From Thermoflexus hugenholtzii (GTDB taxonomy: Bacteria; Chloroflexota; Anaerolineae; Thermoflexales; Thermoflexaceae), in assembly GCF_018771565.1 (NCBI RefSeq), contig NZ_CP076326.1, forward strand, positions 1,240,001 to 1,304,000: a stretch of 64,000 bases of DNA. The letters run 5' to 3'. The number at the start of each line of letters is the position of its first letter. Position 1 is the stretch's first letter. The position numbers were made by a program, and so were the translations under genes. A model generated the notes under the pieces. The model had not been told where the DNA came from. It worked only from the letters and a program-made list of their open reading frames with translations, and did not search any database. Shown here piece after piece: positions 1-64,000 of this stretch.

Positions 1-1
1 C

Positions 2-715
2 ATGATCCGGGCGATGATCCGGGCGATCGAGGCCGCCGGCGGAGAGATCCGCCTTCGAACCCCCGTGCGGGAAGTGCGGGTGGAGGAGAACCGAGTCCGT
101 GGCGTCCGGATCGATGGGGTGGTGGAGCCTTTCGAGGCCGCCGCGATCACGCTACATCCTCCCCTCGTCCCTCCCCTCCTCCCGGACGTTCAGGGATCGT
201 GGGTGGAAGATCTGCGCGCCTGGCGCTACCTGGGGGTGATCTGCGTGCTCCTGGCCCTGGACCGCCCCCTGACGGATTACTGGACGGTTTACATCACTGA
301 TGAGTCCGTGCCCTTCACAGGGGTGATCGAAACCACGCATTACATCGATCCGGGGGATGTAGGGGGCCATCACCTGGTCTACCTGCCCAAGTATGTGGCC
401 TGGGATTCCCCGTGGCTGCAGCGGAGCGACTCCGAGATCCTGGAGGCATGGCTGGAGCATCTCCAACGAATGTTCCCCTCGTTCCATCCGAGCTGGGTGC
501 GCCACGCCCGGGTCCATCGGGAACGCTACGTGGAGCCCCTCTTCCACCGGGGCCAGTGGCGGCGGATCCCCCCTCTCGTCACCCCGGTGGAGGGGCTCTT
601 CCTGGTCAACCTGACCCAGATCTACCCGGCTCTGACCAACGGGGAATCCCTCACCCGACACGCACGCCGCTCGGCCGAGGAGATCACGCGACATCTGGAG
701 GGGGGATCCCTGTAA
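2..715 (+). CDS. FAD-dependent amine-oxidase-like oxidoreductase, C-terminal part (5' truncated by window edge)
   Basis: The reading frame is open from the first bases, so the N-terminal Rossmann half with the FAD dinucleotide motif lies outside the window; the first ATG is unlikely to be the true start. The visible part fits the second half of NAD(P)/FAD-dependent amine oxidase or phytoene-desaturase-like proteins. It opens with a region typical of the FAD-adenine contact (AAGGEIRLRTPV, then V.V..N.V.GV), and the C-terminal segment reads EGLFLVNLTQIYPALTNGES, the usual place where the flavin-binding fold closes. Its substrate cannot be told. It sits 45 bases upstream of a polyprenyl glycosylphosphotransferase, so a role in lipid or polysaccharide metabolism is possible, but this is only context. 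Confidence 0.75.
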   Translation: MIRAMIRAIEAAGGEIRLRTPVREVRVEENRVRGVRIDGVVEPFEAAAITLHPPLVPPLLPDVQGSWVEDLRAWRYLGVICVLLALDRPLTDYWTVYITDESVPFTGVIETTHYIDPGDVGGHHLVYLPKYVAWDSPWLQRSDSEILEAWLEHLQRMFPSFHPSWVRHARVHRERYVEPLFHRGQWRRIPPLVTPVEGLFLVNLTQIYPALTNGESLTRHARRSAEEITRHLEGGSL

Positions 716-760
716 GCGGCTCTGCCCGGAAATCGAGAATGAGACAAGGGGAGCTTGAGG

Positions 761-2242
761 ATGCGTCCGGATGTCTTGCCTTCCGAACTGATCCGCGTGA
801 GATCGTGGGAAGAAGCCCGGGAGCTGGAATGGATGGGGCTGCGGGCCGGCCTGGTCCTGGCTGACAGCTTCGCCCTGCTGCTGGCCTTCTTCTGCTCCTA
901 CTGGATCCGCTTTGAGACCCGGCTGCCCATCTTCTATCAGCCAGAGAGCCCGCCGGTTCGGTATTACGGCCTGCTGATGGCTGCCCTGATCCCTGTGTGG
1001 CTGCTGATCTTCGCCGCTCACCGCCTTTACGCGCCCGATCATCTTTTCCATGGAACATCGGAATACATGCGGGTGATCCAGGCGGCCAGCGTGGGGATGA
1101 TGGCGGCCATCGTCGCCAGCTTTATGGAGCCCGCCCTGGTGATCGCGCGGGGCTGGCTGCTGCTTTCCTGGATCCTCTCCATCGCCCTGGTGGGATGGGA
1201 ACGTTTTCTGGCCCGGCGGGTTGTCTACGCCCTGCGGGCTCGAGGCCGGCTCCAGGTCCCCGCGCTGATCATCGGAGCGGACGAAGAGGGGCGCATGGTC
1301 GCCGAGCAGCTTCGATCGTCCCCGATCTCCGGGATGAACCTGATCGGCGTCCTCGATCCCCACCTCCCACGCGGGAAGGAGGTGCTGCCCGGCCTGCCGG
1401 TGCTGGGCACACCGGCGGATCTCCCCCGTCTCGTGGAGCAGCTGGGGATCCGGGAGGTCATTGTCTCCGCCAGCGCGCTACCCCGGGAGGCGCTGGTGGA
1501 GCTGTTCCGCACCTTCGCCTTCCATCCCCAGGTCAACCTGCGCCTTTCCTCGGGCCTCTATGAGCTCCTGGCTACGGGAACCGAGGTGCGGGAGGTGATG
1601 GGCGTTCCCTTGCTCTACTGGCGACGGCTCCGGCTCTCACCCCTGGAACAGATCCTGAAAGCGGTGATGGACTACACCCTGGCCGCTGGGGCGTTGATCC
1701 TCCTCGCTCCCCTGATGCTCCTGATCGCCCTGGCCATCCGGCTGGATTCCCCCGGCCCGGTGTTCTATCGGCGGCGCGTGGTGGGGCTGGGCGGGAAGCT
1801 CTTCGACGCCTTTAAGTTCCGCACCATGGTGGTGAACGCGGAAGCCCTCCTGGAGCAGAACCCGGAGTTAAAGGAAGCTTTCCGGCAAAACTACAAGCTG
1901 CGGGACGATCCGCGGGTGACGCGGGTGGGGCGGATCCTGCGCCGATGGAGCCTGGATGAGCTGCCCCAGCTCTTCAACGTGCTGCGGGGGGAGATGAGCC
2001 TGGTGGGCCCCCGGATGCTGACGCCGGAGGAGATCTCCCGCTATGGGCGCTGGGCGCTGAACCTGCTGACCGTCAAGCCCGGTATCACCGGGCTGTGGCA
2101 GGTGTCGGGACGGGCGGATTTGCCTTACAGCGAGCGGGTGCGCCTGGACCTCTTCTACATCCGCAACTACAGCCTGTGGCTGGATCTGGCCATCCTGGCC
2201 CAGACCATCCCGGCTGTGATCCGGAAACGGGGGGCCTATTGA
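761..2242 (+). CDS. Undecaprenyl-phosphate sugar phosphotransferase (exopolysaccharide polyprenyl glycosylphosphotransferase)
   Basis: This is an integral membrane enzyme that moves a sugar-1-phosphate onto undecaprenyl phosphate, the first step of exopolysaccharide or capsule repeat assembly. The N-terminal half has several membrane helices followed by a CoA-binding-like nucleotide domain ([10 protein letters not shown]). The C-terminal bacterial sugar transferase domain has another helix, the KFRTM motif, [24 protein letters not shown] and SLVGPRM. The length of about 493 residues is normal for the WbaP/WcaJ type. A TTG two codons upstream is in frame, but ATG at 761 is better spaced (8 bases) from AAGGGGAG. 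The sugar donor cannot be told from the sequence. Confidence 0.9.
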
Positions 2243-2287
2243 GCGGGTCTGTCGAACGAGGCCCCTTCGGTTTCAGGACGGCGTCCG

Positions 2288-2839
2288 TCATTCCGATGTT
2301 TCGGGCAAAGATGGGGATGCCCCCGGCGCCGAAGGGATGCGGGGGGCGACGACCTCCCCGCGCCGGGCCTCATAGAGCCCCACCCCCAGCTTCTGCGCCA
2401 TCGCCTCCGCCCCCGCATAGATCGCCAACCCGAAGACCGCCGGGATCACCGGCTCCGGGAACCCCTCCCGCAGCAACCAGCTCCGGAACGCGGCATCCTG
2501 GATCCGCTCCAGCACCTGCTCGAACGGGTGAGGACCCCACACCCGCCCCTTCACCCTCACAACCCATGTCATCCAGCGGCCCTCTGTCTCCTCTATCTCC
2601 AGAACCAGATCCACTTCTCCTTCGAGCGGCACCATTGCGATTCGCTGCACCTGGAGGCCTTTCGAAGCCAGGAACCGGGGCATCAGATCCGCGGCCATGT
2701 TCTCATGATCCAGCCCCCAGCGCTGCTCCATACGGATCACGCTTCGCCGCAGCTCCCGTATCTCATCCCTGAGCTCCGCGATCTGGCGGCTGTTCTCCCG
2801 AACCTGTTGAGGAAATGCCGCGGTTGGCCCCTCTGCCAT
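2288..2839 (-). CDS. Coiled-coil plus PD-(D/E)XK-like domain protein (possible 3' part of a broken gene)
   Basis: The N-terminal 45 residues form a predicted coiled coil (QVRENSRQIAELRDEIREL). A compact alpha/beta region follows with EGEVDLVLEIEE and WVVRVKGRVWG, resembling the E..VD...E.K core of DUF3782-type restriction-like nucleases common in thermophiles and cyanobacteria. The lysine-bearing strand reads RVKGRV rather than EVK, so nuclease activity is uncertain. The open frame continues upstream without shift through a segment of the same heptad character (EAIQENSQRVA) up to a TAA at 2912-2914, beyond which a further in-frame ORF begins at 3079. The ATG at 2839 may therefore be an internal start in an interrupted gene. 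It lies convergent with the glycosylphosphotransferase. Confidence 0.55.
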   Translation of the reverse strand: MAEGPTAAFPQQVRENSRQIAELRDEIRELRRSVIRMEQRWGLDHENMAADLMPRFLASKGLQVQRIAMVPLEGEVDLVLEIEETEGRWMTWVVRVKGRVWGPHPFEQVLERIQDAAFRSWLLREGFPEPVIPAVFGLAIYAGAEAMAQKLGVGLYEARRGEVVAPRIPSAPGASPSLPETSE

Positions 2840-2911
2840 CTTTGCTTGCTCCCTCCACGCGGCAACCCGCTGGCTATTCTCTTGAATTGCCTCCGAATGC
2901 GGCGGAACTCC

Positions 2912-3079
2912 TTATGGGATCTCCAGGCGCTCCACGCGCTCCGGGAGGGCGAGGAGCTCATCGATGAGCAGCTTGCGGCGCACCTCCTCCCGAAACGCCG
3001 GATCCCGATCCAGGAGCTCCAAAAACTTCATGCGAAACTCAGGATCTCGAAGCAACGCTTCGATCATCTGAGGGGTCAT
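2912..3079 (-). pseudogene. N-terminal fragment (55 aa) of the same coiled-coil/nuclease-like gene, ended by an in-frame TAA
   Basis: An ATG at 3079 opens a 55-residue frame beginning MTPQMIEALLRDPEFRMKFL and ending VERLEIP-stop. It is in exactly the same frame as the 2288-2839 ORF (240 bases, 80 codons between the starts). The residues after the stop continue with heptad-like sequence into that ORF. Proteins of this type usually begin with such a short helical head followed directly by the coiled coil, so the simplest reading is one ancestral gene of about 263 codons with a nonsense change. Two separately translated proteins, or a sequencing error, remain possible. Confidence 0.5.
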
Positions 3080-3257
3080 CCTCTGCTCTCCGAATCTTCC
3101 ACCGCACTGCTTTCAGCAGGCAGAATAACGCCAGTGCTTCCGATTGTCGATAGATGTCAACGCTTGTTGTCGCAATCCAAACCGCTCGCCTCCCCGCTGA
3201 TCCTTGAACTGCAAACCCTCCGCCGGACGTCCGGGGATGGGACGAGACAGCGAGATG

Positions 3258-3287
3258 TTCGACAAAAAGACCTGTCCTGTTTAGAAT
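3258..3287 (+). promoter_or_regulatory. Candidate sigma-70-type promoter for ttuA
   Basis: A TTCGAC hexamer (3258-3263) is separated by 18 bases from TAGAAT (3282-3287), about 40 bases upstream of the ttuA ATG. The stretch is more A+T-rich than its surroundings. Recognised by eye only. Confidence 0.4.
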
Positions 3288-3329
3288 GGCGCTGGACTCC
3301 TGACAGGGCATGAGGAGGGATCTGCGTCC

Positions 3330-4304
3330 ATGGCGATCCGGTGTCGGAAGTGCGGCCGCGAGGCGGCCATCATGATGCGCCAGCATCGGCTGGCCCTCTG
3401 CGAGGAACATTACCTGGATTGGTTCGTGGAACAGACCGAGCGCACCATCCGGATGTTCCGGATGTTCGACCGCTCGGAGCGCGTGCTGGTGGCGGTCTCA
3501 GGGGGCAAGGACTCCCTGAGCCTGTGGGATGTGCTGCTGCGCCTGGGCTACCAGGCCGACGGCCTTTACATCGGCCTGGGCATCGACGGCGGCATCCGCT
3601 ACTCCGATCAATCCTATGAGAAGTGCCGCCGCTTTGTGACCGAGCGCTGGCCCGGCGCCCGCCTGATCGTGGTGGATGTGAAAGAGGTCTACGGGGAGAC
3701 CATCCCGGAGGTCGCCGCCCGGACCCTGCGCGGCCGGGACAAGCCGTGCGCGGTCTGCGGGCTGATCAAGCGCTACATCATGAACCGCGTAGCCTACGAC
3801 GGGGGCTACGCCGCCCTGGCCACCGGCCACAACCTGGACGATGAGGTGGCGGTGTTGTTCGGCAACGTGATGAACTGGCAGGTCGGCTACCTGGCCCGCC
3901 AGGGCCCGGTGCTGCCCGCCTCCCGCCCCGGCTTCGCCCGCAAGGTGAAACCGTTCTGCCGCTTCTACGAGCGGGAGACCGCCGCCTACGCGCTGCTGCG
4001 GGGCATCGACTACATCTACGACGAATGCCCCTACGCCGAGGGCTCCACGAGCATCGCCTACAAAGAGTGGCTGGCGAAGCTGGAGGAGGAGCGCCCCGGC
4101 ACGAAGCTCCGCTTCTACCTGGGCTTCCTCAAGGCCCGGGAGGAGGGGCAGATCCGCTTCGCGACCGACGAGGCGGAGCTGCACGCCTGTGAGAAGTGCG
4201 GGCAGCCGACCTCCGCGCCCGGGATCTGCGCCTTCTGCCGGCTCTGGGAAAAGCGGCGGCCCGCCCGCGCCGTCGCCGCCCCCGTCCTGTCCACGGAGGG
4301 CTGA
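3330..4304 (+). CDS. ttuA: tRNA 5-methyluridine-54 2-sulfurtransferase (TtuA family)
   Basis: This is an adenylating PP-loop enzyme that thiolates U54 in the T-loop of tRNA, a heat-stabilising modification in thermophiles. Domains in order: an N-terminal zinc finger (CRKCG ... CEEH), the ATP-pyrophosphatase loop SGGKDS near residue 56, the CAVCGLIKRY pair of cysteines in the middle and a third cysteine in DECPYAEG, which together match the [4Fe-4S]-binding cysteines of TtuA. A C-terminal zinc finger follows (CEKCGQ ... CAFC). The 324-residue length fits the family (about 320). GAGGAGGG lies 10 bases before the ATG. It is followed 3 bases later by the cobalamin-binding protein gene. The related TtcA/Ncs6 enzymes are less likely because both zinc fingers are present. 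Confidence 0.88.
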   Translation: MAIRCRKCGREAAIMMRQHRLALCEEHYLDWFVEQTERTIRMFRMFDRSERVLVAVSGGKDSLSLWDVLLRLGYQADGLYIGLGIDGGIRYSDQSYEKCRRFVTERWPGARLIVVDVKEVYGETIPEVAARTLRGRDKPCAVCGLIKRYIMNRVAYDGGYAALATGHNLDDEVAVLFGNVMNWQVGYLARQGPVLPASRPGFARKVKPFCRFYERETAAYALLRGIDYIYDECPYAEGSTSIAYKEWLAKLEEERPGTKLRFYLGFLKAREEGQIRFATDEAELHACEKCGQPTSAPGICAFCRLWEKRRPARAVAAPVLSTEG

Positions 4305-4307
4305 AGG

Positions 4308-5243
4308 ATGCGCATCGTCTCCCTGCTTCCCGGAGCCACCGAGCTGGTCTGCGCCCTGGGGCTGGCGGAGCACCTGGTCGGGGTCTCCCACGAATGCGAT
4401 TTTCCCCCGGAGGTGGTGGCCGGTCTTCCCCGCCTCACCCGCAGCACGCTGCCGGAGGGGCTGTCCGACCCTGCCGCCATCGACGCGGCGGTCCGGGAGA
4501 AGGCCCGGCGGGGCGAGCCCCTCTACGTCATCGATGAAGCCCAGCTGGCCGCGCTGGAGCCCGACCTGATCCTCACCCAGGCCCTGTGTGAAGTCTGCGC
4601 CGTCCCCATGGGCCAGGCTCTCCGGGCCTCCGGTCGGCTCCGCCGGCCGCCCCGGGTGATCGCCGTCAACACCTACCGCCTGACGGATCTGTTTGCGTGC
4701 CTGCAACAGATCGCCGAGGCCGCCGGGGTGCCCGAGCGCGCGGAGGATCTCCTCCGGGCGTGGCGGCGCCGGCTGGCCCGCGTGGCGGACGCCGTGGCCG
4801 GCGCCCCCCGACCGCGCCTTCTGCTCCTCGAATGGCTGGATCCTCCCTTCTGTTGCGGCCACTGGGTCCCCGAGATGGTGGAGATCGCCGGGGGGCAGGA
4901 GGTCCTGGGGCGCCCGGGGGAGCCCTCCCGCCGCATCCGATGGGAGGAAGTCCTCGCGGCCGCGCCGGACGTCATCGGCCTGATCCCATGCGGGTATCGC
5001 CTGGCCGACGCGGTTGAATCCTATCCCCTCCTCACCCGCCTGTCCTTCTGGCCGCAGATCCCGGCGGTGCGCAACGGGCAGGTCTATGCCCTCGAGGCCT
5101 CGGCCTACTTCAGCCGCCCGGGCCCTCGCACCATCGATGGGATCGAGCTCCTAACTGCCCTCCTCCATCCGGATCGCTTTCACACGCCGCTTCGGGAGCG
5201 GGCCGTGCAGCCGCTGGAGACCGCCGGGGTCTTCCCGGGATGA
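4308..5243 (+). CDS. BtuF-like cobalamin-binding protein (periplasmic-binding-protein fold)
   Basis: The opening SLLPGATELVCALGL and the following VGVSHECDFP are hallmarks of the BtuF-like helical-backbone binding-protein family annotated as cobalamin-binding. Later segments (CAVPMGQAL, LLEWLDPPF, GHWVPEMVEIAGG, DVIGLIPCG) match the same family. There is no signal peptide or lipobox, so this 311-residue version is probably cytoplasmic; such stand-alone forms are common in Chloroflexota, Deinococcus-Thermus and cyanobacteria. No ABC permease or ATPase is adjacent, so direct transport is not supported. It starts 3 bases after ttuA with GGAGGG as ribosome binding site and is likely co-transcribed. 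Confidence 0.8.
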   Translation: MRIVSLLPGATELVCALGLAEHLVGVSHECDFPPEVVAGLPRLTRSTLPEGLSDPAAIDAAVREKARRGEPLYVIDEAQLAALEPDLILTQALCEVCAVPMGQALRASGRLRRPPRVIAVNTYRLTDLFACLQQIAEAAGVPERAEDLLRAWRRRLARVADAVAGAPRPRLLLLEWLDPPFCCGHWVPEMVEIAGGQEVLGRPGEPSRRIRWEEVLAAAPDVIGLIPCGYRLADAVESYPLLTRLSFWPQIPAVRNGQVYALEASAYFSRPGPRTIDGIELLTALLHPDRFHTPLRERAVQPLETAGVFPG

Positions 5244-5357
5244 GCCGTCGGGCCGCCCCCTCTTCCCGCGCAACGATACGGCCCAGGCTTGCCGGATGGA
5301 TCCGCATGAGGAAAATTTCCCCTGGATCCTTCCCGCTGCGAGTGAGGAGATCGCCGG

Positions 5358-5885
5358 ATGGAAGAGCCCCGGACGCCGCGCCTGCGGGATCCGCTGATCG
5401 TGCTCGCCGCCCTCGCCATGGCCTTGATCTGGGGGGTTAACGCGATGACCAACCGGGATCCCCTCTGGTTCTGGCCCTGGTTGAACGCCCAGGCTGCCGA
5501 GATCCGGATCACCACAGGCGGCCGCGAGGTGGTGTTCGTCCCCGGAACCCCGGGATACGACCGGTTGAACGCCGCCCTGAACCGGGCGCTCTCGGGCTTC
5601 AATCTCGAAGGGTATGAGCCCCAAATCGGCCTCTCCGAAGCCACCCTGGCCGAGTATCGCCACGGACCACAGTCTCTGGTCCTTTGGGTTCGCTATGACC
5701 CGCCGGTTCAGATCCACACCGCCTTTTTCTTCCCCCGCACCGACCTGCTGATCATTCCGCTGCAGGGGCCCCACGCCGAGCTACGGCCCGTGTTCGGGGC
5801 CCTGCACGGCGTGATCCGCCTGGGCGCCCTGCGGCTACGGGATCGCCGGATGCTGGAGGAAGCCGTTCGGGAGGTGCTCCCGTGA
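5358..5885 (+). CDS. Membrane-anchored protein of unknown function
   Basis: A single N-terminal hydrophobic segment (residues about 11-28) is followed by an extracytoplasmic domain of about 145 residues rich in beta strands, with EIRITTGGREVVFVPGTPGY and SLVLWVRYDPP. No family is recognised. Its stop overlaps the GTG start of the NUDIX gene by 4 bases (GTGA), so the two are translationally coupled. The N-terminal segment could be an uncleaved anchor or a signal peptide. Confidence 0.7.
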   Translation: MEEPRTPRLRDPLIVLAALAMALIWGVNAMTNRDPLWFWPWLNAQAAEIRITTGGREVVFVPGTPGYDRLNAALNRALSGFNLEGYEPQIGLSEATLAEYRHGPQSLVLWVRYDPPVQIHTAFFFPRTDLLIIPLQGPHAELRPVFGALHGVIRLGALRLRDRRMLEEAVREVLP

Positions 5886-6505
5886 ACCGACCCCTGATCG
5901 CTCCGTCCGAGCTGGAGACGCTGACCGCCCGCTTCGGCCCTCAGCCCCATCACCACGCCGAGGTGATCGGCGACGGCTGGTGGGATGAAGTGCGTCGCAA
6001 CCTGGATCGGCGACGCGGGGAGGTGCTCCTGGTGATCCAGCGCCCGGGAGGCGAGATCCTGGTCCACACCAAAGCGTTCTACCCTCCGGAAGCCTATCGC
6101 CTCCCCACCGGTGGCATCGGCTGGGGGGAGACCGCCTGGGAGGCGCTGCATCGGGAGATGGCCGAGGAGACCGGCCTGCCGGTGCAGGCCGCCGAATGGT
6201 GGGGGCTCATCACCTACACCCTGTATCCCTCCGCAGACCGCCGGGACCTGGGGACGCCCTTCGTCTCTTTTGTGTTCTACGTTCGCACGGAGGGGGAGCC
6301 CCGACCCGCCGACCTCGGGGAGCAGATCGCCGCCTTCCGCTGGGTCCCACCGGAAACCCTCCCTGAGATCGCGCGGCGCCTGGAATCCCTGGACCTGCCG
6401 TGGCGCGGCTGGGGAGTCTTCCGGGCGGTGGGCCATCGCTTTGTGTGGGAACATCACCGGGAACGCCTGACATCCGCCCGCGCGAACCCTTCGCAAAAAG
6501 GATGA
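5882..6505 (+). CDS. NUDIX hydrolase
   Basis: A complete NUDIX box is visible from GGIGWGETAWEAL through REMAEETGL and agrees with GX5EX7REUXEEXGU, so it should hydrolyse a nucleoside diphosphate linked to some other group. The box lies near residues 78-100 of 207. An N-terminal extension of about 60 residues (LETLTARFGPQPHHHAEV) is longer than in minimal MutT proteins. The substrate cannot be inferred. The GTG start overlaps the stop of the upstream membrane protein gene. Confidence 0.88.
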   Translation: MNRPLIAPSELETLTARFGPQPHHHAEVIGDGWWDEVRRNLDRRRGEVLLVIQRPGGEILVHTKAFYPPEAYRLPTGGIGWGETAWEALHREMAEETGLPVQAAEWWGLITYTLYPSADRRDLGTPFVSFVFYVRTEGEPRPADLGEQIAAFRWVPPETLPEIARRLESLDLPWRGWGVFRAVGHRFVWEHHRERLTSARANPSQKG

Positions 6506-6533
6506 CGCTTGAAATCCCTTTCAGGAGACCCCC

Positions 6534-7214
6534 TTGACCGATCATGGGCTTTCCGGGAAGAAGTTCATCGCCATCGCCGGGAACATCGGGGTGGGGAAGT
6601 CGGCCCTGACCGAGCGGCTGGCCCGGGCGCTGGGGTGGGAGCCTTTCTTCGAGGCGGTGGACGATAACCCTTACCTCGCCGATTTCTATCAGGACATGGC
6701 CCGCTGGGGCTTCCATTCCCAGATTTTCTTCCTGAGCCGCCGGCTCCGGCACCACGTGCTGCTGCTCCAGCGTCCCCACTCGGTGATCCAGGACCGCACA
6801 ATCTATGAAGACGCCGAGGTCTTCGCCAGAAACCTCTATGAGCAGGGGGATCTGAGCGAACGGGACTGGCGGGTCTACCGGGAGCTCTACGAGACCCTGC
6901 TCATGTTCCTCCCGCCGCCGGATCTGGTGATCTACCTGCGGGCCTCCGTCCCCACGCTACAACACCGCATCGCGCTGCGCGGGCGAGCCTTCGAGCGGGA
7001 GATCCCCCCGGAATACCTGGAGCGCCTGAACCGGCTCTATGAGGACTGGATCCGACGGTTCGATCTCTGCCCTGTGCTCACCATCCCGGCGGACCGCCTG
7101 GATTTCGTGCAGCATCCCCGTCACCTCCGCCTGATCGTGGAGAAAGTGATCGAGAAGCTCCAGGGGAAGGAAGAGGTCACGTTCGAGGAGGAGCTGGCGG
7201 ATCCGGGGCTCTGA
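6534..7214 (+). CDS. Deoxynucleoside kinase (deoxyadenosine/deoxyguanosine kinase family)
   Basis: The protein phosphorylates deoxynucleosides in the salvage pathway. The P-loop GNIGVGKSALTERL starts near residue 17, the family's DR-motif appears as DRTIYEDAEVF, and LVIYLRASVPT followed by RIALRGRAFE is the typical LID-side region. At 226 residues it has the usual length. The start is TTG at 6534, with AGGAGA 6 bases upstream and no ATG in frame before the P-loop. Purine specificity is assumed from similarity to Bacillus Dgk/Dck proteins. Confidence 0.88.
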   Translation: MTDHGLSGKKFIAIAGNIGVGKSALTERLARALGWEPFFEAVDDNPYLADFYQDMARWGFHSQIFFLSRRLRHHVLLLQRPHSVIQDRTIYEDAEVFARNLYEQGDLSERDWRVYRELYETLLMFLPPPDLVIYLRASVPTLQHRIALRGRAFEREIPPEYLERLNRLYEDWIRRFDLCPVLTIPADRLDFVQHPRHLRLIVEKVIEKLQGKEEVTFEEELADPGL

Positions 7215-7317
7215 GGCCCGCCCGGCTGGGGGCGAGGATTTGGGAGAGCCCCCCGGTTCGAGGTAAGATCGGCGGGAGGACCCAGAGCCCGTCGCAAGCT
7301 CCGAGGAGGCGAGGACG

Positions 7318-8265
7318 ATGCCCTACGCCCTGCATCCCATCGCCGAAGGGGTCACGGCCATCGATCTCCATTTCCACGGCCGTCCGCAGGTCATCGCGGC
7401 CTATTTGATCTACGACGGCCGGGAGGCCGCCCTGGTGGAGACCGGGCCGACCTCCAGCGCGGAGCACCTGCTGGAGGGGATCCAGGCGGCCGGCGTGCCC
7501 CTGGAGGCCCTGCGCCACCTGATCGTCACCCACATCCACCTGGACCACGCGGGGGCATCCGGGTTCCTGGCCCAGCGCCTGCCCGGGGCGAAGATCTACG
7601 TTCATCCGGTGGGCGCCCCCCATCTGATCGATCCCTCCCGGCTGATCGCCAGCGCCGCCCGGATCTACGGGGACATGCTGGAGCCGCTGTGGGGGAAGGT
7701 GATCCCTGTTCCCGCCGACCGCGTGCAGGTCGTTCCGGATGGGGAACGCCTGCGCGTGGCCGGCCACACCCTGGTGGCCTTCGAGACCCCCGGCCACGCC
7801 CGCCACCATCACGCCTTCCTCGACGAGACCACCGGTCTTCTCTTCACCGGGGACATCGCAGGGGTGCGCCTGCCCGGCGTGCGCTACGTCCGCCCGCCCA
7901 CCCCGCCACCGGAGCTGGACCTGGAGGCCTGGTCGGCCAGCATCGCCCGGCTGCGCGCCCTGAAGGCCCAGGCCCTGTGCCTGACCCACTTCGGGGCTTT
8001 CCGGGAGGACATCGAGTGGCACTGGGAGGACCTGGAGCGCCGGCTGTGGGACTGGGGGCGGTGGATCCGGGAGATGATGGAGGAGAACCGGACGGAGTCC
8101 GAGATCCTGGAGGCGCTGCGAACCCGAGCGGACGCCGAGCTGCAAGCCGCCGGTGCCGACCCGGCGTTCTACGATGTGGCCGTGAGCTACGAGAGCGTGG
8201 TCGCCGGATACCTGCGCTACTGGCGGAAGCGCGCCGAAGCCCTGGCCCAGCGGGCCGAAGGCTGA
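7318..8265 (+). CDS. MBL-fold metallo-hydrolase
   Basis: The zinc-binding signature THIHLDHAG of the metallo-beta-lactamase superfamily is at residues about 72-80, with later metal ligands in ETPGHARHHH and FTGDIAG, and a C-terminal LTHFG. The 315-residue protein carries a helical C-terminal extension (about residues 225-315) seen in many Chloroflexota and Deinococcus homologues. The substrate is unknown; glyoxalase-II-like or lactonase-like functions are equally open. GAGGAGGCGAGG precedes the ATG. Confidence 0.85.
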   Translation: MPYALHPIAEGVTAIDLHFHGRPQVIAAYLIYDGREAALVETGPTSSAEHLLEGIQAAGVPLEALRHLIVTHIHLDHAGASGFLAQRLPGAKIYVHPVGAPHLIDPSRLIASAARIYGDMLEPLWGKVIPVPADRVQVVPDGERLRVAGHTLVAFETPGHARHHHAFLDETTGLLFTGDIAGVRLPGVRYVRPPTPPPELDLEAWSASIARLRALKAQALCLTHFGAFREDIEWHWEDLERRLWDWGRWIREMMEENRTESEILEALRTRADAELQAAGADPAFYDVAVSYESVVAGYLRYWRKRAEALAQRAEG

Positions 8266-8315
8266 ACCGGTCGGCCCGGGGGGAGCGCGAAGCCAGACAA
8301 CGGAGCGCCCACGGC

Positions 8316-9632
8316 ATGATCGAGCTCATCCCCTGCCCGGCTTGCGGCCGGGAGATCTTCGCGGAGGAGGGCGTTTGCCCCCACTGTGGGGCCGCTTTCT
8401 GCCCGGCGTGCCGATCCCCCATGCCGGAGGATGCGGATCGCTGCCCCGCTTGTGGAACGGTCTGGGCCTGGTTCTGCAGCCACTGTGACGCGCCCGTCCC
8501 GCCGGAAGCGGAGACCTGTCCGTCGTGCGGCGCGCCCCTGCGGCCCCGGCCTTGCGGCCGCTGCGGGACGATGGTGCCGCCCGACGAGCCGTGCCCGGGC
8601 TGCGGCGCCGAGCCCTGCCCCGATTGCGGCGCGTGGGTGCCGGCGGACGCCTCCGCGTGCCCGGCGTGCGGGTTGCCCCTGGGGGAGATGTGCGCGCAGT
8701 GCGGGGCTGCGTTGCCGGAGGGCGCGACCCGCTGCCCGGCCTGCGGCGCGCCGGCCGGGGAGCCCACCTGCCCGCGCTGCGGCCAGCCCGTGGCGCCGGA
8801 GTCGGGTCTGTGCCCCGCGTGCGGCGCGATCTGGTGCCCGATGTGCGGGGAGCCCGGACCCGAAGAGCCCCTCACGGCGGAGACGCGATGCCGATGGTGC
8901 GGCTTCGAGCTGGCCTTCGCCTGCCCGGGTTGCGGGGCCGTTCTGCTGAGCACGGCGTCGGAATGCCCGGACTGTGGGCGGGTTTTCCCCCGGCGTTGCC
9001 CGTCCTGCGAGAAGCCCCTCTTCGGCGCGCCGGAGCGCTGTCCATCGTGCGGAGCCCCGATCCCCGCGCCTCCTCCCGTGGAGGACCATCCGGCTTCCCT
9101 CCGCCCTTCTGAAACCGCCGCCCTGACGGTTTGCCCCAACTGCCGGACGCTCTTTCGCCCATCGGAGGGGCCGTGCCCGTCCTGCGGCCAGTGGCTCTGC
9201 CCCCGGTGCCGTGCCCGGCTCTGGCCGGATGAGCTCATCTGCCCGCGGTGCGGGGCGGAAACCGGCGCGCGCTGCCCCGATTGCCAGGCGATCATCCCCC
9301 TCGGAGCTTCCGCGTGTCCGATCTGCGGGGCCGAGCTCGCCTTCGTCTGCCCGCGCTGCAACGCCCGTGTCTCCGAAAGGACCGAACGTTGCCCCTCCTG
9401 CGGCCTGGACCTTTCGGGACGCTGCCCCCGTTGCGGGGTGGAGCTCCCGGAAGAGGCCGACGCCTGCCCGGCCTGCGGGCAGGCCCTGTGCCCGGAATGC
9501 GGATCGGCGGTGGCCGAGGACGCCCGCGCCTGTCCGGTCTGCGGGGCCGCCTTCACGTATGTGTGCGAAACCTGTGGGGCGGAGCTGGAACCGGAAGCGA
9601 CCCGCTGCCCGCGTTGTGGACATCCGGTGTAG
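8316..9632 (+). CDS. Zinc-ribbon array protein (17 tandem double-CxxC units)
   Basis: The protein consists almost only of zinc knuckles: I count 34 CxxC pairs in 438 residues (68 cysteines), mostly of the form CPxCG, which makes 17 potential zinc ribbons. There is one longer linker (PIPAPPPVEDHPAS) near residue 260. No membrane segment, enzyme domain or signal peptide is seen. The frame is open far upstream, but ATG at 8316 begins MIELIPCPACG and everything before it reads as an antisense-type shadow of the MBL gene. Short double zinc ribbons (DZANK type) are common, but an array this long with nothing attached is unusual. A role in metal storage or as a scaffold is only a guess. Confidence 0.8.
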   Translation: MIELIPCPACGREIFAEEGVCPHCGAAFCPACRSPMPEDADRCPACGTVWAWFCSHCDAPVPPEAETCPSCGAPLRPRPCGRCGTMVPPDEPCPGCGAEPCPDCGAWVPADASACPACGLPLGEMCAQCGAALPEGATRCPACGAPAGEPTCPRCGQPVAPESGLCPACGAIWCPMCGEPGPEEPLTAETRCRWCGFELAFACPGCGAVLLSTASECPDCGRVFPRRCPSCEKPLFGAPERCPSCGAPIPAPPPVEDHPASLRPSETAALTVCPNCRTLFRPSEGPCPSCGQWLCPRCRARLWPDELICPRCGAETGARCPDCQAIIPLGASACPICGAELAFVCPRCNARVSERTERCPSCGLDLSGRCPRCGVELPEEADACPACGQALCPECGSAVAEDARACPVCGAAFTYVCETCGAELEPEATRCPRCGHPV

Positions 9633-9683
9633 CCGCAGGCCGGAGCCCCATGTCCCGGATCGACTGGATGATCCGGCACGATC

Positions 9684-10874
9684 TCACCCCGGAGGCCCGG
9701 GATCCTCGATCCTCCACACCGTCCCGACCGGGAACGCGGGGTCCCGGGAGGCGATGACCACCGCCTGATTCCCCCGGGGCTCAAAGACCGCAAGGGCCGG
9801 TCGGCCGGCGCAGGCGCGGGCCAGGGCGGTGAACAGCCAGAGGGGCAGCTTCCCGTTCAGGATGAGGAGCCCTTCCTCCGGGATCGAGGGCAACAACAGG
9901 CCCTCTGTTTCCTCCCGCTCCACATAGGGATGGCGGAGGGCAGCCCGGAGCCGCCATCCCCCGGGCGCGCGCTCGACCGTGAACGCCAGCGGAGATGAAC
10001 GGTCCGCTGTCCGTTCCTCGCCCTCCGTCGCCCATCGGAAGCGCGGGGGTTCCACCCAGCCCAGCCGGACGTCGAACTGGAAGAACGGGGCCGGGAGGGC
10101 GTGGACGGCGAGGGCTGCGTAGAGCCAGGCGGGGCCGCGGCCGTAAAGGGCCAGGGGCTTGCCCTCGGGGAGGAAATCCAGCATCCGGGGCAGATCCTCC
10201 GGGGCCCAGCGCGGGGCCTCCCCTTCCCGACGGACCTCCAGCATGCGGGCCAGCTCGTCCAGGTCGATCACCCAGTCGACGTCGGGGGCCATCGCCAGAT
10301 GATAGCGGCGCAGCTCCTCCGGGTCGTAGCGGAAGAGGGCCGCGATCCGCTCGGCCAGCGCCTCGAAGACCGGCCCCTCCGCCATGCGACCCCGCTCCAG
10401 GCCGGTGATCACCCCGCGCAACACCGGTGTCTCCTCCAGGATCTCCGAGGAGCCTTCCAGGCGGGAATCCAGATCCGCGATCAAATGCAGGCCGTAACGC
10501 CGGACGCGCTCCTGCCAGACCGGGCGGGCCGCGGGATCCCGGATGAGGAGGATCGCGTGGGTGACCACGCCCAGGATCCGCTCTTGCTCCGGGGTCGGCA
10601 TCCCCCCCACATCCACCAGCAGCGGCAGGTGGCGACGCCGGATGTCCTGGACGATCCGATCCACCCAGCGTTCATCGAAGGCCCCCTTGATCCGGAGCTG
10701 CCGGGCCAGCCGGGGCTCCGCCTCGTGAAACCAATCCCCCTCCCCATCCGGCGCCGCCCGCAACACATAATGGGCCACGCCACGCTTCCGCAAGGATTGT
10801 GATAGACTATATGTTAGAACGGATTTACCAGAGTTCGGCGGCCCTCCGATCAGCACAGCGGGGAACAGCTCCAT
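9684..10874 (-). CDS. csx3: AAA-Csx3 fusion: P-loop NTPase plus two Csx3-like repeats (cyclic-oligoadenylate ring-nuclease family)
   Basis: The N-terminal P-loop domain (GGPPNSGKS, residues 10-18; PDGEGDW further on) matches the ATPase found fused to Csx3 in cyanobacteria. The C-terminal part holds two copies of the Csx3 core: GRGPAWLYAALA ... FDVRLGWV (about 244-275) and GKLPLWLFTALA ... FEPRGNQAVV (about 340-375). Csx3 (Crn3) binds and cleaves cyclic tetra-adenylate. D268/R270 in copy 1 and E365/R367 in copy 2 fall on its conserved D-x-R, but the histidine expected upstream is not clearly kept in either copy, so cleavage may be weakened. Start chosen at 10874 because ACGGAGG precedes it; 36 further upstream codons overlap the divergent CARF gene. 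Confidence 0.8.
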   Translation of the reverse strand: MELFPAVLIGGPPNSGKSVLTYSLSQSLRKRGVAHYVLRAAPDGEGDWFHEAEPRLARQLRIKGAFDERWVDRIVQDIRRRHLPLLVDVGGMPTPEQERILGVVTHAILLIRDPAARPVWQERVRRYGLHLIADLDSRLEGSSEILEETPVLRGVITGLERGRMAEGPVFEALAERIAALFRYDPEELRRYHLAMAPDVDWVIDLDELARMLEVRREGEAPRWAPEDLPRMLDFLPEGKPLALYGRGPAWLYAALAVHALPAPFFQFDVRLGWVEPPRFRWATEGEERTADRSSPLAFTVERAPGGWRLRAALRHPYVEREETEGLLLPSIPEEGLLILNGKLPLWLFTALARACAGRPALAVFEPRGNQAVVIASRDPAFPVGTVWRIEDPGPPG

Positions 10875-10893
10875 CGGGATCCTCCGTATCCCG
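10875..10893. promoter_or_regulatory. Inverted repeat between the divergent csx3 and CARF-HTH genes (candidate operator)
   Basis: CGGGAT (10875-10880) and ATCCCG (10888-10893) form a perfect 6-bp inverted repeat with a 7-base spacer. It fills much of the 46 bases between the two divergent start codons, and the csx3 ribosome binding site lies in its spacer. The gene to the right encodes a CARF-HTH protein, so autoregulation of both genes is a reasonable inference; a chance palindrome in G+C-rich DNA cannot be excluded. Confidence 0.35.
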
Positions 10894-10920
10894 GGAGATT
10901 CGGTCTGCGGGAGGTGGGCC

Positions 10921-11802
10921 ATGGAACACAGACCGGCCAGCACGATGATCGCCACGCTGGGTGGGCAGCCGCAGGTGATCACCTTTGCCCTGGACGCCTT
11001 GCTGAGCCGCGGCGAGCAGATCGTTGAGGTGGTGGTGTTGCACCTCGCTCCCCAGGATCCCCGAACCCGTCACGCCCTGGAACGCCTGGATCGCGAGTTC
11101 CCCAACGGCTTCTACGCCCATGCCCGCCGCCCCATCCGCCTGCGTCGGGTCATGCTGAAGGATCTCCGGGGCCCCATGCCGGATATCACCGATGAGCACG
11201 CCGCCGATGTGGTCCGGATGCAGATGATGGAGATCCTTCAAGCGGAGAAGGCGCAGGGCCGTCCCCTCCATGTCGTGCTGGCGGGGGGACGACGCCTGCT
11301 CGCCCTGATGCTCTTCCTCACCGCGGTGGTGCATCTGGATTACGCGGACCGGGTGTGGCACCTGTATACCCCTCGCGCCTTCCTGGAGGTGGCGCGGGAC
11401 GGCCAACGGATGCACGCGCGGCCTGAGGATGGCGTGCGCCTGATCGAGGTGCCCTTCCCCCGCTGGGGGGCGGACTTCCCCGCCTTCCGACAGCTGACCT
11501 CCCTGCAGCTGGGGCAGATCGAGTCGCCGGCGGATCGGATCGGGCGTTGCCGGCAGGTCTGGGAACGGCTGACGGCGGCCCAGCGCCGCGTGCTGGCGGA
11601 GGTCGTGCGCTGCGAACGGCTGGCGCAGGTCGCGGAGGCCCTGGGCCTGTCGCCCAAGACCGTGGACTCCCACCTCGAAGCGATCAAGGCGCTCTGCCGT
11701 GAGACATGGGGGCTGTCCCCTGACCATCGTCTCTCCTATCGGGATCTGCGGGAATGGTTCCGCCCCTTCGCGCCGCTCATGGACCTTTCCACAACCCGAT
11801 GA
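10921..11802 (+). CDS. CARF-domain protein with C-terminal LuxR-type HTH (Cas_NE0113-like)
   Basis: The N-terminal domain opens with MIATLGGQPQVITFAL, the Rossmann-like signature of the NE0113/Csm6-type CARF family, with the second ligand loop LAGGRRLLALMLF near residue 121. CARF domains sense the cyclic oligoadenylate made by type III Cas10. The C-terminus has no HEPN motif. Instead, residues about 217-265 form a helix-turn-helix (RVLAEVVRC ... VAEALGLSPKTVDSHL) of the LuxR/FixJ kind. The protein is thus better read as a cOA-responsive DNA-binding regulator than as an RNase. It is divergent from csx3 with only 46 bases between starts and precedes csx15-cas6. GGGAGG lies 5 bases before the ATG. 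Confidence 0.8.
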   Translation: MEHRPASTMIATLGGQPQVITFALDALLSRGEQIVEVVVLHLAPQDPRTRHALERLDREFPNGFYAHARRPIRLRRVMLKDLRGPMPDITDEHAADVVRMQMMEILQAEKAQGRPLHVVLAGGRRLLALMLFLTAVVHLDYADRVWHLYTPRAFLEVARDGQRMHARPEDGVRLIEVPFPRWGADFPAFRQLTSLQLGQIESPADRIGRCRQVWERLTAAQRRVLAEVVRCERLAQVAEALGLSPKTVDSHLEAIKALCRETWGLSPDHRLSYRDLREWFRPFAPLMDLSTTR

Positions 11803-11995
11803 GGGCCGGGACCGGAAACCGCCCTCCCCGTGGGGCTCCGCTCTGATGCCCCCCAGGGTCAGCGGGGCCCCTCCTGGCTTCTAATCGTAGAAGAACGGCC
11901 AGCCCCTGCATCCGGTCGTCTCCGGATGCGCGTCCGGTCTTTCCCCGATGTCCGGCCTCCCGGGCTCGGCTACATTTGGGGGCAAAGGAGGCGGC
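11803..11995. other. 193-base intergenic stretch before csx15
   Basis: It contains G+C-rich imperfect hairpins (around 11827-11875) after the CARF-HTH gene but no ORF. A separate promoter for the csx15-cas6-cas10 operon is likely here, but no convincing hexamers are seen. Confidence 0.4.
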
Positions 11996-12409
11996 ATGGT
12001 CGTTTTAAACTTTGCGCACCCACTCACACCGGAACAGCAGCGGCAGATCGAGGCCCTTGCGGGGCAGCCGGTGGAACAGGTCATCGCCATCGACGCCCAG
12101 ATCGATCCGGCCCGTCCCCTGGTCCCGCAAGTGGTGTCCATGGTGGATCGGGTGGGGTTCTCCCCCGAGGAGTGGCAGACCCGACCCATCCTGATCCTGT
12201 TGCCCTCGTTGAACTACAGCGCCGGGGTGCTGCTGGCGGAGCTTCACGGCCGCATGGGCTATTTCCCATCGATCATCCGGATGCGGCCGGTTCCGGAGGC
12301 TGTTCCGCCCCGATTTGAGGTGGCGGAGATCATCTCCCTGCAGGCCGTGCGGGAGGCCGCGCGCGCCCGGCGGGGGGCGTCGGAGGGGAGGGGGAGCGAT
12401 GCGTCTTAA
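11996..12409 (+). CDS. csx15: CRISPR-associated protein Csx15
   Basis: The start MVVLNFAHPLTPEQQRQIEA and the following GQPVEQVIAID match the small Csx15 family found with type III systems, and the 137-residue length fits. Csx15, together with Csx16 and Csx20, has been linked to cyclic oligoadenylate binding or breakdown. This is family knowledge, not something the sequence proves. ATG at 11996 is chosen because AAAGGAGG lies 4 bases upstream; the earlier in-frame ATG at 11948 has no such site. The stop overlaps the cas6 start by 11 bases, so cas6 is coupled to it. Confidence 0.75.
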   Translation: MVVLNFAHPLTPEQQRQIEALAGQPVEQVIAIDAQIDPARPLVPQVVSMVDRVGFSPEEWQTRPILILLPSLNYSAGVLLAELHGRMGYFPSIIRMRPVPEAVPPRFEVAEIISLQAVREAARARRGASEGRGSDAS

Positions 12410-13208
12410 GATCGCGCTGCGCTTCGTGCGTCCGGGCCGGTTGCCCTGGGGCTATCCGGAGTGGTTGCGGGGCCTGGCGTATACGGCGATGCGGCGGGGG
12501 TTGCCTCAGGTGGCCCATCGGCTTCATGAGGAGGGGTGGCAGGGCCCGGAGGGACGCGCCTACAAGCCCCTTACCTACTCGTGGTTGCATGGCCTGCGGC
12601 CGGATGGGAGCGGGCTATGGGCGGAGGGGGCGGTCACCTGGTGGGTCTCCTCGCCGATCGAAGCGGTGGTCGAGGCGCTGGCCCTGGGGCTGCTGCTGGA
12701 GCCGGAGGTGGCGCTGGGGCCGCATCCGGTGCAGGTGGAGCGCATTGAGGTGGTCCCGGCGCCTGCGCTGGAGGGGTCGATGACCTGCGTCACCCTGTCG
12801 CCCATCACGGTCTCCACAGGCGGGCGGCGGGCAGACGGGCGGCTGGTCAAGCGGTATCTTTCGCCGGAGGAGCCGGGCTTCGCGTCGGCGTTAGCGGAGA
12901 ACCTGCGGCGGAAGGCGGCGGCTTTTTACGGGCAGGAGATCCGGGGGGAGGTCGTCATCCGACCGCAACCGCCCTATCGCTCCAAGCTCGTGCGGATCCA
13001 CGACACCGACATTCGGGGGTGGATGCTGCGGCTGACGCTGGAGGGGGATCCGCGGCTGCTGCGCCTGGCCTACGAGGCCGGCCTCGGCGAACACACCGCC
13101 AGCGGCTTCGGGATGATCGCCATCGCGTCAGGAGATGGCCCCGGAAACACGGCTGGCTGCCGGATCCGCGCGACCCGGGTTTGGGCTATCCCATCACCTA
13201 AGCCATAA
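12399..13208 (+). CDS. cas6: CRISPR pre-crRNA endoribonuclease Cas6
   Basis: Cas6 cuts precursor CRISPR RNA within the repeats. The 269-residue protein shows two ferredoxin-like halves and the C-terminal glycine-rich loop EAGLGEHTASGFGMIAI, which is the family's best signature. LTYSWLHGL and TLSPITVS are also typical. It is the only cas6 in the window, so it probably serves the type III-D complex and both type I modules. The frame runs open upstream, but ATG at 12399, preceded by GGAGGGGGAG, gives the conserved N-terminus MRLKIALRF. Confidence 0.85.
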   Translation: MRLKIALRFVRPGRLPWGYPEWLRGLAYTAMRRGLPQVAHRLHEEGWQGPEGRAYKPLTYSWLHGLRPDGSGLWAEGAVTWWVSSPIEAVVEALALGLLLEPEVALGPHPVQVERIEVVPAPALEGSMTCVTLSPITVSTGGRRADGRLVKRYLSPEEPGFASALAENLRRKAAAFYGQEIRGEVVIRPQPPYRSKLVRIHDTDIRGWMLRLTLEGDPRLLRLAYEAGLGEHTASGFGMIAIASGDGPGNTAGCRIRATRVWAIPSPKP

Positions 13209-13228
13209 AAATGAGAGGGGATTGAGGG

Positions 13229-14842
13229 ATGAGCGATCGCATCCTGATGGCCGGAGATGTGGACACCATCCGCGAGTATGTGTTTGAGACCTCCTCTCTT
13301 CCTCAGATCCGCGGGGGAAGCGAACTGCTACAGGAATGCGAGGGCAAGATTCAAGAGAAATACGGCTCATATGTTATCTACTGCAAAGGCGGCAGTTTTC
13401 TGCTTCAGGTTCCCCCAGGCGAGGCGGAAAGGATCCGCAGAGAGATTGAGCATCTCTATCTGAAGCAGACCCTCGTTGCCACCGTAACGATTGTCTATGA
13501 GACGCACAGTCCTCCGTCGGAGGAGCCTCGGCCGGAGGGTTCCTGGGCGCAGCGGATACGAGACGCAGCAGCTGGCGTGCCGCTCGATGGCGGCTTCGCC
13601 CAGCGCGTGCTTTTCCTAAACGCCCGTCTCCGGGAGGCCAAACGGGAGAAAACCACCGCCCCGTTCTACGAGGCCCTTCCCTTCGGCAAGCGCTGCGAGC
13701 GCTGTGGCAAACGTATGGCCAGCGCCCGGGAGCCAATGGAAGACGGGAAAGCCCTGTGCCTCGTTTGCAAGCATCGGGACGACAAAGGCCGAAAGCGAAA
13801 GGGGGAGATTCGAGGGAAGTTCAACCAGGAGTTCTGGCATCGATGTAAGAAGAATCGCACGGCCGAACAGCCCGATGACCTCGATCATCTGATGGCCAGC
13901 GCCCGTCGCAAGTATCTGGCCTTTTTCTACGCCGATGGCAACGACATCGGCAGCCTGCTTCAGAAAGCCAGGATTGAGAAGGGAGAAGAAGAGGAAAGGA
14001 AATACAGACAGATCTCCGAGGCTCTTCAGAAAGGGACCCAAGAAGCCCTCTTCCAGAGCCTGGAGGCCGTATGCGGCGCAGCATTGGAGCGTGAGGGATA
14101 CTGGCCCTTCGACATCATCAACATCGGCGGAGACGATGTAACCGTCCTCATCCAGGCCGGATATGCCTGGGATTTGGCCGTCGAATTTCTCAAACATTTT
14201 GAAGATGAAGTCAGCCAACGCCTCCCGGAGGACCTGAAGGCCGAATGGAGGCCCACCGCCTCGTGTGGGATCCTCATCGCGGATGTGAAATATCCGGTCC
14301 GCTATATGGAGCGTCTGGCCACCGATTTGTTGAAACGAGCTAAGAAGCGGGCAAAAGAGGATCCCCAGAATCCCAAGAGCGCCATCGATTTTCTCTGGCT
14401 TCCCTCTCCGGTGGCCAGCGACAGGGTTGAGCCCTTGCTGAGCATTTACCGGCGTGGGGGAGAGGTTGAGCTGACCGCCCGGCCCTACACCCTGGACGAA
14501 GCGCAGCGCATCCGGGAGTTGATCCCTCAAGTTGCCCGATGGCCCCGCACCACACGCCACCGCTGGGCAGAGGCCCTGGAACGGGGTGTGTTTCAGTCCC
14601 TTAGCTTCATCCAGTATGACATCGCTCGGGAACGGGGAGGGAAAGAAAAAATCGCCACACTGGAACAAGCCGGAGAGATCCTCAGCAAGCGCGGGGGACG
14701 ACCCATCACGGGGCTTCCCATCTGGTACCGGATCGATAACAATCAGACGGTTATGTGGCGCACACTGCTCCTCGATGTCCTGGAGCTAGCCGAACTGCAT
14801 GCCATGCGGCCCGATGTGGAGGAGGAGGAAGAAGGCATATGA
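13229..14842 (+). CDS. cas10: Cas10 (type III large subunit), GGDD cyclase present, HD nuclease domain absent
   Basis: Cas10 makes cyclic oligoadenylate from ATP when the complex binds target RNA. The protein starts directly in the first palm domain (GDVDTIREYVFE ... IRGGSELL) with no HD domain before it. A treble-clef zinc finger follows (CERCGK ... CLVCKH, about residues 153-182), then the second palm (YADGNDIGSLL) and the cyclase motif IGGDDV with GGDD at residues 300-303. At 537 residues it is much shorter than HD-bearing Cas10 (700-1000). It ends in an acidic tail. Its stop overlaps the next Cas7-like gene by ATGA. DNA cleavage by this subunit is therefore not expected, while signalling is. 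Confidence 0.88.
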   Translation: MSDRILMAGDVDTIREYVFETSSLPQIRGGSELLQECEGKIQEKYGSYVIYCKGGSFLLQVPPGEAERIRREIEHLYLKQTLVATVTIVYETHSPPSEEPRPEGSWAQRIRDAAAGVPLDGGFAQRVLFLNARLREAKREKTTAPFYEALPFGKRCERCGKRMASAREPMEDGKALCLVCKHRDDKGRKRKGEIRGKFNQEFWHRCKKNRTAEQPDDLDHLMASARRKYLAFFYADGNDIGSLLQKARIEKGEEEERKYRQISEALQKGTQEALFQSLEAVCGAALEREGYWPFDIINIGGDDVTVLIQAGYAWDLAVEFLKHFEDEVSQRLPEDLKAEWRPTASCGILIADVKYPVRYMERLATDLLKRAKKRAKEDPQNPKSAIDFLWLPSPVASDRVEPLLSIYRRGGEVELTARPYTLDEAQRIRELIPQVARWPRTTRHRWAEALERGVFQSLSFIQYDIARERGGKEKIATLEQAGEILSKRGGRPITGLPIWYRIDNNQTVMWRTLLLDVLELAELHAMRPDVEEEEEGI

Positions 14843-15504
14843 CCAGACTGGAGATGGAGCTGATCATCACGCTGGACACCGCGCTCCACACCACCGGCAA
14901 CCTCCGACGCCCGGGGGTGGACAAAGCCATGGCCCGGACCGCGCAGGGGGATCCTGTTCTCCCGGCCACCACCCTGAAGGGTTTCTTGCGGGAGAAGGCG
15001 GAGATCCTGCTGCGCGCCTGGGGGCATCCGGTATGTCTCGGGCCCGAGCCGGATCGGATGTGCAAAGGACCGGAGCCCTGCCGGATCTGTCGGGTGTTCG
15101 GCAACCCCCGACACCCCTCACCGCTGCGCTTCAGCGATGCAACCTTGATTCATGCCGACGAGGACCTGTCCGTTCGGGCAGGCGTGGCCATCAGCCGCCA
15201 CCGGCGGGCGGCCTTTCCCCAACGCTTGTTCTTCATGGAAACTGTTCCATCCATTCCCGAGCGACCCATCCGGGGGCAAGCCTGGTGTGAAGGCGATTTC
15301 TTTGATCCGACAACGGCGCGAGAAGCCGCCGCGTTGATCGCCCTGGCGGCTCGCTGGGGGATCGCCATCGGGGGTGGCAAGACCCGCGGGCTGGGCTGGA
15401 TCCGGGAGATCAAGGTGAACGCGCACATCGACGGCGAGCCCCTTCCAGAGAGCGCGCTGGTGGAGATCTGGCGGGCCTGGCGGGAGGGAACCCATGTGGC
15501 TTAA
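14839..15504 (+). CDS. Type III-D Cas7-like RAMP protein (Csm3-related, 1)
   Basis: A backbone RAMP of the type III-D effector. It carries the family loop PVLPATTLKGFLREKA, a cysteine cluster ending CRICRVFGNP, and the C-terminal glycine-rich GIAIGGGKTRGLGW. D residues lie in GVDKAMART ahead of the loop, where Csm3/Cmr4 have their RNA-cleaving aspartate. It starts with ATGA overlap on cas10 and ends 11 bases inside csx10, so translation is tightly coupled. It is 221 residues, slightly short for a Csm3. Confidence 0.8.
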   Translation: MTRLEMELIITLDTALHTTGNLRRPGVDKAMARTAQGDPVLPATTLKGFLREKAEILLRAWGHPVCLGPEPDRMCKGPEPCRICRVFGNPRHPSPLRFSDATLIHADEDLSVRAGVAISRHRRAAFPQRLFFMETVPSIPERPIRGQAWCEGDFFDPTTAREAAALIALAARWGIAIGGGKTRGLGWIREIKVNAHIDGEPLPESALVEIWRAWREGTHVA

Positions 15505-16717
15505 GATCAAGCCGCGAGAGCCTCTGCTTTTGGGCGACATCCGGCCGGACGCCCAGTTCCTACCCAGCCAGAAATACATCCCAGGGCGTATCCTGCGGGG
15601 GGCCTGGGCCGAATGGCTGCTCCGCCAGGGCGCCTCGTCGGAGACCATTCTTCAGCAGGTTGCCCGGCTACGCATCGGGAACTTCTTCCCGGCCCCCGAA
15701 GCCCCGGGATTTCTTTACGCGCTCCCCTTGCCGATGAGCGCCCTGGAATGCAAGCGCGAGGGAGGGTTCGCCACGGAACCCCATCCGAATCGTAGGGGCC
15801 ATGGCATCGTGGACATCCTTCTTCCTTCCCTAGCTTATCGCCTGCTGGAACAACAGGGCGCTCGCTTCCCCCTTCCTTTCAATGTTCGTTGCCGACAGTG
15901 CAAAGATCGCATGGAGCCGGCTAATGGCTTTTACGCGGTGTATGAGGTCTATGGCACGAAATACCACACGATGTTCCGCCCGTATTTTCACGCGCAAACC
16001 AAAGTAGCCCTCAGCCGCCACCGCCGGGCGGCCACGGAAAGCATGCTGTATACCCCTTCCGCCCTCAGTTCCCATACCGATGATCCGATGAAAACGGGCG
16101 CAAGCCCGCTCATGTTCGTCGGGCGGGTTTTCCTCCGTGATGACAAAGGGGAGGATGCTGCAACGAGCTTCCGGGAAGCCCTTTCCCGTATGGCGATCGG
16201 GGCCATGCACACCCGTGGCTACGGCCGGGTCGAGGTGGAAGATGTAGAGGGGCATCTGCCTCCTCTCGGTCAGCGGCTGAAGGCCTTTAACGAGACCCTG
16301 AGGCGCCTGTGGATGGACATTCGTTCCCTGGCGGTGAACCCAGGGCGCATGCCCGATGGACCCCAGGGGATTTATTTCTCCGTCGATCTGCTGGCCCCAG
16401 GGATCTTCCGGGACGACAGCGGCGTCCCCGCGCTGGTGCCGATCCTGCGCCTGGGGAACCAGACCCTCCGCCCCATCCTCTGGATGACCCGTCCGGACAT
16501 CGCCAGCGGCTGGTCCACGGCCTGGGGCCTGCCCAAGCCCACCCGGCTGGCTGCCCGCATGGGCAGCGTGTTCGTTTACCGATGGGAAGGCGCAGAGGAC
16601 AGCCTTCTGTCCATGCTGGAGGGCCTGGAGCAGGAAGGGATCGGCGAGCGCCGGGATGAGGGGTTCGGCGAATGCCTGATCTGCCACCCATTCCATCTGG
16701 AGGTGGAGGAGAAATGA
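15494..16717 (+). CDS. csx10: Csx10 family RAMP protein (type III-D)
   Basis: Csx10 is the large Cas5/Cas7-like subunit that defines subtype III-D. The N-terminus LGDIRPDAQFLPSQKYIPGRILRGAWAE (read in two pieces) is the characteristic RAMP loop, a CRQCKD segment recalls the zinc site, and VALSRHRRAATE and the glycine-rich GAMHTRGYGRVEV follow. A second glycine-rich segment (GLPKPTRLAARMGS) lies near the C-terminus, as expected for a double RAMP. At 407 residues it is of usual size. It overlaps the upstream gene by 11 bases and the downstream one by 4. Confidence 0.8.
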   Translation: MWLKIKPREPLLLGDIRPDAQFLPSQKYIPGRILRGAWAEWLLRQGASSETILQQVARLRIGNFFPAPEAPGFLYALPLPMSALECKREGGFATEPHPNRRGHGIVDILLPSLAYRLLEQQGARFPLPFNVRCRQCKDRMEPANGFYAVYEVYGTKYHTMFRPYFHAQTKVALSRHRRAATESMLYTPSALSSHTDDPMKTGASPLMFVGRVFLRDDKGEDAATSFREALSRMAIGAMHTRGYGRVEVEDVEGHLPPLGQRLKAFNETLRRLWMDIRSLAVNPGRMPDGPQGIYFSVDLLAPGIFRDDSGVPALVPILRLGNQTLRPILWMTRPDIASGWSTAWGLPKPTRLAARMGSVFVYRWEGAEDSLLSMLEGLEQEGIGERRDEGFGECLICHPFHLEVEEK

Positions 16718-17184
16718 CCCGGTTCACCGATGACCCGAAGCGCAACGCCCAAATCTTGCGGGCGATCAAGGAGAAGGAAGGAGAATTGGTGCAAATGGCG
16801 GAAGAGCTTGCCCGGAGCCTGAAGGAAATCTTTCGAAACGAAGAAAAGAAACCGTTGAGCGACAAGGAGCACAAAGAACGCCAGCTGCGCAACATCCAGG
16901 AGGTTGCAGAACAAAGCACCTCTTGGGCCGAGGTCGAGCTGTTCATCCGTTACCAAGCCGCGCGCAAAGAGATCTACGTGGCATGGGCCAACGAGGCGCT
17001 TCAAAAACTTCAAGGCCTCCGGGAGCTCGCCAGGGGTATTGTGGGCGCTGCAGAGGAGCCAACCATCCGCAAGGTGCACCTGGAATTGATCCGCCGTGTT
17101 CTGGGGCACACCGTGCGCTGGCATGTCTGGCATGCGAAAGGAGAGACGCAATTACAACGAGCGAAGCAGGGAGGTGCGGGATGA
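16714..17184 (+). CDS. Small helical protein, candidate Cas11 (small subunit) of the III-D complex
   Basis: The 156-residue protein is almost entirely charged alpha helix (EKEGELVQMAEELARSL; RHTV-type C-terminus), the character of Csm2/Cmr5 small subunits, and lies between csx10 and a csm3-like gene where III-D loci carry theirs. Sequence alone gives no decisive motif. ATG at 16714 overlaps the csx10 stop (ATGA) and follows GGAGGAG. The alternative is an accessory protein. Confidence 0.65.
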   Translation: MTRFTDDPKRNAQILRAIKEKEGELVQMAEELARSLKEIFRNEEKKPLSDKEHKERQLRNIQEVAEQSTSWAEVELFIRYQAARKEIYVAWANEALQKLQGLRELARGIVGAAEEPTIRKVHLELIRRVLGHTVRWHVWHAKGETQLQRAKQGGAG

Positions 17185-17987
17185 GCGGGTTTGCCGAGTT
17201 CCGGAATCGCACGTGGATCCACGCCATCCTGGAGATGCAGACCGCCCTGGCCGTAGGCAGCCGGCTGTCCCTGGACCCGGTCGGCACCGATATGCCCGTG
17301 ATCAAGGATCCAGAGGGGAAGCCCTTCATCCCCGGCTCCTCCATCAAGGGCGTGGTGCGCTTCCAGGCCGAGCGCATGCTGCGAGCTGTCAATCGAAAGC
17401 CCGATTTCTGGGCTTGTGATCCCTTTGATGCGCCCTGCGTGGATGCCTCCCACAAAGAGACGCTCTGGAAAAGGGCCGGACAGAACGATGAGATCTTTAC
17501 CCGAGAAGTGTTCTCGGAGAGCTGCACCGCCTGCCGTCTCTTCGGCTCCCCCTGGATGGCCGGACGGGTCGCCTTTAAGGACGCGCGCCTCGAAAACCAT
17601 GAAGACCTGCCGGTCTGGACCCAGATCCGCGACGGCGTGGGCATCGACCGGGACCTGGGCGCAGCCCGCGCGGGCGTTAAATACGATTTTGAGACCGTGG
17701 TCCCGGGTGCTCAATTCCGCATCGAGATCGTGGCGGAGAACCTGGAGAATTGGGAGCTCGGATTTCTCCTCGCTGTGCTGCGGATGTGGAAGGAGGGCGG
17801 CATCGCCATCGGCGGCAAATCCACCCGGGGTCCCGGCTGGGGCAAGTTGACAGACATCCAGATCTATCAGGTGACTTTGGACAACCTCCTGGATTATCTG
17901 AGCTCCGGCCAGAAGGCTGAGCGAAAAGAGGATGAGCTCATCGAAGCTTTCATGAGTTGGTGGAGGAGGGAGGGTGGCCATGCATAA
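17181..17987 (+). CDS. Csm3-like Cas7 RAMP protein (type III-D, 2)
   Basis: This backbone subunit is the best candidate for target-RNA cleavage. The N-terminal segment reads GTDMPVIKDPEGKPFIPG then SSIKGVVRFQAE, close to Csm3, in which the aspartate before the PVI.D stretch cleaves RNA. The CTACRLFGSPWMAGRVAF cysteine motif and C-terminal GIAIGGKSTRGPGWG are present. The start ATG at 17181 overlaps the preceding stop and follows GGAGG. The 268-residue protein is slightly longer than Csm3 of III-A because of an insertion around residues 75-115. Confidence 0.85.
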   Translation: MSGFAEFRNRTWIHAILEMQTALAVGSRLSLDPVGTDMPVIKDPEGKPFIPGSSIKGVVRFQAERMLRAVNRKPDFWACDPFDAPCVDASHKETLWKRAGQNDEIFTREVFSESCTACRLFGSPWMAGRVAFKDARLENHEDLPVWTQIRDGVGIDRDLGAARAGVKYDFETVVPGAQFRIEIVAENLENWELGFLLAVLRMWKEGGIAIGGKSTRGPGWGKLTDIQIYQVTLDNLLDYLSSGQKAERKEDELIEAFMSWWRREGGHA

Positions 17988-18867
17988 AAATCGCTACAAC
18001 GCGTTGCGTTTGAAGCTTCGGCTGAGCCCGAAGGGACCTCTGCTCATCAAAGCCGGGGGCATCTCCGCCAACCCTACCCTGCCCGACATGCAGTTCGTTC
18101 GCACCTTCCATCCCGGAAAAGGCGAGGTGCTCTACATCCCGGGATCCTCGCTCAAGGGCGTGGTGCGCGGGTTTGTGGAAAAAGCGTTGCGGACAGTCAA
18201 TGAACAGGGAAGTTGGCGATGGGCCTGCACTACCTTTCCAGATGATCCGGATAGCTGTGGCAAGCGCCTGGAAAAGGAAGAAAGCAGCTTTCGCATTTAT
18301 GGGAATTCCTGCGGCGCTTGCCGCATCTTCGGCCACACCCGCTTGAAAGGGCGCGTCGCTTTCACCGATCTTCTCCCGACCACCGACGTGAAAACCGAAA
18401 TCCGCTATGGGGTGGCCATCTCACGCCTCAGCCATGCGGTCGGGGCTGGCCCCTTCGAGATGGAGATCGCCGTGGCGGGGGCCTTTGAGGGTCAGCTCAT
18501 CCTGGAGAACTTTGAGCTCTGGCAGCTGGGTTTGCTCGCCATGGCCCTGGAGGCCATGAACCAGGGGCTGGTGAAGGTGGGGTTTGGAAAGAATCGGGGT
18601 TTCGGAGAGGTGCATGTGGAAGTCGTGGAAGCGATGATGGAGGAGTTCAGCTCCGGCGCCCAGGATACCGTATGGCGGAGCCTGGGGGCCTTCACGGACG
18701 ATGAAGAAGCCCGGCGCTACCGGCTGTTTGCGCCCCATCGGATCGAGGGGATGCCGACCCCGGAGCGGTCAGAGGCCATCGGGTTCTATGTCCGTCGGGT
18801 GTATGGTCCGGAGACATGGCGCCAGGCCGCTCGCCAAGTGTTAGAGCAAACCCTGAGTGCCGCATAG
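17980..18867 (+). CDS. Csm3/Csm5-like RAMP protein (type III-D, 3)
   Basis: A third RAMP with VLYIPGSSLKGVVRGF, CGACRIFGHTRLKGRVAFTD and GLVKVGFGKNRGFGEV. An aspartate is found in LPDMQFVRTF, roughly where Csm3 has its catalytic one, so it may also cleave RNA. Its C-terminal 80 residues (from FTDDEEARRYRLF) extend past a normal Csm3 and are helical. ATG at 17980 is preferred over GTG at 17974; GGAGGAGGGAGGG lies 5 bases before it. It overlaps the previous gene by 8 bases. Confidence 0.8.
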   Translation: MHKNRYNALRLKLRLSPKGPLLIKAGGISANPTLPDMQFVRTFHPGKGEVLYIPGSSLKGVVRGFVEKALRTVNEQGSWRWACTTFPDDPDSCGKRLEKEESSFRIYGNSCGACRIFGHTRLKGRVAFTDLLPTTDVKTEIRYGVAISRLSHAVGAGPFEMEIAVAGAFEGQLILENFELWQLGLLAMALEAMNQGLVKVGFGKNRGFGEVHVEVVEAMMEEFSSGAQDTVWRSLGAFTDDEEARRYRLFAPHRIEGMPTPERSEAIGFYVRRVYGPETWRQAARQVLEQTLSAA

Positions 18868-18876
18868 AGGGAAGCC

Positions 18877-19359
18877 ATGGGGAAGATGAAAGGCTACGTT
18901 TATGCGCTGAAAGATCCTCCGGGCTCCTGGACCCATTGGGCGAGCGCCCTCGGCGGCCCCCTTCTCCACTGGGTCGCCGATGGAGCCCGCTTGGTGATGG
19001 GTGCCGGGATCCCCACGGAATGGAGGGAGCAGGGAGCTATGTTCGGACCCCGAGGGGAATTGCGCTGGTGGTCTGAAGGGGAGGAACGCCGTGCCCTGCT
19101 CCTGATGGATCAACCCGTTGAGGGCCTCACCGCCGTGGAAGGGGAATGGACGATCGAGTCCCGTAGCATGGATCTTCAGGATCTGGGGGAGCCGCGGGTG
19201 AAGCCCAATTTCCCGCATTATCCGAGCGGTTCGGAGAAAGGCCGCTTGGAGGTCCGGATTTACTACCGGGATGAAAGGCCGGTTTTCATCAGCCCACGTT
19301 CGCTTCAGGAACCCGGAAAGGGGGAGCCCTATGCCGGATCGCACACAGGCGGAGCCTAA
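18877..19359 (+). CDS. csx19: Csx19-like type III-D accessory/effector subunit
   Basis: A 160-residue protein with GELRWWSEGEERRALLLMDQ and RIYYRDERPVFISPRS. The position inside a csx10-containing operon and the W-rich first half fit the Csx19 family (TIGR03984), which is diagnostic for III-D. The match is by context and general character rather than by a strong motif. Its last 29 bases overlap the start of the next RAMP gene. Confidence 0.55.
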   Translation: MGKMKGYVYALKDPPGSWTHWASALGGPLLHWVADGARLVMGAGIPTEWREQGAMFGPRGELRWWSEGEERRALLLMDQPVEGLTAVEGEWTIESRSMDLQDLGEPRVKPNFPHYPSGSEKGRLEVRIYYRDERPVFISPRSLQEPGKGEPYAGSHTGGA

Positions 19360-20293
19360 GCCCTTTTTCTGGATCCCTTTAAAGGGTCGGCCTCAGAAGA
19401 CCGCCCCGCCCGGCCATGAGCGGTTCCAGGGCTTGAGCGGCTGGATGGAGATAGAGATCGAGGTGGTCTCAGACTACCTTTACGTGGGCAGCGGGCAACT
19501 GGAATTGCGCTCGATTCAGGGACGGGAGCAGGTCTGCTACGTTTTCGCACGACAGAACGAAACCTTGATTATCCCGGGCACCAGCCTCAAAGGGGCGATA
19601 CGGGGGATTGTGGAAGCCCTATCGAACTCATGCGTGCGGATAAAGGCACGAAATGAGTCGGTGCCCAGCCGTGCTCACGAGGGATGCGAGTATAAAAAGG
19701 GCGAACGAGAAGCCCTTTGCCCCGCATGCCGCCTTTTCGGCACGACAGGATATCGGGGTCGAGTGCATTTCGCCGACGCCACGCCGGTTGGAGAGGTGCG
19801 TCCGGAGATCATCAAGATCGCGGACCTCTGGCCGCCTCGCCAGATCCGGGGCCGCAAGTTCTATCAGAACAAAGCCCATCAGAGGCTGGACTTAAAGCCC
19901 GCTAAGAACCACCGCTTCCTCGAAGCGGTGCCGAAGGGAGCCCGCTTTCAGACCAACCTGTTCTTTGAAAACCTTCTGGAGGAAGAGCTGGGGTTGCTTG
20001 CGCGCGCATTAGGTCTGGATCTGCACTCCGAAGATCCTCAGTGGGTGGTCAAACTGGGAGGGGCTAAGCCGCGCTGCCTGGGAGGGGTGCGCTTCATCCC
20101 CCGGCGCATCCGTCTTCTGGGAGAGGGCTCCGCTCTCTTTTCCTCATTGCTAAATGGCGGGAGCGCCAGCGAGGTGAAGCCGCTCCTGGCACGATGCCTC
20201 GCCCGTAAGGAGTTGCTGGATCAGGAAGCCTGGGAGCGTTTCCGTCAGGAGGCCCGGTCAAAGGACGAACCCTGTCCGAGGGAGGTGTATTAA
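19331..20293 (+). CDS. Csm5-like RAMP protein (type III-D, 4)
   Basis: This RAMP has LIIPGTSLKGAIRGIVEA, CPACRLFGTTGYRGRVHF and LGGAKPRCLGGVRF. There is no aspartate at the catalytic position before the loop (the segment reads RSIQGREQVCYV), which suits a capping, non-cleaving subunit such as Csm5. The 320-residue length agrees. ATG at 19331 is preceded by GGAAAGGGGGAG. The stop codon shares its last base with the next ATG (TAATG). Confidence 0.75.
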   Translation: MPDRTQAEPKPFFWIPLKGRPQKTAPPGHERFQGLSGWMEIEIEVVSDYLYVGSGQLELRSIQGREQVCYVFARQNETLIIPGTSLKGAIRGIVEALSNSCVRIKARNESVPSRAHEGCEYKKGEREALCPACRLFGTTGYRGRVHFADATPVGEVRPEIIKIADLWPPRQIRGRKFYQNKAHQRLDLKPAKNHRFLEAVPKGARFQTNLFFENLLEEELGLLARALGLDLHSEDPQWVVKLGGAKPRCLGGVRFIPRRIRLLGEGSALFSSLLNGGSASEVKPLLARCLARKELLDQEAWERFRQEARSKDEPCPREVY

Positions 20294-20616
20294 TGAACCG
20301 GGAGGAGCAGATCGCCCTGGCCCAGCAGATCGCTCAAGCACTCCCCGAGGTCACCCGCAACGAGTGGATGCGTTGGGTCCAGATCGCGGATCGGTATGGC
20401 CTGGAGAAAGCCGTTCAACACGCGGAGCGCGTGGCCCAGGACATCACCATGCGACCGGCCATCCAGCGAGCCAACCGCCTGATCGCTCAGGCGGTTCGTT
20501 CCCATCTGGCCACCTTGCAGCGCCTTCAAACCCAGGAGCAGCAAGCCGTCCTGGGCTATGTGTCTTGGTGGCTCCGCATTACGACATTACGCGGATCACT
20601 ACGCGAGGAGGGATAA
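20293..20616 (+). CDS. 107-aa helical protein of unknown function at the end of the III-D operon
   Basis: No family is recognised. The protein is predicted all-helical with an aliphatic N-terminal half (IALAQQIAQALPEV) and a longer amphipathic helix around residues 55-80. It starts within TAATG after the Csm5-like gene, so it is made together with the complex subunits. Size and character are compatible with a second small subunit or an assembly factor. The last dozen residues (ITTLRGSLREEG) look low in constraint and lie at the edge of the A+T-rich PIN insertion, so the original C-terminus may have been altered there. Confidence 0.65.
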   Translation: MNREEQIALAQQIAQALPEVTRNEWMRWVQIADRYGLEKAVQHAERVAQDITMRPAIQRANRLIAQAVRSHLATLQRLQTQEQQAVLGYVSWWLRITTLRGSLREEG

Positions 20617-20621
20617 AAGCA

Positions 20622-21044
20622 GTGCGCTTTCTGTTCGATACATCGATATTAATTGACTATTTAACAGACGAAAAGAGCACATCCGCGGATGCCATTTTTA
20701 AAGCAAGCGAGATTGGAAAATGTTATATAAGCATAATTAGCATCATGGAATTATATCAATCAAATAAGCGAAGGCGAGAAGTGGAAGAAGAAGTTCGGAG
20801 AATCCACGATATCTGCAGACTTTTGAATATTAAGATTGTTTATATTACGCTGAAAATCCAACAAATTGCCATCGATATTATAAAAAATTACTATTCTAAT
20901 CTGGGAAAAAGTTGCATTCCTGACGCTTTAATTATAGGCACAGGAATTGTGAGAAAGGCATACGTCGTAACAAAAGATTATGGTGCATGGTCTAATGCTT
21001 ATAGTCAAGTCCTAACTCCAGAAGAAGTTATCAAGAGGTTCTGA
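20622..21044 (+). CDS. PIN-domain (VapC-like) ribonuclease, A+T-rich insertion in the CRISPR operon
   Basis: A 140-residue PIN protein: FDTSILIDYL at the N-terminus carries the first catalytic aspartate, E in SIMELYQSN the second acidic position, and SCIPDALIIG plus VVTKDYGAW the last acidic positions, as in VapC toxins. GTG start at 20622 with GAGGAGG about 10 bases upstream. Base use is very different from its neighbours: I count 39 G+C in the 120 bases 20641-20760 (about a third), against well over 60 % around it. This points to recent transfer. No antitoxin gene of like composition accompanies it. It begins 5 bases after one gene and ends 1 base before the next, so it is now within the transcript. 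Confidence 0.8.
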   Translation: MRFLFDTSILIDYLTDEKSTSADAIFKASEIGKCYISIISIMELYQSNKRRREVEEEVRRIHDICRLLNIKIVYITLKIQQIAIDIIKNYYSNLGKSCIPDALIIGTGIVRKAYVVTKDYGAWSNAYSQVLTPEEVIKRF

Positions 21045-21045
21045 G

Positions 21046-22056
21046 ATGGCCAAGAGGCTTCTTGTGGCGACCTTAGGAACCTCACCCGCCGTGATCACAG
21101 AGGCCGTGGATTTGCTGACTGAGGAAGGAGAACGGCCGGATGGCGTCCTGTTGTTCTATACCGGGGATCCAGACGTGAAGGAAAGCCTTGAACTCCTTCA
21201 GAAACATCTTCCTGCGCACTGTGGCATTAGCTGGATTGTGCCCATCCAAATAGGGTCCTACGGAGACATAGATTCTACAGAAGCCGCGGTCGAGTTCATG
21301 GAGCAAGCCTGCGCGCAGCTACGGGCTTATCGCGATGAGCATCGGCTTTTCGTCTGTATCGCGGGAGGTCGAAAGGCGATGTCCGCCCTCCTGGCCCTGG
21401 CCGTCCAATTTTATGGCGCCGAACGGCTGTTCCACATTTGGGCGCCACCATGGCTGGAAGCCGGAGGAGAGATCGCAGAGCTCCGAAAGCTCCGGGATTG
21501 GCCTGAGCAGCTAACGGAACGCCTCCATCCATCCTTGAACCAACCTCCCACGGATCGCCCGCAGCTGGTGGATCTCCCATTTATCTCGCTGTTCCCGATG
21601 CTACCTGCTATCCTGAACGCACTGGGCGGACACCCTTCCGCCTCCAAAGAGATTAAGCAATTCCTGGTTCGCATCGGATTGCTCAGCCCGGAAGGCACGC
21701 CAACTCCCATCGGGCACAAGGTTGCCACCATTTTAAATATGGTCGAGACGCTGCCTCCCGCTCGATCACAAGAGCCCCACGTTCATATTCCACCCCATCA
21801 CCACCAAGACCGGCTTGAGCGCTTTGCCTGGGATCTCATCGGCTACGCCCCCTTCGTGATTGAAGTGCGTGGGGAAGAATGGAGAAAGGGCCATCCGGGT
21901 GTCGAGGCTGAGCCTCCCAGCGCGCTGATCGTGGGGGTCCGGCTGGGCACGGACATCCTCTTTCGCCTTCGGCTCCTCACCACCGCTACAACCGAGGGCC
22001 AGCTGGAGGCCGCCCGTCGGTATATCGAGCGATATGTCCACCGTCGGGGAGGGTAG
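21046..22056 (+). CDS. CARF protein with internal winged-HTH and uncharacterised C-terminal domain
   Basis: The first 190 residues are a NE0113/Csm6-type CARF domain: LLVATLGTSPAVITEAVDLL and the second ligand loop VCIAGGRKAMSALLAL. Residues about 200-235 (IKQFLVRIGLLSPEGTPTPIG) look like a winged helix. The C-terminal 90 residues (FVIEVRGEEWRKG ... GVRLGTDILFRLRLLTTA) have an alpha-beta-beta-beta-alpha pattern and no HEPN RxxxxH, so the output is unknown. CARF-wHTH proteins with a RelE-like mRNA interferase are known (Cami1) and are one possibility. It starts 1 base after the PIN gene. Confidence 0.75.
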   Translation: MAKRLLVATLGTSPAVITEAVDLLTEEGERPDGVLLFYTGDPDVKESLELLQKHLPAHCGISWIVPIQIGSYGDIDSTEAAVEFMEQACAQLRAYRDEHRLFVCIAGGRKAMSALLALAVQFYGAERLFHIWAPPWLEAGGEIAELRKLRDWPEQLTERLHPSLNQPPTDRPQLVDLPFISLFPMLPAILNALGGHPSASKEIKQFLVRIGLLSPEGTPTPIGHKVATILNMVETLPPARSQEPHVHIPPHHHQDRLERFAWDLIGYAPFVIEVRGEEWRKGHPGVEAEPPSALIVGVRLGTDILFRLRLLTTATTEGQLEAARRYIERYVHRRGG

Positions 22057-22059
22057 ACC

Positions 22060-23037
22060 ATGGGGGTTTACCACCTGATGGGCCTGGGGCGTTCCCCGGG
22101 CACGGTGATCGGGCCGCTGACCTACCTGGCCCACCGCTACTCGCGATGGGAACCCGAGGATCAGGCCTTCTTCGCCGGATCCGGCGAGGCCGCCCTGCGC
22201 CAGACGGGTCAGAGCGCAGGAGATGTGCAGGCCCTCGTGCTCTTCACCACCCGCGAGATCCTCCAAGGCGACCTCCCCTCCTTCGATTACATCGAGAACC
22301 CGCCCGGCCGCGTCGCGCAGGGACCGCTGCGGAAAGGCGGGCCGATGAAAGAGGTGCTGCGCGCGCACCTGCGCCGGGAGTGGCCGGCCATCGCCGGCGG
22401 GCGCCGGGAGGGCGTGGTGTTCTGGTGCGAGGTGGACCGCCGGGATATCCGCACGACCTATGAGCGCGTCGCCCGCGTGGTGGCCGCCCTGGCCGGAACC
22501 GGAGGCCAGGGGAAGGAGATCTGGGTCAACCTGACTGGCGGCAACAACGTCATGAACTTCGCCCTGGAGCTGGCCGCCGTCCTCTCCGGAGATGTGGCCC
22601 GTCTTTACTACGTCCAGGCCGCCGATGAGCGGGCGGAGAAATGCCTCCGCTTCACCGCCGAGGACGGCTACTGGGTGGATCTGCCCATCCTCCCCCTGGG
22701 CCTGGGACGGCTGCGCCGGGCCATCCTCGAGGTTCTGACGGCACACGGCCCCCTTCCCCTGGAAGACCTTTACGCCCGCCTTCGAAACGAATACTGGGAT
22801 CTGAGCCGGGGCCTGGATTCATCCGAGACCCTGCGGCGGGATCACTTAACGCCGCTGTGGAAAGCGCGGCTCATTCAGGGAACCGAAGAGGGTTATCGGC
22901 CGGGGCCGCAGTGGGATCTGATCCGGCCCTATCTCCAGGTCCTGGAGGAGGCACGGAGCCAGAACCGCACCCTCGAGCAACTCGCCGAGGAAGAGGACTG
23001 GATCGAACGGGAGGTGATCCCCTTCGAGAGGCCCTGA
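22060..23037 (+). CDS. CARF-like protein with C-terminal winged-HTH
   Basis: The central motif WVNLTGGNNVMNFALELAA with the preceding helices is the ligand-binding end of a CARF/SAVED-like Rossmann domain seen in Csx1, Can1 and Csa3 relatives. The N-terminus MGVYHLMGLGRSPGTVIGP holds the first loop. Residues about 215-275 (RRAILEVLTAHGPLPLEDLY ... HLTPLWKARLIQGT) form a wHTH. No HEPN or PD-(D/E)XK signature is present. It is thus a candidate cOA-dependent transcription regulator. It follows the previous CARF gene by 3 bases and ends the type III operon. Confidence 0.7.
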   Translation: MGVYHLMGLGRSPGTVIGPLTYLAHRYSRWEPEDQAFFAGSGEAALRQTGQSAGDVQALVLFTTREILQGDLPSFDYIENPPGRVAQGPLRKGGPMKEVLRAHLRREWPAIAGGRREGVVFWCEVDRRDIRTTYERVARVVAALAGTGGQGKEIWVNLTGGNNVMNFALELAAVLSGDVARLYYVQAADERAEKCLRFTAEDGYWVDLPILPLGLGRLRRAILEVLTAHGPLPLEDLYARLRNEYWDLSRGLDSSETLRRDHLTPLWKARLIQGTEEGYRPGPQWDLIRPYLQVLEEARSQNRTLEQLAEEEDWIEREVIPFERP

Positions 23038-23177
23038 GCCCTATCCGGCCGGCCCCGGAATCCATTCCGGTCTATCCCCGATGCGGCCCGGGCTCCTTTC
23101 GATCAGAATCAGAAACGCCAAGCGCAGGTCCCCTGTTGTGGGATCCAGGTGGGGGAGTGAATACGAGGGGGCGTTGA

Positions 23178-24761
23178 ATGACAACGATGTGGAATCTGCC
23201 CATCCGCCACGATCCCTGGCTGGATAACGGCCTGGAGGTCCTGGCCGGGATGGCCGAGGCGATCGCCCGCCAACACCCGGCCGTCCTGAGTGTCCGCCTG
23301 GAGCCCGACGGGCTGCGCCTGGAGATCCAGCAGCTCCAGCGCTTCGCCCGCCTCCTGAGCCATCAAATCGCGCTCCAGGTCGAAAACGCTTATTACATTC
23401 CGGAGCCCGGGCGCAAGGTGTTGAAACCGTTCGTCGGCTTCAATCAGCAGCCTCCGAAGCAGCATCCTGAACTTTATCGGGGGAAGGAGGCGATTGAGGC
23501 GTTCGTTCAGGAGCTCCTGGCAGAGATCTCGCAACCTTCCAACCGCCGATCCCGCTTCACGTGTCCGTTCTGTGGGGCACCGGCCACGGAGAAGCGCACG
23601 CTCTCCCTCTATCCCTTCGTGACTAAGACGAAAGCCCTCGGCGGGCAGGCGGTGTGGGAAGAGGCCGGGTTCCGCGGCCTGAACGAATACGGGCCGATCT
23701 GCGCCGTCTGCGCCTTCCTGGGCATGCTGGCCTGGTCCGACACCGCCCTGCTCTACCGGTGCGACATCGATGGTCCTCAGGGGACAGCGCTCCTGGCCCT
23801 CCCATGGCCGCAGCCCCTCGACTTGCGCCGTCTGCACACCCAAAAGCAACGTTATCGCCGCGCCCTGAACCCCGCCCACCGCCGCAGCAACGTCCAGGTG
23901 GTGGTTCGCTGGGGGGACCGGGAGCGGGAAGACTGGCCTCCCCAGGCGTTCACCATGCTTCTGGCCTTCTATGAGGCCGCCCTGAGCCGGGTGCTGAGGG
24001 AGATCCAGGGAGACGGCGAGGAGGGCCTCTTCGAGCTGACCGCCCTGCGCGGAGTGATCCCGGATGGCTGGATCCTCCTCCGCATCCCCCAGGGTCGGAT
24101 GAAGGACATCACGGCGACCGACTGGTTCATGGAGGACGCCATCCTGCGCGTCCTGCGCTCCATGATCGAAGCGGACGTCCTCCCCTATCAGGGCATCCTC
24201 ACGGGGATATGGCTGACGCTGGAGGGACGGCGCATTGATGAGGAAACCGCCGCATGGCGAGAGGAGCGCGCGGCCGCTTTCCTGCAGAACGATTTCGGGG
24301 GATTCGCCTCAGGCTTCGGGATTCGACGTCGACAGATGCTGGGGTTCTACAGCGAAGCTGTTCAGGGCCTTCACCAATGGATCCAAACCTGGCTGGAGGA
24401 GCGGAAGACGATGAACGAGCAGGAGCTGGAGCTGGTGCGACGAGCGGGGCGGACGATCGGCCGCATCGCGGGCGCTCAACGCCGGGCTACGATCCTTTAC
24501 GAGATGGAACGGGCCCGCACCCCCTCCGATCTGCTGGGCGTGTTGAGCGACGTGGTGCATCGCTTGGTGGGGATGGAGGCCCAGGAGATGCGGGATCAGT
24601 ATCTTTCCCTGGAAGCCCTCGACCGGCTCACCGCCCTGATCCACGCCGCAGGAGACGACGCCCGCCGGTTCGCCGACATGAAGCACACGCTCTTCATCTA
24701 CGCCGGGCTGGAATACGCAGGGGTGATCCGGGGGCAGACCGCCGAGGCGACCGCCCGCTGA
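23178..24761 (+). CDS. cas8: Cas8 (Cst1-like CXXC-CXXC large subunit), type I module 1
   Basis: Large subunit of a Cascade complex that recognises the PAM and recruits Cas3. The identification rests on the Cst1-type pair of knuckles C129-xx-C132 and C175-xx-C178 separated by a segment with LSLYPFVTKTKALGG, the 527-residue size, and the order cas8-cas7-cas5-cas3. The C-terminal 170 residues are helical, where a small-subunit-like domain is expected. The 140 bases before it separate it from the CARF operon. Sequence divergence of Cas8 makes the exact subtype (I-B Tneap-like versus I-A) uncertain. Confidence 0.75.
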   Translation: MTTMWNLPIRHDPWLDNGLEVLAGMAEAIARQHPAVLSVRLEPDGLRLEIQQLQRFARLLSHQIALQVENAYYIPEPGRKVLKPFVGFNQQPPKQHPELYRGKEAIEAFVQELLAEISQPSNRRSRFTCPFCGAPATEKRTLSLYPFVTKTKALGGQAVWEEAGFRGLNEYGPICAVCAFLGMLAWSDTALLYRCDIDGPQGTALLALPWPQPLDLRRLHTQKQRYRRALNPAHRRSNVQVVVRWGDREREDWPPQAFTMLLAFYEAALSRVLREIQGDGEEGLFELTALRGVIPDGWILLRIPQGRMKDITATDWFMEDAILRVLRSMIEADVLPYQGILTGIWLTLEGRRIDEETAAWREERAAAFLQNDFGGFASGFGIRRRQMLGFYSEAVQGLHQWIQTWLEERKTMNEQELELVRRAGRTIGRIAGAQRRATILYEMERARTPSDLLGVLSDVVHRLVGMEAQEMRDQYLSLEALDRLTALIHAAGDDARRFADMKHTLFIYAGLEYAGVIRGQTAEATAR

Positions 24762-24879
24762 GGCTCAAAACATTCAAAGGCCCGCAGGATGCCCTTCAGC
24801 GTCCTCCTGAGGACATGAAGCGCTCAGCGTCATCTTTTGCAAACCGCGATGCGAACCCCAACTCAAGAGGAGGAGAGCG

Positions 24880-25857
24880 ATGGATGTGAAAGCGATCTCT
24901 ATGGTATGGCTCTCCCGCACCGGGCTGACCAACCTGAACGCGGGCGAGGGCGGCAGCAATCTGGTGGATCTGAAAAAATACCGCTGGGCCGGGCGCGAGT
25001 ATCCTTACGTCAGCGGCCAGGCCATGCGCTTCTACCTGAAGGAGGCCATCCGCCGCGAGGTGCGTCCGGAGGAGGCCTGTGTGGCCGATGAACATGGAGA
25101 AACATGCGGGCGCATCGCCGAGTGTGTGCTCTGCGATCTCTTCGGCTTCATGACCACCCTGCCCGATGTGGGGGCCGTCGTCCGGGTGTCTCCCGTCAAG
25201 GTCTCCCCGGCCCTGGGCCTGATCCCCCTGGAGGAAACCATGACCGTGGACTTCCTCACCCGACGCCACCGCGGTGCGGTCCAGGAGGAGGCCGGGACCA
25301 TCCGTGGGGACATCGTGAACGTGGAGATGGCTGTCAATCTTTACAAGGCAGGCCTGGCGGTGGATGTGCGCCGGGTAGGCCGCGAGGAGGAGCTGGTGGA
25401 GATCGAGAAGGGCCGCGGGAAGAAGGCCCAGACGGTGAGGGGGGTGACCCTGAAGGATTACGTTGATGAGGCGGAGCGCCGGCGGCGCATCGGTCTGCTG
25501 CTGAGCGCGGTGCAGGACTTCAGTGATTATTCCAAACAGGCCCGGCTGCTCACAGACTTCACCCCCGATCTCCTGCTCGTCGCACTCCAGGCCAACTATT
25601 CCCATCGCCTCCAGAAGGCCCTGGAGATCCGATGGGATGGCGCCGCTATCCTTGATACGGCACGGCTCGATCAGGTGCTTCGGGAGCTTCAAGAGGATGT
25701 GGCAAAGGCAGATGAACGGCCAGCGGTTTTCGCCGGGATGCTGGAAGGCGTGATCGCGAACGGGGAGGCGGTCCGGGAGACCCTGGCCCGGCACGGGATC
25801 GAGGTCGTCACGCCGCGGGAGGCGATCGCACGAGCGAAGGCCGCCCTGGGGGTGTGA
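24880..25857 (+). CDS. cas7: Cas7 (DevR/Cst2 family), type I module 1
   Basis: Cas7 forms the crRNA-binding backbone of Cascade. MVWLSRTGLTNLNAGEGG, then YPYVSGQAMRFYLKEAI, are the DevR-family signatures. A cysteine segment (CGRIAECVLCDLFGF) and the later SPVKVSPALGLIPLE follow the usual order. It has 325 residues. GAGGAGGAGAGCG precedes the ATG. The 118 bases upstream, after cas8, hold no ORF. Confidence 0.85.
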   Translation: MDVKAISMVWLSRTGLTNLNAGEGGSNLVDLKKYRWAGREYPYVSGQAMRFYLKEAIRREVRPEEACVADEHGETCGRIAECVLCDLFGFMTTLPDVGAVVRVSPVKVSPALGLIPLEETMTVDFLTRRHRGAVQEEAGTIRGDIVNVEMAVNLYKAGLAVDVRRVGREEELVEIEKGRGKKAQTVRGVTLKDYVDEAERRRRIGLLLSAVQDFSDYSKQARLLTDFTPDLLLVALQANYSHRLQKALEIRWDGAAILDTARLDQVLRELQEDVAKADERPAVFAGMLEGVIANGEAVRETLARHGIEVVTPREAIARAKAALGV

Positions 25858-25861
25858 GCCC

Positions 25862-26557
25862 ATGACGAAATATGGGCTGACCGTGGATCTGGAGAGCCCG
25901 TATTTCGCCTGCTTCCGCCAGGTGGCGGCCACCAGCGTGGTCCTCACCTACCCGGTTCCACCTTTCACCACGATCCTCGGCATGCTGCTCAACGCCCTGG
26001 GGGTTCACCACGCCCACTACGAAACGGAACGGCAACGCCTGCAGGAAGCGCTGCGATTCAACCTCCGGCCGCTGGAGTCCCCCGGGCGGCCCCAGCGGGA
26101 GCTGGCGAAGCTCCTCAAGCTGGTCGGGGAAGGCCGAAAAGAGGAGGGGAAACGCCCGGTGGATTTCCCCTCCTCCCCGGTGCGCAAATCTTTCCTCGTC
26201 CGGCCTGCCTATCGGGTTTATCTGGCTTCGGGGTCCCAGACGATCGTCCAGGAGCTCGGAGAGGCCCTGCGACGCCCCGCCCGTCCACTGTATCTGGGTG
26301 GATCCGACGACATGGTGATCGTGAACCTTCGCTGGATAGGCGAAGTGAAGCAAGCTGAGGGTCGAGAGGTCTGGGGGTTGCTGCCCGGCATTTACGAAGG
26401 CTGCGAGCTGATCCGCCTGCCGCTGGCTTTCCGGAGCGGGCGCGATCTGGCGCCGCCGCCACTGCTCGCGCTGCCGCGCCGCTTTCCCTTCCAGCTCCCC
26501 GAGCCCCAGCCTCTGGCGTTTTTCGAATCCGAGGGCGTGATCCTGCTCCCTGTTTGA
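25862..26557 (+). CDS. cas5: Cas5, type I module 1
   Basis: Cas5 caps the 5' handle of the crRNA in Cascade. VDLESPYFACFRQVAATSV with TYPVPPFTTILGMLLNALG is the typical N-terminal RAMP fold of Cas5, and the 231-residue size fits. It begins 4 bases after cas7. The C-terminal domain is short and ends LAFFESEGVILLPV. Confidence 0.85.
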   Translation: MTKYGLTVDLESPYFACFRQVAATSVVLTYPVPPFTTILGMLLNALGVHHAHYETERQRLQEALRFNLRPLESPGRPQRELAKLLKLVGEGRKEEGKRPVDFPSSPVRKSFLVRPAYRVYLASGSQTIVQELGEALRRPARPLYLGGSDDMVIVNLRWIGEVKQAEGREVWGLLPGIYEGCELIRLPLAFRSGRDLAPPPLLALPRRFPFQLPEPQPLAFFESEGVILLPV

Positions 26558-26635
26558 GCCTCGCCCCGCGAGGCCGTTGCCTTCGGGCATGCCGCTTCGA
26601 TCGAGGTCAAGGGACAACGCCCAGGGAAGCGCACC

Positions 26636-29056
26636 ATGGCGTTGTGGGGGAAGCGTGACGGCGAGCGATGGCAGACCCTCTACGGACACATCCGGGACAG
26701 CCTGGCCATCGCGGAAGCCCTCGCCCGGAGGCCCGGCCTTATCGGGTTCTGCCGCCGCCATGGACTTGATGCCCATCGTTTCCGCCAGATCGTTGGGCTG
26801 GTCGTCCTCTTTCACGATGCGGGCAAAGGCACCGCCCCCTTCCAGGAAGCGCTGGAGGCCGATCGAACCTCATGGAATTTCCCCCACGCCCTGGCGGCTT
26901 TGCCGCTGATGGACATGGCCTGGCGGAAGGCCTCTTTCCCCACGCTGCTGAAAGAAGCCCCCATCCTTGAGGTGCTCGCGGTCGCCGCCCACCACACGGA
27001 GCTACATCGGGATCTCTACCAGAACCTTCCGGAACCCCACAAACGGCTCAGCTTCCTCCCCGCGCTCCAGGAGATCCTGCGTCGGCTCTACGAGGAGACT
27101 GCTCCGATCTGGGGTTGGGCCGCTGCGTTTCCGGACCTGCCGCTGGATGAGCTCTCGCGGCGCACGCTGGGCGAGCTGTCCAAAGCGTTGCTGAGGATAC
27201 GAGAGAGGATCACCCAGCAAGTCGCCGGGATGTCAATGGAAGAGCAGGCGCGCTTCCGCGCCCGTTACGTGGCGCTCCTCGCCTACCTCAAGGCGGCAGA
27301 TAAAGCGGCCAGCCGCGTCTTCGCTGAGCGGGCCCGCCCGGGGGAGAACGGCCCGCTGCTCCCCTTCCCGCTCCCGGAGGCTGAGCTGGAATCCATCCTC
27401 CCCGACTGGCCATCGGATGCCGAAGAGGGACTGCGAAGCACCCTGCCCCCCGGAGGGGACTGGTTCGACTATCAAAAGAAATTGCAGGAGGCTTCGTTCC
27501 GGTGGGGGCTGGTGCGAGCGCCATGCGGCCGGGGGAAGACCGAAGCCGCTCTCCTCTGGTTTTTGCGGCGTCGGAAGCTCGAAGGCCTGGACCGTTTGAT
27601 CTGGACGCTCCCGACGCAGGTGACCTCCAACGCCATGCGCGAGCGGCTGGCCCGCATGTTCGGGGAGGAACGGGTCGGTCTCTATCATGGACGCTCCAGC
27701 CTGGAGCATCGCGAACGGATCCGGGCCCGATTGCAGCAGGGCCCAGAAGGACCCGCCCCCCTGGATCCAGATCCGGCCCTTGAGCTGGAATGGGCCCGCG
27801 AGGCGAATTTCTGGAGTGAGGTCCTGGCTTATCCCCTGGTGGTCACCACCGCGGATCACCTGCTGTATTCGTTCGTGCACGGCTTCCCTCAGGCCGATTT
27901 CGCTCTGGGGATGCTCCAGGGAGCCGCGGTGGTGTTCGACGAGGTGCATGCCTACGACGATCAGATGCAGGCCGAGCTGCGGGAGGCCATGGCCTTGCTG
28001 CGCGGGATGGGGGTTCCCCATCTGGTGATGAGCGCCACCCTTCCCGACCCCCTGATCCAGGCCGGTCGCCTGGAAGATTACCCCTTGATCGAAGACGCGG
28101 CGGGAATGATCCGATGCCCCTTCCAGGTCCTGAAGCGAGCGCAACCGCTGATCCGGAACGAGAACGCTCGCCTGATCGTGAACGAAGAAGTGATCGAAGA
28201 GGTGCTGGACGGGTATCGCAACGGGGCGGTTCAGTTCCTCATCGTGAACACGGTGCGCAAGGCGCAGGCCCTTTACCGGCAGCTTCGCACTTTCCTGCCG
28301 CCGGAGGACTGTCTCTGTCTCCACAGCCGGTTTGCCTACGCCCACCGCCGGGCGAAAGAGCGGCAGGTGATCGAGCGTCTGAAGCGCCCGAAGGCCGACC
28401 GCACGCCCTTCGTCCTGGTGACCACTCAGATCATCGAGGTCAGCCTGGATATCAGCGCGGATCGGATCCTCTCGGAGATCGCGCCGCTCGATGCTCTGGC
28501 CCAGCGGGGCGGGCGGGTGAACCGGGGAGGTGAGCTCCCTCACGGCCTTCTGATCGTTTTCCCGGTCGACGTCCCCCATCCCTACGATGGGGAACGCCTG
28601 TCCCGCAGCTGGGAGCTTCTCCGCGAGGGTCCGGTCTCTTATGGAGATCTCCATCAGTGGGCGAACGAGGTCTATGCCGATCTGGAAGGGGGAATGGCCC
28701 GGCTCCCCGAGCTGTTCATGGAATGCACCCTCTTCGGGCCGGATCCCTCCGAAGTGCGATTCGATGAAGAGCACGGGCGTCGCTACCAGCCCCGGCGTAT
28801 CGAGCAACCCACAATCGATGTGATTCCCCATGAGATCTGGGCCCGGCTCCAGCCCGACACCTCACCGCTGGAGTTCCTCACGCCGGTTCCTCTCTGGTGG
28901 CTGGCCCACAGCCAGCGCCAGGGGCTGGGCTGGTTCTATCTGGCGGAACGTCCCCCCTCCCGCCGCGCCTGGCTGATCTGCCGCCGACCATATAGCGAGG
29001 AGATCGGATTTGAGGAGGATATCGAGGTCGGAACATCCGGTGTGATCGTGGAGTGA
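26636..29056 (+). CDS. cas3: Cas3 helicase-nuclease (HD plus DExH), type I module 1
   Basis: Cas3 unwinds and degrades DNA bound by Cascade. The HD nuclease is N-terminal (H60-D61 in LFHDAGKG; AAHHTELH further on). The helicase has Walker A CGRGKT (residues 297-302), DEVH at 435-438, the SAT motif MSATLPD and motif VI QRGGRVNRGG. At 806 residues it is a full HD-helicase fusion. The Walker A is PCGRGKT instead of the usual PTGxGKT, a conservative change. A start at 26636 leaves 78 bases after cas5 with no feature. Confidence 0.9.
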   Translation: MALWGKRDGERWQTLYGHIRDSLAIAEALARRPGLIGFCRRHGLDAHRFRQIVGLVVLFHDAGKGTAPFQEALEADRTSWNFPHALAALPLMDMAWRKASFPTLLKEAPILEVLAVAAHHTELHRDLYQNLPEPHKRLSFLPALQEILRRLYEETAPIWGWAAAFPDLPLDELSRRTLGELSKALLRIRERITQQVAGMSMEEQARFRARYVALLAYLKAADKAASRVFAERARPGENGPLLPFPLPEAELESILPDWPSDAEEGLRSTLPPGGDWFDYQKKLQEASFRWGLVRAPCGRGKTEAALLWFLRRRKLEGLDRLIWTLPTQVTSNAMRERLARMFGEERVGLYHGRSSLEHRERIRARLQQGPEGPAPLDPDPALELEWAREANFWSEVLAYPLVVTTADHLLYSFVHGFPQADFALGMLQGAAVVFDEVHAYDDQMQAELREAMALLRGMGVPHLVMSATLPDPLIQAGRLEDYPLIEDAAGMIRCPFQVLKRAQPLIRNENARLIVNEEVIEEVLDGYRNGAVQFLIVNTVRKAQALYRQLRTFLPPEDCLCLHSRFAYAHRRAKERQVIERLKRPKADRTPFVLVTTQIIEVSLDISADRILSEIAPLDALAQRGGRVNRGGELPHGLLIVFPVDVPHPYDGERLSRSWELLREGPVSYGDLHQWANEVYADLEGGMARLPELFMECTLFGPDPSEVRFDEEHGRRYQPRRIEQPTIDVIPHEIWARLQPDTSPLEFLTPVPLWWLAHSQRQGLGWFYLAERPPSRRAWLICRRPYSEEIGFEEDIEVGTSGVIVE

Positions 29057-29146
29057 AAGGGTCGAAAAACCAGCATCTGGGCAGAGGATGCAGCCATTGC
29101 GTCCGAACGGCACCTGTCGAGCACTCTATCTAAGGAGGAAAACGCG

Positions 29147-30409
29147 ATGAAAGCCCTCAGCTTTCTCGGCGCCAGCCGATATCAAACTGTTACTTACGTG
29201 TGGGAAGGATCGTCTCACACCACCTCGCTCTTTCCGGAAGCCCTGGCCCGGATCTTTAGCCCCAAGGAGGTCATTGTCTTTGTCACCAAGACGGCAAGGG
29301 ACTATCGACCTTCCGAGGCAGAACCTACTTACACGGAAACGCTGAATCAGCGCCTCAAGGGCCTCATACGGTTTGAGGACATTCCCGAAGGGCGCTCGGA
29401 AGCAGAGCTCTGGGAGATCTTCGACCGGGTATCGGGTGCCGTCAGGGAAGGGGAGACGGTGATCCTGGATATCACCCATGCCTTCCGGTCCATTCCCATG
29501 ATCGTCTTCGCTGTAGCCAGCTATCTGCGGCGGACGAAAAACGTCAACGTCGAGCGCATCGTCTACGGTGCCTTTGACGCACGAGAGCCTTTCCGCACGC
29601 CGCCCCAGCCGCAAGATCGCGCGCCCATCTTCGACCTCACACCGCTCCTCGAGCTCATGGACTGGACCGGCGGCGCCGAAGCCTTGCTCAAGCGCGGAGA
29701 CGCCGGGCTCATCGCTGACAAAATGATCGCGGCCCACCAGACCCTGTGGCGCACAGGCACGGGCACGCCAGCCAGACTCAAAACGCTGGGGCAGAAACTC
29801 CAGGACTTCTCGCAAGCCCTGCATCTGAGCCGTCCCCGGGAGGTCATGCGCACGGCCCATGAACTCTTGTCGCTTCTGGAGGAAGCTCGGGATGAGTTCC
29901 AGCGGTGGGCCCTCCCCTTTGCTCTCCTGGCCGAGCAGATCCGGCGTGAGCTTGAACCCCTCGCCTTTGCCAAACCCGACGCGCTTAGCCGGGAAAACCT
30001 GGAACGGCAGGTCGGGCTCGTGGAGTATTACCTCCGGAAAGGGCTTGTCGTGCAAGCCATCACGCTTGCCCGGGAGTGGGTGGTCTCGTTCGTGCCCCTC
30101 TATGGGGGAAAGGAAGAATGGCGCGAAGGATGGCTCAAGCACAGCAATCGGGAAGAAGCCGAACAAGCGCTCGGTGCTGCCGCCGCCCGCCGGCGAGGAG
30201 AAAACGCCGAGCCACCGGAGTGGTTTGATCGGCTCTCCAATAAAGAAGAGCTCGGGGAGCTTTGGAACAAACTGGGAAACCTCCGCAACGACCTCGCCCA
30301 CTGTGCCATGAGGGAAAACGCCCGTAGCGCCCGCGCAATTGAGCAGGATGCGCAAAAAATTTCGCAAGAACTCCGCAAACTGCTTGACTCGGCACCGGAC
30401 ATCGTCTAG
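29147..30409 (+). CDS. csx1: Csx1-type CARF-HEPN ribonuclease (TM1812 family)
   Basis: A cyclic-oligoadenylate-activated RNase expected to cut RNA non-specifically when Cas10 signals. The N-terminal CARF begins MKALSFLGASRYQTVTYVW, with VILDITHAFRSIPMIVFAV as the second ligand loop, both typical of the TM1812/Csx2 group. The C-terminal HEPN domain has its catalytic RxxxxH as RNDLAH at residues 380-385. It lies between the two type I modules rather than in the type III operon. TAAGGAGGAAAACGCG precedes the ATG. Confidence 0.88.
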   Translation: MKALSFLGASRYQTVTYVWEGSSHTTSLFPEALARIFSPKEVIVFVTKTARDYRPSEAEPTYTETLNQRLKGLIRFEDIPEGRSEAELWEIFDRVSGAVREGETVILDITHAFRSIPMIVFAVASYLRRTKNVNVERIVYGAFDAREPFRTPPQPQDRAPIFDLTPLLELMDWTGGAEALLKRGDAGLIADKMIAAHQTLWRTGTGTPARLKTLGQKLQDFSQALHLSRPREVMRTAHELLSLLEEARDEFQRWALPFALLAEQIRRELEPLAFAKPDALSRENLERQVGLVEYYLRKGLVVQAITLAREWVVSFVPLYGGKEEWREGWLKHSNREEAEQALGAAAARRRGENAEPPEWFDRLSNKEELGELWNKLGNLRNDLAHCAMRENARSARAIEQDAQKISQELRKLLDSAPDIV

Positions 30410-30485
30410 CCCGGCGCCCGTGTGGTTGTGGACTGGCGCACCTTCTATCAGGACACTGCACGGCAGCACGCAGGGAGATCACCCA

Positions 30486-31997
30486 ATGAAGCGAGCACCC
30501 ACCACTGTGACAGTAAGGTTTTCGTGGGATCGTCCCACCGGCAACTTCTGGGTGGACACCGGGCTTGTGGTGCTTCTGCGACACTTCGGAGAGGGGGAAC
30601 ATCCGGTCAAGGACGTGCTGAGCTGGCTCCAGGGCCAACTCCTTCAGCCGAGCGGAAATCGTGGCCAATATTACGACCGGGCCAGTGGCCGAATTCGTGA
30701 GTACGACAAAGTGAACTGGGTCTATCCGACCAACCTGTTCATCAAGGTCTCGGGGCGAGCCAACAAAACCACAGTGAAAATCAACGGGGAAGAGGAAACG
30801 CTCTTCACCGAACCCCCTAAGTTTGAGCTCAACCTGAAGCTCACCAAAAAACCGGACATCTGCGACCTGTGCGGAGAGGCCGCTCCCCTGACCGACGCCG
30901 CGATGTGGATGTATCCATTCGTGGTCGACCCGCAGAAGTTCGGCACCTTCTACCCCGGCACCAAGCGCGGATTGCGGCTGTGCGCCCGCTGCGCCCTGGC
31001 TGGGTTGGCCGGATACCTAGGATGGTTGTGGAAGGCTCATAAAGACTGCATACACTTTTTCGTTTTTCATTCTGATCTGCAAGAGCTGAAACGCTTGCAT
31101 GAGGAAGTCCTGGGCCCCCTTCGCCTGGAGGGCGGGCGCAGCGGGACGGCGCCCGTTGCTTTCTCAGGCCCCTATCTCCACGAAACCACATGGGGCCTTC
31201 TCCTGGTCCTTTTCTCCCACGTGCGCCGATCCGATCAGCTCTCTGATGAAGCCCGACAGCTGCTGGCCTCGCTTTTGGGGGCTACGGATGTCCCTCCCCC
31301 TGCTCCCCTTACGCTTTACGCGGTGATGGGCACATCAGGACAGGCTTTCAGCATGAAAGCGCTGCGGGAATTCTCCCAGTTGCAGCGGCTCTATCGAGTT
31401 TATGAGGCTTGGATCGAAGGGTTGCAGGATCTTGGCATAGAGCGGGTAAATCCCCATCAGCGGCTGGTGGAAATCTTCCGACAATTCGAGGCGCAACAGG
31501 GACAGAATCAGGAGACCATCTGGCGAGACCGCATCGCGTGGGCCGTGCTGGAGTTCAACGATCCCTCGCCGTTCATCGAGCAATTCCTTTTTGAAGCGCG
31601 GGCCCGAGAGAAAAACCCCCGGCCGCTGGTGTGGGGGACTATCGAGATCCTCAACCAATACCTGAAGGAGGTGTTTGGCATGGACGAACAATTCCAGCGC
31701 GTCCTGGCAGGCTTCGGGCATTCCCTGGGCACGGCAGCCCAGGCGCGCAACGAGATGGGGCTTCTCTACGCTCTACGCAACGCCAAAAACCCGGAAGACT
31801 TCTACCGGGTGCTGAACGACGCCCAGTTTCGGCTCGAAATCACAATCCCGGAGGCGATCCTACGCATCGAAAAAGGCGAGCGCATCGCTGGCGTCCCATG
31901 GGTGCGGGTGAAAACGCTCCTCTCCATCTACGCGATGAACGCATTCCTGCGCAAGAACGCACCCCAGCCGGAACGAGCCCAGATTGAGGAGGCTTAA
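30486..31997 (+). CDS. cas8: Cas8 (Cst1-like CXXC-CXXC large subunit), type I module 2
   Basis: A second large subunit with the same plan as module 1: C126-xx-C129 and C166-xx-C169 separated by a segment with AAMWMYPFVVDPQKFG, 503 residues, and helical C-terminus. Outside this plan the two Cas8 proteins share little by eye, which suggests different PAM recognition. ATG at 30486 follows AGGGAGATC; the frame is open 49 codons upstream but overlaps the end of csx1. It ends 2 bases before cas7. Confidence 0.75.
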   Translation: MKRAPTTVTVRFSWDRPTGNFWVDTGLVVLLRHFGEGEHPVKDVLSWLQGQLLQPSGNRGQYYDRASGRIREYDKVNWVYPTNLFIKVSGRANKTTVKINGEEETLFTEPPKFELNLKLTKKPDICDLCGEAAPLTDAAMWMYPFVVDPQKFGTFYPGTKRGLRLCARCALAGLAGYLGWLWKAHKDCIHFFVFHSDLQELKRLHEEVLGPLRLEGGRSGTAPVAFSGPYLHETTWGLLLVLFSHVRRSDQLSDEARQLLASLLGATDVPPPAPLTLYAVMGTSGQAFSMKALREFSQLQRLYRVYEAWIEGLQDLGIERVNPHQRLVEIFRQFEAQQGQNQETIWRDRIAWAVLEFNDPSPFIEQFLFEARAREKNPRPLVWGTIEILNQYLKEVFGMDEQFQRVLAGFGHSLGTAAQARNEMGLLYALRNAKNPEDFYRVLNDAQFRLEITIPEAILRIEKGERIAGVPWVRVKTLLSIYAMNAFLRKNAPQPERAQIEEA

Positions 31998-31999
31998 CC

Positions 32000-32929
32000 A
32001 TGAGCAAAGCCATCGTCATCGGATATCTGGCCAAAGTTTCGGCGGCCAACGTCAACGCTTCCCACACCGAAGGGAACGTGGTGGTCACCAAGAAGATCAC
32101 CCTTCCGGACGGAAGCACCATTCCCTATATCTCCGGTCAGGCGATCCGGCGCATGCTTCGGGACCGACTGGAGGAGTTGGGGTATCCGCTCTCCGAGCCC
32201 TTCGCCCAGGTCAGCGGACAGGAGGTCACCCCACCCGTGCGCCCATGGGAGTTCATCGACGAGGATCTGTTCGGCTACCTGGATCCCTCCGGCGGACGAC
32301 GGCGGACCTCCCCGGTGCGCGTGTCGGCAGCAGTGGGGCTCTTTCCCTTCCAGGGCGACCGGGACCTGGGCACCCGCTCCTTTGAACGCTTCGGGCAAGC
32401 GATGGCCGCCGGCGGGAACATGTTCGAGACGGAGATTTACGCTAACCTCTTCAAGGGCACAGTGCTCATTGAGCTGGATCGGGTAGGTATGTTTCGGCCA
32501 TTGGAGCTCGGGGAGAACGCCGAACGGGCTCTTCCCCCCGATGAACGCCGCAGGCGACTTCAGAGTTTTCTCGAAGCGCTCAACCTCCTCTGGGGCGGTG
32601 GGCGCACGGCGCGAATGCTGGCGGATCTCTCTCCGAAGTTCCTCGCCTACGCGCGGCTCCGCGTCAAGCACCCCGTTTTCCTGGAGGCGCTCTCGGCCCG
32701 CTATGAGGATGGTCAATACGTCCTGGACCTGATCCCGCTGGTGAACGCGCTGGAAAAGTTCGCCTCTTATCGGGAACATGTGATCTTCGGCATGGAGCCC
32801 GGCATCTTCGGGAACGAAGACGAGATCCGGCAAGCCCTTCAACCCTATGGGCCTGTCCTCACCGTCCATAACGCTTTGAAGAAAGCCCAGGAAGATGTGA
32901 GCGCGCTATGGAGCGGATCCTCCTTGTGA
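32000..32929 (+). CDS. cas7: Cas7 (DevR/Cst2 family), type I module 2
   Basis: The N-terminus IGYLAKVSAANVNASHTEGN with TIPYISGQAIRRMLRDRL matches the Cas7 family, followed by RTSPVRVSAAVGLFPF and a C-terminal GMEPGIFGN. 309 residues. It starts after GGAGGC and overlaps cas5 by 22 bases. It is a different version from the module 1 Cas7 (N-A-S-H in place of N-A-G-E), so the two Cascades probably do not share backbones. Confidence 0.85.
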   Translation: MSKAIVIGYLAKVSAANVNASHTEGNVVVTKKITLPDGSTIPYISGQAIRRMLRDRLEELGYPLSEPFAQVSGQEVTPPVRPWEFIDEDLFGYLDPSGGRRRTSPVRVSAAVGLFPFQGDRDLGTRSFERFGQAMAAGGNMFETEIYANLFKGTVLIELDRVGMFRPLELGENAERALPPDERRRRLQSFLEALNLLWGGGRTARMLADLSPKFLAYARLRVKHPVFLEALSARYEDGQYVLDLIPLVNALEKFASYREHVIFGMEPGIFGNEDEIRQALQPYGPVLTVHNALKKAQEDVSALWSGSSL

Positions 32930-33678
32930 CCGTTCGGGCGCCGGTGGCCTCCTTCCGACGGCCACTGGACCACAACTACCAGCGAACGCTTCCTATGCCG
33001 CCGCCTACTACGCTTCTGGGCATCGCGGGCGCGGCCCTGGGGCTTTCAGATCGAGAGCTCTGGGCGCCGGACAGCCTGGTGCGCGAGCTCAAAGTCTCCG
33101 TATGGATGGAAGAATGGCAAGAGGAAGAGCCCAACCGCGCCCCCGGCCGCGCCCGCGACATGTGGACCGTGCTCAAGATCAAGTCCGGCAAGATCGCCGA
33201 GCGCTCCCCCTATTTCCGCGAGCTGCTCTTCTTCGTGCGATACACCCTGATCTACGGAGGGCCGGAGGACCTGCTGCGCAGGCTGGAGGAAGCTTTCCGG
33301 GATCCCGCTTATCCCCTCTCCCTCGGGCGCGAGGATGAGCTCTTGCTGATGGAATCGATCCGATGGGGAGAGGCCACGCCGGGAGAGCCGCGCTTCCGAG
33401 GCACAATCCTGCCGGTGGACCTCCGAGAAACGCCCGGCGCACGGCCGATCCTCAAGCCCGGCACCCTCCTCGAGCCGCCTGTTGTGGAGAGGCTTCCCCT
33501 CCGCTTCCGGGTGGACGCGAAAGGCATCCGGCACCCGGATCGCATTACCCCGCTTACTTTTCTCCCCACAGGTCTGGAGCTCGAAGTGCCCGGGGTGCCA
33601 GCGCTCCGATGGGAAGGGAGGAACTTCACATGGCTGAACTCCTCGCCAAGCCGGACGTCCCCCTCCTCGCCCATTTAG
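32908..33678 (+). CDS. cas5: Cas5, type I module 2
   Basis: VTVRAPVASFRRPLDHNYQ and TLPMPPPTTLLGIAGAALG form the Cas5 N-terminal RAMP. The protein is 256 residues, and its last 16 codons overlap the start of cas3. Overlaps with cas7 (22 bases) and cas3 (49 bases) imply strict translational coupling within this module, unlike the looser spacing in module 1. Confidence 0.85.
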   Translation: MERILLVTVRAPVASFRRPLDHNYQRTLPMPPPTTLLGIAGAALGLSDRELWAPDSLVRELKVSVWMEEWQEEEPNRAPGRARDMWTVLKIKSGKIAERSPYFRELLFFVRYTLIYGGPEDLLRRLEEAFRDPAYPLSLGREDELLLMESIRWGEATPGEPRFRGTILPVDLRETPGARPILKPGTLLEPPVVERLPLRFRVDAKGIRHPDRITPLTFLPTGLELEVPGVPALRWEGRNFTWLNSSPSRTSPSSPI

Positions 33679-35912
33679 AGGAAGTCACCCGGCTGGGAGC
33701 GGAGATCGCCGAGCGCATGCGGCTTCCCGCTTTCCTCCGATCCAAGGCGCTTCTGGCGTGCGCCATGCACGATATCGGGAAAGCGACCCGAAGCTTTCAG
33801 GACTATATGCAGGCCGTTCGCGCGGCTCAGGAAGCCGAAAGACGTGGAGCGCCCAATCGGGAACAGGAACGCTTGCGGCAGATCGCCCGTCAGAAGAAGG
33901 CCGCCGCCTACCCACATGCCCTGGCCTCCCTCCCCTTCGTGCTCGCGGCCGAAGGGAGGGGATTCACAAACCCGGAGGGAGGGTTCCGCAGGTATGAGGC
34001 CACCGCCGCCGTGCTCTCCCACCATTCCCCGCTGGGTCCGGAGCTCTATAAAGGCTATGAGACCTTCCCTGAATACGACTGGGACGCCCTCGCCGATCTC
34101 CTCCGCATGCTATGGGAGATCCTTCATCATCACGATGTGGAAGGGCTTCCCCCAATGAAGGGCTTCGAAAACGCCTCCAGGGTTCTCGCCAGCCAGTCGC
34201 CGGTCGCCCTTCTGGATCATCCCTTGCGCTTCGGGAACGAGACCCGCACGCTTCGGGGGATCCTGCAGCGCCTGCCCCCTGAGGATTTCGCCCGGGTGAA
34301 GACGGTCCTCCATCTCGCCGACTGGCTGGCTTCGGCGAAGAGCCCTCAACCCTTCATGCTGTTCCGAAGCGTCAAGGCATCCGCCGTAGAGCAATACCTT
34401 AAGAACAAAGGGCATACGCTCAACGAATTTCAGCGGGATGCCCGATCGGCGGCAAGTCGGGACACCTTCGTGCTCCGCGCTCCCACCGGCACGGGCAAGA
34501 CGGAAGCCCTATTGCTATGGGCCGGCGATGCGGAACGGATCCTCTATCTCCTGCCTACCCAGGCCACCACCAATGCGATGTGGCGACGCCTGCGCGAGAT
34601 CTACGGAGATGATCCGGTGGGCCTCTCCCATGGCCGGGCCAGCTATATGCTCCGTCGGGAATCGGAGGAGGATCCGCTGGACCTCCGGCTTTTCGGCTCG
34701 GTCTTCGCGAGGCCGGTGACCGTCGCCACGTTAGATCAATATCTCCTGGCGCATCTTCACGGGCGACATTGGGAGGAGCGGCGAAGCCTCGCCCGGGGTG
34801 CCACGTTGATCCTGGACGAGGTTCACGCTTACGAGCCCTATACCCTGGGACTGCTCCTCGAAGCCCTGGAGCAGGAACCCCCCGCTCGCCTGGCCCTGGC
34901 CAGCGCCACCCTTCCCGATTCCCTCCTCCGGCTCTTCCCTCGTCTGGATCGGGAGAAGCCGGTGGAGGCGGAGCCCGCCCTCTGGGAGCGGCGCCGCCAC
35001 CGCATCGAGCTTCGCGAGGGGAAGCTGATGGAGCTCGGGCTTGAAGCCGCCCTCGATCTGGCGCGAGAAGGGAAAACCGTTCTGATCGTGGCCAACACGG
35101 TGCGGGACGCCCAACACCTCTACCGACGGCTCCGGGAGGAGCACCGATGGCCCCACTGCTCTCTGCTTCATTCCCGATTCACCCTCCTGGATCGGACACG
35201 AAAAGAGGAGGAAGTCCGGCAGCCTGAGCCCGGCATGATCTTCATCGCCACCCAGGTGGTGGAAGTAAGCCTGGATATCTCCTACGACGCGTTGATCACG
35301 GAGATCGCGCCAGTAGATGCCCTGGTGCAACGGATGGGGCGGGTGAACCGGCAGGGGGGGAGCGGGCCTGCCCCGGTTGTCATCTACCGGGATTGGTCGG
35401 AGGGCGCGCGGCGCATCTACGGGCAGGACATCCTCCTATGGAGTCGGGAGCTTCTGGAGGAGCTCCCCGAGATCCCAAGGGATGCGGACCTGGCCCGGGC
35501 CACCCACCGGCTCTACGAGCGGGTGGTGGCCGCTCCGGAGTGGCAGAAGGAGCTTCAGGAGGGTCGGGCCGCTTTACAGGAGATCCGAAGGATCCTGGGA
35601 TGCTACACGATTGATCTTTCCGATGAAGAGATGCGCGCCCGGTTCACGGCACGCCGGGGGATGATCTCCATCGAGGTGTTGCCTGAGGCTTTCGTTTCTA
35701 CAGCATATGATCTGCGGGAACGGGGCGAAGCCTGGAGGCTCCCCGAGCTGCTGGTCCCGGTCCCCATCTACTGGCTTCGGGAATATCCGCATCACTTTTT
35801 CCCGCGGAGCGATCTGGGCTGCCTCCAGGCGAATCTCCCTTACAGTCCCGAAGAGGGCCTTCAGGAGCCGGAACCACAGACCGGAGCGCCGCCCGGAGTG
35901 CTCATCGGTTGA
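33630..35912 (+). CDS. cas3: Cas3 helicase-nuclease (HD plus DExH), type I module 2
   Basis: The second Cas3 has its HD site at H47-D48 (CAMHDIGKATRSF), Walker A PTGTGKTEAL (285-294), DEVH at 396-399, SATLPD and QRMGRVNRQGG. It has 760 residues. Start ATG at 33630 has GGGAGG 8 bases upstream; the longer frame back to 33363 only shadows cas5. Its C-terminus ends 121 bases before the convergent toxin gene. Confidence 0.9.
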   Translation: MAELLAKPDVPLLAHLEEVTRLGAEIAERMRLPAFLRSKALLACAMHDIGKATRSFQDYMQAVRAAQEAERRGAPNREQERLRQIARQKKAAAYPHALASLPFVLAAEGRGFTNPEGGFRRYEATAAVLSHHSPLGPELYKGYETFPEYDWDALADLLRMLWEILHHHDVEGLPPMKGFENASRVLASQSPVALLDHPLRFGNETRTLRGILQRLPPEDFARVKTVLHLADWLASAKSPQPFMLFRSVKASAVEQYLKNKGHTLNEFQRDARSAASRDTFVLRAPTGTGKTEALLLWAGDAERILYLLPTQATTNAMWRRLREIYGDDPVGLSHGRASYMLRRESEEDPLDLRLFGSVFARPVTVATLDQYLLAHLHGRHWEERRSLARGATLILDEVHAYEPYTLGLLLEALEQEPPARLALASATLPDSLLRLFPRLDREKPVEAEPALWERRRHRIELREGKLMELGLEAALDLAREGKTVLIVANTVRDAQHLYRRLREEHRWPHCSLLHSRFTLLDRTRKEEEVRQPEPGMIFIATQVVEVSLDISYDALITEIAPVDALVQRMGRVNRQGGSGPAPVVIYRDWSEGARRIYGQDILLWSRELLEELPEIPRDADLARATHRLYERVVAAPEWQKELQEGRAALQEIRRILGCYTIDLSDEEMRARFTARRGMISIEVLPEAFVSTAYDLRERGEAWRLPELLVPVPIYWLREYPHHFFPRSDLGCLQANLPYSPEEGLQEPEPQTGAPPGVLIG

Positions 35913-36033
35913 GAGGACTTTGGCTTGTGGTGCCTCGCCGCCGATGGGAACGAAATGGAAAAGGGGACACGGAAGGAAGCGGTGTAAGACGTTAAAACGA
36001 TACGGACGCCCTGGATGGCTTCCTGTCGCTCCA

Positions 36034-36486
36034 TCACGCTTCACCTGCCAGCCGGAGAACTTCTTTCTCCAAATCTGGGTGCATGTAAAAATTGCTCCGC
36101 TTCATGGCTTCAAGCACGGGCTTTACTTCGCTCAAAACCCCCTGCTGCTTTGCGCGAACCAGCAAGCCAGCCGTGCCGATCATCCTGAGCCCCAGAGACT
36201 TTGCCCAACGGCGTGCTTTTCGATCATCCAGGATGAGCAGGCAATCCTGCTCGCTGGCCAGAGCAATGGCTTCCGCTTCCCCTTCATCCACGATAGTGGA
36301 CAGCACCCGGATCAGCGCGGTGTTCCTGGGTGCGACCACGGTCAACCAATCGAGAGCTTTGCCGAATTCTTCCCGAACTCCAGGCGGAATCATAACGGGT
36401 TCGAAAAGTTCGCGAAGGATATCCAGTTGACCGATACGGTCCAGTATGATGAGACATGTGCTATCCGTCACGGCCGGCTCTTTCAC
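36034..36486 (-). CDS. DUF3368 PIN-like toxin
   Basis: A VapC-like PIN protein of the DUF3368 family: VTDSTCLIILDRIGQLDIL at the N-terminus, STIVDEGEAEAIALA and LLILDDRKARRWAKSLGL supply the acidic residues. It starts with GTG and overlaps the UPF0175 gene by 26 bases, the standard antitoxin-toxin arrangement. Likely an RNase toxin. It lies convergent with cas3 of module 2. Confidence 0.85.
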   Translation of the reverse strand: MKEPAVTDSTCLIILDRIGQLDILRELFEPVMIPPGVREEFGKALDWLTVVAPRNTALIRVLSTIVDEGEAEAIALASEQDCLLILDDRKARRWAKSLGLRMIGTAGLLVRAKQQGVLSEVKPVLEAMKRSNFYMHPDLEKEVLRLAGEA

Positions 36487-36700
36487 TCTGGACCTCCTCC
36501 CTCAACTCCTCCAGAGAGTAGGCGACCACCGGAACGCCGTAGCGCCCCAGCAACTCCATAAAGGTCTGCTTCGAGTGGCCAGCCATTTTGGCTGCCTGTC
36601 CCAGGGTCACTTTGCCGACTTCATAAAGCTTTATGGCGAGCAGCAGTCGGGCTTCATCCTCGGACACCTCAAGGGGCAGCTCAACCTGCAGGACGCTCAT
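36461..36700 (-). CDS. UPF0175 antitoxin
   Basis: A small protein of the UPF0175 family: ELPLEVSEDEARLLLAIKLY and LGQAAKMAGHSKQTFMELLG (helix-turn-helix). It partners the DUF3368 toxin. ATG at 36700 has GGAGGTG 7 bases upstream; the TTG two codons earlier is less likely. It represses its own operon in related systems. Confidence 0.88.
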   Translation of the reverse strand: MSVLQVELPLEVSEDEARLLLAIKLYEVGKVTLGQAAKMAGHSKQTFMELLGRYGVPVVAYSLEELREEVQSERAGRDG

Positions 36701-36702
36701 CT

Positions 36703-36852
36703 TCAATCACCTCCCAGCAGTTCAAAGGCTTTCGGCACAAGACCCGCCGCTTTTTCCAGAGCCTGCGGCGGGGTGTCGACGATTTCAATGCAATTTTTGA
36801 AGGGTTCCTGTTCTGCGAATGCCCTCAACACCTCTTCCTCATTTGCCAGCAC
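36703..36852 (-). pseudogene. 49-aa ORF or gene remnant just upstream of the UPF0175 antitoxin
   Basis: From GTG at 36852 a frame of 49 codons reads VLANEEEVLRAFAEQEPFKN and ends KAFELLGGD-stop, 2 bases before the antitoxin ATG. Its composition looks coding and its tail supplies the antitoxin's ribosome binding site, but a TGA at 36859-36861 closes it upstream and no family is recognised. It may be the 3' end of a gene lost when the adjacent insertion sequence arrived. Confidence 0.35.
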
Positions 36853-36946
36853 AGTGGGTCAGTAGTCGAAGAACTCATCTCAAAACTCCAGTGTTCGATT
36901 TTAGTATACTCTGTCTCTGGACAACCTGCCTGGGAGGGGAGGGCCG

Positions 36947-37171
36947 ATGGGGTTTCAGGAGCGGACCGATGAGCAGTGGGCCTTCCTTGCGCCCTTGCGG
37001 CCGCCCAGGGCCAAAATCGGAAGACCTCGGGTGGATGACCGCAAGGTCCTCCACGGGATCCTGGATGGGCGGGTCACCGGCTGCCGGTGGCGCGATACGC
37101 CCCGCCCATATGGCGCCGATCCGACGGCTTGGCGGCGGTTTCAGGAACTCCAGATGAGTTCAAGCTACTAA
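36947..37171 (+). pseudogene. IS5-type transposase, N-terminal remnant
   Basis: RTDEQWAFLAPLRPPRAKIG, then RPRVDDRKVLHGILDG and GCRWRDTPRPYGADPTAWRRF, are the N-terminal (DUF4096) part of IS5-family transposases. The frame stops after 74 residues and no DDE catalytic part is recognised downstream. The copy is dead and sits between the toxin-antitoxin pair and cas4. Confidence 0.8.
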
Positions 37172-37612
37172 GGAAGAAACCCTCCTTCAATGGCGCAAGG
37201 GCCGCGGCGAAAGCCATCCCTACGAGCACGGGAACCTCTGCCGGGGGCCGCGGGCTTGCCCCATCCGGGCCAGGAGAGGATGGAACACAGTCCCCCATAA
37301 GATGATAGACAGGCTGCCTGTCTCTCCCTCTCCTTCGAACAATCCGGGGCGCTGCCTCGTATTGAAGGACGGCTCTCTCATCCTCCCTGACCGCGCATGA
37401 CAGGATAACGCGGTCCTGAGGATGCGACCTCCGGTCTTTCCCGGATCCCCGTCATGGCTTCGCCGGATCCGACCCCCGGGGCGATCCCCGAGCGGGTTCG
37501 GGGGAAAACCGGATGCGCGTTGCGCGCACGGAGGTTACGCTGGAAAAGGGCGTTCCGCATCATCCGCGCGGCAAGCGCGCAGCGCTCCCAGTGGGAGGCA
37601 GGGGAGGAGCCC
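37172..37612. other. 441-base non-coding stretch upstream of cas4
   Basis: No supported gene. A short near-perfect palindrome AGACAGGC/GCCTGTCT lies around 37307-37323. Frames open across the second half merely extend the cas4 frame upstream without conserved residues. The stretch is the expected place for a cas4 promoter, but none is clear, and no CRISPR-type repeats are seen. Confidence 0.5.
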
Positions 37613-38179
37613 ATGGACCCGGAGCGCGAAGAGGAGCTGTGGGATTTCCTCCGCCAGGCCATGCGCCTGAGCGAGGACGATTTCGAGCGCCTGAAGGTCG
37701 GCGGCCTCAAGATGAACTACCTGCGGGTCTGCCCGCGCAAGCTCTGGCTCTTCGCCCACCAGGTCCGCCTGGAGGCCGACGCCGAGGCCGTGGCCCTGGG
37801 CCGCCTCACCCACGAGCGCGCCTACCGTGACCGGCCCCGCCGGAGCCTGATCCTGGAGAACCTCATCGCCATCGACGTCCTGGAAGGCGAAGGGACCATC
37901 CTGGAGGTCAAGCACGCCCCCACCTTCATCGAGGCCGCTCGCCTGCAGCTGCGCTACTATCTCTACTTCTTGGCCCGGCGGGGGGTCCACCTCCGCGGGG
38001 AGCTGCGCTTCCCCCGCCAGCGCCGGCGGGAGACGGTGATCCTGGACGCGGCGGCGGTGGCCGAGGTGGAGGCCGCCCTGGAGGAGATCGCCCGCATCGA
38101 GGCCCTCCCCACCCCGCCGGCCGCCCCCTGGACGCCCGCCTGCCGCCGCTGCGCCTACGCGCCCCTGTGCTGGGGATGA
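37613..38179 (+). CDS. cas4: Cas4 exonuclease (adaptation)
   Basis: Cas4 trims prespacers and selects the PAM end before integration. The RecB-like nuclease motif is seen in IAIDVLEGEGTILEVKHA. The iron-sulfur cluster cysteines are one in LRVCPRKLW and three in the C-terminal CRRCAYAPLC. ATG at 37613 with GGGGAGGAG upstream gives 188 residues, the family's usual size. It is separated from cas1-cas2 by two unrelated genes. Confidence 0.88.
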   Translation: MDPEREEELWDFLRQAMRLSEDDFERLKVGGLKMNYLRVCPRKLWLFAHQVRLEADAEAVALGRLTHERAYRDRPRRSLILENLIAIDVLEGEGTILEVKHAPTFIEAARLQLRYYLYFLARRGVHLRGELRFPRQRRRETVILDAAAVAEVEAALEEIARIEALPTPPAAPWTPACRRCAYAPLCWG

Positions 38180-38304
38180 GCGGCAAAATCTCCGACGAAG
38201 AGGACCGATCGTTGCACAAACCCAGCATCAGGCGAAAATGAAGCAAGACCTAAGAACCAATCTCGCCCGCCCGGCTTCGAACCCAGAAACGGGAGGGATC
38301 GCGG

Positions 38305-38520
38305 ATGATCCGAGATCGCCGGACCTGGGAAGCCTTTGAGGCGGAATGGCAGCGCCGGAACCCACCGGACCTCGAGGTTCATTTTCGTATCTTCGATCGT
38401 ATGCTGGAGCTCGCCCGCGCGCTCCATGCCTGGCCGCCCGCGGATCCGTTAGAGGGATTAGAGGTCGATCTCCAGCTCGCCCGAGCGATCAACGCCGATG
38501 TCCGCCTCCCTGCTGAATAA
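38305..38520 (+). CDS. Small protein (71 aa) paired with a nucleotidyltransferase
   Basis: A short acidic helical protein (RTWEAFEAEWQRRNPPDLEV; DLQLARAINADVRLPAE). Its last 23 bases overlap the start of the nucleotidyltransferase gene, so the two are made together. Pairs of this form occur in Thermoflexus-like genomes and look like toxin-antitoxin units, but no function is established here. Confidence 0.6.
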   Translation: MIRDRRTWEAFEAEWQRRNPPDLEVHFRIFDRMLELARALHAWPPADPLEGLEVDLQLARAINADVRLPAE

Positions 38521-39070
38521 ACTGGCGCATGCGTTGGACCGAGAGGGCCTGCCCTATATGATCATTGGCGGGCAGGCCGTGCTGCTTTATGGGGAGCCGC
38601 GGCTGACGAGGGACGTCGACCTCACGGTGGCCGCTACGCCGGAGGAGTTCGATCGGGTGTGGCGCGTGGTTCAAGAAGCGCAGCTGCAACCCTTGATCGA
38701 AGACCCCCGATCCTTCGTCCGGCAAACCTGGGTGCTCCCCACCCTGGATGCGGAAAGTGGCCTGCGGGTGGACTTCATTTTCTCCTGGACCCCCTACGAA
38801 CGAGAGGCCATCGCCCGGGCCCGGGCGGTCCCGGTTCTCGGATATCCGGTTCGATTCGCAGCCCCGGAGGACGTGATCGTTCACAAGGCCCTGGCCGGCC
38901 GCCCCCGGGATTGGGAGGATGTGCGAAGCATCCTGCGCAAGCAATCCGTGGACCCTGAGGAGATCCGCCGCTGGCTGCGCGCCTTCTCCGAAAGCCTGGG
39001 GCGCGATCTCCTGAGCCCCTTTGAGACGATCTGGGCTGAGGAAACCGGCCGAAGGGCGACGGATCGCTGA
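38498..39070 (+). CDS. Nucleotidyltransferase (AbiEii/DUF6036-like)
   Basis: The polymerase-beta-like core is clear: MIIGGQAVLLYGEPRLTRDV followed by DLTV, and a later acidic residue in LRVDFIFSW. APEDVIVHKALAGRPRDWED is typical of the AbiEii/DUF6036 group, members of which act as toxins or antitoxins by transferring nucleotides. It is 190 residues and is inserted between cas4 and cas1. Confidence 0.75.
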   Translation: MSASLLNKLAHALDREGLPYMIIGGQAVLLYGEPRLTRDVDLTVAATPEEFDRVWRVVQEAQLQPLIEDPRSFVRQTWVLPTLDAESGLRVDFIFSWTPYEREAIARARAVPVLGYPVRFAAPEDVIVHKALAGRPRDWEDVRSILRKQSVDPEEIRRWLRAFSESLGRDLLSPFETIWAEETGRRATDR

Positions 39071-39103
39071 AAGCCTCACCTCGAGAAGCAGATTTCGGGA
39101 ACG

Positions 39104-40099
39104 ATGGGACGCGCGTATTATCTGTTCCGCAGCGGGCGCCTGCGACGGCGCCAGAACACCCTCTATCTGGAATGGGAGGCCGACGGCCACGCCCAGCGCC
39201 AGGCCATCCCCGTGGAGGACGTGGAGGCTCTCTTCGCCATGGGGGAGCTGGACCTCAACACCCGCCTCCTGAGCTTCCTGGGCCGCCACGGGGTCAGCCT
39301 GCACGTGTTCAACTATTACGGGTTCTACGTGGGCTCGTTCTATCCGCGGGAGACCCGGGCCGCCGGACAGGTGGTGGTGGCCCAGGCCCTCCATTCCGCG
39401 GATCCCTCCCGCCGGCTCGCCCTGGCCCGCGGCTTCGTGGAGGGCGCCCTCTTCCACATGCGCCGCAACCTGCTCTACTACCGGCGCCAGGGCCTGCCGG
39501 TGGAGGACCCCCTGACCGCCATCGAGCACGCTTTGAGGGAGATCGAAAGCTGCCCGGACGTGCCGGCGCTGATGGGCCTGGAGGGACGAGCCCGGGATGC
39601 TTACTACGGGGCCTTCCCGGCCATCCTGGACCTGGAGGGATTCCGCCGCAGCCGGCGGCCGCCGGAGAACCCGATCAACGCCCTGCTCTCCTTCGGCAAC
39701 GGCCTCCTCTACGCGGCCACCCTGTCCGAGCTCTACCACACCCCCCTCCACCCGGCCATCAGCTTCCTCCATGAGCCCTCCACCGGGCGCTTCTCCCTGG
39801 CCCTCGACCTGGCCGAGATCTTCAAGCCGCTCGTGGTGGATCGCATGGCCTTCACGCTGATGAACCGCGGCGCTTTGAGCGAGGAAGATTTCCTCGAGGA
39901 AGTCGGCTTCTGTTACCTGAAGGAAGAGGGGCGGAAGAAAGTGGTGGCGGAGTTCGAGGAGCGGATGCGGGAGACCGTGCAGCACCCCCGCCTGAAGCGC
40001 CCGGTGAGCTACCGAACCCTCATCCGCCTGGAGGCCTACAAACTGGTCCGACATCTGCTGGGGATGGAACCCTACGAGCCACTGAAAGCGTGGTGGTGA
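39104..40099 (+). CDS. cas1: CRISPR integrase Cas1 (type I-B-like)
   Basis: Cas1 integrates new spacers with Cas2. The N-terminal beta domain (YYLFRSGRLRRRQNTLYLEW) leads to the helical catalytic domain with the conserved glutamate in GLEGRARDAYYG, histidine in LHPAISFLHEP and aspartate in DLAEIFKPLVVDRM. At 331 residues it is the I-B/I-A length. It starts 33 bases after the nucleotidyltransferase and ends 4 bases before cas2. Confidence 0.93.
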   Translation: MGRAYYLFRSGRLRRRQNTLYLEWEADGHAQRQAIPVEDVEALFAMGELDLNTRLLSFLGRHGVSLHVFNYYGFYVGSFYPRETRAAGQVVVAQALHSADPSRRLALARGFVEGALFHMRRNLLYYRRQGLPVEDPLTAIEHALREIESCPDVPALMGLEGRARDAYYGAFPAILDLEGFRRSRRPPENPINALLSFGNGLLYAATLSELYHTPLHPAISFLHEPSTGRFSLALDLAEIFKPLVVDRMAFTLMNRGALSEEDFLEEVGFCYLKEEGRKKVVAEFEERMRETVQHPRLKRPVSYRTLIRLEAYKLVRHLLGMEPYEPLKAWW

Positions 40100-40103
40100 G
40101 GCA

Positions 40104-40367
40104 ATGTATGTGATCATCGTCTACGATGTGGAAGTGGAACGCGTCGCCCGGGTCTGCCAGTATCTGCGCCGCCACCTCCACTGGGTGCAGAACTCCGCCT
40201 TCGAGGGGGAGATCACCCCCGCCCGTTTGGAGCGGGTGAAGGCGGAGCTCCGGGATCTGATTGACGAGAAAAAGGACACGGTGTATCTCTACATCCTGCA
40301 GGATCCCCACGCCCTGCGCCGCGAAGTGCTGGGCCGGGAGAAAGGCTCCACCTCCACGATTGTGTGA
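40104..40367 (+). CDS. cas2: CRISPR adaptation protein Cas2
   Basis: An 87-residue ferredoxin-fold protein beginning MYVIIVYDVEVERVARVCQY and ending TSTIV, the standard Cas2. GEITPARLERVKAEL is the second helix. It completes the only adaptation module in the window. Confidence 0.93.
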   Translation: MYVIIVYDVEVERVARVCQYLRRHLHWVQNSAFEGEITPARLERVKAELRDLIDEKKDTVYLYILQDPHALRREVLGREKGSTSTIV

Positions 40368-40375
40368 GGAGCACG

Positions 40376-41995
40376 ATGAGTCGGGAGATCGACAGCCCGA
40401 AGAGACAGGGGCCCGGGGACTCCCCTTACTGGATCCTGGGGGCGCTGGCCTTCGGGGTCTTCATCGCCGCGGACGACCTCACGGTGGTCAGCACGATGCT
40501 CCCCCGCATGATCGTGGACTTCGAGATCCCCATCCCCTCCGGCCTCCGGGATGCCGCCTGGATCGTCTCCGCTTACCTCATCGCCTATGTCACCGCGATG
40601 CCGCTGATGGGCCGGCTCTCGGATCGCTACGGGCGCCTCCCCCTTTACGTCCTCAGCCTGTCCCTTTTCCTCGCCGGCTCGCTCCTTGTGCTCTCCGCCC
40701 GCGCGCTCCCCACCCTCATCGCCGCCCGCGCCCTCCAGGCCTTCGGGGGCGGGGCAGTGGTCCCCATCGCCATGGCCGCCGTCGGGGATCGCTTCCCGGA
40801 GGGGCGCCGCGGCTTCGCCATCGGTCTGCTCGCCGCCATCGACACTCTGGGCTGGATCTGGGGGCCCCTCTATGGGGCGCTCCTCATCCGCTACGGGCCG
40901 GAGGCAGGAGCCTGGCTCCACCACACCCTGGGGCTGCCCGCCGCCATGGCCGGCTGGAGCTGGCAATGGCAGTTCGCCCTGAACATCCCCCTCACCCTTC
41001 TGGCGCTGGCCGCCGCCGTGATCGGCCGCCGGGCCTTCGGGAGCGCCCCCCGCGCCCTCGCGGTGGACATCCCGGGCGTCGCCCTCTTCTCCGCCGCCCT
41101 CGTCGCCCTCCATATCGGCCTCGACCGGATGGGCGGCTCCCTGGACCTCCCGGATTTCGCAAACCGGGCGCCGGCGGCCCCGGAGCAGGCGTGGCCGTGG
41201 CTTTCGCTCAGCGCCCTTGCCCTTCTGCTCTTGCTGTCCTACGAGCGCCGCGCCCGCGCCCCCTTCCTCCCTCTGGAGCTCTTCCGACGCCGGAACCTCG
41301 TGGGGGCCGGTCTGGCGAACCTGATCCTGGGGATCGGCCTGATCACCCCGATGGTTCAGGTCCCCCTCTTCATCAACACCCTGCGCGGCGAGGGCGCCAC
41401 CCCGGCGGAATGGCTCGGCCGCGCGGCCCTGCGCAGCGGGCAGGTCCTGAGCGGGCTCACCGGAGGGATGGCGCTGGGCGCTCTCATCGGGGGCTGGGCG
41501 AGCCGCTGGGGATACCGCCGTCCGGCTCTGATCGGGATCCTGGCCGCCGCCCTGGCCCTCGGGCTGGCCGCGCGCTGGGAGGCCGAGGAGCCTTTCGGGC
41601 GGATGTTCCGGCACATGGCCCTGGCCGGGCTGGGCCTGGGGGCCGCCGCCTCGGCGTTGAGCGCCGCCGCCCTCGACGCTGCGCCCCCTACCGCTCGCGG
41701 CCTGGTCTCCGGCCTCCTGCTCATCCTCCGCCTGATCGGCATGAGCGTGGGGATGGCCGGCCTCACCGCATGGGGGACTTCCCGCTTCGAGCAGATGGTG
41801 ACCGCCTACACGCTGGCGGAGCTCCCCGACGCCCTGCCGGCCATCACCCTGGCCATCCTGCGGGAGATCTTCGGGCTCGCCGCCCTGACCATGGGGCTGG
41901 CCCTCCCGGCCGCCGCCGCCCTCCACCCGCTCCGGCAAGGCGCTCCCGCCGGATCCAGCGCTCCGGAGAGCCCTTCGCGCATAGAAAAAGATTAA
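40376..41995 (+). CDS. MFS multidrug-type transporter (DHA2-like)
   Basis: An integral membrane protein of about 539 residues with 12-14 hydrophobic segments. The MFS signature GRLSDRYGRLPLYVL lies between helices 2 and 3, and the drug:H+ antiporter-type motif GGGAVVPIAMAAVGDRFPEG follows. The long insertion with ALDAAPPTARGLVSGLL near the C-terminus fits the 14-helix DHA2 group. Substrate unknown. ATG at 40376 (GGAG 5 bases before) is preferred to the GTG overlapping the cas2 stop. Confidence 0.85.
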   Translation: MSREIDSPKRQGPGDSPYWILGALAFGVFIAADDLTVVSTMLPRMIVDFEIPIPSGLRDAAWIVSAYLIAYVTAMPLMGRLSDRYGRLPLYVLSLSLFLAGSLLVLSARALPTLIAARALQAFGGGAVVPIAMAAVGDRFPEGRRGFAIGLLAAIDTLGWIWGPLYGALLIRYGPEAGAWLHHTLGLPAAMAGWSWQWQFALNIPLTLLALAAAVIGRRAFGSAPRALAVDIPGVALFSAALVALHIGLDRMGGSLDLPDFANRAPAAPEQAWPWLSLSALALLLLLSYERRARAPFLPLELFRRRNLVGAGLANLILGIGLITPMVQVPLFINTLRGEGATPAEWLGRAALRSGQVLSGLTGGMALGALIGGWASRWGYRRPALIGILAAALALGLAARWEAEEPFGRMFRHMALAGLGLGAAASALSAAALDAAPPTARGLVSGLLLILRLIGMSVGMAGLTAWGTSRFEQMVTAYTLAELPDALPAITLAILREIFGLAALTMGLALPAAAALHPLRQGAPAGSSAPESPSRIEKD

Positions 41996-42018
41996 GCCCT
42001 TAAAGAAAGGAGGTTTCC

Positions 42019-43725
42019 ATGTCCCGACGATGGTGGCTGGCGCTCTTGCCTGTGCTGGCGCTGGTGTGCTGCGTGACGGGCCTCGCCGTCGGCGCCCTGG
42101 CCTACGCCCCCCTCCGCGAGCGGGTCCTGGCCCTCCTCGGGCTACGCCCCCAGATCCTGGCCGCGGAGATGGTTCCAGACGATGCGATCCTCTACATCTC
42201 ACTCTCTTACAATCTCCAGGCCCAGCCCGGCTATGAAACCATCCGCCGCGCCTATCTGGAGAACCCCGAGGTCCAGCGCGCCCTCAAGGAATGGAAAGAT
42301 CAACTGAAAAAGGAGTCCGAGATCGACTTCGACGCCGACATCGCGCCATGGATCGGGCCGGAGATCGGCCTGGCCCTCTTCCCCACCTCCCCGGAAGCCC
42401 TGGAGCAAGGTCGATTGCCCCTCGCGCTGCTCATCGCCTCCCGAGATCGCCAAAAGGCGGATGCCTTCCTGGAGCGGCTGCGCCAGCTGGCCGAAAAGGA
42501 GGGCGGGCGCGTGGAGGCCCGCGCCCACCGCGATCGGTCTTACCAGCTGCTGGTTTCGAAGGAGCCCCAGAGGCCTCCCCTGGCCATCGGGCGGCTCGGG
42601 GAGTTCGTGGTGATCGCGGTGACGGAGGAGGCCTTCCAGCGGGTGGCCGATCGCGCCGCCGGACAAGGCCAATCCATCACCGCCTCCCCGCGCTTCCGGA
42701 AAGTGATTCAGGCCCTGCCTGCCCAGAGCGTGATGATAGCCTATCTGGATTATCGGGAGCTGCAAAAACTCTTCCGGGAAGCCCTCCGCCGCCTGCAACC
42801 CGGCGCGCCGGATCCCGAATCCGTGCTGGGAGCCCAGGCCTCCATCCTCCAGGCCGTCGAAGGCGCCGGCTTCGCGGTGGAGCTGCAAGCCCAGGGCCTC
42901 CGTCTCCAGTCGATTGCGGTGATCGACCGGGCGAAGGTGCCCCAGGACCTTCGCGCCTCGCTGGACGCTCCGCCGATCTCCGAGGCGCTCCTGGGCCGGA
43001 TCCCGGAGAACGCCTTCGGTTTCTTCCAGGCCGCCCGCATCGGACAGGGCCTGCGCCAGAGCCTGGAGATCCTCCGCCGGAACCCGGAGGCCCGCCGCCA
43101 GCTCCAGGACATGGAAGCGGCCCTGGGGATCCGGCTGGAGGAAGACCTCCTCGCCTGGATGACCGGGGATCTGATCCTGGCGGCGCTTCCCGCGCCGGCG
43201 GGGACCCCTCCGGAGATCCCAGTGGGGGTTTCGCTCTGGATCGGGACCGACCAGCCGGAGGCGGCCCGCGCGGGCCTGGAGCGCATGGAGGACGCCTTGG
43301 CGATGATGGGCGTTCAGGTAGAGGAGTCCACGCGGGGCCGGCAGGCCTTCCGCATCGTCACCGCGCCCACCGGGGAGCGCATCCTGGCCTACACCGTGGA
43401 TCCGGAGGCGGTGCAAATGGTCTTTCCCGCGGACGCCTTCGAAGGCTATTACAGGCCGGCCCGCGCCATCACCGGGAACCCGCGCTTCCGGGAGATCCGG
43501 GAGCAGCTGCCCCGGCAGATCTCATCCCTGTTCTTCCTGGATACCCTTGCCCTTTGGGATCAAATCGAACGATGGATCCCCGGAGCGGAGCGCGCCACCT
43601 TCCGGGAGAAGGCCCGCCCCTTCCTGGATCCCATCCGGGGGATCGGGATCGCTGGGGAGGCCACGCAGGGCGCCGAGATCCAGCGGGGGGTGCTCTTCAT
43701 CCGGATCGCGCCTCCCGGCTCCTGA
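42019..43725 (+). CDS. DUF3352 membrane-anchored protein
   Basis: One N-terminal membrane segment (WWLALLPVLALVCCVTGLAV) anchors a large extracytoplasmic region of about 530 residues. MVPDDAILYISLSYNLQ and ALFPTSPEALEQG are typical of DUF3352 proteins, which are widespread in Chloroflexota and cyanobacteria and have no known function. AAAGGAGG precedes the ATG at good distance. Confidence 0.8.
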   Translation: MSRRWWLALLPVLALVCCVTGLAVGALAYAPLRERVLALLGLRPQILAAEMVPDDAILYISLSYNLQAQPGYETIRRAYLENPEVQRALKEWKDQLKKESEIDFDADIAPWIGPEIGLALFPTSPEALEQGRLPLALLIASRDRQKADAFLERLRQLAEKEGGRVEARAHRDRSYQLLVSKEPQRPPLAIGRLGEFVVIAVTEEAFQRVADRAAGQGQSITASPRFRKVIQALPAQSVMIAYLDYRELQKLFREALRRLQPGAPDPESVLGAQASILQAVEGAGFAVELQAQGLRLQSIAVIDRAKVPQDLRASLDAPPISEALLGRIPENAFGFFQAARIGQGLRQSLEILRRNPEARRQLQDMEAALGIRLEEDLLAWMTGDLILAALPAPAGTPPEIPVGVSLWIGTDQPEAARAGLERMEDALAMMGVQVEESTRGRQAFRIVTAPTGERILAYTVDPEAVQMVFPADAFEGYYRPARAITGNPRFREIREQLPRQISSLFFLDTLALWDQIERWIPGAERATFREKARPFLDPIRGIGIAGEATQGAEIQRGVLFIRIAPPGS

Positions 43726-43762
43726 GGCAAGGGCGCCAGGTCGTCCGGCTTCGGCGGGCTGC

Positions 43763-43794
43763 GCGGGGCGGGGATCCTTCGTCCCCCGCCCCGC
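43763..43794 (+). terminator. G+C-rich hairpin after the DUF3352 gene
   Basis: GCGGGGCGGGGA pairs with TCCCCCGCCCCGC around a 7-base loop. There is no T tract, so it may be a Rho-dependent or processing hairpin rather than a classical terminator. Confidence 0.5.
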
Positions 43795-43845
43795 CTGCGC
43801 TCCCCTAAGGACGGCTGCACGCTGTGGGTGGAAGGAGACCTGAGG

Positions 43846-44571
43846 ATGAAGCGCGGGATCGGGCAGGCGCTTGGCCTCCTCGGATGGCTCAGCCTCATGG
43901 CGATCACCGCGTGTCGCCCGGCTCCCCCCGCTCCGGCCCTCTCCGCCCCGGAGATCCTGCAACGGGCTGCCCGGGCGATGGCCGAGATCCAAACCGTCCA
44001 TTTCCTTCTGGAGCGAACGGGGGCGCCGGATTATCTGGACGCCGCCCGCACGATGATGCTGCGCCGGGTGGAAGGAGACGTAGTCCGTCCGAACGGGTTG
44101 CGGGGGACCGCCCGGGTCTTCACCCTGGGGATGGTCACCGAGCTCGGGGTGCTCCGCATCGGCGAGCGGACCTGGGTGGCGTTCCCGGGGATCGGGCGCT
44201 GGGAGGAGCTGCCCCCGGAGCGCGGCACGGTCATCGATCCCCGGCTCTTCTTCGACGCCGAGCAGGGCCTGCCCGCCCTGCTCGCCCGCGTCGAGCTCCG
44301 GCTGGTGGGGGTCGAGACCCTGGAAGGCCGCCAGGCCTTTCACCTCCACGGCGAGGTGCTGAGTGGTCCCCTGGAGGAGTGGTCCCTGGGCCTCATCGCC
44401 GGGCGCCTGCGCGCCGACCTGTGGGTGGAGGCGCGCACGTTCCGCATCCTGCGGGTCCGCCTGATGGAGCTGGACAGCGATCCCCAGGATCCCACGGTCT
44501 GGCAGATCACCCTCTCGGATTTCAACCGGCCCATCGAGCTGCGCCCCCCCGAAGGGTCCGCATCTCCATAA
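43846..44571 (+). CDS. LppX/LprG-like (LolA-fold) lipoprotein
   Basis: The signal peptide ends in a lipobox (LMAITAC, cysteine at residue about 23). EILQRAARAMAEIQTVHFLL and the later RLRADLWVEARTFRILRVRL follow the pattern of LolA/LppX-type lipid-carrying lipoproteins, whose unclosed beta barrel binds acyl chains. 241 residues. ATG at 43846 is used because it starts a proper signal peptide (MKRGIGQALG). Confidence 0.7.
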   Translation: MKRGIGQALGLLGWLSLMAITACRPAPPAPALSAPEILQRAARAMAEIQTVHFLLERTGAPDYLDAARTMMLRRVEGDVVRPNGLRGTARVFTLGMVTELGVLRIGERTWVAFPGIGRWEELPPERGTVIDPRLFFDAEQGLPALLARVELRLVGVETLEGRQAFHLHGEVLSGPLEEWSLGLIAGRLRADLWVEARTFRILRVRLMELDSDPQDPTVWQITLSDFNRPIELRPPEGSASP

Positions 44572-44647
44572 GAACCTCCCCGGGCCCTCTATCAGGGAAG
44601 AGCCAATCAGGCTACCATGACAGCATCTTCACCCGGAGGAATGTGCC

Positions 44648-46510
44648 ATGCGCCGGGTTCTCCCGTATGGCCTCTGGCCCAGCCCGCTGGAGCCGGAGCG
44701 GATGGCGAGCCTGCTCCGGATCACCGACGTCCAGTGGGATCGCTCCGGCCGCGTTCTGATCTGGCGGGAGGAGCGCTCCGGCCGCGGCGTCCTGGTCGCC
44801 CGGGAGGGCGAGGGGCCGCCGCGGGATCTCACGGAGATCGAATCGGTGCGGGCCCGCATCGGATACGGCGGCGGGGATTTCATCGCCGGCGACGGCCTCG
44901 TGATCTACGTCGGGGAGGACGGTCGGCTTTACCGGCTCCCGCTGGCCCATGGGCTCCCCTACCCCATCACCCCGCCCTTCGGGAACGCCGCCTCGCCGAC
45001 CCTCTCCCCGGATGGGCGCTGGGTGCTCTACGTGCATTCGGACGGCGAGACCGACCTCCTGGCCCTGGTGGACGCGGAAGGACGCCGCTGGCCCCAGAAG
45101 GTCGCCGAGGGCGCGGATTTCTACATGCAGCCGGCCTGGCACCCCACCCGGCCCCTCATCGCCTGGGTGGAATGGGATCACCCGAACATGCCCTGGGACG
45201 GCGCGCGCCTGTGCCTGGCGCGCCTGGAGGGCGATCCGCCTCGCCCTTCCTCCCCGGAGGTCATCGCCGGGGATGCCACCACCCCGGTCTTCCAGCCCGC
45301 CTTCTCCCCGGACGGCCGCTTCCTGAGCTACATCCTCACCGACGGGGAATGGGACGCGCTGGTGGTGATGGACCTGGAGACCGGCGCCCGACGGATCCTG
45401 GTGGAGGGGACCACCCTGGCGCCCCCGGCCTGGGTTCAGGGGCTGCGGGTTTATGGATGGAGCCCGCGGGGGGATCGCCTCTTCTACCGCCGCAACGAGA
45501 ACGCCATCGCTTCCTTAGAGGTCGTGGATCTGGAAGGACGGATCACGCGCCTGGACCTCCACCCCTACACCTGGTTCGAACAGCTCGCGGTGGCCCCGGA
45601 CCGGGAGGCCCTGGCCATGATCGCTTCCTCCCCTGTCCTCCCGCCTCGGGTGGTGACCTGGGAGGACGGCCGGTTCCGCATCCACCGGTTCGCCAGCGCG
45701 GAGCGGATCCCGCCGGAGGCGCTCTCCTTCCCCCAGCCCATTCAATGGCGCGCGCCGGACGGGACGGCTGTCCACGGCCTGTATTACCCACCGGCCTCGC
45801 CGGAGGTGCGGGGAGTGGGCCTGCCCCCGGCCCTCATCAGCATCCACGGCGGCCCCACCTCCCAGCGGGTGATGAGCTACAACGCGGATGCCCAGTTCTT
45901 CGCCACGCGGGGCTTCGCTTATCTGGAAGTGAATTATCGGGGGAGCACCGGCTACGGGCGCTCCTACCGGGATGCCCTGAAGGGGAAATGGGGCCTTCTG
46001 GATGTGGAGGACGCCGTGGGGGGCGCCCGGGCCCTGGCCGAACAGGGACTGGCGGATCCCCAGCGTCAGGTGATCATAGGCGGCAGCGCCGGCGGCTATA
46101 CGGTTCTGAACGCCCTTATCCGCCATCCCGGGTTCTTCCGGGCCGGCGTCTGCCTCTTCGGCGTCACCAACCTGTTCACCTTAGCTGCGGAGACCCACAA
46201 GTTCGAGGCCCACTACCTGGACTCCCTGGTCGGCCCCCTCCCCGAGGCGGCCGAGCGCTATCGGGAATGGTCCCCCATCTTCCATGCGGATCGGATCCGG
46301 GATCCCGTGGCCATCTTCCAGGGAGAGGAAGATCGGGTCGTGCCGCCGAGCCAGGCCGAGGCCATCGTGGAGGCCCTGCGCCGGCGGGGGGTTCCCCACC
46401 TCTACCGGCTTTACCCGGGGGAAGGGCACGGCTGGCGCCGCGCCGAGACCATCGCCCGCTTCTATCGGGAGGTCCTGGAGTTCCTCCGCCAGCACGTGCT
46501 GTTCGCGTGA
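44648..46510 (+). CDS. S9-family serine peptidase (prolyl oligopeptidase type)
   Basis: An N-terminal beta-propeller (repeated D-x-G-R-W/F, e.g. SPDGRWVLYVH, SPDGRFLSYIL) covers about residues 1-370. The C-terminal alpha/beta-hydrolase carries ISIHGGPTSQ, the nucleophile GGSAGGY, aspartate in GEEDRVVPPSQ and histidine in GEGHGWRR. It cleaves peptides, probably small ones, in the cytoplasm (no signal peptide). The 620-residue length is normal. GGAGGAATGTGCC precedes the ATG. Confidence 0.9.
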   Translation: MRRVLPYGLWPSPLEPERMASLLRITDVQWDRSGRVLIWREERSGRGVLVAREGEGPPRDLTEIESVRARIGYGGGDFIAGDGLVIYVGEDGRLYRLPLAHGLPYPITPPFGNAASPTLSPDGRWVLYVHSDGETDLLALVDAEGRRWPQKVAEGADFYMQPAWHPTRPLIAWVEWDHPNMPWDGARLCLARLEGDPPRPSSPEVIAGDATTPVFQPAFSPDGRFLSYILTDGEWDALVVMDLETGARRILVEGTTLAPPAWVQGLRVYGWSPRGDRLFYRRNENAIASLEVVDLEGRITRLDLHPYTWFEQLAVAPDREALAMIASSPVLPPRVVTWEDGRFRIHRFASAERIPPEALSFPQPIQWRAPDGTAVHGLYYPPASPEVRGVGLPPALISIHGGPTSQRVMSYNADAQFFATRGFAYLEVNYRGSTGYGRSYRDALKGKWGLLDVEDAVGGARALAEQGLADPQRQVIIGGSAGGYTVLNALIRHPGFFRAGVCLFGVTNLFTLAAETHKFEAHYLDSLVGPLPEAAERYREWSPIFHADRIRDPVAIFQGEEDRVVPPSQAEAIVEALRRRGVPHLYRLYPGEGHGWRRAETIARFYREVLEFLRQHVLFA

Positions 46511-46515
46511 AAGAA

Positions 46516-46543
46516 GCCGCCCGGCCTTTCAAGGCCGGGCGGC
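46516..46543. terminator. Bidirectional Rho-independent terminator
   Basis: GCCGCCCGGCCTTT/AAGGCCGGGCGGC is a near-perfect hairpin between the convergent S9 peptidase and cupredoxin genes, followed by TTGCGTTT on the + strand and preceded by TTCTTTCA when read from the - strand. Confidence 0.8.
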
Positions 46544-46557
46544 TTGCGTTTCGCCCC

Positions 46558-46944
46558 TCAGGGCTGCACCGTGAGCGTGCCGACCATCCCGCCCTCTTTG
46601 TGGCCGGGAACCGTGCACACATACTGATACGCGCCGGGCTTCTCCGGCGCTTTCAGAGAGATGTTCGCCTTCTGGCCGGGCTGGATAGCGTCCTTCTCGA
46701 AGAGCACCGTCTGGCCGTCGGCGTCGTAGAGCACGAAGTTGTGCTCCAGGGAGCCGCGGTTATCCAGGGTGATCTGCAGGGTCTGGCCGGGCTTTGCGGT
46801 CAATGTGTTCGGCTTGAAGTAAAGGTCCCCCATCTCGATCACCAGACTGCCCGTCCCGCCGGTCCCCCCTGCGCCGCCGCCACAGGCCGTCAGCAGCGCG
46901 CCGAGGAGGACGACTACCACCGTTAAACGGATGAACCGCGCCAT
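46558..46944 (-). CDS. Cupredoxin-like copper-binding lipoprotein
   Basis: A lipobox (LLTAC at about residue 21) follows a hydrophobic signal. The mature domain is a plastocyanin/azurin-like cupredoxin: the first histidine ligand is in SLEHNFVLYD and the second group is CTVPGHKEGGM, giving the C-x4-H-x4-M set of a type 1 copper site. A likely soluble or membrane-tethered electron carrier. 128 residues. Confidence 0.88.
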   Translation of the reverse strand: MARFIRLTVVVVLLGALLTACGGGAGGTGGTGSLVIEMGDLYFKPNTLTAKPGQTLQITLDNRGSLEHNFVLYDADGQTVLFEKDAIQPGQKANISLKAPEKPGAYQYVCTVPGHKEGGMVGTLTVQP

Positions 46945-47226
46945 CGCTTCACCTCCCTACAGGGTTTTGAGGACGGAATGGAGACCATCCCCTCACCGTG
47001 TAAGCCGAAATCCATTTCGGCCTCCTTGCCGTAAGCGCAGGAACGGCTTCCGCTGCAACCCTTGTGCCATCGAAGACCGAGCGTTCGAGGCTGAAGCCCC
47101 CCGCGTAAGCCGAAATTCATTTCGGCCACATCCCCTCACCACGATACATCGCGTGCTTCCGCCGCGACCCTTGCGCCGTCCAAGGCGGAGGTTCGGAGCG
47201 AAATCCCCCTACAAAAGCCGTTTTTT
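46945..47226. repeat. Degenerate repeat copies upstream of the 143-bp tandem array
   Basis: This stretch repeats parts of the downstream unit in diverged form: CGGCTTCCGCTGCAACCCTT at 47044-47063, ATCGAAGACCGAGCG, GCTGAAGCCCC, and two copies of the hairpin GTAAGCCGAAAT.CATTTCGGC near 46999 and 47105. No ORF is supported. Confidence 0.65.
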
Positions 47227-47795
47227 GTAGGAGCGGCTTCAGCCGCGACCTTTGCGCCATCGAGAGCCAAGAGCTCGGGGTTGCCGGAGCAGCCTTCATT
47301 GCAACCCTTGCGTCATCGAAGACCTGAAAGTTCGGGGCTAAAGCCCCTCCTACCAAAAACCATCTTTTCGTAGGAGCGGCTTTAGCCGCGACCCCTGCGT
47401 CATCGAGAGCCAAGAGCTCGGGGTTGCCGGAGCAGCCTTCATTGCAACCCTTGCGTCATCGAAGACCTGAAAGTTCGGGGCTAAAGCCCCTCCTACCAAA
47501 AACCATCTTTTCGTAGGAGCGGCTTTAGCCGCGACCCCTGCGTCATCGAGAGCCAAGAGCTCGGGGTTGCCGGAGCAGCCTTCATTGCAACCCTTGCGTC
47601 ATCGAAGACCTGAAAGTTCGGGGCTAAAGCCCCTCCTACCAAAAACCATCTTTTCGTAGGAGCGGCTTCCGCCGCGACCCTTGCGCCATCGAGAGCCAGG
47701 AGCTCGGGATCGACGAAGCAGCCTTCACCGCAACCCCTGCGTCATCGAAGACGGAGGTTCGGGGCTGAAGCCCCTCCTACAAAAACTGCCTTTTC
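47227..47795. repeat. Tandem array: four 143-bp units containing REP-like palindromes
   Basis: Units begin at 47227, 47370, 47513 and 47656, a constant 143-base period. The second and third appear identical, the first differs at a few positions, and the fourth is more diverged. Across each junction the end of one unit (GGGGCTAAAGCCCCTCCTAC) pairs with the start of the next (GTAGGAGCGGCTTTAGCCGC), giving 20-base arms with two mismatches and a loop of about 18 bases. Inside each unit, two half-units are related (GAGCGGC...CGTCATCGAGAG and GAGCAGC...CGTCATCGAAGA). The core GTAGGAGCGGCTTTAGCCGCGAC resembles REP elements of gammaproteobacteria (established knowledge). No gene is present. Confidence 0.9.
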
Positions 47796-48018
47796 GATGG
47801 ACGCCACCCGCCGCGCCGGCCTGTCCTCCCTCGAGTCGGGTAAGCCGGATCCGCGCTTTATCCTACGCCGCCTCTTGTGCAACCTGCCACAAGAGACCGA
47901 GGAAATCGGAGTTTTGGCTCAAAAAAGGCACCCCACGGATCGCCCATCCGGCGCGCGATGAATCCTTCAGGTGGTTCCGGAATGTGGGGCCTCCAAGCCC
48001 GCGTGGCTCATTCGCTGC
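47796..48018. other. Non-coding stretch downstream of the repeat array
   Basis: 223 bases, ending at the convergent gene on the - strand. No ORF, hairpin or promoter could be supported. The segment around 47880-47930 is less G+C-rich than its surroundings. Confidence 0.5.
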
Positions 48019-50346
48019 TCAGCGCCTAGCTTTCCACCACTTCAGGAACTCCTCCTCGAAGGCCGCGGGGTCCACCCCGAGGTGCTGCTGCAGGAAGCCC
48101 GGCGTGGACTCCCTGGCGATGGCGTCCATCGAGGCCTGAATCATCATCTGCATGCCGAACATCGGCATGTGCCGCTCCACCACATCCACCGGGATATCGC
48201 CGTAGGCCCGATAGAGGGCGAGGAAGGCGGAGTCCCCATAGCGCTCCCGGACGAACTCCGCCATCGCCGAGGCCATGGCATACTGGCGCGCCGTCGCCGT
48301 CCCGAAGATGTCCCCGATGTGGCCGAACTGGGTGGTGTAGGTCATGTTCCCCAGGCCCTGGATCTCCTCCCGCAGCTGCCGCCAGTAGGGCTGCCCGGCG
48401 TAGGTCAGCGCCGCCCCCTCTACCAGCCATCCGGGAGTCCAGGGTCGGGTCCATGGGGCCAGGATCACATGGACCAGCTCGTGCCGCAGCACCGCCGCCC
48501 GCCCCCCGATGGGATCCGTCGCCCGGTAGCCCTTCACCCCCTCGGCGTTGAGGACGATCATCGTCTCGCCCGTGCGGAAGCCCACCACCTCCCCGTCCGC
48601 CTCCACCGGGACGGTGCGGTAGAAGGCCACGCCCAGGAACATCTGCGCATCCTTCCCGGTCAGGTCCCGGAAGGTCTTGCGGTCGGGGGCGTAGACCGCC
48701 AGATACCGGGGGCGGACGATCTCCTGCGGCAGCCGCGTGGAGAGATTCTGATAGGCCCCCTCCAGCTCCGTCAGGACCGCCCGGGCGGTCCCTTCCGGGA
48801 GATCCGGAGGGGCAATCAGCGTGAAGTGCTCGGAGGTCCAGGGGCGGCCGGGAAGGCGCGCCCACGGCGGGACGCTCTCCCACTCCCAGCGGACGATCCG
48901 CCACGCTCCGTTCGTCTTGCGGAATTCGGCCTTTGCCGGGTAGCGCCAGCGCTCCTCCTCCGGGAAGCCCTCCAGGCTCGTGGACAGCTCCACGCGGACG
49001 TCCCGGGCCTCCTCCGCCTCGAACTCCCCGCTGGTCACCTCCAGGCGCGGGGCGCGCAGCGGCCAGCCGCCGCCGGAGGCCACAGCCTGCAGCAGGTCCG
49101 GATCCGCCTCCGCCTTCGGATCCAGAGCGGCCCGGAAGGCCTCCGAAGACCGGCCCACCGCCCCCGCGATCTGCTCCAGCAGGGCGGCGATCTCTCCGCG
49201 GGCGATCTGCGCCGGGGACGGCGTGGGGGTGGGTGCCAGGACGAAGGCCCGTCCGTCCCAGTCGACCTCGACCAGCGTCCCGGCTTCGGGATCGAAGCGG
49301 ACCAGGGGCCAGCCCGCCAGCCGGAAGATCAGCGGTCCCCGGGCCGTCGGGAGCGGATAGCGCAGGGCGACGTCGATCCGGGAGGCGTCCTGAGGCGGCT
49401 TCATCCCCTTCAGGTCCTCGGGGAAGCGGACGGGGAACATCTGATGCCCCGCGGCGTCCACCACCCCCATCTCCGCGGGCCCCGGCAGCTGTCCGAGGAC
49501 CAGCAGCCCCTTCGGCTGGCGGATCTGCAGCTCCACCTCCAGGCCCCCGGCGTCCGCCCGGATGCGCCGGAAGACGATGTCCACGGGGAGGCTGGAGTGG
49601 CGGAAGCGGTTGCCCGCCTCAAAGGCCCACTCCCCCTGCGGGAAGGGGCCTGCGGGGAGATCCCCCCAGACCTCGCTGGAGAGGGGGCTGGCGGGCCGGA
49701 GCTCCACCGGATTGAAGCCCGGGAAGCGGAAGGTGAAGGGCGGCTGGGCGTCCTTCGGGATCTCGAACTCGAACCAGCCCCGCTCGACGGCCCCCACGAT
49801 CCAGAGGCAGGTCTTGCGGGGGATGCGGGGGTATTCGGGGCAGATATCTTCCTCGAAGTTCTCGCTCATCCCGACCGGGCGCTGCCGCCTGTCCCCCGCA
49901 TACAGTTCGGCGGACTTCCCGGGCTCCAGGGGGGCGTAGAACTCCGAGCTGCGCTCGCCCCGGTGGGCGAAGGCGGCGTAGACCCGCAGCCGCTCCCCCC
50001 GGATCTCGAAGGCGGGGATCTCCATCACGATGCCGGCGTTGGGCCGGCTGACGAAGCCGACGGCGAACCGTCCCTGAGGAAGGGCCCCGGCCTCCGGAGC
50101 CGGGGTCGCCGTCGGGCGGGCCGTCCGCGTGGGAGAAGGGCGCGGCGCGGACGTCGGCGTCGCCGGCTTTTGGGAGGGACGGGCCGGCTGCAGGCCGCAT
50201 CCCGAGAGGACGGCGATGGCCGTCAGCGCGAGAGCGAGGAGCAGGAGGCGGCCAGCCGATCCGCCCCGAAGTCCTCCAATGCGTTCCATGGGAGCGCGCG
50301 CCGCAGCAGGGCGCTCCGAGAATGAGCCGTTTGGCATCTTCTTCAT
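48019..50346 (-). CDS. Surface lipoprotein with peptidase-MA-type gluzincin domain
   Basis: A signal peptide with lipobox (AIAVLSGC, around residue 48) and a Pro/Thr/Ser-rich linker (residues about 58-85) precede two beta-rich domains. The C-terminal 250 residues carry VLRHELVHVIL (HExxH zinc site) and, 15-20 residues on, GWLVEGAAL whose glutamate is the third ligand, as in Peptidase_MA_2. It is thus a cell-surface metalloprotease of about 775 residues. Start ATG at 50346 has AGGAGGA 5 bases before it. The frame stays open another kilobase upstream, but that part shadows the next gene. Confidence 0.8.
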   Translation of the reverse strand: MKKMPNGSFSERPAAARAPMERIGGLRGGSAGRLLLLALALTAIAVLSGCGLQPARPSQKPATPTSAPRPSPTRTARPTATPAPEAGALPQGRFAVGFVSRPNAGIVMEIPAFEIRGERLRVYAAFAHRGERSSEFYAPLEPGKSAELYAGDRRQRPVGMSENFEEDICPEYPRIPRKTCLWIVGAVERGWFEFEIPKDAQPPFTFRFPGFNPVELRPASPLSSEVWGDLPAGPFPQGEWAFEAGNRFRHSSLPVDIVFRRIRADAGGLEVELQIRQPKGLLVLGQLPGPAEMGVVDAAGHQMFPVRFPEDLKGMKPPQDASRIDVALRYPLPTARGPLIFRLAGWPLVRFDPEAGTLVEVDWDGRAFVLAPTPTPSPAQIARGEIAALLEQIAGAVGRSSEAFRAALDPKAEADPDLLQAVASGGGWPLRAPRLEVTSGEFEAEEARDVRVELSTSLEGFPEEERWRYPAKAEFRKTNGAWRIVRWEWESVPPWARLPGRPWTSEHFTLIAPPDLPEGTARAVLTELEGAYQNLSTRLPQEIVRPRYLAVYAPDRKTFRDLTGKDAQMFLGVAFYRTVPVEADGEVVGFRTGETMIVLNAEGVKGYRATDPIGGRAAVLRHELVHVILAPWTRPWTPGWLVEGAALTYAGQPYWRQLREEIQGLGNMTYTTQFGHIGDIFGTATARQYAMASAMAEFVRERYGDSAFLALYRAYGDIPVDVVERHMPMFGMQMMIQASMDAIARESTPGFLQQHLGVDPAAFEEEFLKWWKARR

Positions 50347-50528
50347 AGAATCCTCCTGTCTGCAATTTGCGACCGCGGTCGAGGTTGACGACCGCCTGGA
50401 GATCCGCCACAGGTGCGCCATCCCCTGCCTCCCTTCCGCCTGACTTCGATGTCGCGTCACCGCCGCGACATCGGGGCGAAGAATCCGGCCAGCATCCGGA
50501 TGAGCTCGGCGCCTTTCGGCTCCCGCAT

Positions 50529-51254
50529 TCAGCCGTCCCCTTTCCCATGGGGATCCGCGTCCTCGGGGGTCTTCTCCGCCATGCGCCAGGGCGGATCGCT
50601 CAGATGCCATCCCGCCGTGAACGTCGCCATCCCCAGGGAGATCGCGGCGCCGACGAGGGCGGCCAGCCAGATCCGGTAATCGCCCCCGCGCAGGCCAATC
50701 ATCGCCCCCGCCATCGGAGCCGCCGGAAGGAGGGCGATCTGCCAGGGCCTCGGAAGCCGGAGCGCGAAGGCCAGGCGGCCCGCCAGGCGCGGCGCCAGAA
50801 GGGGGAGCGCCCAGGCCAGGACGTATCCCAGGCCGGTGGTCCCCACCACCGCCTCCCGCCAGGGGGGCGGCAGCAGCGCCCACCAGAGCCACAGCGCCGG
50901 GACCAGGGGGATGAAGGAGAGGGCCCAGCCGGCGAGGAGGGCGGCCAGCCAGCGGTGGATCAAGCGGCGCCGCCTGCGCCGGGGCCACCCCCGCCAGGCC
51001 CACCACGAATACAGCGTGAGGAGGAAGAAAAAGATCGCCCACCCCAGGCTCCAGGCGAGAAGGAGCGGAGCGGCCAGCAGGGAGAAGGGAAGAGGCCGCG
51101 GCCAGAGCAGAACCTTCTCCGCCCAGACGACGACCGCCCCCAGCATGAGGACGTAGGCCAGGAGGCCGAAAGCGAGGGCGCCCAGGGCCGTCCAGGGAAG
51201 GACGCGGCCCAGGCGCTTGCCCGCGAAAGACGGCGGATCCATCCACGCCGGCAT
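50529..51254 (-). CDS. Multi-pass membrane protein of unknown function
   Basis: About 241 residues with roughly seven hydrophobic segments (VLPWTALGALAFGLLAYVLM; LAAPLLLAWSLGWAIFFFLL) and a basic loop (PRRRRRRLIHRW). No family recognised. ATG at 51254 is chosen for GGAGG 7 bases upstream; codons further upstream read through the MITE-like palindrome. Separated from the lipoprotease gene by 182 bases without features. Confidence 0.7.
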   Translation of the reverse strand: MPAWMDPPSFAGKRLGRVLPWTALGALAFGLLAYVLMLGAVVVWAEKVLLWPRPLPFSLLAAPLLLAWSLGWAIFFFLLTLYSWWAWRGWPRRRRRRLIHRWLAALLAGWALSFIPLVPALWLWWALLPPPWREAVVGTTGLGYVLAWALPLLAPRLAGRLAFALRLPRPWQIALLPAAPMAGAMIGLRGGDYRIWLAALVGAAISLGMATFTAGWHLSDPPWRMAEKTPEDADPHGKGDG

Positions 51255-51305
51255 CTCCAGCCTCCGCTTCACGGCCCATCGATGGGCGCCGCCGGGCTCG
51301 CGCGT

Positions 51306-51385
51306 GGGTGTGTCCCAAAATCGTAGGACAACTGCTCGCAGTTGTCCTACAAAGGGGCCAGGCCCGACCAAATTGGGACACACCC
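51306..51385. repeat. MITE-like palindromic element, copy 1
   Basis: 80 bases bounded by a perfect 13-base inverted repeat GGGTGTGTCCCAA ... TTGGGACACACCC. Inside lies a second palindrome, GTAGGACAACTGC-TC-GCAGTTGTCCTAC (13-base arms). A second copy in opposite orientation is at 56461-56537. It has no coding capacity; frames starting in it are artefacts. Confidence 0.85.
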
Positions 51386-51414
51386 CTCGCGCGTTTTCTT
51401 CGCGGGCGGCGCCG

Positions 51415-53253
51415 TTATGGCTGGGCCTCCATCATCGCCTCCAGGAGCGACCGCAGCAGAGGCCCCAGGCTCGGGTCCTCCAAGAGGGCGCCCAGCTCGC
51501 TCGGGGGAAGATCCGCCGGGGTGATCCCGTTCCCCGTCACCCACTTTCGGAAGAAGGCCTCCGCTCGCTCCTTCCCCCAGACCTCCCCCAGCGTCTCCCG
51601 CCATGACTCCCCAGTGGCCCAGCCCCAGCGATGCTTCTCCAGATACCGCCGCAGGAAGGCGAAGAAGCGCTCCTCCCCCATCTCCCGGCGCAGGGCCTCC
51701 ATCATCCACGCCCCCTTCCCATACACAATGGCCGCGTAATCCAGCATGGAGTAGTCATCCGCCGGGAGGTTCAGGGGCAGATCTCCCTCCGTCAGGCGGA
51801 GCCGATACGGCAGCAGCACCAGGAGATCCCAGGCCGTCCGGGCGGCCTCCGAGCCGCGGGCCCGCTCCACCCAGAAGGCCGAAGACCAGTTCGTCATCGC
51901 CTCGTCCAGCCAGGGCTCCCGGCGCGCATCGTTGCCCACCATCCCATACCACCACTGGTGGGCGACCTCATGGGCGACCACGAAGCCCAGAACGTCGAGC
52001 TCGCCGGAGGCTCCGCCCAGCATCCCGCCCAGATCCCCCATCCCGAAGACGTCCTCGCCGATCATGATCAGGCCCCCCGCCTCCACCCCGGCGGCCCCGC
52101 CCCGCAGGGGGACCTCCACCAGGTCCAGCTCGGGGAAGGGATACGGGCCGAAGGCCTCGCCGAAACGGGCGAGGGCATCCAGAGCGTCCTCCACGGCCCG
52201 GCGGGCCTCCGAAGGCGAGGCCTTCCGGAAGAAGCCCCTCACCCGGACGCCGTCCCGCTCCCGGGTGATCTCCTGCATCTCCCCGGCGATCAGGACCAGG
52301 TTGCGGACGTAGGGGGCGACCACCTCCACCTCGCGCCATCCGGCAGGTCCGGAAGTCTCCCGGACGAGGACGCCGCCGACCGCCAGGGCGGTCCCCTCCG
52401 GCAGCCGCAGGCGCAGCGCGAAATGGGATGCCTCCGCCTGGTGCAGATCCCCGTTCTCCCAGGGCGGGTCCAGAAGGCAACGGCCCTCCCGGATCCGGGC
52501 CAGCTCCGGGTAGCCGTAGTAGAGGACCAGGAGGCCATCGGGTGTGCGCTGCATCAGCCCGTAGCCGCCCGCCCGGCTCCCCACGGTGACCGTGAAGGGC
52601 ATCTCCAGGGCGACTTCCCCGCCGGCGCGCAGGGGGACCGGCAGCGTGACCGTGAAGGCCGTCCGGTCGCCGCTCCAGGCGGGGCGGATCATCCGGCCGC
52701 CGATGCGGACCTCCCCCACCTCCAGGCGGGAGTTGCCGGAGGCCGGGGCATGGGCCCAGGCCCGGAAGCAGAGGGCGGAAAGGGGCGGCCCCTCCCGGTA
52801 AGGGAACGAAAGGATCAGGCGGCCCCGCAGGCGCCCCCGATCCGGCTCCAGAACCCCACTGATCCGATAGATCGGGCGGTCCGACGCCCAGCCCTCCCCC
52901 GGGGCCAGCCCGGCCCTCCAGTCCGGCTCGGAGGGCGGCTCCGGGAGATCTGCGGAGGAGGCCTCCGGGGCCTCCGGTGAAGGGGTCGGCGAGCCGGTCC
53001 GCGTAGGCACCGGGGGAAGGGTGGGGAGCGCCTCGCCCTCCGGCGTCGGCGAGGGACGGGGGGAAGGCGTCGCCGCGGCGGCCGTGGGGGTCGCCGCTTC
53101 CGAGGCAGGGGCCGTCGCGGCGGGGAGCCTTCGGGCGAGCTCCGGGCCCGCCAGGATCCCAGCGGCGAAGCCGAGGGCGCACGCCGCGCCGGCGATGCCG
53201 AGCAGAAGCGCCCCCGCCGCAAGCCATCTGCTCCAGGATAATCCGTTGTTCAT
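51415..53253 (-). CDS. Membrane-anchored M1-family (gluzincin) metallopeptidase
   Basis: An N-terminal membrane anchor (residues about 10-32) and a long Pro/Thr/Ala-rich stalk (about 40-110) lead to an aminopeptidase-N-like body. The zinc site HEVAHQWWYGMVGND with the third ligand in EPWLDEAMTNW is complete, and the preceding GGAAGVEAGGLIMIGE is the exopeptidase region that replaces GxMEN. 612 residues. Its ATG overlaps the stop of the gene before it (ATGA), so it is the third gene of a coupled operon. Confidence 0.85.
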   Translation of the reverse strand: MNNGLSWSRWLAAGALLLGIAGAACALGFAAGILAGPELARRLPAATAPASEAATPTAAAATPSPRPSPTPEGEALPTLPPVPTRTGSPTPSPEAPEASSADLPEPPSEPDWRAGLAPGEGWASDRPIYRISGVLEPDRGRLRGRLILSFPYREGPPLSALCFRAWAHAPASGNSRLEVGEVRIGGRMIRPAWSGDRTAFTVTLPVPLRAGGEVALEMPFTVTVGSRAGGYGLMQRTPDGLLVLYYGYPELARIREGRCLLDPPWENGDLHQAEASHFALRLRLPEGTALAVGGVLVRETSGPAGWREVEVVAPYVRNLVLIAGEMQEITRERDGVRVRGFFRKASPSEARRAVEDALDALARFGEAFGPYPFPELDLVEVPLRGGAAGVEAGGLIMIGEDVFGMGDLGGMLGGASGELDVLGFVVAHEVAHQWWYGMVGNDARREPWLDEAMTNWSSAFWVERARGSEAARTAWDLLVLLPYRLRLTEGDLPLNLPADDYSMLDYAAIVYGKGAWMMEALRREMGEERFFAFLRRYLEKHRWGWATGESWRETLGEVWGKERAEAFFRKWVTGNGITPADLPPSELGALLEDPSLGPLLRSLLEAMMEAQP

Positions 53254-53843
53254 CGGGATCCCGCCTCCTTTCGCCCCCGCGCCTCGGCCAGAAAGAGAAG
53301 CGCCGTCGCCAGGGCCGCTGGGCCCAGGCATGGCAAGAAAAGGGCCAGTAGCTCGCCATCCCTCCCCCCTGCTGCGGCGATCAGCACCGCCAGCGGCCCC
53401 GACGCGGCCATCAGCGGGACCGCCCACCACGGAAGGCGGACCGCATCCCGGAGGCTTTCCGGATCCGGCGCCTCGAAGGAGATCACGGCGACCCGGGTCC
53501 TTTCTACAGTCGCCCAGAACCCGAACCAAATCACGCCGGTTATCACCCCCAGGAGGGCCATGACGGGAAAGAAAAAGGCCGTGCTCCCTTGCCGTCCCAG
53601 CCGGTCGGCCAGGAGGGCCGCCAGAAGAAGGGCGGAGAAGGCCGCCAGAGCCCCTGCGAGGAAGCCCTGGAGGGCGGCCTGCGGGGTGAGGGGAAACGTG
53701 CGCAGAACCAGCGCCCGCTCGACCGCCCGCGCCCGACGCCCCAGCCCCCACCTCTCGTTCCGCAGGCGGGCATGGAGCCGCTCGGCTTCCTCAACAGGCT
53801 GCTCCTCAAAGGGGATGCCCGTCATCCGCCGCAGCTCCCCCAT
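53250..53843 (-). CDS. Membrane protein, 197 aa, unknown
   Basis: A cytoplasmic N-terminal helix (EEQPVEEAERLHARLRNERW) precedes four hydrophobic segments (GFLAGALAAFSALLLAALLA; FFFPVMALLGVITGVIWFGF). No family recognised. ATG at 53843 overlaps the upstream stop and its own stop overlaps the peptidase start, both as ATGA. Confidence 0.7.
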   Translation of the reverse strand: MGELRRMTGIPFEEQPVEEAERLHARLRNERWGLGRRARAVERALVLRTFPLTPQAALQGFLAGALAAFSALLLAALLADRLGRQGSTAFFFPVMALLGVITGVIWFGFWATVERTRVAVISFEAPDPESLRDAVRLPWWAVPLMAASGPLAVLIAAAGGRDGELLALFLPCLGPAALATALLFLAEARGRKEAGSR

Positions 53844-54313
53844 CAGCTTCCGGGCGGCGCGCCGAAGGGCGGCGAGGCGGAGGGATCGGACGGAGGAGAT
53901 GCCCGGATGGGCCCCGCGAGGAACAGAACCAGGGTCTCCCCGGGATTCCCCTCCCACAGAAGGGCCGCCCCCTCGAAGCCGGCGATCCGTCTCACGAGCT
54001 CCTCGGCCAACTCCGGGGCGGACGACTCCATGACGGAAGGATAATACAGCAACGCCAGGTCCTCCTCGGCCAGAAACCCGATCAGCGACCTGGCGCCTTT
54101 GGGAAGATCGGGGAGCTCCGCCGAGACCTTCGACAGCCGCCCGGCGACCTCCCGAAGCGGAAGGGGGATGCGGAAGGCGAGGACCGGGACGGCCTCCCCC
54201 TTCCCGAAGCGCCGGGCGGTCTTCAGGAGGGCGAACCCGAGAAGAAGCAGGAACGCCAGGGCACTGCATCCGGAGAAGGCCAGCGAGAAGGCGATGTCCT
54301 GCTCCTTCGTCAT
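53843..54313 (-). CDS. Single-pass membrane protein, 156 aa, unknown
   Basis: One N-terminal hydrophobic segment (SGCSALAFLLLLGFALLK) and a soluble domain with AELPDLPKGARSLIGFLAEE and EGNPGETLVLFLAG. It is the first gene of a three-gene coupled set ending in the M1 peptidase, so it may assist or regulate that enzyme. No family recognised. Confidence 0.65.
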   Translation of the reverse strand: MTKEQDIAFSLAFSGCSALAFLLLLGFALLKTARRFGKGEAVPVLAFRIPLPLREVAGRLSKVSAELPDLPKGARSLIGFLAEEDLALLYYPSVMESSAPELAEELVRRIAGFEGAALLWEGNPGETLVLFLAGPIRASPPSDPSASPPFGAPPGS

Positions 54314-54454
54314 CCCTCACTCCCTCGTTCCGACGCGAAGCGAGAGCGCTCTGGCGGAGCCTCAAATCTCTCACCACAACAACCCGCCCGGCTTTCGCCG
54401 GCTCGGCAGCGATCGCGCATCGGTTCGGCCGGCATCGGGATCCCTCCGCCGGGA

Positions 54455-54949
54455 TCAGGATTCACGGCCTCGAAGGGCCTGGACCGCCTTCCCGCCCAGC
54501 CAGCCTCCGGCGGCGGAGATCAGAAGCAGCCCGACGGCGCCCAGGCAGAGGACCAGGGCGATCCCGATCGCCAGGCCGGCCGTCTCCGTCTCCGGGGAAG
54601 CCTCTCCTCCCAGCCGGCGCAGGAATTCCCGCTGCGCCTGCTGAACGGCTCCCGTGGCCAGCCCCAGGGCGATCGCCAGGGCCAGGCCGATCCAGGCGCC
54701 GACCCCGTAAGCCAGCCCGCCCAGGGCGCTGACCCGGGAGGCTTCCGACCGGGAGGCCCCCGGCGGGGCCACGCAGGCCGCCGCCCCGGAGAGGACGCCT
54801 CCGAAGGGCCCGCAGCAGAAACAGGCGATCAGCGGGCTGAGCAGGCTGGCGACGAACCCCGATGCCAGCCCGGCCAGCGCCGCCAGGGCCCAGGCCAGCG
54901 CGCGCCACCACCCGGCGTTCCGTCGATCATCCGTATGGCCCCGGAGCAT
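54455..54949 (-). CDS. Membrane protein, 164 aa, unknown
   Basis: Four hydrophobic segments rich in glycine and alanine (ALAALAGLASGFVASLLSPL; GLAIGIALVLCLGAVGLLL) with a cysteine cluster ACFCCGPFGG. Similar glycine-rich four-helix proteins are common in Chloroflexota. It sits alone between the peptidase operon and tnpB. Confidence 0.6.
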   Translation of the reverse strand: MLRGHTDDRRNAGWWRALAWALAALAGLASGFVASLLSPLIACFCCGPFGGVLSGAAACVAPPGASRSEASRVSALGGLAYGVGAWIGLALAIALGLATGAVQQAQREFLRRLGGEASPETETAGLAIGIALVLCLGAVGLLLISAAGGWLGGKAVQALRGRES

Positions 54950-55040
54950 TTGCTCCCTCCCGGATCAGTGATTGCGATGGGTCCCGATAATAATAGGACT
55001 TACGCCGTTTTCTGCGTATTCCGGTCGTGGCCTTGGGTTT

Positions 55041-56222
55041 TTAGCCCGAGGCCAGAGGACCGGCCACCGGGGTCGCCCACCGACCCCTGCCTCGAAGGCC
55101 CAGGCCCTCGAGGAATTCTATCCCCCTGCGGGCGATGTTCACCGCCGCCGCCTCGTGACGGCCCATCCTCGCCCCGCAAGGGCACGCCAGGACGCGTCCC
55201 CTTAGCCTTTCACCCACCCTGCCGCATACCGGACACGCCCGGGACGTGTTCTGCGGATCCACAAAAACCAGCGGAACGCCGTAGAATCTTGCCTTGTGCT
55301 CCAGGATGCGGTGGAACTTCATAATCGACCAGAAATTGAGCAGGCGCTGCCGCATCCTCCTGGACTTCCCCTCCCCAATCCGCTCCTTCATCCCCCGAAG
55401 ATCCTCCAGCACCAGAGCCGCTTTCATCCCCAGCGCCCAGGCGATCAGCGCCAGGGCCAGATGATGCCAGAAGTTCTCCACCTTCTCCCGGCGAATCCTT
55501 CGATGCTTGGAGGCGATCTTCTTCTTCGCCTTCGGGTTGTGCTTCCCTCTTGTCCCTTTGATCTCGCGCCGCAGATGGTCCCGGTTGACCTTCCCCACAT
55601 ACCCCGTGTCGATCTCCCGGATCTCGCCGGTGGAGGTCACAAAGGCCGTCAGATTCCCCTCGTTGCTGTCGATCCCGATCACCCCCTCCGGCTCATAGGG
55701 GATGTGATCCGGGAACTTGAGGGGGATGGAGAGGGAGTGGGCCGTCAGCGTCGGCTCCCCCATCCGCGCCCGCCCTGCCTTCCATTCATCCAGCAGCCGG
55801 CGATACTTGTGATGAGGGCGGAAGGTGAGGACGATGGGCTCCGGATCCCGGGGGGAGACCGGGATCGTGACGGTCAGGGTCTCGCCATCCCATTCGATTT
55901 TCACTGTCTGCCGGACCAGATAGATCGAGGGGCGCCGGATCTCCGGCCGGTCCGCCCGGGTCTTCCCTCTCCGCTGCTGGTTTCGGAAGCCGTGGACGAT
56001 CCGGGCGCCGGATCGGATCGCCCCGTAGATGAGGTTGGAGTGGAGATCCGGATGCTGCGCGCGCAGGGAGGGGTAGAGGGCCTGGATGAGGGTGAAGGTG
56101 GCGGTTTTGCCGTTTTCCAGGGCGTAGTCGACGGTCTGCCGCTGGATGTCGGCGCAGGCCTCCATCAGGGCGCGGATTCTGGGGTGCTCCTCGAATCGGA
56201 ATCGCAGGCAGACCGTCGGCAT
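55041..56222 (-). CDS. tnpB: TnpB-family RNA-guided nuclease, stand-alone (IS1341-like), third RuvC acid replaced
   Basis: An IS200/IS605-type TnpB without a tnpA partner. RuvC-I acid D185 is in GVIGIDSNEGN, RuvC-II E273 in LVLEDLRG. The zinc ribbon is CPVCGR ... ACPCG. At RuvC-III the usual D-R-D-x-N-A-A reads GRHEAAAVNIA, with H356 where the aspartate is expected, so cleavage may be lost or use the adjacent glutamate. 393 residues; the C-terminus runs on as GLRGRGRWATPVAG. ATG at 56222 has GGAGG 8 bases upstream. A guide RNA would come from the 3' end and the bases below 55041. Confidence 0.85.
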   Translation of the reverse strand: MPTVCLRFRFEEHPRIRALMEACADIQRQTVDYALENGKTATFTLIQALYPSLRAQHPDLHSNLIYGAIRSGARIVHGFRNQQRRGKTRADRPEIRRPSIYLVRQTVKIEWDGETLTVTIPVSPRDPEPIVLTFRPHHKYRRLLDEWKAGRARMGEPTLTAHSLSIPLKFPDHIPYEPEGVIGIDSNEGNLTAFVTSTGEIREIDTGYVGKVNRDHLRREIKGTRGKHNPKAKKKIASKHRRIRREKVENFWHHLALALIAWALGMKAALVLEDLRGMKERIGEGKSRRMRQRLLNFWSIMKFHRILEHKARFYGVPLVFVDPQNTSRACPVCGRVGERLRGRVLACPCGARMGRHEAAAVNIARRGIEFLEGLGLRGRGRWATPVAGPLASG

Positions 56223-56309
56223 CGTTGCCGCCTCCATCATGATGATAACCCATCCGTCGCATGGGGAGAAGGACGGATCCAACTGCGTAACTTCTAAATA
56301 AATGATAAG

Positions 56310-56343
56310 CACGATGGGGGAGGGTTTGTCATCCCCCATCGTG
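56310..56343. other. Perfect hairpin upstream of tnpB (possible IS left-end structure or terminator)
   Basis: CACGATGGGGGA pairs perfectly with TCCCCCATCGTG around a 10-base loop, 88 bases before the tnpB start. Subterminal hairpins mark the ends of IS200/IS605-family elements, which fits the position; a terminator is the alternative, though no T tract follows. Confidence 0.5.
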
Positions 56344-56460
56344 TCAGGCAGATTCGCCCTCGGGCCGTCCAAGCGCCCAGGATGGATGAAGCAGGATCCC
56401 GTCGGCCTATGCGCCGATAGGCGGATCCGTGCGGACGGCTGGGGCAAACCCGTCGAACAG

Positions 56461-56537
56461 GTGTGTCCCGATTTTGTCGGGCTGGCCGCTTTGTAGGACA
56501 ACTGCGAGCAGTTGTCCTACGATTCTGGGACACACCC
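56461..56537. repeat. MITE-like palindromic element, copy 2 (inverted relative to copy 1)
   Basis: GTGTGTCCC ... GGGACACAC termini with the same internal palindrome GTAGGACAACTGC/GCAGTTGTCCTAC. Read from the - strand it matches copy 1 at 51306-51385 apart from several substitutions and small gaps. It lies between the putative tnpB hairpin and the RDD gene. Confidence 0.85.
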
Positions 56538-56555
56538 CGTCGAACCGCTGGCCTC

Positions 56556-56960
56556 TCAGGAGCGCTTCAGTACCACCCAGGTCCGCACCGGTTTGTCATG
56601 CCAGCCTTGATGCTCCCGATCCAGGAAAACCCAAATGAACCCCAGATCGAACACGATGGAGGATAGGGTTTTCCCGATCAGCTCGCGAACCAGCATCGTT
56701 CCGAAACCAGCTGGGCGCCCATCCTCGCGCACCACCTGCATGCCCAGGATCCATTTCCCGATCGACATCCCCTGGCTCCACAGATAGAGTTGGAGCCCTA
56801 CGAGGATCAGGAAGACTCCGCACAGAAGCAGGAGGCCCAATCCGCCAATGACCGCCTGTGCCTCCGGGGAATCCTGGCCGATCCGAGCGCCCAGCAAACC
56901 CATGGGGAACAGCACACCATATGCGGCGAGGCCGATGAGATATTCAATCAGCTGAGCCAT
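56556..56960 (-). CDS. RDD-family membrane protein
   Basis: 134 residues with three hydrophobic segments. The RDD pattern is visible in MSIGKWILGMQVVREDGRPA with LVRELIGKT and DREHQGWHDKPVRTWVV at the C-terminus. Function of the family is unclear; some members act in ion exchange. It ends just outside the second MITE copy. Confidence 0.85.
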   Translation of the reverse strand: MAQLIEYLIGLAAYGVLFPMGLLGARIGQDSPEAQAVIGGLGLLLLCGVFLILVGLQLYLWSQGMSIGKWILGMQVVREDGRPAGFGTMLVRELIGKTLSSIVFDLGFIWVFLDREHQGWHDKPVRTWVVLKRS

Positions 56961-57034
56961 AAGGCGACGGAAGGGAGAGGCCAGCTCGAAACGTCACGCT
57001 TCCATAAGCCACCTCCTGAGAATAGAGATTCGGA

Positions 57035-57643
57035 TCAACGCACCAGGCGGATCCGCCAGGTGAAGCGGAACCAGTAATACACCATGGGGGTGTCGGGGTT
57101 GGGGCTGCAATCCCACGATTGGAACTCATAGCGGCTCAGGTAGACCTCCGCGGTGGCCTCGGCCCCCATCTCCCCGCGCTGTCCGCCCACCACCGGCCCG
57201 GCCAGCTCGTAGGGGCGCCGGACGGAGGCGTCCACGAGGATCTGCCGCAGCGGATATCCCTGCACGTTCCAGGTTTCGGCTCCCCAGCGCACCCGGTAGT
57301 GGGTGAGGCGGCTTCCGTTGGCGGCCGCATATGCGGAAGCCTGGGCGAATCCCATCTGGGACCACACCGCCGCCTGGGGGCGGGCTATGTCGTATTCCCT
57401 CACGATCTCCGCGGGTGGCGTCCCGGCAGGGGCGCACAGTTCCCATGTGGTGCTCAGATACCGGGCGATCTCCTCCGCCCCGGCCAGGGCCGCCGCGTCC
57501 GCCCCGGTGACCGCGCGGTGGCGGACGTAGCCGAGCAAAGCAAAGTTGAAGAGGACGGCGGCCCCGAGCACCAGCAGGAAGCCCAGGATGATCAACAGGA
57601 GCGTCGAGGCTCCTCGTTCCTCCCGCCACCACGCCCTCACCAT
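57035..57643 (-). CDS. TadG-like pseudopilin/pilus-assembly protein
   Basis: The N-terminus EERGASTLLLIILGFLLVLG followed by YVRHRAVTGADAAALAGAE is typical of TadG/TadE-like proteins (a membrane helix and the D-A-A-A-L-A-G motif). About 150 extracytoplasmic residues follow, ending in a beta-rich tail. Its start overlaps the end of the TadE gene by 7 bases. These proteins work with type II/IV-like (Tad) secretion machinery; no ATPase (TadA) is in the window. Confidence 0.75.
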   Translation of the reverse strand: MVRAWWREERGASTLLLIILGFLLVLGAAVLFNFALLGYVRHRAVTGADAAALAGAEEIARYLSTTWELCAPAGTPPAEIVREYDIARPQAAVWSQMGFAQASAYAAANGSRLTHYRVRWGAETWNVQGYPLRQILVDASVRRPYELAGPVVGGQRGEMGAEATAEVYLSRYEFQSWDCSPNPDTPMVYYWFRFTWRIRLVR

Positions 57644-58014
57644 CCGGACCTCCTCTCCCAGCGCATCCAGGCCGTGACCACCACCGGCGGCAGCTGGATG
57701 CGCTCATGAAGGCGGAAGGGCAACGGCACCTGGGGCGGCCGCAGGGTCACCTGGCATCCCCGGGCGTCTCCGCCTCCGAGGGGCCGCACCTGGGCGCCGG
57801 GGGCCCAGGCCCCGATCACCCGCTGGGCTGCGGCGACGCCGCTGGCGCCCACCGCCTCCTGCCGGGCGCACTCCCGGGCGGCGGCCGAGGCCACCATGGC
57901 CGTGTAGCCCACCGCGAGGAGCTGCCACCCGACCAGCACGAACAGAAACAGGAGCGGAAGCCCGGCGATCAACTCCACTGTCTCCGCGCCGCGCTCATCC
58001 CGAAGACCTCGCAT
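57637..58014 (-). CDS. TadE-like pseudopilin
   Basis: A prepilin-type start, RDERGAETVELIAGLPLLFL, has the G|AxxxE processing site and a hydrophobic helix, as in TadE. 125 residues with two cysteines (ARECARQEA; DARGCQVT). GGAGGAGG precedes ATG at 58014; the longer frame is not supported. Confidence 0.8.
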   Translation of the reverse strand: MRGLRDERGAETVELIAGLPLLFLFVLVGWQLLAVGYTAMVASAAARECARQEAVGASGVAAAQRVIGAWAPGAQVRPLGGGDARGCQVTLRPPQVPLPFRLHERIQLPPVVVTAWMRWERRSGW

Positions 58015-58156
58015 GGCTTTGCCTCCTCCTCTCGCTCCATGATCACGCCAACAGGACGGCCCCCATACGATTCGGCCATCCGATCGCGTTGAGATCGATC
58101 TCTCCGGCCTCGTAATCCCTCGCACGCCGGAACAGCCTGGAAAGGCAGGAGCGCGC

Positions 58157-58492
58157 TCAGCGCCGCGACATCAAGGCGTAGAGGGCGCCCACGATGGCGC
58201 CGGAGATCAACGCCTCCAGCCCCGACTTGGCCGCCCGCCGCCAGTCCCATTTGTTGTCGGGCAACGCGCCGATGGTGTAGCCCATATAGGCGATCACCCA
58301 GAAGCCGATCAGGATCAGCTTCTCCATCACCTCATCCCACCACGTCCACTTCCCGGCTGCGATCAAAGCCATCGCCCGAGGCTTCCAGATCGCAAACATC
58401 CAGTAACCCAGGGCGATGAGATCCGCCACCATGATCACAAAGCCCACGATGTTTAGGGGATAAATCTTGGGATCGAACGATTTGTTGGACAT
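58157..58492 (-). CDS. Small three-helix membrane protein, 111 aa
   Basis: Three hydrophobic segments (IVGFVIMVADLIALGYWMF; LILIGFWVIAYMGYTIGAL; ALISGAIVGALYALM). It begins 13 bases after the prepilin-headed gene at 58506 and is probably made with it. No family recognised. By position it could protect against, or anchor, the upstream gene's product; this is a guess. Confidence 0.65.
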   Translation of the reverse strand: MSNKSFDPKIYPLNIVGFVIMVADLIALGYWMFAIWKPRAMALIAAGKWTWWDEVMEKLILIGFWVIAYMGYTIGALPDNKWDWRRAAKSGLEALISGAIVGALYALMSRR

Positions 58493-58505
58493 TTTGGCCT
58501 CCTTT

Positions 58506-59672
58506 TTACATCCCGAACAGTTTGCTCTTGATCACATCCCACGAGACTCGGTTTGCAACCCGCATTACGAAATTAGGTGGGGAGATAGAAATCCCTTTAC
58601 CTGAGAGCCAGCCGAGGCCCTTCCCCACGCTCCGGCCGAAGAGCCGGTTATATGCCTTGTTGCCGGGCTGCTCCAGAAGGAACGATTTGCCGAATTCCCG
58701 AAGGGGAGTCTGCCAGGTCAGCTCCTTCCGGCGCGTGGCCTCAATCGTTCCCAGAATGGAGACCACCGCCGCCTTCGCCGCCGGCTGCGCCAGCATCTCC
58801 GTTATGATCCCGACTCCGACCGCTGTGGCCAACCCACCGATTGACCACTGATCTCGAGGAGTAAGCAATCCATAGCTGATTCCCGATGAAACCCCGCCGA
58901 CGATGCCTTTGCCGATGAACAACTTCCAAATGGCTGTCCAACCGGCCTCCTTTACCAGCCCGGCGAGCATTGCCCCGCCCTGGCCAAGCAGATAGCCCAT
59001 GACTGCGCCGGTGCCGGCAAGGGCAAACGCCTCCAGCCACCCCTGCAGACCGGGTTTGGGGCCCGATTGCTGATAGAGCCAGCCGAACAGGAAAGCGCCT
59101 CCTCCCGCCGCCAGGGCCGTCAGGACCACCGGTAAGGCCAGGCCGCCAGTCGCCAAGATCAGACCGGCGGCAGCCAGGCCAACCACACCCCCCGCCACAA
59201 GTCCCTTATGCTCATCCAGCCACTTCCACACCCCCTCCGCCGTGGACTTCAGGCCCTCCCATGCCTGTGCGGCCCCTTGTTTCACACCCTCCCACCTATC
59301 CGCCGCCCACTTCCCCAAATTCGAGAAACAATCCCCCGGATGGGTCGCGCACCATCCCGGATCCAGCGGCTTCCCCTCCGGTGGATTCGCCCCAGGCGGG
59401 TTCACCCCCGGTGGATTTGTCCCTACCGGGTTCACCCCCGGCGGGTTCGTCCTAAAGGCGTTCCCTCCTCCCGCCCCCGGGCACGCCCCCGCTCCCTCCA
59501 GACACCAGGCATACCGTTGCAACGCCTGTTGAATCGGTGCCGCCACCTGCGCCCCGCCCGGCCCGTTCAGATAGGCCGTCACCGCCCCGAGCAGCGCCAG
59601 CACCACCAGGGCCAGCGCCACCCACTCCAGCGTCTGCAGACCCTTCGACCCCCGGATCCACCTCCGCATCAT
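58506..59672 (-). CDS. Prepilin-headed modular protein A (388 aa)
   Basis: The N-terminus MMRRWIRGSKG|LQTLEW is a prepilin (class III/Flp-like) signal: cleavage after G11 with E16 at +5, then a hydrophobic helix. After a cysteine pair and a repetitive linker of NPPGVNP-type units (residues about 75-98), a segment AADRWEGVKQGAAQAWEGLK resembles the protein encoded at 62788-63543. The rest is glycine/alanine-rich with several hydrophobic stretches and a basic C-terminus (VANRVSWDVIKSKLFGM). No known domain. Two more genes in the window share the same head but not the same tail. GGAGGTG precedes the start. Confidence 0.7.
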   Translation of the reverse strand: MMRRWIRGSKGLQTLEWVALALVVLALLGAVTAYLNGPGGAQVAAPIQQALQRYAWCLEGAGACPGAGGGNAFRTNPPGVNPVGTNPPGVNPPGANPPEGKPLDPGWCATHPGDCFSNLGKWAADRWEGVKQGAAQAWEGLKSTAEGVWKWLDEHKGLVAGGVVGLAAAGLILATGGLALPVVLTALAAGGGAFLFGWLYQQSGPKPGLQGWLEAFALAGTGAVMGYLLGQGGAMLAGLVKEAGWTAIWKLFIGKGIVGGVSSGISYGLLTPRDQWSIGGLATAVGVGIITEMLAQPAAKAAVVSILGTIEATRRKELTWQTPLREFGKSFLLEQPGNKAYNRLFGRSVGKGLGWLSGKGISISPPNFVMRVANRVSWDVIKSKLFGM

Positions 59673-59718
59673 GGTTCACCTCCTCTCGCGGATCCGCTAA
59701 TGTAGGGCATCGCCCCGC

Positions 59719-60408
59719 CTACCCGAGCCGCCGCAGCGCCTCCTCCACTCGGGCCAGCAGCTCCTCCCGGCCCTCTTCCTCCAGCTTCCTCCGCCGCCGC
59801 CACGCCTCCCGAAGATCCCGGCGCGCCCCCTCCAGATCCCCTAACCGCTCCCGCAGCAGACCCCGCTTCGCCCAGGCCATCACATCATCCGGTCGCTCTT
59901 CGATCGCCCGATCCAGGCTCGCCAGCGCCTCCCGCAGCCGCCCCGCCCGCTCCAGGATGGTCGCCTGATTCACAAACCCGGAAGGATGTCCCCGCTCGAT
60001 CGCCTCTCGGATGTCCCGCAAGGCCCGCGCATAGTTCCCCCGCTCCGCCTCCACAATCGCCCGCATGTTCCAGGCCTCCGCGTCCTCCGGATCCAGCCGC
60101 AGGGCAGCGTCCAGATCGGCCAGCGCCCGCTCCAGATCCCGCAGATCCAGCCAGGCCATCGCCCGGTTGTAATACGCCTCCGGCTCCTCCCTCCGCCGCA
60201 GGCTCTCCGTGAAATCCCGGATCGCCGCCTCCGGCCGCCCGCTCTCCAGATGCGCCATCCCCCGATGAAACCACGCCTGAGCATTCCCGGGATCCCGCTC
60301 CAGAACCCGGGTGAACCGCTCAATCGCCTCCTCATATTCCCCCCGCAACAGCCTCTGCATGCCCTCCCCCAGGTCATCCTTCCCGAACAATGCGTCCAGG
60401 ATCCCCAT
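59719..60408 (-). CDS. TPR-repeat protein
   Basis: Five or more tetratricopeptide units are visible (AQAWFHRGMAHLESGRPEAA; EAYYNRAMAWLDLRDLERAL; EAWNMRAIVEAERGNYARAL). 229 residues; no signal peptide. ATG at 60408 has AAGGAGGCGAGCG upstream. Likely a scaffold for the membrane proteins encoded around it. Confidence 0.88.
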   Translation of the reverse strand: MGILDALFGKDDLGEGMQRLLRGEYEEAIERFTRVLERDPGNAQAWFHRGMAHLESGRPEAAIRDFTESLRRREEPEAYYNRAMAWLDLRDLERALADLDAALRLDPEDAEAWNMRAIVEAERGNYARALRDIREAIERGHPSGFVNQATILERAGRLREALASLDRAIEERPDDVMAWAKRGLLRERLGDLEGARRDLREAWRRRRKLEEEGREELLARVEEALRRLG

Positions 60409-60444
60409 CGCTCGCCTCCTTCCCTGCATGGAATCGACGCCCGC

Positions 60445-60555
60445 TCACCGGCGGGATCGACGGGCCTGCCCCCGGCGCCGCAGCCAGCGGCTCAGCCCCA
60501 TCCCGATCCACGCCCCGATGATCCCTGCCGCGATCATCCAGATCCACGCCTCCAT
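60445..60555 (-). CDS. Very small membrane protein, 36 aa
   Basis: MEAWIWMIAAGIIGAWIGMG is one hydrophobic helix, followed by a strongly basic tail (RWLRRRGQARRSRR). GGAGGTGGGGAG lies just before the ATG at 60555, a strong ribosome binding site, and the gene fits neatly between its neighbours. The topology rule puts the basic tail in the cytoplasm. Confidence 0.6.
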   Translation of the reverse strand: MEAWIWMIAAGIIGAWIGMGLSRWLRRRGQARRSRR

Positions 60556-60576
60556 CTCCCCACCTCCCCGTCTCTT

Positions 60577-61260
60577 TTATGGCGCCACCCTCCGCCCTTC
60601 CTCAAGGCCCGATGCCTTCCTCCTCAGGAGCCGCCCGAAGCCCGGGCCCAGCGGGCGCAGGTGCCAGTTCTGGGCGATCCCCGCAAAAAACAGCCAGTAT
60701 CCGATCCCTGTCGTCACCAGGATCAGCAGGACATCCACCAGCCCATACCCCCCCGAACGGGAGGCCTGCATCCCCAAATGCGCCCCCAAAGGACCCGCCG
60801 CGCTCCCCCCGCTCAGCACCAGCACCACCCCGCCCATCCGGTCCATCCGATCCATCAGGGCGCCCCACCCGCGCCGCCACCCATACGTCAGGCCCGCCAC
60901 GAGCCCCAGCCCATAGGTGACCGCCGGCGCCCACCCCCACCCCTTCGGCAGAAGCAGCGGCCAGTAAACCACCGAATAGGAAAGCACCCACAGGCCCAGA
61001 AGGGATACAAACAGGGTTCGGGAAAGCCAGGAAATCCATCCCCGCCGCTCCCCGCTGAGCCGCGCCGCCAGGAAAAGCAGGCTGATGACGAGGGGGGGGA
61101 AGATCTCCACCCAGGAGGGGAAACGGTTGAAATTCCGCAGCCGCGCCGAATTCGCCAGCCACGCCATGAGGGGGAGGAGGATCAGGAAATACAAGAACCC
61201 GGCGACCCCCCACAGGATCTCCGAACGCCGCTTTCGGAAAAGCTTCCGCCACCGGATCAT
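60577..61260 (-). CDS. Multi-pass membrane protein, 227 aa, unknown
   Basis: About six hydrophobic segments (ILWGVAGFLYFLILLPLMAW; LFVSLLGLWVLSYSVVYW; DVLLILVTTGIGYWLFFAGI) with a basic start (MIRWRKLFRKRR). ATG overlaps the stop of the prepilin-headed gene B as ATGA, so both are coupled, which suggests that the two products act together. Confidence 0.7.
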   Translation of the reverse strand: MIRWRKLFRKRRSEILWGVAGFLYFLILLPLMAWLANSARLRNFNRFPSWVEIFPPLVISLLFLAARLSGERRGWISWLSRTLFVSLLGLWVLSYSVVYWPLLLPKGWGWAPAVTYGLGLVAGLTYGWRRGWGALMDRMDRMGGVVLVLSGGSAAGPLGAHLGMQASRSGGYGLVDVLLILVTTGIGYWLFFAGIAQNWHLRPLGPGFGRLLRRKASGLEEGRRVAP

Positions 61261-62276
61261 CTCACCGCCCCCCCCAGCCAGGATTTGATCCGATCCGGAA
61301 CACCCAGTCTATCCAGGGCAATGCCCAGCACAACTGAAGTCACGAACGTAAGCCCTACTGCAGCCGCAAGAGGCACGGTGACAACGGGAGCGACAAGAAT
61401 AAGGGCACCGCCCACGATCGCGGCAGCGGCCAAGCCGGTGGCCACGCCGAGGGCGAAATCCACCCCCGTCGAGATCCAGAACTTCCGGTTCTTCACCGTC
61501 CGATCCCAGAAAGTCGCTCCCTGAGAAGGATCCGTCCCAAACTCCCACAGGTTCTGCACCAGCGACACCACCCCGCTGAGGATCAGGCTTCCCTTCGAAA
61601 CCGAAGACTTCAGCAGCCCCTTCGCCGTCCCCTTCGCAATCGTTTGGGGCTTATAAAGCCCTCCCCGACGCGAAACAAATCCCCAATCGGATCGGAGCCC
61701 CACCCGATACGCCTCCCGAGCTCCCCGCGGCCGCAGGGCCCGGATGCTCACCCTGCCCCCCGGTCGGCGGATGAACTGCAAGTGCCTGACCTTTAGGATA
61801 TCTTGCACAGTCTGATAGAACCCGACGGCCTCATCCAGCAAAGAGTTGACAAAATCTCCCACCCGCTTCCACCACGGGATCGGCACGGCCCGAATGCCGA
61901 CCGCCAGCACCCCAACGGGCGTCAACATCCAGGGCAGCAACCCCAGCAACCCGATCCAGTCCGCCGGACCGCACGTCCCCCGCTGGATGCACGTCCACCA
62001 CCGCCCGATGCAGCGCTCCGGATGCACGAAGCATTCCCCCACCGCCCCCCATATCGAAACCGGGGTCGCCCCGGATGCCGGCCCGATGCAGGCCGAAACA
62101 TCCGTCAGACACCGGAACATCCGTGCGATGGCCTCCGTCACCGCCTCCCCCACCCCGCTGGACGGGCGGGCCAGGGCCAGCGCCACCGCCCCGATCAGGG
62201 CCAGGATCACCAGCCCGATCGCCACCCACTCCAGCGTCTGCAAACCCTTCGACCCCCGGATCCACCTGCGCATCAT
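61257..62276 (-). CDS. Prepilin-headed modular protein B (339 aa)
   Basis: Same head as protein A (cleavage after G11, E16 at +5). Residues about 58-115 hold a six-cysteine segment (CFVHPERCIGRWWTCIQRGT) and GLLGLLPWMLTPVG, which is homologous to the separate protein at 62788-63543. The C-terminal half is different again: an RPGGRVSIRALRPRGAREAY stretch, then hydrophobic segments (ATGLAAAAIVGGALILVAPV) and VPDRIKSWLGG. No known domain is recognised. GGAGGAGGTGAGCG precedes the start. Confidence 0.7.
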   Translation of the reverse strand: MMRRWIRGSKGLQTLEWVAIGLVILALIGAVALALARPSSGVGEAVTEAIARMFRCLTDVSACIGPASGATPVSIWGAVGECFVHPERCIGRWWTCIQRGTCGPADWIGLLGLLPWMLTPVGVLAVGIRAVPIPWWKRVGDFVNSLLDEAVGFYQTVQDILKVRHLQFIRRPGGRVSIRALRPRGAREAYRVGLRSDWGFVSRRGGLYKPQTIAKGTAKGLLKSSVSKGSLILSGVVSLVQNLWEFGTDPSQGATFWDRTVKNRKFWISTGVDFALGVATGLAAAAIVGGALILVAPVVTVPLAAAVGLTFVTSVVLGIALDRLGVPDRIKSWLGGAVR

Positions 62277-62365
62277 CGCTCACCTCCTCCGCCCCAACTG
62301 AACCTCAAAACCCTTCATTCCTCCACCTCGCCAGCCGGAAGGCCGTGCCATCCCGAAAATCCCTT

Positions 62366-62749
62366 CTATGGCCGCAACCTCCAATCCCATAGATCCTCCC
62401 ACGACCGGATCGGACGCCCGGTCACCACCCCGTGCGCATCGGAGCGATGGACCCAGGCGATGAGCGCATCCGCGCCGATAAGGATCCGCTCGTTCCGGAT
62501 CAAAACGCCGTTCGAGAACGGATCCGGGGCTCCGATCCGTGCCATCGAGTTCGCATCGGTCAGAGCAGCCAGGGCCCCATCGATCACCCGAAAGCCCATC
62601 CGAACCGGAAGGATCGTAAGCGCGCGCTGCCAGAGCGGCCTCCCCGGACCCGAGGGCGAGGTCCCCAGAGGTCCGGGTTGCGGATAGAGCCCCCTGAAGT
62701 AGAACCCGCTCCACAAGGCCATCGCCTCCATCCCAGGGTGCTTCTTCAT
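62366..62749 (-). CDS. 127-aa protein with conserved TGRxIRSxEDLxDW C-terminus
   Basis: Its last 85 residues align with the C-terminus of the protein at 62788-63543 (shared D, LT, N, DP.S, D, VH...AH...TGR.IRS.EDL.DW.LRP). A nearly identical partial copy ends the window. The start is uncertain: ATG 62749 has an adjacent but very close GGGGAGGG; a GTG at 62791 overlaps the previous stop (GTGA) and would add 14 codons. No family recognised. Repeated C-terminal motif suggests a docking or insertion signal. Confidence 0.6.
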   Translation of the reverse strand: MKKHPGMEAMALWSGFYFRGLYPQPGPLGTSPSGPGRPLWQRALTILPVRMGFRVIDGALAALTDANSMARIGAPDPFSNGVLIRNERILIGADALIAWVHRSDAHGVVTGRPIRSWEDLWDWRLRP

Positions 62750-62787
62750 CCCTCCCCTTCGATCCCCATCCCTGAACCTCCACTCCT

Positions 62788-63543
62788 TCACGGCCGCAGC
62801 GACCAGTCTGTCAGATCCTCTACGCTTCGTATCCACCTCCCCGTAATCGCCCAATGAGCAAGCTGCAAGTGCACAAAAACCAGGAATAGGTCGCACATGA
62901 TGAGACCAATCTCTGTAGATAGAGACAGGATCCTGGATGCAGGGTCAGGGAAGGTCAACAAGAAAACCGTGTTGCTTAATGTGAGAAGGAACAATGAGAC
63001 ATCAACAAGCAAAAGAAATGGCACCAATACAGCAACAGCAAACGCCCGTTTCGGGAAGGGGATTCCGGAACCATTCCCCTCCCCTGGATCTCCGGAAAGC
63101 CTTCGATCAGCCAGAAATCCAGCTCCGAGAAGCATGAATATACCCACCATCGAAGCCAGGACGTTGTTCCAAACCTTCCCCCACACGCCCTCCACGGTGG
63201 CCTTCAAGCCCTCCCACACCCGCCCGACCCCCTGCGTCGCATTTTCCCATCGATCCGCCACCCCCTTTCCCACATTCGAGACCCACCGCACCAGAGGCAC
63301 GCGCGGGGGTGGGAGGGTGAGGCGGGGCCACGCCCACCGCCGCCGCCTCGCCCAGGGCGGCAGAAGGGCGAACACCACCCCGCCCACGGGGATCCCCACC
63401 ACCGCCAGCCACGGCAGCAGGCCCAGCAGATCCTTCGGATCCGCCCCCTCGCAGGCCCCTCGAAGCAGACAATCCCCCCACCGGGCCAGACACTCAACCG
63501 GCTGGGTCCAGCAAGGGCCGGCCTTCTCGATGCGCACGGCCAT
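62788..63543 (-). CDS. Membrane protein with cysteine-rich head and TGRxIRSxEDLxDW C-terminus (251 aa)
   Basis: It begins MAVRIEKAGPCWTQPVEC and GDCLLRGACEG ... LLGLLPWLAVVGIPVGG, homologous to residues 58-115 of prepilin-headed protein B. In the middle, VADRWENATQGVGRVWEGLK matches protein A, and the end has hydrophobic segments plus TGRWIRSVEDLTDWSLRP. It is thus built from modules found in three neighbours. It overlaps the short prepilin gene by ATGA: what is one protein in B is split here in two. Confidence 0.7.
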   Translation of the reverse strand: MAVRIEKAGPCWTQPVECLARWGDCLLRGACEGADPKDLLGLLPWLAVVGIPVGGVVFALLPPWARRRRWAWPRLTLPPPRVPLVRWVSNVGKGVADRWENATQGVGRVWEGLKATVEGVWGKVWNNVLASMVGIFMLLGAGFLADRRLSGDPGEGNGSGIPFPKRAFAVAVLVPFLLLVDVSLFLLTLSNTVFLLTFPDPASRILSLSTEIGLIMCDLFLVFVHLQLAHWAITGRWIRSVEDLTDWSLRP

Positions 63544-63737
63544 CAAAGGACACCCCCCTGCCCAATGAGGCAGCGGAACCAAGCGCTCACGGCGGCGGAG
63601 AGGGCCTCCCCCGGCCCGGCCTCGGTTCGCTTCAGCCCAAAGGCCAGGGCCGCCAGGAGGGCCAGCGCCACCAGCCCAATCGCCACCCACTCCAGCGCCT
63701 GCAAACCCTTCGACCCCCGGACCCACCTCCAGAGCAT
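63543..63737 (-). CDS. Short Flp-type prepilin-like protein (64 aa)
   Basis: MLWRWVRGSKG|LQALEW carries the same prepilin site as proteins A and B (G11, E16 at +5), followed by one hydrophobic helix and a short tail with a cysteine (FRCLIGQGGVL). This is the size of a true Flp pilin. GAGAGGAGGCGAAGG precedes the ATG, and the stop overlaps the next gene by ATGA. Confidence 0.75.
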   Translation of the reverse strand: MLWRWVRGSKGLQALEWVAIGLVALALLAALAFGLKRTEAGPGEALSAAVSAWFRCLIGQGGVL

Positions 63738-63797
63738 CCTTCGCCTCCTCTCTTACGCCAAAGGATCCCGGTTCAGCGCCGCCCCCCTCACCCGCCT

Positions 63798-64000
63798 CTA
63801 TGACCGCAGCCTCCAATCCCATAGATCCTCCCACGACCGGATCAGACGCCCGGTCACCACCCCGTGCGCATCGGAGCGATGGGCCCAGGCAGTGAGCGCA
63901 TCCGCGCCGATAAGGATCCGCTCGTTCCGGATCAAAACGCCGTTCGAGAACGGATCCAGGGCTCCGATCCGCGCCATCGAGTTCGCATCGGTCAGAGCGG
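63798..64000 (-). CDS. Partial paralogue of the 62366-62749 protein (5' end beyond window)
   Basis: The last 67 residues (ALTDANSMARIGALDPFSNG onward, ending EDLWDWRLRS-stop) are almost identical to the 62366-62749 protein and the DNA matches over the full 200 bases with few changes. It marks a recent duplication of at least this segment. Stop TAG at 63798-63800. Confidence 0.75.
   Translation of the reverse strand, partial: ALTDANSMARIGALDPFSNGVLIRNERILIGADALTAWAHRSDAHGVVTGRLIRSWEDLWDWRLRS

Follow-up and report, generated by a model that had tools for sequence, protein, structure and literature searches.

Among the closest described systems are the Crn3/Csx3 ring nucleases, in which a dimer-of-dimers cleaves cyclic tetra-adenylate (cA4) in a Mn-dependent manner. 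The Archaeoglobus enzyme AfCsx3 holds cA4 on one face of its dimer (S44-G45-R46, I49, D69 and R71), its metal site is formed by H57, H60 and H80 on the other face of the adjoining dimer, and the single changes H60A and D69A each leave its activity undetectable (PMC7371418). Cat1, a TIR effector whose dimers stack around cA4, is activated by this molecule, and ring nuclease activity could not be detected in it (PMC12162218); Csx3 goes unmentioned in the paper on this protein. Fusions of Csx3 to an 'AAA' or kinase-like domain have been recorded in cyanobacteria (PMC7371418, PMC9676260, PMC12409355), and the role of the P-loop ('AAA') domain in such fusions has been described as unknown (PMC12409355, PMC9676260). 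Further, the Csx15 family comprises both ring nucleases and sponges for cA4, and some of its members do no more than sponge cA4 (PMC13148439). The protein described here, referred to as AAA-Csx3, is encoded in a stretch of 64,000 nucleotides from Thermoflexus hugenholtzii (contig NZ_CP076326.1, positions 1,240,001 to 1,304,000), which was analysed as a whole and is called the window below.

Domain architecture and distribution of AAA-Csx3

The AAA-Csx3 gene (P0001) lies on the minus strand at 9684..10874, exactly where the initial annotation of this DNA had placed it, and its translation runs from an ATG at 10874 to a stop at 9684, giving a protein of 396 aa in which a P-loop NTPase domain is followed by two Csx3 domains. 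In the sequence, a GGAGG ribosome-binding site is found a few nt upstream of this ATG; an alternative GTG start would lead to a protein of 432 aa. As the full length of the protein is kept across Chloroflexota, the frame is not a chance ORF. The AF2 model of the single chain has a mean pLDDT of 91.2 and a pTM of 0.86. On the other strand, a convergent gene (8317-9632, plus strand) stops 52 bp short of the 3' terminus of AAA-Csx3, and its protein consists almost wholly of CPxCG-type zinc-ribbon motifs, of which there are more than 15.

The Thermoflexus protein is a member of an already catalogued family, the PADLOC-DB profile C3a67 'AAA-Csx3' (PDLC01059) matching residues 1-389 of its 396 (E 1.1e-122, 408 bits). 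About 47 of the 400 Chloroflexota genomes sampled carry AAA-Csx3, nearly always at full length, and the P-loop domains from this phylum form a monophyletic group (support 99/96). A search of 50,697 phage records and of viral contigs gave no homologues, and the only matches on plasmids were cyanobacterial P-loop ones. In the searchable literature, which excluded some key classification papers, no paper dealing with AAA-Csx3 by name was found, nor any account of its function, catalytic state or partner gene; within the same bounds, the inactive state and the constant pairing with a CARF-LuxR gene that are described below appear not to have been reported.

The P-loop domain (10290..10874, minus strand; residues 1-195) is the best-conserved region of the family, with a mean column identity of 52%, and when it is folded alone its pLDDT is 91.5. 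Its Walker A motif, GGPPNSGKS (10821..10847, minus strand; residues 10-18), conforms to GxxxxGK[ST], which is seen in 54 of the 55 Chloroflexota homologues. The one exception is L064, from Candidatus Viridilinea halotolerans, where the Walker A motif is destroyed (SAAPADGQR) and the R71 equivalent lost, with the open frame and the CARF-HTH neighbour both kept. A second motif, DGEGDW (10731..10748, minus strand; residues 43-48), is located in a loop that the model places with low confidence, and D43 together with an acid at position 45 is likewise found in 54/55 of these homologues. The form DGEGx[WYH] extends to relatives from cyanobacteria, Verrucomicrobiota, Ignavibacteriota and Thiotrichaceae; DGEGxW is common to the last three and Chloroflexota, and most cyanobacteria read WDGEGx[WYH].

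The Walker B position is occupied by VDVGG (10602..10616, minus strand; residues 87-91), in which D88 is invariant (55/55) and G90 and G91 are each conserved in 54/55, and the acidic pair of the AAA+ type (hhhhDE, Asp-Glu) is absent. The Pfam profiles AAA_16 and AAA_18 score 17.2 and 16.3 bits against cut-offs of 32.6 and 29.4, respectively. When the domain alone was compared with known structures by Foldseek, the list was led by the SIMIBI-class proteins CTP synthase, FtsY/Ffh, GPN GTPase and HypB, with adenylate, shikimate and APS kinases interspersed among them, and no AAA+ protein occurred among the 50 matches listed. An AAA+ assignment is thus ruled out by profile, by motif and by the Foldseek list, and of the name 'AAA NTPase' given in the initial annotation the second half stands, as a P-loop NTPase with a Walker A motif, while the first fails by any of these tests. 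The predicted fold suggests a SIMIBI-like domain, and it is no more than a suggestion of this class due to TM values of 0.4-0.5. A sequence search of the PDB for clues to the substrate returned only Walker A matches.

Ligand and metal faces of the two Csx3 repeats

Repeat 1 (9993..10286, minus strand; residues 197-294) has the core YGRGPAWLYAALA...FDVRLGW, and repeat 2 (9696..9995, minus strand; residues 294-393) the core NGKLPLWLFTALA...FEPR. Against the whole chain, Pfam Cas_csx3 gives 4e-20 in two stretches. Taken alone, repeat 1 of the Thermoflexus protein matches this profile at 4e-4, narrowly below the curated cut-off, and among its relatives 22/33 match at E<=0.01, the best at 3e-8; for repeat 2 the value is 1e-15, and this repeat matches in 31/31. 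Profile-profile comparison by hhalign, in which the intact-Csx3 reference consisted of eleven domains, places repeat 1 at a probability of 97.3 (E 1.8e-11) and repeat 2 at 99.3 (E 8e-21). The PDB chains of AfCsx3 are also found by the profiles of both repeats (E 3e-4 and 1e-15, respectively), and Foldseek aligns the AF2 model with AfCsx3 at a target TM of up to 0.86, a value for which the aligned repeat is unspecified. Hence the claim that two complete Csx3 domains follow the P-loop in one chain holds on Pfam and hhalign, and repeat 1, for which the initial annotation had named a fold other than Csx3 as a refutation, is placed with Csx3 on sequence evidence by the hhalign probability and the Pfam matches of its relatives. 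The tandem domains plausibly form a built-in pseudo-dimer, as had been proposed; this arrangement is one that we infer, as the model covers one chain.

Of the two faces that AfCsx3 employs, the ligand face is largely kept in the residues of AAA-Csx3 (counted over 55 Chloroflexota homologues), with the Asp/Arg pair mainly in repeat 1. This pair, D268-V-R270 (10065..10073, minus strand), corresponds to D69/R71 of AfCsx3, and both residues occur in 46/55; in the ligand loop of the same repeat, Y-G-R-x-P-x-W, the counts are Y 54, G 48, R 50, P 53 and W 55 of 55. In repeat 2, G and P are present in 55/55, W in 54/55 and K or R at the R46 position in 41/55. Its E365-P-R367 (9774..9782, minus strand), at the D69/R71 position, is a minority form in the family: most members have Q-P-Q (Q 34/55 and Q 30/55), and an acid with R is seen in 9/55. 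The residue numbers that had been given for both pairs are correct, and the binding of cA4 by this face is probable from the conserved loop and Asp/Arg pair.

The metal face shows a different pattern, the equivalents of H57, H60 and H80 being absent from both repeats of AAA-Csx3 and family-wide, which bears out the earlier remark that the expected histidines could not be discerned. In neither repeat does any of the 55 homologues have His at both the H57 and H60 positions. That the histidines were merely misaligned is ruled out by an alignment-free pattern, P.W.{5,8}HxxH, which is found in 3/55 homologues versus 4/4 intact Csx3; a shifted HxxH in repeat 2 is limited to L028 and L051, and the match in L042 is spurious. 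Arg is the commonest residue of repeat 2 at the H57 (36/55) and H80 (29/55) positions. Further, the cA4-capping residues of stacked Csx3 and Cat1 dimers are poorly conserved in the family, and due to this, stacking of the kind seen in Csx3 and Cat1 may not occur. The pattern of residues fits better with a non-cleaving ligand site than with a slow ring nuclease.

Relatives in other lineages differ in which of the catalytic residues they keep. All of these residues are present in single-unit Csx3-P-loop chains of one cyanobacterial clade, of the verrucomicrobium L068 and of the Ignavibacterium L073. In a second cyanobacterial clade, an intact stand-alone csx3 directly precedes a gene whose fused Csx3 lacks the histidines mostly or wholly (viz. 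the pairs L071/L099, L074/L090, L076/L086, L078/L089, L079/L101 and L080/L106); H57 and H60 are retained in the fused Csx3 of L081, and the partner in L106 is without H60. Within this second clade also falls L131 (1420-2796, plus strand), a single Csx3-Csx3-P-loop chain of reversed order in comparison to Thermoflexus, neither Csx3 of which has the catalytic His. In L132 and L133, Csx3 and the P-loop protein are encoded by separate neighbouring genes. Two Csx3 units per P-loop, with the metal face lost in at least one of them, have thus arisen in more than one lineage, which supports the idea of a pseudo-dimer short of proving it. P-loop plus Csx3-like proteins were also noted in Candidatus Ancillula (L077), where the chain runs on into a HAD-like domain, and in Saccharibacteria (L070).

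An intact Csx3 acting in trans, in the manner of these cyanobacteria, was likewise considered for Chloroflexota and rejected, no such gene being found: the Thermoflexus genome contains no stand-alone intact Csx3, and the 400 Chloroflexota genomes contain none that is convincing. Almost all of the Csx3 matches in these genomes lie within frames of AAA-Csx3 length, and the exceptions (in G012 and G078) are short or weak.

The divergent CARF-LuxR gene and the type III locus

Upstream of AAA-Csx3, and divergent from it, is a gene (10921..11802, plus strand) for a CARF-LuxR-type HTH regulator, which matches Pfam Cas_NE0113 at 2.3e-30 and at its C-terminus GerE at 5.6e-5, narrowly below the cut-off. 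The region between the two genes (10875..10920) is 46 bp long and contains CGGGATcctccgtATCCCG. No sigma-70-like promoter was found in it, and a shared operator was sought and rejected, as no common palindrome was seen by eye or by script. In the phylum sample, the CARF-HTH gene is adjacent and divergent at 49/51 AAA-Csx3 loci, and the other two are at contig ends, so that the pattern holds for 49/49 of the assessable loci. Of the 34 Chloroflexota loci in a set of genome contigs (L032-L065), which overlaps the phylum sample in species, 30 have the CARF-HTH neighbour, 28 of them in divergent orientation, and the remaining four start at the edge of a contig. When genomes rather than loci are considered, 45/54 of those with a CARF-HTH gene have AAA-Csx3 and 9/54 are without it, an association over the 400 genomes (Fisher p 7e-48) that is uncorrected for phylogeny, species sampling being uneven and the counts ignoring shared ancestry. 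A neighbour of this kind was not seen by tblastn beside the cyanobacterial relatives.

The regulator gene is followed by csx15 (11948..12409, plus strand; PADLOC Csx15 5.8e-41) and by cas10 (13229..14842, plus strand; PADLOC Cas10 3.8e-77), the translation of which contains the GGDD cyclase motif, so that it is the likely source of cOA. Of the 47 carrier genomes, 44 have a Cas10 palm, and at 32/51 loci it lies no more than 10 kb from AAA-Csx3; the remaining loci are in many cases on short contigs. By this genomic link to cas10, AAA-Csx3 is a type III CRISPR accessory gene. Csx15 occurs in 35/47 carrier genomes versus 29/353 of the others, a co-occurrence that comes in part from shared type III systems and ancestry. 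The regulator, Csx15 and the catalogued architecture had no place in the initial annotation, whose interpretation is upheld in part.

Separate CARF nuclease effectors are encoded near AAA-Csx3 in the window and at L039, L045 and L061, and the proposal that AAA-Csx3 is the sole effector of its locus is refuted at all four loci inspected. In the window, CARF genes lie at 21046 and 22060, and at 29147 there is a gene of the CARF-HEPN type. The first two are immediately preceded, inside the type III operon, by what is by eye a small PIN-like (VapC-type) gene (20480-21044, plus strand), whose codon use is A+T-richer. Beside this operon, the region 23178-35912 apparently holds two tandem cassettes of type I-B-like character; Cas8b at 23178 is a PADLOC match, and two Cas3-like genes (26636 and 33363), like the second cassette itself, were recognized by eye. 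Farther along the window are a 143-bp tandem repeat in about 4 copies that are 93% alike (47208-47786) and a gene (55041-56501, minus strand) for a TnpB-like protein, identified by eye from a CPVCG...CPCG zinc motif and a RuvC-like stretch.

Proposed mechanism, alternatives and known systems

The reading that we favour, by analogy and with a probability of roughly 0.55, is that AAA-Csx3 is a cOA-gated P-loop protein, in which the tandem Csx3 domains would serve as a non-cleaving sensor similar to that of Cat1, rather than as a ring nuclease. The roles of sensor, for the tandem Csx3, and of output, for the P-loop domain, are assigned on the Cat1 precedent. In such a system, Cas10 would make cA4, the tandem Csx3 pseudo-dimer would bind cA4 without cutting it, and the binding would alter the state of the attached domain, a putative NTPase or kinase whose presumed activity would be the output. 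Expression of AAA-Csx3 would be coupled to the divergent CARF-LuxR regulator, which probably senses cOA itself, and Csx15, in those cases in which it occurs, may remove or buffer the signal. The gene of L064, which remains open despite its lost Walker A motif, counts against this reading, as do the poor conservation of the cap residues, the weak Pfam match of repeat 1 in the Thermoflexus protein and the part that shared systems and ancestry have in the co-occurrence with Csx15.

An alternative, which we regard as unlikely, is that the protein is a sponge or buffer for cA4, in which the dead Csx3 pair would sequester cA4 and damp the response, with the P-loop serving for assembly or for the release of the ligand, the latter role having been suggested in the initial annotation. 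The retention of the binding face along with the loss of the catalytic face accords with this possibility, such behaviour is known for some Csx15 proteins (PMC13148439), and an expression that is likely linked to cOA through the divergent CARF-LuxR gene would suit negative feedback. However, a plain sponge would not call for P-loop motifs to be kept in 54/55 homologues, and the near-invariant Walker A, DGEGxW and VDxGG imply an NTP chemistry that goes beyond sequestration. The presence of Csx15, a second buffering family, in 35/47 of the same genomes also argues against a sponge, an argument that is qualified by the rarity of two ring nucleases in one published locus (PMC12409355).

The suggestion in the initial annotation that the protein cleaves slowly fares worse. 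A slow or conditional ring nuclease would have to cut cA4 by means of unrecognised residues, a partner or the P-loop domain, and although Csx3 is a family of ring nucleases, D268 and R270 are kept in repeat 1 and the cyanobacterial single-unit Csx3-P-loop proteins retain all of the catalytic residues, the loss of H57, H60 and H80 from both repeats throughout the family makes slow cleavage unlikely. In AfCsx3 the change of H60 alone renders activity undetectable (PMC7371418), and no intact Csx3 that might act alongside was seen in the 400 Chloroflexota genomes; we therefore consider this reading improbable. Hardly more can be said for the view that AAA-Csx3 is no effector alone and instead binds or modifies the CARF-LuxR protein, as a co-sensor or anti-regulator. 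Its basis is the invariant adjacency in both gene samples, which is far tighter than for any other single gene examined. However, divergent pairs of a regulator and its target are common and contact between the proteins is unnecessary for them, 9/54 genomes with CARF-HTH are without AAA-Csx3, and the cyanobacterial relatives have no such neighbour by tblastn. In decreasing order of probability, these alternatives are the sponge, the slow nuclease and the partner of the regulator.

To return to the cOA-gated P-loop protein, a broader form of this proposal, which we advance tentatively and with less than even confidence, is that AAA-Csx3 and CARF-LuxR together make up a cOA circuit of two genes, where a ring nuclease that was duplicated and is catalytically dead would act as sensor and switch a P-loop output of a new class (the DGEGxW family). 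If this is true, then a P-loop enzyme that in other relatives has retained an active ring nuclease to switch itself off would represent, with AAA-Csx3, one effector family occurring in self-limiting and Csx15-limited forms. As the ring nuclease part of AAA-Csx3 is predicted to be dead, this protein offers a clean way into the function of the P-loop domain, and any effect of cOA on it should report on the P-loop output. The work also names CARF-LuxR as the constant regulatory partner of AAA-Csx3. Further, a profile match is no safe basis for naming such proteins 'Crn3 ring nuclease'; AAA-Csx3 itself scores 50.9 bits with the NCBIfam equivalog TIGR02579, below the required 55.4.

In comparison to known systems, the Thermoflexus protein is structurally no different from the AAA-Csx3 of PADLOC C3a67. 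With the cyanobacterial Csx3-AAA and Csx3' fusions (Slr7080, PMC9676260; PMC7371418 Fig. 1) it has the P-loop family, the Csx3 domain and the type III context in common, but in these proteins Csx3 comes first and there is usually one per chain, whereas in AAA-Csx3 the P-loop comes first and is followed by two Csx3. AAA-Csx3 matches Crn3/Csx3 (AfCsx3, 6YUD/3WZI) in fold, in the GRGP-W ligand loop and, in repeat 1, in the D/R pair; unlike Crn3/Csx3, it has two units per chain and a fused P-loop and is without the H57/H60/H80 metal face. The C-terminal 'CARF' domain of Cat1 (PDB 9mud) matches Csx3 profiles, and Cat1 (9MUD) is matched by the profiles of both repeats (E 3.7e-4 for repeat 1 and 2.6e-3 for repeat 2). 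Cat1 and AAA-Csx3 would thus be alike in that a related, putatively cOA-binding domain follows an N-terminal output domain in the chain, the latter being a proposal in the case of AAA-Csx3, and in a lack of ring nuclease activity, which for AAA-Csx3 is predicted. However, Cat1 has one sensor domain per chain and a TIR output, and no conserved equivalents of its cap residues K225/N226/R227 are seen in AAA-Csx3. The joining of an effector to a cOA-handling domain is also seen in the 'fuse to defuse' protein Csx1-Crn2 (PMC7293037), and Csx15 (PMC13148439) is a precedent for a ring nuclease family in which some members are not enzymes; the folds of both are unrelated to that of AAA-Csx3, in which it is the domain derived from a ring nuclease that is predicted to be inactive.
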